Part shown: positions 1 to 34,506 of the stretch, piece by piece | Layout: each line of letters begins with the position of its first letter | How positions within the stretch are numbered: position 1 is the stretch's first letter | NCBI GenBank assembly: GCA_016793885.1 | Contig: JAEUHE010000011.1 | Location: 1 to 34,506, forward strand | DNA from: Verrucomicrobiales bacterium | GTDB taxonomy: Bacteria; Verrucomicrobiota; Verrucomicrobiia; Limisphaerales; UBA11320 | DNA: 34,506 nucleotides | Direction: 5' to 3' | Position numbers and translations under genes: made by a program | Notes under the pieces: model-generated | The model's database searches: none | What the model was told of the DNA's origin: nothing | The model's input: only the letters and a program-made list of their open reading frames with translations

Positions 1-447
1 GTATATCGGCGCGAGAAGCCTGACTTCGTTTTGATGGGCAAGCAGGCGATAGATGACGACTCCAATCAAGTGGGCCAGATGCTGGCTGCGCTGCTGGGGA
101 TCGGTCAGGCGACTTTTGTTTCCAAACTTGAGCTGATCGAGGGCAACCGTCGGGCACGCTGCGCGCGCGAAACGGATGCCGGCATTGAGACGATCTCGGT
201 GGCCTTGCCGGCGATTTTGACGACCGACCTTCGTCTGAACGAGCCCCGGTACGTGTCCCTCCCCGGAATCATGAAGGCCAAAAAGAAACCGGTGGATGAA
301 GTTTCCCTGGCAGATTTGGGCGTGAGTCCGGTGTCGCGCACGCGAATTCTGAAGCTGGAGACGCCGCCTAAGCGGAAGGCCGGCGTGCGGGTTAAGACCG
401 TGGACGAGCTGATTGGCAAGCTGCGCACGGAAGCGAAGGTCATCTAA
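1..447 (+). CDS. etfB: Electron transfer flavoprotein beta subunit, C-terminal part (5' end outside window)
   Basis: This is the C-terminal ~148 residues of EtfB. The reading frame is already open at base 1, so the start lies upstream of the window. The stretch KPDFVLMGKQAIDDDSNQVG is the typical EtfB nucleotide-binding region, and the protein ends with the usual basic Pro/Lys-rich segment (LETPPKRKAGVRVKTVDEL). With EtfA it forms a soluble heterodimer carrying FAD and AMP (or a second FAD in bifurcating types). The dimer takes electrons from acyl-CoA dehydrogenases. EtfA follows after 15 nt. The genes downstream (membrane Fe-S protein, CCG protein, acyl-CoA dehydrogenase) place this pair in acyl-CoA oxidation. 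Whether it is the bifurcating type cannot be judged from this fragment. Confidence 0.95.
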   Translation, partial: VYRREKPDFVLMGKQAIDDDSNQVGQMLAALLGIGQATFVSKLELIEGNRRARCARETDAGIETISVALPAILTTDLRLNEPRYVSLPGIMKAKKKPVDEVSLADLGVSPVSRTRILKLETPPKRKAGVRVKTVDELIGKLRTEAKVI

Positions 448-462
448 GGAAACGAGGAGAAG

Positions 463-1437
463 ATGCCTAAAATTCTAGTCTTAGCCGAACACGATCACGG
501 CACGTTGAAGCTGGCGACACTCTCGGCCTTGGGGTTCGCCCGTCAAGCGACTTTGGAGGGGCGTGGAACTTACGAGATTCTCGTCATTGGAAGCCAAATC
601 GGCCCGGTGGCGACCGCCTTGGCGTCCTATGGGGCGGAGCGTGTGCTGGTCGCCGATGACGCGTCGCTCGCCGAACCCCTGGCGGATGTGCAATCCCAGT
701 TGATTGCGGACGTCGCCAAGGCGCGCGGAGCTGACTGGGTGGTGGGAGCGGCCTCCACCTACACCAAGGACATTCTTCCGCGGGCGGCGGCGCTGTTGGA
801 TGCGGTCATGCTCAGTGATCTGGTGGGACTTGAAGCGAGTGCGGGAGACTATGTTTACCGTCGAGTGCTTTACGCCGGGAACATCATTGCGACGGTGCAA
901 CTCGACGGTGCCCAGCGTTGCTTTACGGTTCGCGCGGCTGCGTTTCCGGCTCCGGCTACCGTCGGCGCCGCTTCCCCAATTGAATCCGTCGCCTACGCGC
1001 CGGCTGGCGCAGGGGGACAGATGGCCTTTGTGACACGCGAGGGAAAGGCTTCCGGACGACCCGATGCCACCGAGGCCAAGATTGTGGTTTCGGGCGGGCG
1101 CGCCCTGAAGAATAGCGAGGACTTTGAGCGATTGGTGGGCGGACTCGCCGATGTCCTGGGGGCGGCGGTGGGATCCTCCCGCGCCTTAGTGGATTCGGGC
1201 ATCACCCCCAATTCGCTGCAGATTGGTCAGACGGGCAAAGTTGTGGCCCCCGATCTCTATGTAGCGGTCGGGATTTCAGGCGCGATCCAGCACATGGCGG
1301 GCATGAAGGACACGAAAGTGATCGCTGCCATCAACAAGGACCCTGACGCCCCTATCTTTGAGGTGGCCGACTATGGGTTGGTGGCTGATGTGTATCAGGC
1401 TGTGCCCGAGTTGATGGAGAAGCTCAAGCGCGCATGA
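463..1437 (+). CDS. etfA: Electron transfer flavoprotein alpha subunit
   Basis: This 324-residue protein has the usual EtfA length. The N-terminal ~190 residues form the ETF alpha/beta domain. The C-terminal third is the FAD-binding domain, with the signature [20 protein letters not shown] followed by [20 protein letters not shown], and later [18 protein letters not shown]. It binds the FAD that shuttles electrons from acyl-CoA dehydrogenases to the membrane oxidoreductase. A purine-rich GAGGAG lies just upstream of the ATG at 463, one of the few recognisable Shine-Dalgarno sites in the window. Its stop overlaps the next gene's start by 4 nt (ATGA), so the two are likely translationally coupled. 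Confidence 0.96.
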
Positions 1438-2738
1438 CCTACACTCGCGAAACGTTCGGCAACATTCCCGCGTTATCGCAGTGGCTGTTCTATGTTCTGG
1501 CCGCGCTTTCGGTGGCTGTTTTTTGTTTTGGAATCTGGAGGCGCTTCCAACTGTGGAGGCAGGGTCAGCCGATCGATCTGAGCGGCCTGCTGGTGGGAAG
1601 CGTGAAGGAGCGCCTGGCCCGGTGGAAGCCGGGGCTGCGTCGGGTGGCGGTGGAGGGCTTTGGGCAGCAGCGCGTCCGCGGCCGCGGGCTCCCCAGTTGG
1701 TCGCATGCCGTGCTGGTAGCCGGGTTTCTCATGCTCTTTCTGGGAACAACCCTGCTGGAGGTGGATCACCTGGCGGGGATGGTTTCCGAACGACTGAAGT
1801 TTCATCGCGGCACTTACTACCTCATTTACGAGTTCACATTGGATGTGTTCGGGTTGTTGTTCTTGCTGGGCTGCATGGGATTTCTGATTCGCCGAATTCG
1901 GAGGCCGGCCAGTGTCGGCCACCGGCCGAGCGATTGGATGGTCCTGGCCTTGTTTATCGCCATCGGAGTGACTGGCTACTGGGTGGAGGGATTGCGCATT
2001 GCCTGGCAGCAGCCCACCGGACTCGGAGCCTCCTGCTCCCCGGTGGGAAGGTGGGTGGCCGCAGGTTTTGCGGGATGGACTGAGTCGCAGGCCCGAGCCT
2101 GGCATTTGGGCGTATGGTGGCTCCATGCGATCTTGGTGTTCGGGTTTTTCGCCTGCATCCCGTTCACGCGTCTGATTCATTTTGTGACCGGTCCGCTGAA
2201 TCTCTTTCTGACCAAGCCTGCCCTCGGGGAACTGGTTCCTATCACCGTGGAGGAGATGGAAAAGACGGAGCGGATGGGGGTGAGCGAGATTCGCCATTTC
2301 ACGCAAGCGCAGTTACTCAGCCTGGATGCCTGCATGGAGTGTGGGCGCTGCGAAGAGGCTTGTCCGGCGTTCGCTACCGCGAAGCCGCTGTCGCCGAAGA
2401 AAGTAGTTCAGGACCTCAAGGGCATCATGTCGGGCATCGTCGGGAATGCTCCAGCGACCTCGGTTCACGAGGTAATTGCGGCCGAGACCCTGTGGTCCTG
2501 TACCGCGTGCAATGCGTGTGCGTTCGTTTGTCCGGTTCGTATCGACCCGGTCCGGTTGATCATTGATATGCGGCGTCACCTCGTCGCGGAGGGCGGTCTG
2601 AGCGGAACAGCTGCGGTGGCCTTGCGCCGCATGCAGTCGAGTGCAAACCCGTGGGGGTTGCCTCCCTCCGAGCGAGGCCGCTGGATGGAGTCCGCCGCGA
2701 CAGATGCCCCGGGAACGACTCCGGGTGCTCCCACCTGA
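1434..2738 (+). CDS. Membrane cytochrome b (NarI-like) / double 4Fe-4S protein, N-terminal half of an ETF:menaquinone oxidoreductase
   Basis: This 434-residue protein has about five hydrophobic segments (roughly residues 14-36, 85-108, 130-153, 167-190, 225-250) that resemble the nitrate-reductase gamma subunit. Histidines in or near the helices are candidate haem ligands. A cytoplasmic domain follows with two 4Fe-4S motifs, CMECGRCEEACP (about residues 300-311) and CTACNACAFVCP (about 360-371), of heterodisulfide-reductase C type. Proteins of the EMO/DUF224 family carry this architecture fused to C-terminal CCG domains and pass electrons from ETF to menaquinone. Here the chain stops soon after the conserved NPWGLP...RW linker, and the CCG part is encoded by the next gene in another frame. 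The ATG overlaps the etfA stop (ATGA). The electron acceptor is inferred from family and context. Confidence 0.88.
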   Translation: MTYTRETFGNIPALSQWLFYVLAALSVAVFCFGIWRRFQLWRQGQPIDLSGLLVGSVKERLARWKPGLRRVAVEGFGQQRVRGRGLPSWSHAVLVAGFLMLFLGTTLLEVDHLAGMVSERLKFHRGTYYLIYEFTLDVFGLLFLLGCMGFLIRRIRRPASVGHRPSDWMVLALFIAIGVTGYWVEGLRIAWQQPTGLGASCSPVGRWVAAGFAGWTESQARAWHLGVWWLHAILVFGFFACIPFTRLIHFVTGPLNLFLTKPALGELVPITVEEMEKTERMGVSEIRHFTQAQLLSLDACMECGRCEEACPAFATAKPLSPKKVVQDLKGIMSGIVGNAPATSVHEVIAAETLWSCTACNACAFVCPVRIDPVRLIIDMRRHLVAEGGLSGTAAVALRRMQSSANPWGLPPSERGRWMESAATDAPGTTPGAPT

Positions 2739-2752
2739 TTTTATTTTTGTCC

Positions 2753-3553
2753 ATGAGCGACTCATCGAGTGAATTTCGGATACCCACGGTGAAGGAGAAT
2801 CCTTCCTTCGAGGTGCTGTATTGGGTTGGCTGTGCGGGGTCGTATGACCGTCGGGCTCAGCGCGTGGCGCGCGCCATGGCCCGACTGCTGCATGCGGCCG
2901 GGGTCAATTACGCCGTTCTGGGCGGTGAGGAAAAGTGCACGGGCGACTCCGCCCGTCGGTTGGGGGACGAGTTCCTATTCCAGGAATTGGCGGAAGCCAA
3001 TATTGCCACGCTGAAGAAGCATCAGGTGCGCGACATTGTTGCCCATTGCCCCCACTGCGTGAATGTCTTCCTCAAGGACTATCCCCAATTCGGCGGTCAC
3101 TATCGCGTCCGGCACCACACCCAACTTTTGGCCGAACTGCTGGAGCAGGGACGGCTGAAGCTGCCCCAGGGTGTCAGCTCGCCGCTTCAGGGCGGGGTGA
3201 CGTATCACGATCCCTGCTATCTGGCGCGGGTGAATGGGATTCACGACGCCCCTCGCGCGGTTCTGGGGGCGGTGCTTTCGGCGGGGAAGGCTGGCCCGCT
3301 GCGGGAAATGTCGCGTTGTCGGGAAAAGACCTTTTGCTGCGGTGCCGGCGGGGGGCGCATGTGGATGGAGGAGAATCCCTCCCAGCGCGTTTCCGGCGAG
3401 CGAGCCAAGGAGGCCTTGGGCACGGGGGCTTCGACCGTCGCGGTGGGGTGTCCGTTCTGCCTGACCATGATGTCGGACGGTGTCGCCAGCAAGGGCACCG
3501 AGGCCCGAGTTCGGGATGTGGCTGAGCTGTTGGCGGAGCAGATGGGATTTTAG
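2753..3553 (+). CDS. CCG-domain (HdrB/D-like) Fe-S oxidoreductase, C-terminal half of the split ETF:menaquinone oxidoreductase
   Basis: This 266-residue soluble protein has two cysteine-rich modules. The first reads VLYWVGCAGSYDRRAQ ... EEKCTGDSARR ... CPHC. The second reads HDPCYLARVNG ... FCCGAGGGRMW ... VGCPFC, a full CCG motif that in HdrB/HdrD-type proteins binds a non-cubane 4Fe-4S cluster. In one-piece EMO proteins these modules follow the linker at which the preceding gene stops. The ATG at 2753 is chosen because the open frame further upstream overlaps clear coding sequence of the previous gene. The start lies 14 nt after that gene's stop and has no good ribosome binding site, so translation may depend on coupling. 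A sequencing frameshift in the T-rich junction is possible but not needed, since both ends look like natural termini. Confidence 0.87.
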   Translation: MSDSSSEFRIPTVKENPSFEVLYWVGCAGSYDRRAQRVARAMARLLHAAGVNYAVLGGEEKCTGDSARRLGDEFLFQELAEANIATLKKHQVRDIVAHCPHCVNVFLKDYPQFGGHYRVRHHTQLLAELLEQGRLKLPQGVSSPLQGGVTYHDPCYLARVNGIHDAPRAVLGAVLSAGKAGPLREMSRCREKTFCCGAGGGRMWMEENPSQRVSGERAKEALGTGASTVAVGCPFCLTMMSDGVASKGTEARVRDVAELLAEQMGF

Positions 3554-3636
3554 CAGGCGGAGGAACGGATGAGCGGTGGAGCCCGAGAGCGGCTCCGGTT
3601 TGAACTGGGACTAGATTTGGGAAACTGTTACGAGCT

Positions 3637-5427
3637 ATGAGCGAACTACAAACATTGGCGCCCCATTTGGTGGGTGGAAATTTTCTTCTTCAGGACACCG
3701 ATCCGTCGAAGGTCTTCACACCCGAGGATCTCACCTCTGACCAGCGCCAGATGGCGGAGACGGCGCAGAAGTTTATGGACAAGGATGTGCTGTCGCAGCT
3801 GGACGCACTGGAGCACCAGTCGCCTGGTCTGGCGGTCAAACTCTTCAAGAAGGCCGGGGAGATCGGACTTCTGGGAATCGAAGTCCCTGAGGAGCACGGC
3901 GGCCTGGGGCTGGGCAAAACCACCAGCATCGGTGTGTCTGAACAGTTGACCCGCCTGGGTGGCTTCGGAGTGACCTGCGGCGCCCACAGTGGGATCGGCA
4001 CGCAGCCCCTGGTTTATTTTGGAACCGCGCACCAGAAGGAGAAGTATCTCTCCAAGCTCGCCACGGGCGAATGGATGGCCGCGTATTGCCTGAGCGAGCC
4101 CTCCTCCGGATCCGACGCCCTCGCAATGCGCACCAAGGCTGTGCTGTCCGCCGACGGCAAACACTACGTTCTCAACGGCACCAAGATGTGGATCAGCAAC
4201 GGGGGATGGGCCGACCTCTTTACTGTGTTCGCCAAGGTAGACGGACAGCATGTTACGGCTTTCTTGGTTGAACGTTCGTTCGCCGGAGTGTCGACCGGCA
4301 AAGAGGAGCACAAACTTGGACTCAAGACATCCTCGACCTGCCGGATTATCCTGGAGGATGTCCAGGTGCCGGTCGAGAACGTGTTGGGGGAGGTGGGGAA
4401 GGCGGCCTACATCGCCTTCAACATTCTCAACTTTGGTCGCTTTGGCCTGGGTGCTGGTGCGGTGGGCGCTGCGAAGGATCTGCTCCGATTGGGAGCCAAG
4501 TATGCCTCGGAGCGTTCCCAGTTCGGACGCCCCATCGCCTCCTTCGGCTTGATCCAGCACAAGATCGGGGAAGGGGCGGCCCAGGTCTTCGCGGCTGAGA
4601 GTGCGGTTTATCGCACGGCCGGGATGATTGACGAAGTGATGAACGGGGGCGAGCTGATCAGCTCCATGTCGCCGGGTTATCCGCGCGGCTTGGATGAGTT
4701 CGCGCTGGAGTGTTCCATTCTGAAGGTGGCCTGCAGCGAGACCCTGGACTTCGTGGCGGATGAGATGCTGCAGGTGCACGGGGGCTATGGTTATACCGAA
4801 GAGTTTCCGGCCGCGCGGGGTTACCGCGATTCACGCATCAATCGAATCTTTGAGGGCACCAACGAGATCAATCGCTTGTTCATCCCGGGATCCCTCCTGA
4901 GGCGGGCGCAGAAGGGGCGTTTTCCCCTGATGCAGGCCATCACCAAAGTGGCGAAAGAGATGTTGGATTACAGCCCGTGGGAAGAAAGTTCGGACGAGCT
5001 GGCCAACGCCCGGGCCTTCCTAGGCAATGCCAAACGGTTGGTGCTCTTTCTCTCAGGAGTTGCGCATCAGCGCTTCGGAGACAAGTTGCTGGAGCAGCAG
5101 GAGGTGTTGGGGGCTCTCAGCGACCTGATCATCGATCTCTTCCTAGGCGAGAGCGCGGTGTTGAGGGTGTTGAAAACGCGCTCGCGCGGCGCGGCGACCG
5201 GGTCGATGGCGAGCCTGGCGATGGTTTTTGTCAACGAGAGCGCGATGCGGATGGAGCAGAATGCCAAGACGGCCTTGGCCGCGATTTCCGAGGGCGACGA
5301 GCTTCGCACGCATCTCGGGATGGTGCGACGGCTCTTGCGCTGGACTCCGATCAATAGCGTCGCCCTCCGGCGCCACCTGGCGCAGCGGATCTCCGATCGC
5401 GGAAGTTACGGAGCCCTGCTCCAGTGA
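3637..5427 (+). CDS. Acyl-CoA dehydrogenase, long form (VLCAD/FadE-like with C-terminal extension)
   Basis: This 596-residue flavoenzyme oxidises acyl-CoA to trans-2-enoyl-CoA and passes electrons to ETF. The N-terminal helical domain (to about residue 145) contains GLLGIEVPEEHGGLGLG. The middle beta domain has the FAD/substrate signature AAYCLSEPSSGSDA and later LNGTKMWISNGGWAD. The C-terminal helical domain carries RSQFGRPIASFGLIQHKIGE, QVHGGYGYTEEFPAARGYRD and IFEGTNEINR. Glu406 in the last motif aligns with the catalytic base of VLCAD/MCAD. A further ~170 residues follow, as in the long ~590-residue family members. The gene starts 83 nt after the CCG gene and is probably in the same operon. 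Chain-length preference cannot be read from the sequence. Confidence 0.95.
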   Translation: MSELQTLAPHLVGGNFLLQDTDPSKVFTPEDLTSDQRQMAETAQKFMDKDVLSQLDALEHQSPGLAVKLFKKAGEIGLLGIEVPEEHGGLGLGKTTSIGVSEQLTRLGGFGVTCGAHSGIGTQPLVYFGTAHQKEKYLSKLATGEWMAAYCLSEPSSGSDALAMRTKAVLSADGKHYVLNGTKMWISNGGWADLFTVFAKVDGQHVTAFLVERSFAGVSTGKEEHKLGLKTSSTCRIILEDVQVPVENVLGEVGKAAYIAFNILNFGRFGLGAGAVGAAKDLLRLGAKYASERSQFGRPIASFGLIQHKIGEGAAQVFAAESAVYRTAGMIDEVMNGGELISSMSPGYPRGLDEFALECSILKVACSETLDFVADEMLQVHGGYGYTEEFPAARGYRDSRINRIFEGTNEINRLFIPGSLLRRAQKGRFPLMQAITKVAKEMLDYSPWEESSDELANARAFLGNAKRLVLFLSGVAHQRFGDKLLEQQEVLGALSDLIIDLFLGESAVLRVLKTRSRGAATGSMASLAMVFVNESAMRMEQNAKTALAAISEGDELRTHLGMVRRLLRWTPINSVALRRHLAQRISDRGSYGALLQ

Positions 5428-5460
5428 CCGCCGTCAGGTTTGGAGTGCGGTAGACCTCTG

Positions 5461-6831
5461 TTACAGTTTCCAACCGGATCGATATTCGGAGCGGAGCCAG
5501 GTGTTGGCTTCCTTGTGGTTGGTAAACTTCATGACCTTGTCATTCCAGAGGAGCGTCTGGCCGGGATACCGGATCGCGATCAGGCCGAGCAAAGCCACCT
5601 GGGTCAGCCGACCGCCGTAGTCGAAGTCCGAGCCAGCGGCGCGTCCGTTTTGGATCGCGTCGATCCAATCCCAGCCGTGGCCCTTTACCCGGGCGATCTT
5701 CTCGGGAGGCGCATTCTTACCTGAGTACTGATCCATCAGGCCTTCGGGCAGCAGGTGGCAGCCTGAACCGCCGTGGGAGCCATGGACGATCATGCCCTTG
5801 TCGCCAAAGAGAATGGCTCCAGTTCCCGGAACCTTTTCGTCATTCGGGAAGTCCGCTGGTTTCGGTATGGTGGTGTTTCCGTCGTGCCAGACCAGTTTAA
5901 CCGGGCCGCGATCCTTCTTGGCAGGGAACTCAAACGTGATTCGAGTCCCTGAGGGATAGGTTAAGCCCTGCTTGACGGGGTCATAGTTCGTAACCTCCGC
6001 CGTGACGCTGGTGGGAGCCCCTAGGTCGAGCGCCCAATACGCGGGATCGACCACGTGACAGATCCAGTCACCGATCACGCCGCCACCGAAATGCATCCAT
6101 CCGCGCCAATTCCAGGGAACCCACAGCGGAGAGTAGGGTTTGAATTCCACCGGTCCCACCCACAGATCATAGTCCAGGCCCTTGGGAACTTCGTGTTTTT
6201 CACCCACCTTGCCTAGGTTGGGAATCTGACAATAGACGTTCTTGAAGGCGTCACAGCCGGCATGGACGGTATGGACCTTGCCGATCGCTCCGGCCCAGAC
6301 CCATTCGCAGAGCCGACGAATCGAGTTGCTGGAATGCCCCTGGTTGCCCAGCTGCGTCACCACCTTGTACTTGCTGGCGGCGGCCATCAGTTTCCTAGCC
6401 TCGTAGACCGTGTGGGTCAGCGGTTTTTCGCAGAAGACGTGCTTGCCGCGCTTCATGGCTTCCATGGCGATGACGGCGTGGGTGTGGTCAGGAGTGCCGA
6501 TGATCACCCCGTCGATCTCTTTCCCCATCTTGTCCAGCATCACCCGGTAATCTGTGAACCGCTTGGCGTTCGGGTATTTGGAAAATTCCTTGCCCGCATA
6601 CTTCTCGTCCACATCGCACAGTGCCGCGATGTTGTGACCCAATCCGGCGATTTCACCGACATCGGCTCCTCCGCGGCTGCCGATACCGATGCCCGCGATG
6701 TTAAGCTTGCTGTTGGGTCCAGGCGCCTTCGCACCGTTCAAGATCGTTCCAGGGAGGATGTTGAACAACGCCACTCCGGCGCCGGTGCGATGGATAAACT
6801 GTCTTCGGTTCAGTGATTTAGCTGAGTTCAT
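5461..6831 (-). CDS. Gfo/Idh/MocA-family oxidoreductase with Tat signal
   Basis: This 456-residue NAD(P)-dependent sugar/inositol-type dehydrogenase is predicted to be exported. The N-terminus has a twin-arginine motif (SLNRRQFIHRTGAG) and then a hydrophobic stretch. The Rossmann fold follows (LNIAGIGIGSRGGADV), with the conserved DGVIIGTPDHTHAV and GKHVFCEKPLTHTVYEA; the Lys of EKP is the usual catalytic or substrate-binding residue of the family. The C-terminal half has the WNWRGWMHFGGGVIGDWICH segment typical of the large exported Gfo/Idh subgroup common in Verrucomicrobia and Planctomycetes. The substrate is unknown. It ends 33 nt from the convergent acyl-CoA dehydrogenase, with no obvious terminator between. 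The peroxiredoxin gene lies 64 nt upstream on the same strand and could be co-transcribed. Confidence 0.93.
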   Translation of the reverse strand: MNSAKSLNRRQFIHRTGAGVALFNILPGTILNGAKAPGPNSKLNIAGIGIGSRGGADVGEIAGLGHNIAALCDVDEKYAGKEFSKYPNAKRFTDYRVMLDKMGKEIDGVIIGTPDHTHAVIAMEAMKRGKHVFCEKPLTHTVYEARKLMAAASKYKVVTQLGNQGHSSNSIRRLCEWVWAGAIGKVHTVHAGCDAFKNVYCQIPNLGKVGEKHEVPKGLDYDLWVGPVEFKPYSPLWVPWNWRGWMHFGGGVIGDWICHVVDPAYWALDLGAPTSVTAEVTNYDPVKQGLTYPSGTRITFEFPAKKDRGPVKLVWHDGNTTIPKPADFPNDEKVPGTGAILFGDKGMIVHGSHGGSGCHLLPEGLMDQYSGKNAPPEKIARVKGHGWDWIDAIQNGRAAGSDFDYGGRLTQVALLGLIAIRYPGQTLLWNDKVMKFTNHKEANTWLRSEYRSGWKL

Positions 6832-6895
6832 AATGGAGGGGCGGTTCGGTTCTCGATTCAGTCGTTCAACGTGGGATGATGCGTGAACCTGACGA

Positions 6896-7531
6896 CTAGG
6901 CGTTAGGCTGCGGGGTATAGCGCAGGTACGGCTTCACGTGACGCGCACCTTTCGGGAAGAGAGCGGCGATCTCGGCATCCTTTACCGCGGGGGTGATGAT
7001 GCAGTCCTGGCCGTGTTCCCAGTTCGCCGGGGTCGCGACCTTGTACTTCGAGGTTAGCTGCAGAGAGTCGATCACGCGCAGGAGTTCCAGGAAGTTGCGT
7101 CCGGTGGAGGCAGGGTAGGTGAGAGTCAGCTTCACCTTCTTGTCCGGTCCGATGATGAACACCGAGCGGACGGTGAAGGTGGCATCGGCGTTGGGGTGGA
7201 TCATGTCGTACATCAAGGAGACCTGGCGGTCCGGATCCGCGATAATGGGGAAGTTCATGCTGCAACGCTGCGTCTCGTTGATGTCCGGGATCCAACCTTG
7301 GTGAGCGGACAGCGGATCAACGCTGATGGCGATGCATTTCACGCCGCGCTTGTCGAACTCCGGCTTCAGCTTGGCCGCTGCGCCCAGTTCGGTGGTGCAC
7401 ACCGGGGTGAAGTCGGCCGGGTGGGAGAACAAGATGCCCCAGCTGCCGCCGAGCCATTGGTGGAAATCAATCTTTCCCTCGGTTGTATCCGCAGTGAAAT
7501 TCGGAGCTTCGTCGCCTAAACGGAGTGCCAT
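6896..7531 (-). CDS. 1-Cys peroxiredoxin (Prx6-type, AhpC/TSA family)
   Basis: This 211-residue cytoplasmic peroxidase reduces H2O2 and organic hydroperoxides. The peroxidatic Cys45 lies in HPADFTPVCTTELG, with the family Pro and Thr in place. The C-terminal 1-Cys Prx domain is visible (PANWEHGQDCIITPAV, ending HVKPYLRYTPQP). No classical resolving Cys is evident, so an external thiol is expected to recycle it. The ATG at 7531 (MALRLGDEAPNF) is chosen because it matches the family N-terminus. The frame stays open upstream for another ~158 codons, but that part has no peroxiredoxin similarity and overlaps a divergent small gene. A perfect hairpin lies 31 nt before the start. Confidence 0.95.
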   Translation of the reverse strand: MALRLGDEAPNFTADTTEGKIDFHQWLGGSWGILFSHPADFTPVCTTELGAAAKLKPEFDKRGVKCIAISVDPLSAHQGWIPDINETQRCSMNFPIIADPDRQVSLMYDMIHPNADATFTVRSVFIIGPDKKVKLTLTYPASTGRNFLELLRVIDSLQLTSKYKVATPANWEHGQDCIITPAVKDAEIAALFPKGARHVKPYLRYTPQPNA

Positions 7532-7562
7532 AGTCTTTGTATCGTTACGGTTAAGAGTCGTT

Positions 7563-7582
7563 CCCGCCAGTTGGCTGGCGGG
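7563..7582 (-). promoter_or_regulatory. Perfect inverted repeat in the peroxiredoxin leader
   Basis: CCCGCCAG-TTGG-CTGGCGGG forms a perfect 8-bp stem with a 4-nt loop, 31-50 nt upstream of the peroxiredoxin ATG. There is no T-run, so it does not look like an intrinsic terminator. It could be an operator or an mRNA leader hairpin. Its function is not established. Confidence 0.45.
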
Positions 7583-7684
7583 TAAGAATCGGAATCTACC
7601 TGAGGTCCGCCCACCTGTGAAGCGGCAAGTTTTATGGTGAAAATTGCCTGTTGCTTTGTCCCTGGTAACCGTTGAGTCTGGACC

Positions 7685-7873
7685 ATGAACAATAGTTTGC
7701 AGCAGCATGGGATCCGCGAAGTTCAGAAGCAACTTCGCCTGCGTATGAAAAACAGCGGGCTCGACTCCATCCGAGTCGAAGTCACCCGCAAATCCGGGAA
7801 GCTCAAGTTTGATTTCCTCGGCAGCCCCGACCAGGTGACCAAAGCCTACGAGCTCGTGGCCAACTGGGACTGA
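7685..7873 (+). CDS. Small conserved-looking hypothetical protein (62 aa)
   Basis: This short ORF reads MNNSLQQHGIREVQKQLRLR, then a basic stretch, KLKFDFLGSPDQVTKAYELV and a final WD. The pattern (amphipathic helix, beta strand SIRVEVTRK, strand KLKFDF, helix) looks like a compact alpha/beta fold rather than random translation. It starts 153 nt upstream of, and divergent to, the peroxiredoxin start, so the two may share a control region. There is no recognisable domain, signal peptide or ribosome binding site. I do not recognise the family. It could be a spurious ORF, but the residue distribution supports a real gene. Confidence 0.5.
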   Translation: MNNSLQQHGIREVQKQLRLRMKNSGLDSIRVEVTRKSGKLKFDFLGSPDQVTKAYELVANWD

Positions 7874-8006
7874 GAATCGGCTAGCCGTCGGCTCTGTCGA
7901 CCCGCGATAGAGTTGATGGTTCCACAAGTGGGTCCCGCACAAGGGCTCTGGGCTCAGTTGCCCAAGGAGGTTTGAGCCCGATGAGGGGCTGTCAACGTTG
8001 AACATC

Positions 8007-9635
8007 CTACTGCGCTGCAGTTCTATTCAGTAGTGCCGCAATTTCTGAGTGTCCCCGGCGTCTGGCCCAAGACAGCGGCGTAGCCCAGGGAGGATCGTCG
8101 AGAAGCTCCGGTTTGGCGCCTCGGCTCAGAAGTAATTCCACCATCGCCTTCTGTCCGAATTTTGCGGCCCAGCCCAAAGGGGTGGAGCAGATGTCCTCGT
8201 CGCGTGCTTCGAGGTTTGCTCCATGGTCAAGGAAGAGGGTGGCTTTTTCCAGGTCCCCGGTTCTCGCGAACTGATGCAGCGGGGTGATCCCCAGCCAGTC
8301 TGTGGCATTGGGGTTCATGCCGTGCTCGAAGAGCAGCTCATTCAGTTCGCGCGTCTTGGCACCGACCGCCCAGCCGGGAAAGGAAACCTGCCGTGGCAGG
8401 TCGGGTTGGTAGCGCAGCATCAGTCGCACGAATGGCTCGTGGCCCTCCGAAGCGGCATTGGCCAGCGCCTCCGGATCGTTGGCCAAGGCAGGGTTCGCGG
8501 CGAAGACTGCCGCGGCGGTGGGAACGTCATTGTCATAGGCGAGGAGATGGACCTTCCGAGCCGCACCCCAGGAGCAGAGGAGTTGCTGAAGCTTGAGGTC
8601 TCGGTTGGAAATGACTCGGCTGAGGGTGTCGGCGGAGCTTTCCACTTCAACGTTGGGATGGGCACCATGCTCCAGGAGGAGCTGAACGATTTGGTGGTGA
8701 CCTTTCGCGGCTGCGGAGTAGAGGGCGTGTCCGTCGGGGGCGATGCCTTCTTCGGGGAGGTTCGGATCCGCCCCGCGCTCAAGCAGCAGTTTCACCACTT
8801 CGAGATGGCCATTCGCCGCGGCGTTCTTGATGGGGGCACCACAGCCGATGTAGTACGAGCCATACTCGGACACTCGATTCACCGCGCTGGGATCGCGGTT
8901 CAAAAGCTCCTCCACACGATGCCAATTTCCGGTCGCACAGGCCATGCCGAGATCCATTTCTGCTCCTCGACTCACCAAGTGTTGCAAGACTTCCAGCGGG
9001 GTGGTGGTAACTTCTTTGGGAACATCGCGCCAACCTCGGTAGTGATAGTCGCCGTTTGTGAGATGGATGGGACGAGCGCCATCGGCCCGCTTAGCGTGGA
9101 TGTCCGCCCCGCGCTGCAGGAGGTCATCGATCAGGTTGAGTTGGCGGGTCATGACCGCCCAGTGAATCGGCTGATTGGAGCGCGCGTCGCCCGCGTGGAG
9201 AAGCTCCGGTTCCGCGTCCAGGAGAGCGGAGACCTTCGCTGGATCCCGGGTGCGGATGCACGCGGCTACCTTCTCCCCCCGATCTGATGCTCCCTGACGC
9301 TGCGCGAAGCTTTGTTCCAGCACCGCCTGCATCGCTGCATAGCCGCGGTCCTGACAGATCTGGATCAGGCTGTCATTGTAAGCGAGACCGGTTGGATCTG
9401 GATCGCGTTCCAGGAGAAACGTTGCGACCTCGATGCGGTTCTCCCGGACGGCGAAGTAGAGGGGTTTGCGGTAGGCAAAGTGGCACCGCACCAGGGTGGG
9501 ATCCTTCTGGAGCAGCCTTTGGACGGCATCGAGATCGCCATCCCTGCAGGCGCAAAATAGAGCCCAGACGTCGGCCCCCGTTCCGGTTGACCATTTGAGA
9601 GGAGAGTCACTTTTGAGTTGGTCAGGCTGTGTCAT
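8007..9635 (-). CDS. Ankyrin-repeat protein
   Basis: This 542-residue protein is built almost entirely of ankyrin repeats. Examples are NQPIHWAVMTRQLNLIDDLL, KNAAANGHLEVVKLLLERGA, YSAAAKGHHQIVQLLLEHGA, TPLHQFARTGDLEKATLFLD and TPLGWAAKFGQKAMVELLLS. I count about ten repeats, several of them diverged. Ankyrin arrays are protein-binding scaffolds; no catalytic domain, signal peptide or membrane anchor is visible, so it is probably cytoplasmic. The ATG at 9635 (MTQPDQLKSD) is preferred over an in-frame TTG five codons upstream. The binding partner is unknown and the neighbours give no clue. Confidence 0.9.
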   Translation of the reverse strand: MTQPDQLKSDSPLKWSTGTGADVWALFCACRDGDLDAVQRLLQKDPTLVRCHFAYRKPLYFAVRENRIEVATFLLERDPDPTGLAYNDSLIQICQDRGYAAMQAVLEQSFAQRQGASDRGEKVAACIRTRDPAKVSALLDAEPELLHAGDARSNQPIHWAVMTRQLNLIDDLLQRGADIHAKRADGARPIHLTNGDYHYRGWRDVPKEVTTTPLEVLQHLVSRGAEMDLGMACATGNWHRVEELLNRDPSAVNRVSEYGSYYIGCGAPIKNAAANGHLEVVKLLLERGADPNLPEEGIAPDGHALYSAAAKGHHQIVQLLLEHGAHPNVEVESSADTLSRVISNRDLKLQQLLCSWGAARKVHLLAYDNDVPTAAAVFAANPALANDPEALANAASEGHEPFVRLMLRYQPDLPRQVSFPGWAVGAKTRELNELLFEHGMNPNATDWLGITPLHQFARTGDLEKATLFLDHGANLEARDEDICSTPLGWAAKFGQKAMVELLLSRGAKPELLDDPPWATPLSWARRRGHSEIAALLNRTAAQ

Positions 9636-9753
9636 AACGAGGGACTTCAATCTCTGGATAGGTCATCTCGATGACGGTGACCAGAGAAATATGTCGAGGG
9701 GGATTGCTGGGGTTGCCCCTTTGTTATCCTGACCCTGGGGCAGGAGTGGGCCC

Positions 9754-9811
9754 GAGCAGAGTCTCGCTCTACCCCGTCACGCGGAGCACAATGTAACCTC
9801 CAACTTATAAT
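9754..9811 (+). promoter_or_regulatory. Possible promoter (-10 TATAAT) upstream of the Tat-exported protein
   Basis: A perfect TATAAT sits at 9806-9811, 70 nt before the next start codon, in a GC-rich region. No good -35 hexamer lies at 16-18 nt upstream, so this is tentative. Just before it, 9754-9769 contains GAGCAGAGTCTCGCTC, which looks like a member of an intergenic repeat family, though only one copy is seen here. Confidence 0.3.
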
Positions 9812-9881
9812 CACACCTAAGGGACTGCGCCTGCTGTGAATCCCTGTTGATGCTTTGGCGGTTTTCACCTAAAGAGTCTCT

Positions 9882-11267
9882 ATGACTTCCCTAAACCGTC
9901 GGTTGTTCTTGCGATCCGGTGCTTGTGGGGTGGCTGGGCTCGCTGCTCTCTCTCAGCTTCCGCGGGTCGTTGGGCAATCGAACGGAGATCGTCCGTCGTC
10001 GGCACGGGGGGACGTGACTGTTCTGAATCCTCAGGGTCGGGTCCCGGTTGGTTTGATCATTGATGACTCCACCTGCCTGGTGAACCTCAATCGGTTTGCG
10101 ATGCCTCAGTTTGATCAAGCCTGGGAACATGGGGCGGCGGTGTATCATCGCAAGTGGCGTGATTGGCCGGTCGAGATTCCCGATCGCTTTGTTCGCAAGT
10201 TTGCCGAGTGGTGCAGCGACCAGGGGGTGAAGGGGAAGTACAGCATCGTTCCGTTCCCTGCGTGTGTCGGTCGGTTGGATCGCATGTTGCCGGGATGGAC
10301 TCAGCGAGAACTGCAGGAAAGTCTCCAGGTGGTGCGGGAATGGATGCTTCCGAACTGGGATATCCACCCGGAAATGGTCACCCACACTCGGGTGATCGAT
10401 ACCAAAACCGGACATCCTCACACCGACCATTCGCTCAAGTTCATGGAGAATTGGGAATGGACCACGGGGCGCAGTGTCGATGAGATTGCGGACTATCTGG
10501 CCTATGCGCTGCGTATCTTGAAGAACGTGGGACTTCCCTGTGAAGGGGTGACCACGCCTGGAGGGTTCGGAGGCAAAGCCCTGGTTCAGCTTTCGCAGGC
10601 CTCTCTCCAATCGGTTCGTGATGTCTATCAGGCGGAAGTTCCGCACTACTTTCGGCACCTGTACAGCGAAGGCAAGGAGAGTGTGGCTCCACGGGTTGAG
10701 AATGCGTCTGGTCTGGATGGATCGGATCCCAGATGCGTGGTGAGCATTGTCGGGTGTGCGGGGGATTGGACCGGCGGGTGGGACAACACGCCCCCCGGCG
10801 GCGCCGACAAATTTATCACCGCCGACCTTCAAAGCGGCCGTATGGTCGACATCATTCGCCGGGGCGAACCTGCGCTGATGTTGGCCCATTGGACAGGCAT
10901 TTACTGGAACGGAGAGGAGCAGGGGTTCAAAGTCTTTCAAGAGGTGGTTCGTCGGCTGAAAGCACGCTATGACCATCTGATCTGGATGAAGCTCAGCGAA
11001 ATCTCGCGGTATTGGGCGGCCAAGGAGTTGACGCAGATCGCTCGAACCGCGCGGGACATTCGCTTCCAGGCTCCCTTCGCTTGCTCACAATTTACGGTGC
11101 GATTCCTGGCGGGCGCGAACTCAGTCCCGACATTGGGCGGGATGCCCTTGGTGGAAGTGAGTGGGCCGTTCAAACTGAAACCTGGATCCTGGTGTCGGGA
11201 CCATCAGTCTATCATCGTGTGCTTCGCCCTGCCTCGGGGCAGCTCGCAGATCGAACTCGTAGGCTAA
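9882..11267 (+). CDS. Tat-exported protein of unknown function (possible deacetylase-like barrel)
   Basis: This 461-residue protein has an N-terminal twin-arginine signal (SLNRRLFLRSGACGVAGLAA), with likely cleavage before about residue 35. The mature part begins VPVGLIIDDSTCLVNLNRFA and continues with KYSIVPFPACVGRLDRMLPG and CEGVTTPGGFGGKALVQLSQ. The IIDDST segment and the spacing of His/Asp-containing strands are reminiscent of polysaccharide-deacetylase-type barrels, but the canonical TFDDG and HxxxH motifs are not clear. The substrate is therefore left open. Its stop overlaps the stop of the convergent NRPS gene by a few bases (11264-11267), with no terminator between them. Confidence 0.8.
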   Translation: MTSLNRRLFLRSGACGVAGLAALSQLPRVVGQSNGDRPSSARGDVTVLNPQGRVPVGLIIDDSTCLVNLNRFAMPQFDQAWEHGAAVYHRKWRDWPVEIPDRFVRKFAEWCSDQGVKGKYSIVPFPACVGRLDRMLPGWTQRELQESLQVVREWMLPNWDIHPEMVTHTRVIDTKTGHPHTDHSLKFMENWEWTTGRSVDEIADYLAYALRILKNVGLPCEGVTTPGGFGGKALVQLSQASLQSVRDVYQAEVPHYFRHLYSEGKESVAPRVENASGLDGSDPRCVVSIVGCAGDWTGGWDNTPPGGADKFITADLQSGRMVDIIRRGEPALMLAHWTGIYWNGEEQGFKVFQEVVRRLKARYDHLIWMKLSEISRYWAAKELTQIARTARDIRFQAPFACSQFTVRFLAGANSVPTLGGMPLVEVSGPFKLKPGSWCRDHQSIIVCFALPRGSSQIELVG

Positions 11268-14200
11268 CCCTCGGAGTCCGCCGCTTGGCTCTTCGTGACG
11301 GCGGCTGCGTCTAAGCACGAACGCAGCTGTTGGGCGAGGATTCTGGCGTTAGGGGCCTCGATCAGCGTGACATGATCGCCTGGCACTTCGCACACTTCCA
11401 ATCCTCCTAACGCGATTCGGCTCCAGATCCGGCGCAGCGCCGCCTTGGTGGACATCGGGTGCTCGGCGGCTAGCAACAGCGTTACTTTGCCGGGATAGGG
11501 CAGGGTGATGTAACGGCGGGCGGCCAGGGTGTTGGCCTCGCGGACATCCCGGAGGTCGGTCGGTAAGTCCGGATTTCGGTCGGACTGACGCTGATATCGC
11601 CACCGCCAGATCCAGCTTTTCAACCGGCGCTGGGCCGTTTTGGATTTTTTTCTCAGATAGGCGCGCCAATCGTCCTGCTTCGAGATCTCACCTAAATGAC
11701 CTTGAACTCGGATCTGCCAAGATCTCATCCGTTCCCTGGTCCGCTCGCGCAGTGGGAGCAACTCGGCATGGCCCGGCGGGTGGGTATCGAGCAACGCCAG
11801 GAGGCCCACCGGATGTCCATTCCTCTTCAGCTGTTGCGCGAGCTCAAACGCAACGACCCCGCCGAAGGAGAGACCGCAGAGGTGATAGGGCCCGTTCGGC
11901 TGGAGTGCGAGGATCTCCCTCAGATAAGCTTCCGCCATCTGCTCCACGCGGTCGAGCGGAGGGGACTTGCCATCCAACCCCACCGACTGCACACCGAACA
12001 CCGGTTGATCTTCGCCGAGGTGCACGGCGAGATCTCGAAATCCGAGGATGTTTCCTCCGACCCCGTGGATCAGAAACAGCGGTTCTCGCGTTCCCTTGGT
12101 TTGGATGGGCACCAATGTCTGCCAGGGCGGTGTCCAGCCCTGATCTCGCAGCACCCGGGCCAGCCCCCGGATTGTTGGCGCTTGAAACAAGGTTGCCAGC
12201 GGTAGCTTGAGATTGAGTGTTTGCTCCAGCTCGGAGAAGAGCCGCATCGCGAGCATGGAGTGTCCGCCCAGCTCGAAAAAGTTGTCGTCGATGCTGAGTC
12301 CCTCACGACGGAGGACGCTTCCCCATAGCTCCAGTAAACGGAGTTCCAGCGGGTCTGTCGGAGGACTGCCCTGGGGGGCGGCCTGAGTGGTTCTGGGCGC
12401 AGTAGCCAAGGATCTACGGTCCACCTTTCCATTCGGAGTCAGCGGTAGGGTGGATCGCAACTCGATTCGTGACGGCAGCATGTAGTCGGGGAGTCTTTCC
12501 CCCAGCCACGCACGCAGTGAATGCTCCGAGATCGTGGCTTCCGCCTTCCCGACAATGAAGGCTGCCAGACAATGTCCTCCGGTTGTGTCGAGCTGCGAGA
12601 TGACCGCGCAGAGGGTGACGTCTGGATGGTTCGCGAGCACTGACTCAATCTCTCCGAGCTCTACTCTGAACCCGCGGATTTTGACCTGATTATCTAAACG
12701 GCCACGGAACTCGATAGTCGCGTCGGGTTTCCAGCGAGCCCGGTCTCCGGTTCGATACATTCGGGCGCCTGGTATGGGACTAAAGGGATCTGGGACGAAG
12801 CGCTCCGCGGTTAAGTCGGGCTCGTTTAGATAGCCCAGCGCCACACCCTCCCCCCCGGTGTACAGCTCTCCTTCGACTCCCACCGGAACCGGCTCGCGGT
12901 TCTCATCCAGAATGTAGACCTGCGTGTGGGGTATGGGACGGCCGATGGGTACGCTGTGAGCCAACTCTTGCTCGTTGGCAATGGTATGACAGCATGTGAA
13001 CGTGGTGTTCTCCGTGGGGCCATAGCCATTGATGAGTCGGCAATGGGGGAGCGCGCGTCGGGCTTTCAGGACCAGTTCGGGCGCGAGAACATCTCCGCCA
13101 GCGATCAGCTGTCGAACCGACTTCAACGCCTCGAGTTGATGCTCAACCATCAGGTGGAAGAGCCCCGCCGTCAGCCAGAGGGTGTTGATTTGATGTTTTT
13201 GGATGGCATCGCCCAGGTGGCTCAGCGAGGCCGGTCCAGGCGCCATGAGCGCGAGGCAGCCACCATTGAGCAGGGTGCCCCACAGTTCGAAAGTCGAGGC
13301 GTCGAACGAGAGAGGGGAGGCGTGGAGCAACCTTGTCTCGGGACCCAGCGACACATAGTCCGTGCCCTGGACCAGGCGGACGATCCCGCGATGGGGGATC
13401 AGCACGCCCTTGGGACGGCCGGTTGAACCCGAGGTGTAGTTGACGTAGGCCGCGTCCGCGGGTGTTCCTTCGGATGCCAAATTCATTTCGCTCTGGCTCG
13501 GCAGGCTGTCGGCGGCGGAATCCAGGCAGATCAGGCGGGTCGGAAGCGAGCCCAGCTTGCCTTTCCATTTTTCCTGTGTCACCAGGATCGGGATCCGCGT
13601 GTCCTCGATGACGAACTGCAACCGCGCATTCGGATAATCAGGATCGATCGGAACATAGGTTCCTCCGGCCTTCAGGATTGCTAAAACGCTGATCACCATC
13701 TCCAGTGAGCGCGCTGTTGAGATGCCGACGAGGGTGCCTCGGTTGACGCCCTGCTCCCTCAGGTAGCAGGCGAGCTGATTGGCCCTGACGTTGAGGTTTC
13801 GATAGCTCAGCGATTCATCATCCGATTGCACGGCCACCGCCTCCGGTGACCGCATCGCCTGCGCCTCGAACAGTTCGTGAACGCGACGGTTGTCAAGCGG
13901 CACGGTGGAAGGGGCGTTCCACTCTGAGAGCAGCTGGTGGCGCTCTGCCGGGGTGAGGAGCGCGAGTTTGGCCACCTTTTGTTCGGGGTCGGCCACGATG
14001 GAATGCAGCAGCGTTTGGAAGTGATGCGCCAGGCGGCCGATCGTCGTGGAATCGAACAGGTCGGTGCTGTAATCCCAGTAGGTCGTTAGCCGTTTCCCTG
14101 TGTCCGCCACGGAAAGCATCAGATCGAACTTGCTTCCAGGAACCGGCAGCACGATCGACTTCGCTCGTGTGCCTGCGAACGAGGTCCGGGCGTTGGCATT

Positions 14201-15418
14201 TGCTTCGAAAACAAACATCACTTGGAAGAGCGGATTGGCGCTGGCACTGCGCGCCGGAGCGAGGTCCTCCACCAATTTCTCGAACGGGAGGTCCTGATGT
14301 GTCATTGCATCCAGGACACATTCCCTGATCCGCGCCAAGGTCTCCCGAAAGCCTAGGCTTCCCGACAGATGGCAGCGCATGACCAAGGTGTTCACAAAGA
14401 AGCCGATGATCGAGTCCAGGTGCTGACGGCTGCGGCCTGCAATGGGAGTCCCGACCGCGATATCCGGCTGACCACTGTACCGGTGAAGCAACACCTGGAA
14501 CCCCGCCAGCAGAGTCATAAACAGGGTGGCTCCTTCCCGTTGGCCGAGGTCTCTCAGGCTTTGAGCCAGCGTCTGGGGGAGCTCGAGCACGAATTGCGCC
14601 CCGTTGGCGCTAGCACCGGCGCGACGCGGTCGATCGGTCGGGAGTTCCAGATTCGAGAGGCCTTCGAGATTCCGTTTCCAGTAGTGCAGTTGGTCCTCCA
14701 GCGACTGGTTACGCATTCGCTCCCGCTGCCACACCGCATAGTCAACATAGCGAAGGGGCAGTTCGGGCCAGAGCAGGGATCGCCCTTGTGCTAAGCTTGA
14801 ATAAGCGAGTTCAAGGTCACGCCAGAACAAGCCCATAGACCATCCGTCCGTGGCGATGTGATGCATGGTCACCATCAATACGTGACGCTCCGAACTCAGT
14901 TGGAGGAGCAGCCCGCGCAGCGGCGAGCCCGAGCCGAGGTCAAACGGTCGGCGGATTTCCGCAGCCAAAAGGCGTTCCGTCGTTGCCTCGAGCGGCTCCG
15001 CCGGGGTTGCCTCGAGAACACACTCTTGCAATCGGAAATTGGAATCCGGCGCCACGCGCTGCACCAGATCTCCGTTTTCCAAAGCGAATGTCGTACGGAG
15101 GACGTCGTGTCGCTGGATGACTGCACGGAAGGCTTCTTCAAGCCGGTCCACCTGGATGGTGCCGTCCAACTCCAGGGCCGATGGGACGCAGTAGACCGCT
15201 GTCTGGGGAGCGCACTGGTAAAGAAACCACATGCGCTGTTGGCCGGGCGACGCCGGGTAAACGGAGACCTGCGATGGTTGTTCGATGCGGGATGGTGCGA
15301 TTCGTGGTATGCTTTGCGGCGGGGTTCCGGAGGCCGATAGTGGAGGCTGGTGTAGGCCCCGCGTCGGAGCCAGCACCGCCTTCAACTTGGCACTGAGCTG
15401 GAGGATGGATGGCTTCAA
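11264..15418 (-). CDS. Nonribosomal peptide synthetase, one complete module with release domain (C-A-T-TE)
   Basis: This 1384-residue enzyme has four domains. Condensation (about 50-490): QQRMWFL, active-site MHHIATDG (His187, Asp191) and HQDLPFEKLVE; LCL-like by eye. Adenylation (about 510-1005): YTSGSTGRPKG, NGYGPTE, YRTGDRARW, and Lys998 in NGKVDRRSL. Carrier (about 1025-1090): FFELGGHSMLAM, phosphopantetheine Ser1054. Thioesterase (about 1105-1365): GLSFGG Ser1184, Asp1211, GDH His1349, so the triad is intact. The hand-extracted specificity code is D706 A707 F710 W748 I772 G774 G798 T806 F807 K998, the classical valine code. As a C-first protein it needs a donor, most simply the A-T-TE enzyme encoded at 17398-20073. 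The predicted start is TTG, overlapping the stop of a 64-codon ORF (TTGA); no ATG occurs before the C1 motif. Confidence 0.95.
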   Translation of the reverse strand: MKPSILQLSAKLKAVLAPTRGLHQPPLSASGTPPQSIPRIAPSRIEQPSQVSVYPASPGQQRMWFLYQCAPQTAVYCVPSALELDGTIQVDRLEEAFRAVIQRHDVLRTTFALENGDLVQRVAPDSNFRLQECVLEATPAEPLEATTERLLAAEIRRPFDLGSGSPLRGLLLQLSSERHVLMVTMHHIATDGWSMGLFWRDLELAYSSLAQGRSLLWPELPLRYVDYAVWQRERMRNQSLEDQLHYWKRNLEGLSNLELPTDRPRRAGASANGAQFVLELPQTLAQSLRDLGQREGATLFMTLLAGFQVLLHRYSGQPDIAVGTPIAGRSRQHLDSIIGFFVNTLVMRCHLSGSLGFRETLARIRECVLDAMTHQDLPFEKLVEDLAPARSASANPLFQVMFVFEANANARTSFAGTRAKSIVLPVPGSKFDLMLSVADTGKRLTTYWDYSTDLFDSTTIGRLAHHFQTLLHSIVADPEQKVAKLALLTPAERHQLLSEWNAPSTVPLDNRRVHELFEAQAMRSPEAVAVQSDDESLSYRNLNVRANQLACYLREQGVNRGTLVGISTARSLEMVISVLAILKAGGTYVPIDPDYPNARLQFVIEDTRIPILVTQEKWKGKLGSLPTRLICLDSAADSLPSQSEMNLASEGTPADAAYVNYTSGSTGRPKGVLIPHRGIVRLVQGTDYVSLGPETRLLHASPLSFDASTFELWGTLLNGGCLALMAPGPASLSHLGDAIQKHQINTLWLTAGLFHLMVEHQLEALKSVRQLIAGGDVLAPELVLKARRALPHCRLINGYGPTENTTFTCCHTIANEQELAHSVPIGRPIPHTQVYILDENREPVPVGVEGELYTGGEGVALGYLNEPDLTAERFVPDPFSPIPGARMYRTGDRARWKPDATIEFRGRLDNQVKIRGFRVELGEIESVLANHPDVTLCAVISQLDTTGGHCLAAFIVGKAEATISEHSLRAWLGERLPDYMLPSRIELRSTLPLTPNGKVDRRSLATAPRTTQAAPQGSPPTDPLELRLLELWGSVLRREGLSIDDNFFELGGHSMLAMRLFSELEQTLNLKLPLATLFQAPTIRGLARVLRDQGWTPPWQTLVPIQTKGTREPLFLIHGVGGNILGFRDLAVHLGEDQPVFGVQSVGLDGKSPPLDRVEQMAEAYLREILALQPNGPYHLCGLSFGGVVAFELAQQLKRNGHPVGLLALLDTHPPGHAELLPLRERTRERMRSWQIRVQGHLGEISKQDDWRAYLRKKSKTAQRRLKSWIWRWRYQRQSDRNPDLPTDLRDVREANTLAARRYITLPYPGKVTLLLAAEHPMSTKAALRRIWSRIALGGLEVCEVPGDHVTLIEAPNARILAQQLRSCLDAAAVTKSQAADSEG

Positions 15419-15609
15419 GGCCGAAGGTAGGCGTTGAGCGGGACGACCATGGACTGGCTATGATCCGCTAGGATCCGGACGGCGAGTTTTGCTTTACCTA
15501 TACCGTGCAAGTACAACCACATGATCGGATCTATTGAAAAGTAGCGCTGGAGTCTCGACACCCCATTGATGACATCCTGCACTCCAGCTTTATTCGTTAA
15601 AGTATTCAT
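15415..15609 (-). CDS. Small ORF coupled to the NRPS start (64 aa, unknown)
   Basis: This 64-codon ORF begins MNTLTNKAGVQDVINGVSRL and ends ILADHSQSMVVPLNAYLRP. Its TGA overlaps the proposed TTG start of the C-A-T-TE synthetase, the arrangement expected for translational coupling. It is more AT-rich at its 5' end than the genes around it. It is not an MbtH protein: the conserved Trp residues and NxExQxSLWP-type motif are absent. No family is recognised. It may be a small partner, a leader or docking peptide, or a remnant. An alternative is that it is non-coding and the NRPS start differs from my choice. Confidence 0.4.
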   Translation of the reverse strand: MNTLTNKAGVQDVINGVSRLQRYFSIDPIMWLYLHGIGKAKLAVRILADHSQSMVVPLNAYLRP

Positions 15610-15702
15610 GCACGCTCGTCAACTCAACCCAAACCTCATCTCGCAAAGCTTCGCAGCTTGATTCGGTAGCTGCTTCCATGCGACTTGAGTTGCTGTCTTT
15701 TG

Positions 15703-16338
15703 ATGACTACCCGGCCACCAAGCAAGATTGAGCAGCAATTTATGGACCGAGCGATCGTGCTGGCCCGGCAGGCAATGGATTCGGGGGATGGGCCTGTGGG
15801 CTGCGTGATTGTTAAGGACGGGTTGGTCCTCGGCGAGGGGCGGAACACGGTCTGCACCACCCGTGATCCTACCGCTCACGGCGAGATGAATGCGATTAAG
15901 GATGTGGCCCAACGACGGGGCGACGCCGCATTGGCTGGTGCCACGCTCTACACCTCCATGGAACCTTGCCCGATGTGTGGCTGGGCCATTTTGAATTGCC
16001 GGATCGGCACCGTGGTGCTGGGTGCGCGGCACGTTGATTTCCATACTCGCGAACTCGGGACCTATTCGCTCGAGGCGCTCGCTGGGATGACCGGCCGCCC
16101 TCTCGAACTCATCACCGGCGTTCGGGAAGCGGAGTGCCGGGATCTGCGCTATACCGCCCTGGAGCAGGCGGTCCGAGCTCAATCCGCGGTTCAGTTGTCG
16201 TCGCATGGTATTGCACCCGGAACAAGCGCCTCCGCTGGATGCGCTGTGACTCGGGATTCGGCCACAGGAGTCCGTCGGCTGTTTCGCGGCTGGTGGAGCG
16301 ATCTCCTGGGAGTTTTTCGCCGTCGACCGCGTGACTGA
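15703..16338 (+). CDS. CMP/dCMP-type zinc deaminase (nucleoside/guanine deaminase-like)
   Basis: This 211-residue protein has a clear cytidine-deaminase-like fold. Zinc ligands and the catalytic Glu are visible in DPTAHGEMNAI (His59, Glu61) and MEPCPMCGWAI (Cys89, Cys92). GPVGCVIVKDG near residue 30 is the first strand. Family members deaminate cytosine, guanine, nucleosides or tRNA adenosine; the exact substrate cannot be assigned. The first ~155 residues match usual family length. The last ~55 (after about residue 155, ending in a basic RRRPRD tail) are an unusual extension of low complexity. The ATG at 15703 is chosen over an in-frame TTG at 15685. It is the only plus-strand gene inside the NRPS locus and separates the two halves. 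Confidence 0.9.
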   Translation: MTTRPPSKIEQQFMDRAIVLARQAMDSGDGPVGCVIVKDGLVLGEGRNTVCTTRDPTAHGEMNAIKDVAQRRGDAALAGATLYTSMEPCPMCGWAILNCRIGTVVLGARHVDFHTRELGTYSLEALAGMTGRPLELITGVREAECRDLRYTALEQAVRAQSAVQLSSHGIAPGTSASAGCAVTRDSATGVRRLFRGWWSDLLGVFRRRPRD

Positions 16339-16392
16339 CCGGGGAGCCCGCCCCTCACCCTCATCATCCATGAACCGAAAGGTTGCAATGGA

Positions 16393-16533
16393 TTAACCAC
16401 GGATTTCGCGGATGACACGGATTCAAGAATTTTCCTCACACTCTCCAATAGGAGATCGGCGTTCGCTTCAGAGTGCTGAGGTGGTCACTTCAAATCTTTA
16501 CCCATCCGTGCGATCCGTGCGATCCGTGGTTTA
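16393..16533. repeat. Inverted-repeat element with three 9-bp units at each end
   Basis: The left arm (16393-16424) is TTAAC followed by three 9-mers: CACGGATTT, CGCGGATGA, CACGGATTC. The right arm (16502-16533) is the inverted equivalent: CCATCCGTG, CGATCCGTG, CGATCCGTG, then GTTTA. The arms flank ~77 bp of non-coding sequence. The whole could fold into a large hairpin. It lies between the convergent deaminase and dioxygenase genes. It resembles a REP- or MITE-like dispersed element; only one copy is in the window. Confidence 0.65.
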
Positions 16534-16558
16534 CATCCACCTCTCTCGGTTAACGGCA

Positions 16559-17401
16559 TTATCCTTCGCATCTGAGGCGAGCTTGGCAACGGTAGAGCAG
16601 ACGAGGGGAGTCTCCATATCCGCCCATGCCGCGATGCATGACCTGCAGATTGTCCATCAGCACCAGATCGCCGGCCTTCCAGGCGTGTTCGTGAAGCCCT
16701 ACTCGTTGAACACAGCGTTCGACCAGAGGTTCCACGTTGCCCAGGCGCTCTCCGCTGGGACCCTCGATTCCGGTCAGCGAATCGGGGAGATAGAGCGCGA
16801 TCTCCTGGGTCCAAGGATGCGGAAGTGACACCGGGTGCCGCGCGTCCGGCGGCAATTCGTGCGGGGCAGCTTTCTTGAAGTCGCTGATTTCAGAGGCTCT
16901 CACCCAGATGTGGGCATCAGCGAGGCTGGCCTTCTCAGAATCGGAAAGCAATTGATAGGCGAGTCGCATGTCCAGGAAGCCGGTGTTTCCCCCCGTGGCC
17001 GGGACTCGAACACAATTCAAAAAGTTCACGATGAAGTTCTGGCCTGGCCTCCAGAAGTCACCGTCGTGATGCCAGTATTCAGCGAAGCGAACCGACGGGA
17101 TGATGCTGCCGTCTGGACGCACGTTCCCGACCCGCGTGATGCTGGGGAAGCCTGGCTCCTGATTCGAGAGTGCCAATCCGGGTGGGAGCAAGATCACCTC
17201 ACCCCAACGTCCCGCGAATCCCTGAAGCTGCGGCGGGCTTAGCGGTTGTTTGACGAGGCATACGACACCGTGTTTGGCCAGAACCTGGCGGAGCAGTTGA
17301 AGGCTCTGGTCGGAGGCTTCTGCCACGCTGCCGTCGAGTTGAAGCCGGAGGCCTATCTGGCGTGGGAGTGCTAGCGCCGCTGGCAGTGATAGAGCGTTCA
17401 T
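16559..17401 (-). CDS. TauD/TfdA-family Fe(II)/2-oxoglutarate dioxygenase
   Basis: This 280-residue non-haem iron oxygenase carries the iron-binding triad. HxD is in AEYWHHDGDFW (His111, Asp113), and the distal His256 is in LMDNLQVMHRG. Arg267 in SPRLLYR is the likely 2-oxoglutarate carboxylate ligand. Enzymes of this family hydroxylate or desaturate small molecules and, in NRPS loci, often free or carrier-bound amino acids. The ATG at 17401 (MNALSLPAAL) overlaps the stop of the A-T-TE gene by 4 nt (ATGA), fixing the start and implying translational coupling. The frame stays open ~47 codons upstream, but that overlaps the previous gene. Its substrate is probably the amino acid or peptide made by this cluster; that is inference. 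Confidence 0.92.
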   Translation of the reverse strand: MNALSLPAALALPRQIGLRLQLDGSVAEASDQSLQLLRQVLAKHGVVCLVKQPLSPPQLQGFAGRWGEVILLPPGLALSNQEPGFPSITRVGNVRPDGSIIPSVRFAEYWHHDGDFWRPGQNFIVNFLNCVRVPATGGNTGFLDMRLAYQLLSDSEKASLADAHIWVRASEISDFKKAAPHELPPDARHPVSLPHPWTQEIALYLPDSLTGIEGPSGERLGNVEPLVERCVQRVGLHEHAWKAGDLVLMDNLQVMHRGMGGYGDSPRLLYRCQARLRCEG

Positions 17402-20073
17402 GGGGTGGGGTGCGGATGCTGGGTGTCGATTCGGGACCGGAAGGCGGCCATCCATCGAGCGCTGACCGGTTGCGTGAACCAGCCATCCTCGTCCGTGCCA
17501 ATGGTCTGAACGCATCCCGAGGACGGGAGTAGCTCGGTCCACAGGCTGCGATCCTTTTGGCTGGCCTCCAGGATCGCCAGGACCTCGCCCTGGTAGGGTT
17601 GCGGGGCGTAGTGCTTCGCCAGCCGCTTAGCGGCATACCAGACGGCCGGCCAGCGGTTCTTGGGGAGCAACAGGATCGAGATGGAGTTGCTCTTTTTTCC
17701 GTAGAGATGGACGCGGTAATAGCTCAGCCATTGCCAGACCCCTCTCGTCTGGGACTGGATGGCCTGCAGCGCCCCGGTAAGGAATCCGGTTGAGCGGGCG
17801 GCTTGGCGTTCGGTGCCGGGCCGTTGGGTGGCCCGGGAATCCGGCGAGGGCTGGCGACGCTGGGAAGCGATGGCGTTCGGCTCGGAAGGATTGAGCAGGA
17901 AGAGCAGCTCTACTGTCTCTCCGGCGCGCCGCAACTGGTGCGCCATCTCCAGGGCGAGCAGCGCTCCAAAGGAGAACCCGGCCAGCCGGTAAGGGCCCGC
18001 GGGCTGAATCGTTCGGAGAATTCCGATCTCGATCTGTGCCAGTTCCTCCATGGAACTCGCCTCCACGAACCCCTTTCCTTGCGCCCATAGCGAAACAGAA
18101 TAAAGTGGGCAATCCGCCGTCCACATGCCCTGGCGCGCCATTCTCAAATCCACGCCGCAAAAGAACACGGGGGTTCCTCGGCCTTGAGGCGAAAGGGGAA
18201 ACACGAAGGCCTCGTTGCCATGGTCGCGGAGCTGGGCGCGTGCGCGGTCGATGTGTGCCGCCAGCTTTCGTACTGTAGGCGATTCGAAAACGGTGCGAAC
18301 CGAGAGATGTAGATCGAACCTGGACTCGGCCTCCAGCAGCATGGTGACCGCCGATAGCGAGTCGCCTCCGATGGTGAAGAAGTGATGATCCCGGCTGATA
18401 GGTCTTACATTCAGCGTCTTTTCCCAGATGCGGATCAATTCCTTCTCGGTTGGAGTTGTCTGCTCTTGAGGGGCGGTGGTCAGCTCCTCTCCGGGCGCTT
18501 CGGCGACCCGGGCGCGGATGGCTTTGCGGTCGATCTTGCCATTGGGCGAAATGGGCAGGATATCGCAAAACACGAACCGAGAGGGGATCACAGCGGGTGT
18601 GAGTAGATCCTGTAGATGGCGATGCAGGGATTCCGGATCGAGTTGGTGATTCGGGCGTCCGACGATCGCTGCCACGATCGATCTTGAGCCCGAGGCGGTG
18701 GTGAACCAGGTTGCTGCTGCGCTGGCTACCTGCGGGTGCTTGAGGATCGCGGACTCGACTTCCATTGGTTCGATGCGGACACCCCGCACCTTGATCTGGT
18801 CGTCGTTGCGGCCAAAGTAGTGCAGTGTGCCCTCGGCATCCTGAGCGACTATGTCCCCCGTGCGATAGAACCGTTCAGCAGTGTCGCCGATGCTGATAAA
18901 CCGTTCCCGCGTGAGCGATTCGCTTTTGCAATACCCGCGGGCCAGCGCCTCCCCACCGATCCACAATTCACCTTCGGCTCCGGGTGGCACGACTGCCAGC
19001 TGGTCGTCGAGGATGCGTATCGTCACATTTGGCAGGGGGCGGCCGATGGGGGCGGAAACCTTGGATCGTGAGGGAGCCTCATTCGGGCCTGTCTGGAGTT
19101 TGTGTCCGGTGGCCCAAACCGTCGTTTCCGTTGGGCCGTACAGATTCCAGACCGAGTCTCCGACCTCGGCGAGGCGTCGGGCCAGATCCGGCGAGATGGC
19201 TTCACCGGTGGATATTGCGACCCGGAGACGGGGAAAGTTGGGTACCTCCGCCAGAAGGATTGACCAGACGGAAGGTCCGGTTTGGAAGACCGTGATCTGG
19301 TTGTCCACCAGGGCGGCCGCAAGCTGCCGGGGTTGCATGACCAGCTCCGTCTCACCGAGCACGACCGTTCCGCCGCTTAGCAGCGGGAGGAACAACTCTG
19401 CCACCGAGATGTCGAATCCGATTTTCGACAGGGCGAAGTAGCGATCTGATTCCGTAAAGGCGATCAGATCGCGTGCCGCCATCAGCAGGTTGATCACGCT
19501 TCGATGTTCCACTTCGACCCCCTTCGGCAGCCCAGTGCTGCCGGAGGTAAACAGGATGTAGGCCAGGCGGCGTCCTCCGGGTGCCTGGGTGTTTTGCTGG
19601 CCTGATCGCGTATCGTCCGCGGGCTCATGGGCGCCTTGTACTGATGTGGCGCCGCAGTCCTCGATGGCAAGAAACTCAACGTCGGGAGCGGAGAACTTCA
19701 GGTGCTCGCGGAACGTGGCTATGCGTTCTCGGCGTCCGATCACCATCGAGCAGCCGGTGACATTAATGATGTGGCGGATGCGGTCCGGCGGATCGTCCCT
19801 GTCCACCGGGACGTAGCAACCGCCCGCCGCAAGAATGCCGAGGAGTGTGGCGACTAGATCCGTGGTTCGATCGGTGAGCACCGCCACCGGCTGTTCAGCT
19901 CGAAGCTTGCGGCGGATGAGCTGGTTTGAGACGGCTTGGGCCCTGGAGGCGAGCGCCGCATAGGAGATGGAGCCGGAAGCATCCACGGCCGCGATGGCCT
20001 CGGGCCGACGCGCCACCTGGCGAGCGAAGAGATCGTGCACTCCCAGATCCAGGATGTTTTCTACGCCGTTCAT
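17398..20073 (-). CDS. NRPS loading enzyme, A-T with a degenerate thioesterase domain
   Basis: This 891-residue protein has no condensation domain, so it activates and holds one amino acid. Adenylation (about 10-525): LFTSGSTGLPKG, NLYGPTETT, YRTGDIVAQ, Lys513 in NGKIDRK. Carrier (about 540-610): FFTIGGDSLSAV, Ser572. A TE-like alpha/beta-hydrolase (about 630-890) has GFSFGA with Ser701. However, the usual Asp is Asn728 (LLFLLNPSEP), and the usual GDH is replaced by TDEDGWFTQ with no His nearby. The TE is therefore probably inactive. The hand-extracted code is D221 I222 A225 Q264 I287 T289 L311 V319 W320 K513. It matches none I remember exactly; the closest is the glycine-type DILQLGLIWK (6 of 10). 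The gene starts 6 nt after the P450 stop and overlaps the dioxygenase start. Confidence 0.94.
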   Translation of the reverse strand: MNGVENILDLGVHDLFARQVARRPEAIAAVDASGSISYAALASRAQAVSNQLIRRKLRAEQPVAVLTDRTTDLVATLLGILAAGGCYVPVDRDDPPDRIRHIINVTGCSMVIGRRERIATFREHLKFSAPDVEFLAIEDCGATSVQGAHEPADDTRSGQQNTQAPGGRRLAYILFTSGSTGLPKGVEVEHRSVINLLMAARDLIAFTESDRYFALSKIGFDISVAELFLPLLSGGTVVLGETELVMQPRQLAAALVDNQITVFQTGPSVWSILLAEVPNFPRLRVAISTGEAISPDLARRLAEVGDSVWNLYGPTETTVWATGHKLQTGPNEAPSRSKVSAPIGRPLPNVTIRILDDQLAVVPPGAEGELWIGGEALARGYCKSESLTRERFISIGDTAERFYRTGDIVAQDAEGTLHYFGRNDDQIKVRGVRIEPMEVESAILKHPQVASAAATWFTTASGSRSIVAAIVGRPNHQLDPESLHRHLQDLLTPAVIPSRFVFCDILPISPNGKIDRKAIRARVAEAPGEELTTAPQEQTTPTEKELIRIWEKTLNVRPISRDHHFFTIGGDSLSAVTMLLEAESRFDLHLSVRTVFESPTVRKLAAHIDRARAQLRDHGNEAFVFPLSPQGRGTPVFFCGVDLRMARQGMWTADCPLYSVSLWAQGKGFVEASSMEELAQIEIGILRTIQPAGPYRLAGFSFGALLALEMAHQLRRAGETVELLFLLNPSEPNAIASQRRQPSPDSRATQRPGTERQAARSTGFLTGALQAIQSQTRGVWQWLSYYRVHLYGKKSNSISILLLPKNRWPAVWYAAKRLAKHYAPQPYQGEVLAILEASQKDRSLWTELLPSSGCVQTIGTDEDGWFTQPVSARWMAAFRSRIDTQHPHPTP

Positions 20074-20079
20074 GATTGC

Positions 20080-21432
20080 CTAACGCTTCGTCAACTGCAC
20101 TGCGAACCGGGGAGCAGGTTCCCAATGATAGGCCCCGCGGACCGGAGGTCCGGGGGTAATGACACGGATACCATAATTCTGCGCCAGCTGGCGCAGAAAG
20201 ATGAGACCGAGCTTCAATACCAGTCCTCCCATTGGACACTGATGATGATCCACTCCGAACGGCGCGAATACATCGTTGCCGGGGGTTCCTTCCACAAAAC
20301 GATCCGGCTTGAATTGGTGCGGTTCTTCAAACGCGTCTGTCCCATGATGGGACTCCCAGAGACACAGCCGCACCGTCGCTCCCCGTGGAATCAGGAAACC
20401 GTCGAAGACTATATCACGCAGGGCGCGTCGCATCAAACGCTCACTTTGGTCCGTTCGAAGGGTTTCCATCACAAAAGACTCCGACAGCGTCAACTGTCCC
20501 TCAGGCGCGGCCGGTTCGGAAGCGATGCGATCGAGTAGCGTCGGCTGATCGCTCGCGTGGCGAGTGAGCCAGCGAAAGAAGTTCTTCATGTCGGAACGGC
20601 CCATCTCCACTTGATAGATCAGGTTCCCCAGCATCGAGTCATCGACCGAGCCATCCTCAGCCATTTTCGCGAGTAGCCCGCTTTTCGACAGTCCTCCCGA
20701 TCCGGCGCGAAGCTTGGCAGCTTCGCCCTGAAGATCTGCCAAGAAGGCTTGGAACGCCTTTTCCTGGCGGACTTGCGGATTCCAGACCAGTCCGTACGGA
20801 CCAAGGTTGTGCAAGTGCTCCTGAATTCGTCGATGTTCAACGGTGCCGGGCTTGGCTCCGAAGTAGACCCAGATCAGCATCGCTGTCGCGATGCCCGACA
20901 GGGAAGTGCTGAAGGCGTCCGGCGAGTTGCCGTGCTCTTCAGCACGGTCTAGATAGTCCTTCAACCCAGCCGCCGTGATCGACTCCAGCACCGCTGTAGT
21001 TTGCTCGGCTTCGTGGGGGCAGGAGGCCGAGGTGCGCTGAGCCCGGTAGGTCGCTTTCCGAATCTCGCGATGATCCTCTCCCTCCATTGCGCAGATAAAG
21101 CCTTTGGGGATGAGGTGCTCGAGTTCCATGGTTTGAACCCGCAGGTCCGCGCGATTGGCCTGGGTGAATCGTCGACACCGCTCCAGGCCCACGATGCAGA
21201 CGTTGAGTTCGCCCCAGGCGATGCCTTTGAAAATGGGCCCCAGCCGTTCCGCTCGCAACCGCAGCGCATCGCGGTTGGTCCGTTCCAGGACGTCGAGGAT
21301 AGCGTAGTCACCGGGGGGCAGCGGATGACGGGACAGAGTCTCACGCACGCGGGCGTACGCCTTAGGATACCTCCGAAGAAGGTCCTGCATCGTGTTCGTG
21401 GTCGAGGTGACCCAATTGGCAAGCCAAGGCAT
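20080..21432 (-). CDS. Cytochrome P450
   Basis: This 450-residue soluble P450 has the haem loop FAPFGVDHHQCPMGG with thiolate ligand Cys399 and the K-helix ExxR as ETLR (Glu323-Arg326). A PERF-like FKPDRF is at about residues 374-379. The I-helix stretch is YQVEMGRSDMKNF (about 273-285). The canonical [A/G]GxxT acid-alcohol pair is missing its Thr: Asp281 is followed by Met282. It is the first gene of the P450 / A-T-TE / dioxygenase operon. The parallel with P450s that beta-hydroxylate an amino acid bound to a stand-alone A-T protein suggests it acts on the aminoacyl carrier protein. That role and the redox partner are inferred; no ferredoxin gene is present. Confidence 0.92.
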   Translation of the reverse strand: MPWLANWVTSTTNTMQDLLRRYPKAYARVRETLSRHPLPPGDYAILDVLERTNRDALRLRAERLGPIFKGIAWGELNVCIVGLERCRRFTQANRADLRVQTMELEHLIPKGFICAMEGEDHREIRKATYRAQRTSASCPHEAEQTTAVLESITAAGLKDYLDRAEEHGNSPDAFSTSLSGIATAMLIWVYFGAKPGTVEHRRIQEHLHNLGPYGLVWNPQVRQEKAFQAFLADLQGEAAKLRAGSGGLSKSGLLAKMAEDGSVDDSMLGNLIYQVEMGRSDMKNFFRWLTRHASDQPTLLDRIASEPAAPEGQLTLSESFVMETLRTDQSERLMRRALRDIVFDGFLIPRGATVRLCLWESHHGTDAFEEPHQFKPDRFVEGTPGNDVFAPFGVDHHQCPMGGLVLKLGLIFLRQLAQNYGIRVITPGPPVRGAYHWEPAPRFAVQLTKR

Positions 21433-21521
21433 CTCTTAAGTTTAGTCGCTTGCTGAACGGAATGGAAGTTGGATTGAAGGAGCTTGGGCCCCCCGTGGCA
21501 TTAACAGAGCTGCGCCAGCCC

Positions 21522-21558
21522 AAAAAAAGACCGCACCCGGCGGGATGGCCGGGTGCGG
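21522..21558 (-). terminator. Intrinsic terminator of the PEP-CTERM gene
   Basis: Read on the minus strand, a perfect 10-bp stem (CCGCACCCGG / CCGGGTGCGG) with an 8-nt loop is followed by seven T residues. It starts 21 nt after the stop of the PEP-CTERM gene and insulates it from the P450 operon downstream. Confidence 0.9.
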
Positions 21559-21578
21559 TTTCGAAAGAGCAGAATGGA

Positions 21579-22232
21579 TTAAGCTTTGCGACGCTTCAGG
21601 GCGAGGCTGGCGAGGCCAGCGAGGCCGAGCAACGCGAACGTGCTGGGCTCAGGAACCACGACGCCGAGCAATTCGACTTCGGCGATCTGCATGCTGTTCG
21701 CAGCTTCAGCATTCTTGAGCGTCGGGAAGGTCAGGCGATAGGCTCCATATGCCGCGGTGTTGGCGAACGTGATCTCCTGGGAGAACGCGGTCGACAGATC
21801 GTTGGCGCCGCCAGCATTGCGCTCGGCGGGGAGGGCGAGATCACCGGAGGAGATGGTGGTCCACACGCCATCGAGGGAGGAAGAACCTTCGAGCAGGTAG
21901 CTGGCCGGATCGCGCTCCACGGCATCATTGGCCGTGAACAAGCGCAGGCCGGTCACGATGGTGCTTCCCGCCGACGGAGCCACAGCGAAGCCGGATCCGA
22001 TGTCGAGGAAGTTCAGGTACTTCTGGCCAACATTGTCGATGGCGTGCTCGACCACTTCGCCCGCGGGAGGAGCGCCGGCGTTGCCGTCAGTGTCGTTGGT
22101 GCCATTGACCAAGATGATGGTGTCTCCGGGCTTGGTTACATCCGCAGTCTGGGCCGAGGCGGAGGTGGTGATCAGGGAAAGGGCGGCGGCCGAAACAGAC
22201 ACGGCCAGCACCTTAGGAAGAAACGGCTGCAT
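21579..22232 (-). CDS. PEP-CTERM sorting-domain protein with a discoidin-like module
   Basis: This 217-residue exported protein has a Sec signal peptide (MQPFLPKVLAVSVSAAALSL, likely cut after ASA near residue 27). It ends with a complete PEP-CTERM tail: VVPEPSTFALLGLAGLASLA followed by LKRRKA. The PEP motif, transmembrane helix and basic end are the signal for exosortase processing and surface delivery. The middle region (DIGSGFAVAPSAG ... LRLFTANDAVERDPASYLLE ... LALPAERN) looks like a galactose-binding/discoidin-type beta-sandwich. The ATG at 22232 is chosen because it gives a standard signal peptide. The gene has its own promoter (22307-22336) and a strong terminator, so it is a single-gene unit. 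No exosortase gene is in the window. Confidence 0.9.
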   Translation of the reverse strand: MQPFLPKVLAVSVSAAALSLITTSASAQTADVTKPGDTIILVNGTNDTDGNAGAPPAGEVVEHAIDNVGQKYLNFLDIGSGFAVAPSAGSTIVTGLRLFTANDAVERDPASYLLEGSSSLDGVWTTISSGDLALPAERNAGGANDLSTAFSQEITFANTAAYGAYRLTFPTLKNAEAANSMQIAEVELLGVVVPEPSTFALLGLAGLASLALKRRKA

Positions 22233-22306
22233 AACGTATAGAGCTAACTTCTGAGTTATTACGACTAGCCATTCAGCTGGAAGGCTGAAAAACATGGCGA
22301 TCCAGC

Positions 22307-22336
22307 ATTAAACCCTGAAGCCGTAGAGGGTGTCAA
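22307..22336 (-). promoter_or_regulatory. Sigma-70-type promoter of the PEP-CTERM gene
   Basis: On the minus strand a perfect -35 TTGACA (22331-22336) is followed, after an 18-nt spacer, by TTTAAT (22307-22312; 5 of 6 match to TATAAT). This predicts a leader of about 65-70 nt before the ATG at 22232. The leader contains a small dyad (TTCAGC ... GCTGAA, 22272-22289). Confidence 0.65.
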
Positions 22337-22363
22337 TGATCATACTGATCCGACGGATCAATT

Positions 22364-25300
22364 TTACTCTCGACCGGGAGTGCCTCCAGCCTGGGCGGAG
22401 GGTTTCCAAGAGCCTGGCAGGGAGGGATCTGCGGACAGGGAGCGCAACTGAAGGGTGAAGCCGGTGCCGTCCGCTTCCGAAGGCCAGGGTGCCTCATCCT
22501 GGTAGTTCACGGACGCTGCCACGCTTCCGTCGGGCCGATAGAGGCGAAGGGCGTCCGCATCATTCCCGAGTCCAAATCGAAAATTTCCTACGCACGGGAC
22601 GTTGGCGGGCTGGAACATTCGGAACTTGAAGTCGTCTTCGCAGAGCACCAGGAACTCTCCGGCTGCGAGGGTTCGTTCCGGGAGGGGGAAGGCGTGAGCA
22701 TCTTCATCATCGCGAAAGATCCAGCCTCCCAGATCTACAGGCGCGCTTCCGCGGTTGTATAGCTCTATCCAGTCGCCCGATTCGGCGTCGGCACCCGGGT
22801 GGTATTGAATCTCGCTGATGATCAGATCGGAAGGAGTCGCCGAGGGAGTCGCGGCCGGAATCATTTGAGCGGTTACGGAGGTGGTGACATCGCGGGTGAC
22901 GCCTTGAGTGATTCGACGGGATGTGACCAGCCCGTTCGGTGTCATCCATCCGGCAAACTGGAATCCCGGCGCGGGTATGGGCAGCAGGGTTGAAGGGTAA
23001 TCCGCAAAATACACGCCGCTCCACGGTAGTCCCTCCAACCGGAGGCTATTAAGCTGGACGCTTCCCGAGGCGGGTGGCTCCGTTTTGATCTCCAACGTGC
23101 CCAGGCCTCCATTCAGCCGAAAGTGACTTTGACAGTCCTGGCGCAGTCGCGCGGGGCGATTGCGTCCGAACTCGGCCACTACCTGAAGATGGGTCTCCCA
23201 GGTTTCCGGAGTGAAGGCCGAGTATTCCTGCTGATGGGGCTTTCCGAAACCTCGCTTGACGAGTTCCGTCCAACTCCACCGCTGCAGGTGCGCCCCCATC
23301 TCCGGACGGATAACGGCCGCCATCGATTCCAAAGTCTGCACCACTCGATCCTCACGGAAGTTCGAGTTGAGCAAGTCGGCGCAGCGACGAATGAAGCGCT
23401 CCTTGAATCCGGGGTTGGTGAGCAGCGTTCGAAGCATGAGCGTGCGTCCGCCGGCGTTGGGCCATCCGTCGCTGGTTCCGGACCCGGCCGTGTAGAAACG
23501 GAACATGTTCGAGTAATCCGCATAGTCCCTGGCCATGGCAGGTTCATAGACCGAGGCTGGCCACAAGCCAAACCCGTAGTCCTGATCGTACACCAGCCAA
23601 CGGAACTTCCCGCCGGTCACCCGCGGGCGCCAGCATTTGATGTTTCCGATGTCGAAGTTTTGGAAATAGATGACCGCCAGGTGGTAGTCGATGAAGTTGT
23701 CGATGTCGAGATAGGTGTCCGCCACAAAGGCGTAATTGGTTCCGGTGGCGAGGTTCTTCGAAGCTAGGAACTGTCGGAGCTGGTTGTAGACGGTTCCGCT
23801 GCCCGCCCGGACGCTGCCATAGCCCTCGATTAGATCGACTTTTCCGGGAGCCAGATCATGATGCGAGATCACGTGGTGCTCGGTGATCTTCTCGCGCAGG
23901 TTGTAGATCCCCCAGTAGTCCCCGTTGATGTAGACGACCGACGGCCGGTACCCCTGGGTGTCGAGAGTGGTTCCGTCCAGCAGCTGCTGCATGAAGGCAT
24001 CCCGCAGCAGGGTGAAGGTCCCGTTCGCGAAATAGCTGCCGTAGCTGGTGGTGGGGCCGAACTGAGTGATGGGGGGACGCAGCGGGGTTTGGTGCGAGCT
24101 CTGATTGTCGTTTCCGGAGTTCCGCAATACGAACGATTCAAACTCATCCAAGGACTGGTCGGGAAAGATCTGGTGCTTGAACTTGCCGGACCCGTAAGCC
24201 CGCCGGGCGAACAGGGCGAGGGATTTTTGGGGATAACCCCGAGATCCCCATCCGCCGTACACCTTCATACCCGCCTGTTGGCGGAGTGCCACCTGTCCTC
24301 CAGGCTCGAAAAACTCGAGCGCCACCTCCACCTCCCGATCCTTCCAGGCATGGGATCCCGAGTAGGGATAGTTCTGAAGAACCTGATTCTGACTGCCGAG
24401 GACGCTAGGACCCATGCCATAGAGAAAACCATTCTTGAAGTCCAGGTTCGTCGGGGAAGTGGCCAGGGACACAATCGGCAGGGAATGGGCCACGCCGATG
24501 AGGTAGCTTCGGGAGGCTGGCGCGCTTTTCCTTCCCAGCGCGTCCACCGCCAGCACGCGCAGAACTGTGGATCGAGTCAGGCTGATGGGTTGAGCCAGGA
24601 CGGCCGACTGCAGTGTCGGGATGGAACCGTTGAGGGTGTAGTGGAGGACCTGGCCAGCCTCGGCCGGCTGCACCTCGACCGAGATCGTTGCCGGATAGAG
24701 TCCACCTTCTGGGAGGAAGCGAGGGGAGGGGAGGGCGGGCGGCAGAGACACGGTGGAGTTTGCCGTTCCTGGGGAGGCGTTGGCTTTGGAAAACAAAGCC
24801 AGATTGTCAGCCCCGTCGGGCATTCTGCCATAGGATTGATCCGGCGCGAGAACCGGCAGATCGAGACGATCCACCAGTCGGTTGGCGGGATCGCTCAGGA
24901 AGAGCGACTCCCCGGAAGCGCGGAGTTTGAAGTTGGCGTGCAATGGCTGGTCCTGGACTGAGACATTGAGGTCCGACGCATAGACCAGCGTGAAACCCTG
25001 AGGTTGAATCAGGTGTGATGGGAACCGCCACTTTCCGGGAAGGGACTCGTCGTCCGACAAGCCATAACCCGCGAGTTGGACCGCCTCATCATTGGGATTA
25101 TAAACCTCGATCCAATCATAGTAGGCCCCCTGACCGTCTGCCAACTTGCTCACATTGTCGCTCATCACTTCGTTGATCCAGAGTGGAGCGGAGGGGGCGT
25201 CGCCGGGGAACGCCCTCACTCGATAAAAGCGCGGCTGGAGCGGGGCGCGATCGGTGACTTGGAAGGAACCTTGTGCCAAGGGGGAGACCTCCGCTGTGGA

Positions 25301-25552
25301 GGACTCCAACCACGACCCTCCCTGAGTTAGCTCGGCTGCGAACTCAATGGCAAACCTTCCGGAGAAGCTGGCATCGGATCGGAACTGAAAGCGCAGCGAC
25401 CCGTCCGCTCCAGTTCGCATGGTGGCCGCATCGATTTGAGGACCTTGCTGGCACAGGCCGGAATAGGTGGGTAGGGTGGATAGGAGGACGAGCGAGAACC
25501 AGCCGCGGAGAGGCGGAGGACAGAGTCTCTGAGCACGAGTCCATAGAGTCAT
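22364..25552 (-). CDS. Secreted CotH-kinase-like protein with two lamin-tail domains
   Basis: This 1062-residue protein begins with a signal-peptide-like segment (RGWFSLVLLSTLPTYSGLC). In order it shows four regions. A lamin-tail domain spans about 120-235 (WINEVMSDN ... YYDWIEVYNPNDEAVQLAGY). A chitobiase C-terminal/Fn3-like region spans about 270-350 (PEGGLYPATISVEV ... LHYTLNGSIPT). The CotH domain (about 355-720) has GDYWGIYNLREKITEHH (Glu554) and RWLVYDQDYGFG (Asp656, Asp658). A second lamin-tail domain spans about 910-1045 (IISEIQYHPGAD ... DWIELYNRGSAPVDLGGWIF). CotH proteins are atypical kinases that can phosphorylate surface proteins; activity here is inferred. The start at 25552 gives the signal peptide. 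Large multidomain CotH proteins like this are common in Verrucomicrobia. Confidence 0.92.
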   Translation of the reverse strand: MTLWTRAQRLCPPPLRGWFSLVLLSTLPTYSGLCQQGPQIDAATMRTGADGSLRFQFRSDASFSGRFAIEFAAELTQGGSWLESSTAEVSPLAQGSFQVTDRAPLQPRFYRVRAFPGDAPSAPLWINEVMSDNVSKLADGQGAYYDWIEVYNPNDEAVQLAGYGLSDDESLPGKWRFPSHLIQPQGFTLVYASDLNVSVQDQPLHANFKLRASGESLFLSDPANRLVDRLDLPVLAPDQSYGRMPDGADNLALFSKANASPGTANSTVSLPPALPSPRFLPEGGLYPATISVEVQPAEAGQVLHYTLNGSIPTLQSAVLAQPISLTRSTVLRVLAVDALGRKSAPASRSYLIGVAHSLPIVSLATSPTNLDFKNGFLYGMGPSVLGSQNQVLQNYPYSGSHAWKDREVEVALEFFEPGGQVALRQQAGMKVYGGWGSRGYPQKSLALFARRAYGSGKFKHQIFPDQSLDEFESFVLRNSGNDNQSSHQTPLRPPITQFGPTTSYGSYFANGTFTLLRDAFMQQLLDGTTLDTQGYRPSVVYINGDYWGIYNLREKITEHHVISHHDLAPGKVDLIEGYGSVRAGSGTVYNQLRQFLASKNLATGTNYAFVADTYLDIDNFIDYHLAVIYFQNFDIGNIKCWRPRVTGGKFRWLVYDQDYGFGLWPASVYEPAMARDYADYSNMFRFYTAGSGTSDGWPNAGGRTLMLRTLLTNPGFKERFIRRCADLLNSNFREDRVVQTLESMAAVIRPEMGAHLQRWSWTELVKRGFGKPHQQEYSAFTPETWETHLQVVAEFGRNRPARLRQDCQSHFRLNGGLGTLEIKTEPPASGSVQLNSLRLEGLPWSGVYFADYPSTLLPIPAPGFQFAGWMTPNGLVTSRRITQGVTRDVTTSVTAQMIPAATPSATPSDLIISEIQYHPGADAESGDWIELYNRGSAPVDLGGWIFRDDEDAHAFPLPERTLAAGEFLVLCEDDFKFRMFQPANVPCVGNFRFGLGNDADALRLYRPDGSVAASVNYQDEAPWPSEADGTGFTLQLRSLSADPSLPGSWKPSAQAGGTPGRE

Positions 25553-25561
25553 CGCATCACC

Positions 25562-25762
25562 CTAGTCTCTGACGATGCTCTGGTCCACGAGAAGTTCGTG
25601 GTCACCGGCAACGGGGTCGATCGAAAGCGGGTGGTGGGACCCCAGCAATCCGTCCGCATCCGGCCCGCCCGGGCAGTCCCGGTGTGCGTTGATGAACTCC
25701 TTCTGGCGGACCAGGTGGATGCGGTTGGTTCTCTCTGCAAAACGACACGAGGGTGACCTGGT
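25562..25762 (-). pseudogene. Possible gene remnant upstream of the CotH gene
   Basis: The 25553-25850 gap has no intact gene. On the minus strand an open frame of 66 codons between two TAG stops contains the protein-like stretch RQKEFINAHRDCPGGPDADG followed by LLGSHHPLSIDP and ends VDQSIVRD, 9 nt before the CotH start. It has no ATG, GTG or TTG start. It could be the decayed 3' end of a gene that once preceded CotH, or chance. I do not recognise it. Confidence 0.25.
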
Positions 25763-25850
25763 CTAATCAGTGATTGGGAACGCTGGGCACCAGCTCCCGT
25801 CGGTGTACTCGCTGATTGCGTGCCGGTGGAACTGATGGGTCTTCCAGCAT

Positions 25851-26552
25851 ATGAACTCGACTCAAGCCGAACGGGCTTTCAGTAGGACGGATCTCCTCGT
25901 GGTTGTGTTGGCGGGCGCTGCAATGGCTGCGGCTTTATACCCCTGGTTAGTCCGAACTCGCGTGCAGCGGGCCCGGCTTGCGTGCATCGACAATGTCAAG
26001 CAGGTGAGCCTCGCTTCGATGATGTGGCTGCACAACTATGAGGACCGATTCCCGTGGATGGTGCCGGTGCGGGAAGGGGGGAGCCAGGGGTTGCCGTTGG
26101 TGTCGGATCATTTCCGAGCCCTTTCTAACTATCTCGAATCGCCCCGGGTGGTGTCCTGCCCTGGCTTGGTGCGCCATCGTCCGCCCGCCGATTCGTGGTC
26201 CCGGTTCCAGGAACGAAACGCAGGCTATGCGGTGATGACGGATGCTCGAGTCATCATGGAATCCTCGGCCGTATCGCCCCTCTCGGACCAAGTCATGATG
26301 TGCGATCTCGACCTGGAGGGAGGTAAGCCGGGTTTTTGTGCGCGAACCCGGTTATCCGTCATGGTCTTTGACTTGAGCGGGGCCATGGGATGGGGCTCCG
26401 GCATCCGCTGGTCCGAGACGAACCATGTGGACCAAGGAAGCCTAACGATGGTGGACGGAGGGGTTGCGATGCTGGACAACGAAGGTCTGCGTCGGCGGCT
26501 TTTATCGATGCCTCAGCAGAGCGCGATCTTGCACCTCTTGCTGCCCCAGTAG
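25851..26552 (+). CDS. Atypical type II pseudopilin-like protein (H-X9-DG type)
   Basis: This 233-residue protein has a prepilin-like N-terminus, AFSRTDLLVVVLAGAAMAAA then LYPWLVRTRVQRARLACIDN. It lines up with the common FTLIELLVV...CxNNxKQ pattern of Verrucomicrobial and Planctomycete pseudopilins. Two key residues differ: Ala9 precedes Phe10 where Gly is normal, and position +5 is Asp14 instead of Glu. The C-terminal H-X9-DG motif is intact (His192 to Asp202-Gly203, in NHVDQGSLTMVDGGVAM). Such proteins are secreted or assembled by T2SS/T4P-like machines. The changed cleavage site raises doubt that the prepilin peptidase cuts it efficiently. No assembly genes are nearby. Confidence 0.8.
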   Translation: MNSTQAERAFSRTDLLVVVLAGAAMAAALYPWLVRTRVQRARLACIDNVKQVSLASMMWLHNYEDRFPWMVPVREGGSQGLPLVSDHFRALSNYLESPRVVSCPGLVRHRPPADSWSRFQERNAGYAVMTDARVIMESSAVSPLSDQVMMCDLDLEGGKPGFCARTRLSVMVFDLSGAMGWGSGIRWSETNHVDQGSLTMVDGGVAMLDNEGLRRRLLSMPQQSAILHLLLPQ

Positions 26553-26738
26553 GATGGGATTTAACTTGAAGGGGGGCTTGGGCGGCCCTGCAAGCTCGGT
26601 CCCGTCGTCCCGTTCTCCCGCACTGGATCGGCGTTGAACGGAGCGAGGAGTCCTTGGCCGAGCCAGAGGAGGGGAGGACGCACGATTGCCGGGGACGTCC
26701 TGCTCGCGTGGTTTATTCCGCACTTCGCCCCTTTCTGA

Positions 26739-26766
26739 TTGACCTTTTTTCATATTTTGATACTTT
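26739..26766 (+). promoter_or_regulatory. Tentative promoter of the five-repeat protein
   Basis: TTGACC (26739-26744) is followed by a T-rich 16-nt spacer and TACTTT (26761-26766), ending 21 nt before the ATG at 26788. The region (26736-26790) is a distinct AT-rich island in GC-rich DNA. The -10 is weak, so the exact position is uncertain. The rest of 26553-26738 shows no gene. Confidence 0.35.
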
Positions 26767-26787
26767 GGAATTATCCATCTGAGTTGT

Positions 26788-29700
26788 ATGAAAAATGCAT
26801 CGCCACTTTCTGTGTCCCGTTTACCCCTGTTTTCCTGCTCCGTGTTGCTGTTCAGTGCTGCCACGTTGAGCAGTCAAGCCCAGCTTCTTTGGACCGTTGG
26901 TCGCAACGACAATGGTTGGCCGGTGGGTGACGGGGGCGGGCCCGACACTTCCTTTGTTCAGGAGGCTGGCGTCAACGGACTTCCTGGGCGTGGTGACAAT
27001 CCCGAAGCTGATGGTCAGTCGGACGACGACTATTATTTTGCCGGAGATTACTCCACGGTGATCGACAGTGTGGTGGCTGCTTATGGCGACTATTCGCCGC
27101 TGGGTTTGGTTGAAGTCAATGAAGAGTCCGCCGAGCGGGCGTTCGCCGGCACCGACAACAACCTTCGCTACCACTTCAACCTGCCTGACGGGATGCAGCC
27201 CACTGACTTGCTGTCCGTGAGCTTCGATGCTCTGAACTTGGACACCGGAGTCAACAACTCGGACCCTCGTTACGGTATTGAAATCTACTTCAATGGGGTT
27301 TTGGTTCAGCCTGAAATTCTGATTCGTCCCGCACAGTTCAACAAGACCTACACCACGCCTCAGTTCAGTCTGGCCAGTGTGAACGCCCAGGCGGGCGCGG
27401 GTTTTGATAACATCGTGACTTTGAAGGGGATCAGTTACAGCGGGGACGGCGGTGGTGCTTGGATGGGGATCGACTATGTGCAGCTGGACCAGGCGACGGA
27501 GCCGGTTCCCCCGCCGGTCTTCCCTTGGGAAGTGGGCAAGGACGACAATGGGTGGCCCGCCGGGGATGGCGGTGGTGCGAATGCGACATTTGTCCAGGAG
27601 GCGGGCGTGAATGCGTTGCCCGGACGTGCGGACAGTCCTGAAACCGACCAGCAAGCGGACGACGACTACTATTTTGCGGGGCTTTACACTACCGTAATCG
27701 CGGGCAACGGAGCTTATGAGCCGGTGGGTTTGGTGCCGGTCAATGAGGAAGCTGCGGAACGGGCTTTTGCGGGGGATGACAACGATCTGCGCTATCATTT
27801 CAACTTGCCGAATCATCTGCGTCCCTCCGACCAGATGGAGATTTCCTTTGATGCTCTCAACCTAGATGCCCGGGCAGAACTCGCGGATCCTCGTTACGGC
27901 GTCGAGGTCTACTTCAACGGGGTATTGGTTCAACCCCAGATTGTGGTCCGCCCGGCACAGCTCGGAAAGAAGTTCACGACCCCTCCGTTCAAGCTCTCGG
28001 ATGTCAAAGCTGAGGTTGGTTCCGGCTATGACAACATCGTGACGCTGAAGGGTATCAATCTGACCGCCGAAGGCGGCGGAGCTTGGATGGGCATTGATTA
28101 TGTCCAGCTTAACCCGGTGGCCACTCCGATTCCAGCCCCGGTAATTCCTTGGTCGGTGGGCTTGGATGATGATGCCTGGCCGGTGGGAGACGGTGGCGCG
28201 GAAAATGCCACCTTCGTGCAGGAAAACGGCACGGTGAATCCGCTTCCTGGAAGTCCGACCAGCCCGGAAGTCAACCAACAGGCTGACAACGACTATTACT
28301 TTGCCGGTTCTTACTCCACGCTGGTCGCCGGTAACGGCACCTACGAGCCGGTGGGTCCAGTTCCGGTTAACGAGGAAGCGGCGGAGCGAGCGTTCGCGGG
28401 GGCGGACAACGATCTTCGCTATCACTTCAACCTGCCGATTTCACTGAAGCCTACGGACAAGCTGGCGGTGAGCTTCGATGCTTCCAACCTTCAGACCGAT
28501 GTGCCTGACCCCCGTTATGGAGTCGAGGTTTACTTCAACGGTGTCAAAGTGCAATCCGAGATCCTGATTCGTCCGGCTCAATTGGGGGTCGATTACACGA
28601 CTCCGGAGTTCACGCTCGCGAGTGTGAACGCCCAGGTGGGTCCCGGGTATGACAACATCATCACCCTGAAGGGAATCAACTATAGCGCGGATGGCGGTGG
28701 CAACTGGATGGGCATTGATTACATCAAGCTGAACGCGATTCCAGCTTCCCAGTTTCCTTGGTCGGTTGGTCGCGATGACGACGGTTGGCCCTCCGGCAAC
28801 GGTGGCGGCGTGAATGCCACGTTCGTTCAGGAAGCGGGTGTGAATCCGCTGCCCGGCAATCCGAACAACCCCGAGATCGACCAGCAGGCTGATGACGACT
28901 ACTACTTCGCCGGCATCTACACCACGGTGATCGAGAGCAACGGGGCTTACGAGCCGGTGGGTTATGTTCTGGCCAACGAGGAAGCGGCCGAGCGGGCATT
29001 TGCCGGGACCGACAATGATAAGCGTTATCATTTCAACCTGCCGGCCGGCTTGGGGGCGGATGACCTGCTCGCGGTTACTTTCGATGCCAACAATCTCGAT
29101 GGCAGCGGCGGTAACCCTCGATATGGTGTGGAGATCTATTTCAACGGCGTGAAGGTTCAGGAAGAGATTCTGATCGGTAACGCTGAACTCGGCAAAGACT
29201 ACACCACGGCACCGTTCACCTTGGCGAGTGTCAACGCCCAGCCCGGGCCTGGTTTTGACAACATCGTGACCCTGAAGGGCATCAGCTACAGCGGTGACGG
29301 TGGCGGGGCTTGGATGGGCATCGACTATGTGAAGCTCAGCACTGTAAACCCCTCGCCGTTCCCCTGGACGGTCGGTACGGACGACGATGCTTGGCCGGTG
29401 GGCGACGGCGGTGGTGCCAATGCAACCTTTGTCCAAGAAGCGGGAGTCAACGGCCTGCCTGGCAGCTGGACGAGCCCGGAGCTCGATGGGCGCGCCGACG
29501 ACGACTACTATTTCTCGGGTGACTACACGACCGTGGTGCCGGGCAACGGCGACTATCAGCCGATCGGTCTGGTTCCCAGCAACGAGGAGGCGGCCGAACG
29601 AGCGTTTGCTGGAACTGATAACGACAAGCGCTATCACTTCAACCTGCCTGCCACTCTGAAGCCGGACGATCTGTTGACGGTCACTTTCGATGCCTTGAAT

Positions 29701-30147
29701 CTCGACGGCACCGAAGGCCTGTCCGATCCTCGCTATGGCGTCGAAATCTACTTCAACGGGAATCTGATCCAGTCTGAGATCTTGATCCGTCCGGCCGAGC
29801 TGGGAGTCGACTACACGACCACCCCCTTCACCTTGGCTAGCGTCAATGCTCAGGTGGGTCCTGGTTATGACAACATCGTTCATCTGAAGGGCATCAATTA
29901 TAACGCTGAGGGCGGCGGTAACTGGATGGGCATTGATTATGTGCAGTTGGCTCCTGTGCCGCTGAAGTTCCTACCTCCGAGCATCGACAACGGGAAGATC
30001 TCCCTGGGGTGGACTGGTTCCGGTCAATTGGAGTCGGCACCCTCCGTCTCCGGACCCTGGACTCCGGTTACCCCGGCTCCGGTGCAAGCCTATGTTGAGA
30101 ATCTGGCACCTGGGCAGAATCGGTTCTTCCGACTCGTTAAGCCCTGA
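26788..30147 (+). CDS. Large secreted protein of five ~200-residue tandem repeats
   Basis: This 1119-residue protein has a signal peptide (residues 1 to about 32, ending ATLSSQAQ). It then has five homologous repeats of about 212, 208, 203, 202 and 201 residues. Each repeat carries VGxDDxxWPxGDGGG, then ATFVQEAGVNxLPG, ADDDYYFAG, NEEAAERAFAGxDND, RYHFNLP, DPRYGVEVYFNG and GGGxWMGIDYVxL. The acidic Asp runs suggest calcium binding, and the final GGGxWMGIDY strand resembles carbohydrate-binding beta-sandwich modules. Both are inference. A C-terminal segment (about 1055-1119, ending NRFFRLVKP) matches the short tail common on secreted Verrucomicrobial proteins. There is no PEP-CTERM tail or catalytic domain. 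It is probably an extracellular adhesin or binding protein. A strong terminator follows. Confidence 0.88.
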   Translation: MKNASPLSVSRLPLFSCSVLLFSAATLSSQAQLLWTVGRNDNGWPVGDGGGPDTSFVQEAGVNGLPGRGDNPEADGQSDDDYYFAGDYSTVIDSVVAAYGDYSPLGLVEVNEESAERAFAGTDNNLRYHFNLPDGMQPTDLLSVSFDALNLDTGVNNSDPRYGIEIYFNGVLVQPEILIRPAQFNKTYTTPQFSLASVNAQAGAGFDNIVTLKGISYSGDGGGAWMGIDYVQLDQATEPVPPPVFPWEVGKDDNGWPAGDGGGANATFVQEAGVNALPGRADSPETDQQADDDYYFAGLYTTVIAGNGAYEPVGLVPVNEEAAERAFAGDDNDLRYHFNLPNHLRPSDQMEISFDALNLDARAELADPRYGVEVYFNGVLVQPQIVVRPAQLGKKFTTPPFKLSDVKAEVGSGYDNIVTLKGINLTAEGGGAWMGIDYVQLNPVATPIPAPVIPWSVGLDDDAWPVGDGGAENATFVQENGTVNPLPGSPTSPEVNQQADNDYYFAGSYSTLVAGNGTYEPVGPVPVNEEAAERAFAGADNDLRYHFNLPISLKPTDKLAVSFDASNLQTDVPDPRYGVEVYFNGVKVQSEILIRPAQLGVDYTTPEFTLASVNAQVGPGYDNIITLKGINYSADGGGNWMGIDYIKLNAIPASQFPWSVGRDDDGWPSGNGGGVNATFVQEAGVNPLPGNPNNPEIDQQADDDYYFAGIYTTVIESNGAYEPVGYVLANEEAAERAFAGTDNDKRYHFNLPAGLGADDLLAVTFDANNLDGSGGNPRYGVEIYFNGVKVQEEILIGNAELGKDYTTAPFTLASVNAQPGPGFDNIVTLKGISYSGDGGGAWMGIDYVKLSTVNPSPFPWTVGTDDDAWPVGDGGGANATFVQEAGVNGLPGSWTSPELDGRADDDYYFSGDYTTVVPGNGDYQPIGLVPSNEEAAERAFAGTDNDKRYHFNLPATLKPDDLLTVTFDALNLDGTEGLSDPRYGVEIYFNGNLIQSEILIRPAELGVDYTTTPFTLASVNAQVGPGYDNIVHLKGINYNAEGGGNWMGIDYVQLAPVPLKFLPPSIDNGKISLGWTGSGQLESAPSVSGPWTPVTPAPVQAYVENLAPGQNRFFRLVKP
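26884..29961 (+). repeat. Five in-frame ~600-bp tandem repeats
   Basis: Repeat starts, placed at the xPW/LLW motif, are 26884, 27520, 28144, 28753 and 29359, with the array ending near 29961. Unit lengths fall from ~636 to ~603 bp. The units are well conserved in protein but clearly diverged in DNA, so the duplications are not recent. Repeat 1 is the most distinct, lacking the PW and the NEEAAE form. Confidence 0.85.
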
Positions 30148-30210
30148 GTTTATCACGAATCAACGCTCCCAAGCGCACAGCCTGGTGACTCTCTAGACCC
30201 AGGTTCCCCC

Positions 30211-30247
30211 AAAAAGGGGCGTCGGCCAAAAACCGACGCCCCTTTTT
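30211..30247. terminator. Strong bidirectional-type intrinsic terminator
   Basis: AAAAAGGGGCGTCGG (30211-30225), a 7-nt loop, and CCGACGCCCCTTTTT (30233-30247) form a perfect 15-bp stem with A and T tracts on either side. It ends transcription of the five-repeat gene. The rest of 30148-30442 has no gene; it contains GCGGCAGAGGGCCGC (30352-30366), a short dyad that may belong to a dispersed repeat. Confidence 0.92.
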
Positions 30248-30442
30248 GTCGCCAGCTGACCTCACTGTGAGGCATCTGGGGTGCGGTGGCCTGCGCTAGG
30301 CTTTTTGGCATCTCCGGAGGGGCATCCCCAGCTCCGGTTGGGGGCACCAAAGCGGCAGAGGGCCGCCGCACTCCAGAGCGTCAAACCTGCTCAAGATCGG
30401 GACTTTTCAATCGCCAGGGACCTCGCTAACTTACTCTCCTCG

Positions 30443-30958
30443 ATGCCTGAATATCGCTCTGTCATGTTTGTCTGCTCGGGGAACTTCTATCGAAGTCGCC
30501 TTGCGGAGATCCTCTTCAACCATTACGCGCGTGAACACGATCTCAACTGGGATGCCGACTCCCGCGGCCTGCTGGAAAAAGTGCGTCAACAGGGGCTTTC
30601 CCCTAATGCGATCAAGTATCTGGAAAAGAAGCGCTTCGAGGGGATTGAACAATACGCTCGAAACCCACAGACCTTGGTCATGAAGGACATGGAGAAAGCC
30701 AACCTGGTCATCGCACTCAACCGAGAGGAGCATGAACCCATGATGAAGGCGCGCTTCGGGCAGGTGCCGGTGATGATGGAAAAGCGGGGATCCCTTCGCT
30801 ATTGGAACATTTACGACATTCCTGGTTCAGGTGGTATTCTGAAGAGTCTTTTCCGTTCCGGTCCCGAGCGGGCGTGCCAGGAAGAGCAGAGTGGCACCGA
30901 GCATGTCGACTTCGCCGTCCAAACCCTGGTTTGGGAGCTGCTTCGCCAGAAGCCGTAA
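30443..30958 (+). CDS. Low-molecular-weight protein-tyrosine-phosphatase-like protein
   Basis: This 171-residue protein has the LMW-PTP P-loop near its N-terminus, VMFVCSGNFYRSRLAE (Cys11, Arg17; C-X5-R-S). This is followed by DADSRGL, PNAIKYLEKK and an Asp125 in NIYDIPGSGG where the general acid is expected. The loop has Phe-Tyr where most family members have a CxGNxCRS-type sequence, so it belongs to a divergent branch. It may act on a phosphoprotein or another phospho-ester or arsenate-type substrate. The ATG at 30443 is chosen because the upstream open frame has no family similarity. It lies 41 nt before the hydroxyproline-type genes and may share their transcript, but a functional link is not evident. 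Confidence 0.85.
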   Translation: MPEYRSVMFVCSGNFYRSRLAEILFNHYAREHDLNWDADSRGLLEKVRQQGLSPNAIKYLEKKRFEGIEQYARNPQTLVMKDMEKANLVIALNREEHEPMMKARFGQVPVMMEKRGSLRYWNIYDIPGSGGILKSLFRSGPERACQEEQSGTEHVDFAVQTLVWELLRQKP

Positions 30959-30999
30959 TCGTTCAGCCCTAACCTTTCTGTTTTCCGATCCTTCTTCTT

Positions 31000-31911
31000 A
31001 TGAAAAAAGATAAGCAACCCCGTTGGAGTGGTGTTTTCCCTGCCGTCACGACCCAGATGCGCAAGGACCAGTCGATTGATTTCAAAGCTCAGGCGCGTCA
31101 TTTGGAGGCGTTGATCGAATCCGGTGTCAGTGGTCTCATTGTTTGTGGCTCCTTGGGGGAGAACCAGGCGCTGGCCCCGGAGGAGAAATGGGCCGTGGTC
31201 AAACATGCAGTCGATATTGCGGATGGGCGGTTACCTGTGCTGAGCGGCGTAGCTGAAAGCAGCACGGCTGCCGCGATTGAATACGTCGAGGCCGTTCGAC
31301 GAGTCGGAGGCAGCGGTGTCATGTTGATGCCTTCCATGCTCTACCGGGGAGATGAGTCGGAGATCTTGGCCTTTTTCCGCAGCGTAGCTCGTTCCACCGC
31401 GCTGCCGATCATGATCTACAACAATCCCATTAGTTACTTCAACGATGTCACCCCCGAGATGTTCGCTCAGTTGGCGAAACTTCCCAATATCGTGGCACTG
31501 AAGGAGAGTTCCGGGAACACCCGTCGGATCACCGACCTGAAGAATGAAGTCGGCAATCGTTTCGCCATTTTCACGGGGGTGGACGACCTGGTGCTCGAGA
31601 GTGCGGCTCTCGGAATCGACGGCTGGGTGGCTGGCACCGGGATCGCCTTCCCGCGCGAGAATCAGTATTTCTGGGAGCTTCTGTGCGCTGGTCGGTGGGA
31701 GGAAGCCCGGAAGTTCTATCTGTGGTTCTCTCCGCTGCTGCACCTCGATGTCAACCCGAAGTTTATTCAATACATCAAGCTGGCCGAACAAGAGTGCGGT
31801 CTTGGTTCCGAGTGGGTTCGCGCGCCGCGCCAAATCCTGGCCGGTGAGGAACGACAGAGGATCCTGCGCATTATTCGCGACGGGATCAAGCGCCGCCCCC
31901 AGTGCACCTAG
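31000..31911 (+). CDS. DHDPS-family aldolase/deaminase, probably pyrroline-4-hydroxy-2-carboxylate deaminase
   Basis: This 303-residue TIM-barrel enzyme is of the DapA/N-acetylneuraminate-lyase family. The Schiff-base lysine is Lys168 (NIVALKESSG), and Tyr140 in PIMIYNNP is the conserved partner. The substrate loop is CGSLGENQAL in place of the DapA-type GTTGE. True lysine-pathway DapA is unlikely because the two following genes are a hydroxyproline epimerase and a D-amino-acid dehydrogenase. In that context the family member (LhpC-type) converts delta1-pyrroline-4-hydroxy-2-carboxylate to alpha-ketoglutarate semialdehyde and ammonia. The assignment is by context. The ATG at 31000 follows the phosphatase gene by 41 nt; no Shine-Dalgarno site is seen. 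Confidence 0.85.
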   Translation: MKKDKQPRWSGVFPAVTTQMRKDQSIDFKAQARHLEALIESGVSGLIVCGSLGENQALAPEEKWAVVKHAVDIADGRLPVLSGVAESSTAAAIEYVEAVRRVGGSGVMLMPSMLYRGDESEILAFFRSVARSTALPIMIYNNPISYFNDVTPEMFAQLAKLPNIVALKESSGNTRRITDLKNEVGNRFAIFTGVDDLVLESAALGIDGWVAGTGIAFPRENQYFWELLCAGRWEEARKFYLWFSPLLHLDVNPKFIQYIKLAEQECGLGSEWVRAPRQILAGEERQRILRIIRDGIKRRPQCT

Positions 31912-31944
31912 AGCTCAAACCCCCCGGCCCGTTCCGCATCGGCT

Positions 31945-32880
31945 ATGAAACGAATACGCGTGGTGGATTCTCATACGGGTGGTGAGCCCACTCGCGTGGT
32001 CGTGTCGGGTGGACCGGAGCTGGGTGAAGGGGCGATCGCCGAACGTTTGACCCGTTTTCGCGATCAGCACGATGGTTTTCGCTCGGCCGTGGTGAATGAG
32101 CCGCGCGGCTCCGATGTTCTAGTGGGCGCGCTGCTCACTCCTCCTCTGGATCCGGCTTCTGCTGCAGGCGTGATCTTCTTCAACAATGTGGGCTACTTGG
32201 GCATGTGCGGCCATGGCACCATCGGGTTGATGGCGACCTTGGCCTACCTGGGTCGTCTCCAGCACGGTGAACATCGGATCGAAACCCCGGTGGGCACGAT
32301 CACGGCGCGGTGGGAAGGCGATGGCCGGGTTTCGGTGCGCAACGTGGCTTCCTACCGTTTCGCGAAGGCCGTGAAGGTGGAAGTGCCGGGGTATGGCCAA
32401 GTCTGCGGCGATATCGCTTGGGGGGGTAACTGGTTTTTCCTGGTGAATCAGCACTCCGAGACCCTGGAGTTAAAGAACGTGGAACGTTTGACGGAAGTGA
32501 CATGGCGTATCCGGCAGGCGTTGAGTGCGCAGGGCATTACCGGCAGTCAGGGTGGGGAGATCGACCATATCGAGCTCTTCGGCCCCGCGCGCGACCCTGG
32601 AAACGACAGTCGGAATTTTGTCCTGTGCCCGGGACGTGCCTATGATCGGAGCCCTTGTGGGACTGGCACCAGTGCCAAGCTGGCCTGTTTGGCGGCCGAC
32701 GGCAAACTGAGCCCGGGCCAGATTTGGCGCCAGGAGAGCATCTTGGGCAGCGTTTTCGAAGGACGTGTCGAATTGAACGGGGATGAAATCATTCCGAGCA
32801 TCACCGGTCAGGCATGGGTCAACTCGGATGCGGAGCTGCTCTTGGATCCGAGCGACCCTTTTTGCTGGGGGATAGGCTGA
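31945..32880 (+). CDS. 4-hydroxyproline 2-epimerase (proline-racemase family)
   Basis: This 311-residue cofactor-independent epimerase interconverts trans-4-hydroxy-L-proline and cis-4-hydroxy-D-proline. Both catalytic cysteines are present: Cys88 in [14 protein letters not shown] and Cys238 in [17 protein letters not shown]. The second Cys argues against a trans-3-hydroxyproline dehydratase, which has Thr there. The N-terminus [14 protein letters not shown] is also typical. Proline racemase is an alternative, but the neighbouring DHDPS-family and D-amino-acid dehydrogenase genes favour hydroxyproline. It lies 33 nt after the deaminase and 9 nt before the dehydrogenase gene, so the three are almost certainly co-transcribed. 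Confidence 0.92.
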
Positions 32881-32889
32881 TCGACTTCT

Positions 32890-34149
32890 ATGGGCGAACC
32901 GAAGCACATTCTGATTGTGGGCGGCGGGGTGATCGGATTATGCACCGCCTATTATGCGGCTCTGCGGGGACATCGAGTTACGGTCTTGGAGCGGGGGAAT
33001 CCGGAACACGATTCCTGTTCCTTGGGCAATGCCGGGATGGTGGTTCCGAGTCATTTCGTTCCCCTCGCGGCGCCAGGCGCAGTCGCGTTGGGGTTGAAGT
33101 GGATGTGGAATCCGGCCAGCCCTTTCTACATCAAACCCCGGTTGGATGCGGAGCTGCTTTCTTGGGGCTGGAAGTTTTTTCGCGCGGCGAATGCGGCGCA
33201 TGTGGCGCGCTCGGCCCCGCTGCTGCGTGACCTCAGCCTGGCGAGTCGGGCTGCTTTCTCACAGTTGGCGCGAACACACGACAATGTGTTCGGGTTCGTA
33301 GAGCGGGGGTTGCTGATGTTCTGCAAGACTCCCCATGGACTGGAGGAGGAGGCAAAGGCAGCCGAGGCCGCGCGTGAGCTGGGCATTCCGGCGGAGGTGC
33401 TCAGTGCTGGTGGGGTGTCTAGACTGGATCCGGGCGTTCGCTATGATGTTGCGGGCGCGGTGTATTTTCCCAAGGATTGCCATCTGAATCCGGCGCGTTT
33501 CGTGAGCATGCTTTCAAAGGAGTTGGTGGCCTTGGGCGGTGAGATTCGATTCTCGACCGCGCTCTCCGGCTGGAAGACTAATGGGCAGAGCATCGTGGCG
33601 ATTCACACCGGGGCCGGGGAGATTGTGGCCGATGAGTTTGTGGTGGCGGGAGGCTCGTGGTCTCCCGGCGTCGCCCGGGAGTTGGGTGTTCGGATTCCCA
33701 TGCAAGCTGGCAAGGGCTACAGCCTGACCTTGACGAACCCTCGTCAGCTTCCTGCGATCTGTTCGATCTTCACCGAGGCTCGCATTGCCATTACCCCGAT
33801 GAACGGGAGTTTGCGTTTTGGTGGCACGATGGAGATTGCGGGGATGGATGAGACGGTGAACCCGGTCCGGGTTCAGGGAATTATTGATGCCGTTCCGCGC
33901 TACTTTCCTGACTTTCAGCCGGGCGACTTTAAGGACATCCCGGTTTGGCGTGGGCTAAGGCCCTGTTCCCCCGACGGTTTGCCGTACATCGGGCGTTGGC
34001 CTGGATACCGTAATCTGAGTGTGGCAACCGGCCACGCGATGATGGGGTTGAGCCTGGGACCCATTACCGGCCAGATCATGGCGGAGGTGCTTTCGGGGGA
34101 GAAGCCTTCGATCCCGCTCGATCTGCTTCGGCCGGATCGTTTTGCCTGA
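32890..34149 (+). CDS. FAD-dependent D-amino-acid dehydrogenase (DadA-like), likely D-hydroxyproline dehydrogenase
   Basis: This 419-residue flavoprotein has an N-terminal dinucleotide-binding motif, HILIVGGGVIGLCTAYYAAL. It continues with VLERGNPEHDSCSLGNAGMV, typical of DadA, and a C-terminal FAD contact region (WRGLRPCSPDGLPYIGR ... NLSVATGHAMMGLSLGP). It should oxidise cis-4-hydroxy-D-proline to delta1-pyrroline-4-hydroxy-2-carboxylate, the substrate of the deaminase two genes upstream. Only one subunit is encoded, like the homomeric enzymes rather than the three-subunit LhpBEF type. The physiological acceptor is probably the quinone pool. A general D-amino-acid substrate range is possible. 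The alpha-ketoglutarate semialdehyde dehydrogenase needed to finish the pathway is not in the window. Confidence 0.9.
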   Translation: MGEPKHILIVGGGVIGLCTAYYAALRGHRVTVLERGNPEHDSCSLGNAGMVVPSHFVPLAAPGAVALGLKWMWNPASPFYIKPRLDAELLSWGWKFFRAANAAHVARSAPLLRDLSLASRAAFSQLARTHDNVFGFVERGLLMFCKTPHGLEEEAKAAEAARELGIPAEVLSAGGVSRLDPGVRYDVAGAVYFPKDCHLNPARFVSMLSKELVALGGEIRFSTALSGWKTNGQSIVAIHTGAGEIVADEFVVAGGSWSPGVARELGVRIPMQAGKGYSLTLTNPRQLPAICSIFTEARIAITPMNGSLRFGGTMEIAGMDETVNPVRVQGIIDAVPRYFPDFQPGDFKDIPVWRGLRPCSPDGLPYIGRWPGYRNLSVATGHAMMGLSLGPITGQIMAEVLSGEKPSIPLDLLRPDRFA

Positions 34150-34183
34150 CGGGACTGCACCGAAGATTTTGCAAACTGGAGGC

Positions 34184-34211
34184 TTGCGCATCTCTGGAGG
34201 CCCAGTATAAA
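34184..34211 (+). promoter_or_regulatory. Putative tRNA-Leu promoter
   Basis: TATAAA (34206-34211, 5 of 6 match) with TTGCGC 16 nt upstream (34184-34189, weak). Transcription would start about 10 nt before the mature tRNA 5' end at 34229. Confidence 0.5.
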
Positions 34212-34228
34212 GACCGGGTCATGCGGAT

Positions 34229-34313
34229 GCCCGCGTGGCGGAATTGGCAGACGCGCTAGATTCAGGTTCTAGTGAGTAACATCGTACAGGTTCAAGTCCT
34301 GTCGCGGGCACCA
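34229..34313 (+). tRNA. tRNA-Leu (anticodon CAG)
   Basis: This is a class II tRNA of 85 nt including an encoded CCA (34311-34313). The acceptor stem GCCCGCG / CGCGGGC (34229-34235 with 34303-34309) is perfect. The anticodon loop is TTCAGGT within stem CTAGA/TCTAG, giving CAG at 34263-34265, which reads CUG. The T-loop GGTTCAAGTCC and a long variable arm are present. Confidence 0.96.
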
Positions 34314-34412
34314 GCCTTCGCACGAACGCAGTGAGTGAGAAGGCTGCCACGTCGTAGTCGGACGAAGACGGGCTTCGTCGAACGCCCATTGGATGCTACG
34401 GCTTGGCAAGCC
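34313..34412 (+). repeat. Dyad-rich spacer between tRNA-Leu and a GIY-YIG gene
   Basis: Three short inverted repeats lie in a row: AGCCTTC/GAAGGCT (34313-34319 and 34339-34345), GACGAAG-ACGGG-CTTCGTC (34361-34379) and GGCTT-GGC-AAGCC (34400-34412). None has a T-run. The density of dyads suggests a structured RNA or a mobile-element end rather than a simple terminator. Confidence 0.5.
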
Positions 34413-34464
34413 AGCGAAAGAACGGGGAGCTTAATCCGTCGGGAATCGAGGAGACTCAAACACC

Positions 34465-34506
34465 GTGTCCGGGTTTTATTACGTCTACATTCTAGAAACC
34501 GTGGAG
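34465..34506 (+). CDS. GIY-YIG nuclease family protein, N-terminal fragment (runs off window)
   Basis: The last 42 bases encode MSGFYYVYILETVE from a GTG start. YYVYIL is the GIY-YIG-type first strand of small UPF0213-like nucleases, which typically begin within ten residues of the start. Only 14 residues are visible, so the catalytic Arg, Glu and other motifs cannot be checked. Position directly after a tRNA gene suggests a mobile or tRNA-associated element. The start could be refined with downstream sequence. Confidence 0.65.
   Translation, partial: MSGFYYVYILETVE

Follow-up and report, generated by a model that had tools for sequence, protein, structure and literature searches.

The window, by which is meant the whole stretch of 34,506 nucleotides that was analysed, contains four enzyme genes on its minus strand and, set among them, a fifth gene of opposite orientation. 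Pfam and NCBIfam scans, on which the family assignments are based, identify a cytochrome P450 of 450 amino acids (20080 to 21432; PF00067, 7.2e-16; orthologues at 43–62% identity in eight genomes), then a stand-alone nonribosomal peptide synthetase (NRPS) protein of 891 amino acids in which Pfam gives the domain order adenylation, carrier, thioesterase (A-T-TE) without a condensation (C) domain (17398 to 20073; PF00501, 1e-80, PF13193, PF00550 and PF00975; orthologues 42–57%; carrier motif GGDS), and then a TauD/TfdA-type Fe(II)/2-oxoglutarate dioxygenase of 280 amino acids with its ATG at 17401 (16559 to 17401; PF02668, 2e-32; orthologues 62–68%). The P450 stop (20080–20082) and the start of A-T-TE at 20073 are 6 nt apart, and the TauD ATG (17401–17399) lies within the A-T-TE stop TGA (17400–17398), the resulting ATGA being a 4-nt overlap. 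The fourth minus-strand gene (11264 to 15418; TTG start) encodes a separate C-A-T-TE NRPS of at most 1384 amino acids (PF00668, 1.9e-113, PF00501, PF00550 and PF00975). A preliminary description of this DNA had placed just these four genes on one strand, with that gap and that overlap, and the scans and coordinates confirm it on each count; it did overlook the fifth gene, and also the damage to one thioesterase triad that is dealt with below.

The fifth gene, on the plus strand at about 15703 to 16338 (its reading frame is open from 15685), encodes a CDA-superfamily deaminase of guanine-deaminase/TadA-like type (PF00383, 3.8e-25). As it lies between the C-A-T-TE and TauD genes, convergent with the latter and divergent from the former, the C-A-T-TE gene is outside the operon of the P450, A-T-TE and TauD trio, and there are two minus-strand units. 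The deaminase gene is real, since a homologue in L030 matches it in position and orientation and copies with 57–58% identity are present in the trio genomes G384, G385 and G386; matches in the other searched genomes are weaker, 33–39% over most of the length. A minus-strand reading frame at 15619–16371, which overlies it, was rejected. The protein scores 86.9 bits against the NCBIfam model for TadA, under the 150-bit equivalog cut-off, among solved chains guanine deaminases come nearest to it, by a narrow margin over TadA, and a further family member, 33% identical, is encoded in the window genome at C32.

The surroundings may be described briefly. Directly upstream of the P450 gene (21579–25552, minus strand) are genes for a PEP-CTERM protein and, preceding it, a 1062-amino-acid protein with CotH and lamin-tail domains. 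Beyond these, on the plus strand, are a reading frame of 1119 amino acids without a convincing Pfam match (26788–30147) and a row of DHDPS-family, proline-racemase-family and FAD-dependent DAO genes (31000–34149) that resembles a hydroxyproline catabolism cluster. On the other side a plus-strand frame of 461 amino acids, also without a convincing Pfam match (9882–11267), is convergent with the end of the C-A-T-TE gene and overlaps it by 4 nt. At 6896–9650 (minus strand) a peroxiredoxin-domain protein (369 amino acids) adjoins a 547-amino-acid ankyrin-repeat protein, and an ankyrin-repeat protein is also encoded near the P450/A-T pair of G658 (L153:4910-7405). Genes for the ETF alpha subunit, an Fe-S oxidoreductase with a nitrate-reductase-gamma-like part and an acyl-CoA dehydrogenase (463–2738 and 3637–5427, plus strand) make up a set for electron transfer and the oxidation of fatty acids.

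How widely does the arrangement occur? Relatives of the P450 are rare, being present in 8 of 320 genomes of the order and in 2 of 387 in the phylum sample, where it is to be kept in mind that, when order, class and phylum were searched, scoring was confined to the 2 to 7 top candidates of each genome, so that absences are less certain than in searches that scored all candidates. The trio recurs in other genomes with the same gene order and protein identities of 52–68%, which is far beyond chance. Among the five genomes of the window's genus set the cassette is confined to the window genome, and for that reason it was probably either gained sideways or lost by kin. A P450 gene directly followed by A-T(-TE) is found in the window, G630, G385, G621, G623 and, from another class, G658, whose A-T protein (49% identity) has a different TE-like end with Cys for Ser, and which has no TauD or xanthine dehydrogenase gene next to the pair. 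In G632 the A-T gene is interrupted by the end of the contig, the frame that follows the P450 looks like an A-T start, and this genome probably carries the pair split in this way. The check for conserved synteny that had been proposed is therefore positive for the P450/A-T pair, which recurs in six other genomes, five of them certain and G632 the contig-split one; it is this pair, and not the four-gene set, that is the oldest visible core. A contig titled Klebsiella pneumoniae, CAMAXW010000110.1 (L030), carries the trio otherwise seen in Verrucomicrobia, and its title or binning looks wrong.

Which amino acid does the stand-alone protein load? To read the codes, 26 A domains were aligned. That of its A domain (A1) is DIAQITLVWK in the window and G630, DIAQVTLVWK in G385 and G632, and, read by eye, DIVQVTLIWK in G658, giving for these five a conserved signature D-I-[A/V]-Q-[I/V]-T-L-[V/I]-W-K with D235 kept; two relatives in which A-T-TE is fused to a further module are more variable (DVASITLTWK in G621, DQAAITLVWK in G623). 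No exact match of DIAQITLVWK to a known code was at hand. All these codes are similar to the glycine-type DILQLGLIWK present in the same genomes, yet they differ from it at two positions in every case. Resemblance to the glycine type suggests a small amino acid as substrate, and glycine cannot be beta-hydroxylated. The A1 code, unusual and conserved, is thus glycine-like and poorly suited to the beta-hydroxylation of residue 1 that the preliminary description had put forward, and that part of its proposal is weakened.

The thioesterase domain of the same protein (TE1; 17419 to 18201, minus strand) was aligned with those of five orthologues and with the second TE of the locus. Ser701 is kept, and the columns of the triad Asp and His are occupied by N728 and E862, so that two of the three Ser-Asp-His positions required of an active type I thioesterase are lost, whereas the orthologues in G630, G632, G385, G621 and G623 have all three intact. 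With Asp and His gone, TE1 of the window is probably unable to hydrolyse or release a product. A change of His to Glu requires at least two base changes, and a single read error is in consequence not a sufficient explanation for E862. The HGxGG loop is missing from TE1 of the whole A-T-TE orthologue group and present in the second TE. Could the cassette simply be decaying in this genome, TE1 being dead and the rest no longer used? The loss of two triad residues and the lack of the cassette from the four other genus members would suit such decay, but the four NRPS and oxidase frames are full length with catalytic motifs intact outside TE1, the operon spacing is tight, and P450, A-T-TE and TauD have kept 52–68% identity to relatives, so we regard decay as very improbable. 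Loss of the triad in one TE, with relatives intact, does provide a natural test of how A-T-TE hands over its cargo.

For the second NRPS protein the valine code reported earlier is borne out: its A domain reads DAFWIGGTFK, an exact valine code, such codes being common among A domains of these genomes. Its thioesterase (TE2) has the Ser-Asp-His triad, in GLSFG, LLDT and GDH, intact in the alignment, as activity requires. Is it the partner of A-T-TE? In G623 a single protein of 2246 amino acids (L063) has the order A-T-TE-C-A-T-TE, its second module being complete with the valine code DAFWLGGTFK and a P450 gene lying upstream, and G621 has an A-T-TE-C-A fusion in which the contig end falls inside the second A domain. 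Since A-T-TE is in both fused to a condensation module, an arrangement in which residue 1 is handed to a second module does exist. In the condensation domain of G621 (L062) the second His of HHxxxDG is replaced by Pro, and the domain may be inactive. The two-module logic of the preliminary description thereby holds for the fused relatives, one of them valine-coded, while for the window the link to the C-A-T-TE protein is drawn from context. Identity to the fused module is 42% for C and 47% for A, other NRPSs of the order reach 45–47% and 55% respectively, and the TE is closest, at 47.5%, to that of a different NRPS from the window genome. By these similarities, which do not single out the fused module, the window C-A-T-TE is not its specific orthologue, and the idea that C-A-T-TE is a conserved partner of the trio was rejected as an established fact. 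Separate occurrence of the two NRPS genes in related genomes, which the preliminary description had named as refuting its proposal, is in fact seen: G632 has no NRPS in the approximately 3.9 kb before its P450 gene or the 12 kb after TauD, C-A-T-TE was not seen next to the trio in the other trio genomes (within short contigs only for G630 and G385), and the best C-A-T-TE matches in G384 and G386 are members of PKS-aminotransferase-NRPS clusters.

A rival account is that P450, A-T-TE and TauD, joined by the deaminase, suffice by themselves to make one modified amino acid or a derivative, and that C-A-T-TE is an unrelated neighbouring NRPS. The solitary trio of G632, the short contigs of G630 and G385, the missing orthology and the kinship of TE2 to an NRPS of the same genome all suit this account, as does the oppositely oriented deaminase that keeps C-A-T-TE from the trio; it has to contend with the damage to TE1, which leaves it no evident release step, and with the fusion of A-T-TE to a second module in two genomes, one valine-coded. 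We consider it possible, though on the doubtful side. In the light of context and the fused relatives, a partnership of the window A-T-TE and C-A-T-TE is plausible.

The P450 has both ETLR (the ExxR motif) and the heme Cys in FGVDHHQCP, and ETLR and the Cys of FGxDHHxC are kept in an alignment of 12 sequences. Its I-helix is another matter, as it reads EMGRSD, not AGxDT; nearly all of the 12 have EM[GA]R[SY]D in place of the canonical acid-alcohol pair (AG-x-D/E-T), with E276, R279 and D281 invariant. The closest solved relative is CYP120 (64.5 bits), and the best 60 of 121 solved matches include no P450 that acts on an NRPS carrier. Kinship to NikQ or OxyD was entertained and is without support among these best 60 of 121. 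The predicted structure, with a mean pLDDT of 56.5, is too poor for use. Mesorhizobium plasmids of symbionts (L134, L135) encode a distant P450 (34% identity) whose gene overlaps, and is paired with, one for a family A glycosyltransferase, not an NRPS. The earlier proposal that the P450 acts on a carrier-bound residue is supported in one respect, for conservation of a P450 beside a stand-alone A-T protein is what such action would lead one to expect. It loses ground in that the I-helix pair and NRPS-type best relatives are missing and in that G600 and G601 have such P450s without an A-T orthologue, which was looked for throughout both genomes (best 35–36%); the P450 may thus not need a carrier.

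The dioxygenase has intact WHHD (HxD...H) and distal H/R motifs, the latter with the 2-oxoglutarate-binding Arg, and its metal motifs are invariant in six orthologues. It scores under every NCBIfam equivalog cut-off and is a distinct subfamily tied to this P450. In the P450 tree a fully supported clade A (window, G630, G632, G385, G600a and G601a) is linked to TauD, and clade B, everything else in the family (G600b, G601b, G621, G623 and G628), goes together with a xanthine dehydrogenase (XDH) of single-chain type, encoded directly upstream of the P450 in G600, G601, G621, G623 and G628, which passes the TIGR02965 (XdhB) equivalog cut-off in G600 and G623. No such XDH was found at E up to 1e-40 in the window, G384 or G386, G385 having weak 28% molybdoenzymes only, and no TauD was found in G621, G623 or G628. 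One oxidase thus seems to stand in for the other, save in G600 and G601, which have both, with separate P450 copies. It is unusual for one P450 family to have its partner swapped in this way, and the swap offers a direct approach to the substrate.

Might that substrate be a free small molecule, perhaps a purine, on which P450 and second oxidase act before A-T activates or decorates it, the deaminase supplying or processing a nucleobase? The true XDH beside the P450, its exchange for TauD, the company of a nucleobase-deaminase-like gene at 57–58% identity and the P450-TauD and P450-XDH pairs of G600 and G601 that lack A-T point that way. However, A1, with D235 and a glycine-like pocket, selects an amino acid, purine activity of TauD is hypothetical, the P450 and A-T of G658 have neither oxidase adjacent, and the G386 deaminase sits in a housekeeping region. 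We judge a free substrate unlikely.

The explanation that we prefer, tentatively and with less than even confidence, is that P450 and A-T-TE are a carrier-loading and oxidation pair for a small amino acid. The A-T protein would activate one small alpha-amino acid and hold it on its T domain, where the adjacent P450, to go by the conserved adjacency, would oxidise it; TauD would perform a second oxidation, on the tethered or the released group. We infer that order of oxidations. In relatives with an intact TE1 that domain may free the oxidised residue; in the window, as TE1 has lost Asp and His, the residue would most likely be taken over by the C domain of the valine C-A-T-TE nearby, whose intact TE2 would release a dipeptide of oxidised residue and valine, or a derivative. 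The deaminase would be a co-occurring accessory. Against the partnership is that C-A-T-TE has its own transcription unit behind the divergent deaminase and that valine codes are common in these genomes; hand-over can, moreover, do without the loss of TE1, since the fused relatives keep theirs intact. The preliminary description was, then, right on the genes and the valine code, and likely on the kind of logic. If the P450 does act on a carrier-bound glycine-like residue, the chemistry is other than the well-known beta-hydroxylation. More speculatively, and improbably, a P450 family lacking the I-helix acid-alcohol pair might, with a stand-alone A-T protein whose unusual specificity is conserved, be a transferable module for oxidising a carrier-bound residue of glycine-like kind, with a 2-oxoglutarate dioxygenase or XDH interchangeably performing the second oxidation, and possibly join purine-derived and peptide chemistry. 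Whichever applies, this is a rare, movable enzyme set of uncultured Verrucomicrobia, its parts can be tested singly, and the natural variety of partners makes the steps tractable.

Comparison with known systems is instructive. The literature that was searched had nothing relevant on XDH with P450 and an NRPS or adenylation domain, on internal TE domains in NRPSs, on TauD-type xanthine dioxygenases or on NikQ/NikP1. Pairs of a stand-alone A-T protein and a P450 include NikP1/NikQ, NovH/NovI and BpsD/OxyD. For echinomycin, the P450 Qui15 hydroxylates Trp only when it is loaded on Qui18 (PMC3578932). The window shares with these four pairs a stand-alone A-T protein that has no C domain and has a P450 partner. 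It differs from pairs of the Qui18/Qui15 type in that its A1 is glycine-like, theirs being for aromatic residues or His, in the changed I-helix and the lack of NRPS-type P450s among the best solved matches, and in having a (damaged) TE in cis, a TauD or XDH partner and no MbtH in the locus. In polyoxypeptin A (ply) biosynthesis, the proposal is that stand-alone NRPS domains produce oxidised building blocks, which a TE releases for re-use (PMC3943440). That free-standing A/PCP/TE building-block logic is a likeness, though ply has discrete A, PCP and TE proteins and residues that are Ala, Val or Leu, where the window has a single A-T-TE protein with TE1 damaged. With TauD/TfdA dioxygenases the window enzyme shares WHxD...H and the distal Arg, while standing apart from all the NCBIfam equivalogs. 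Finally, measured against bimodular NRPSs that end in a TE, the window has the domain order of the G623 A-T-TE-C-A-T-TE protein in two genes, and its first T is followed by a TE-like domain that such NRPSs lack; unlike in that fusion, a deaminase gene lies between the two, and the second has no orthology to the fused module.
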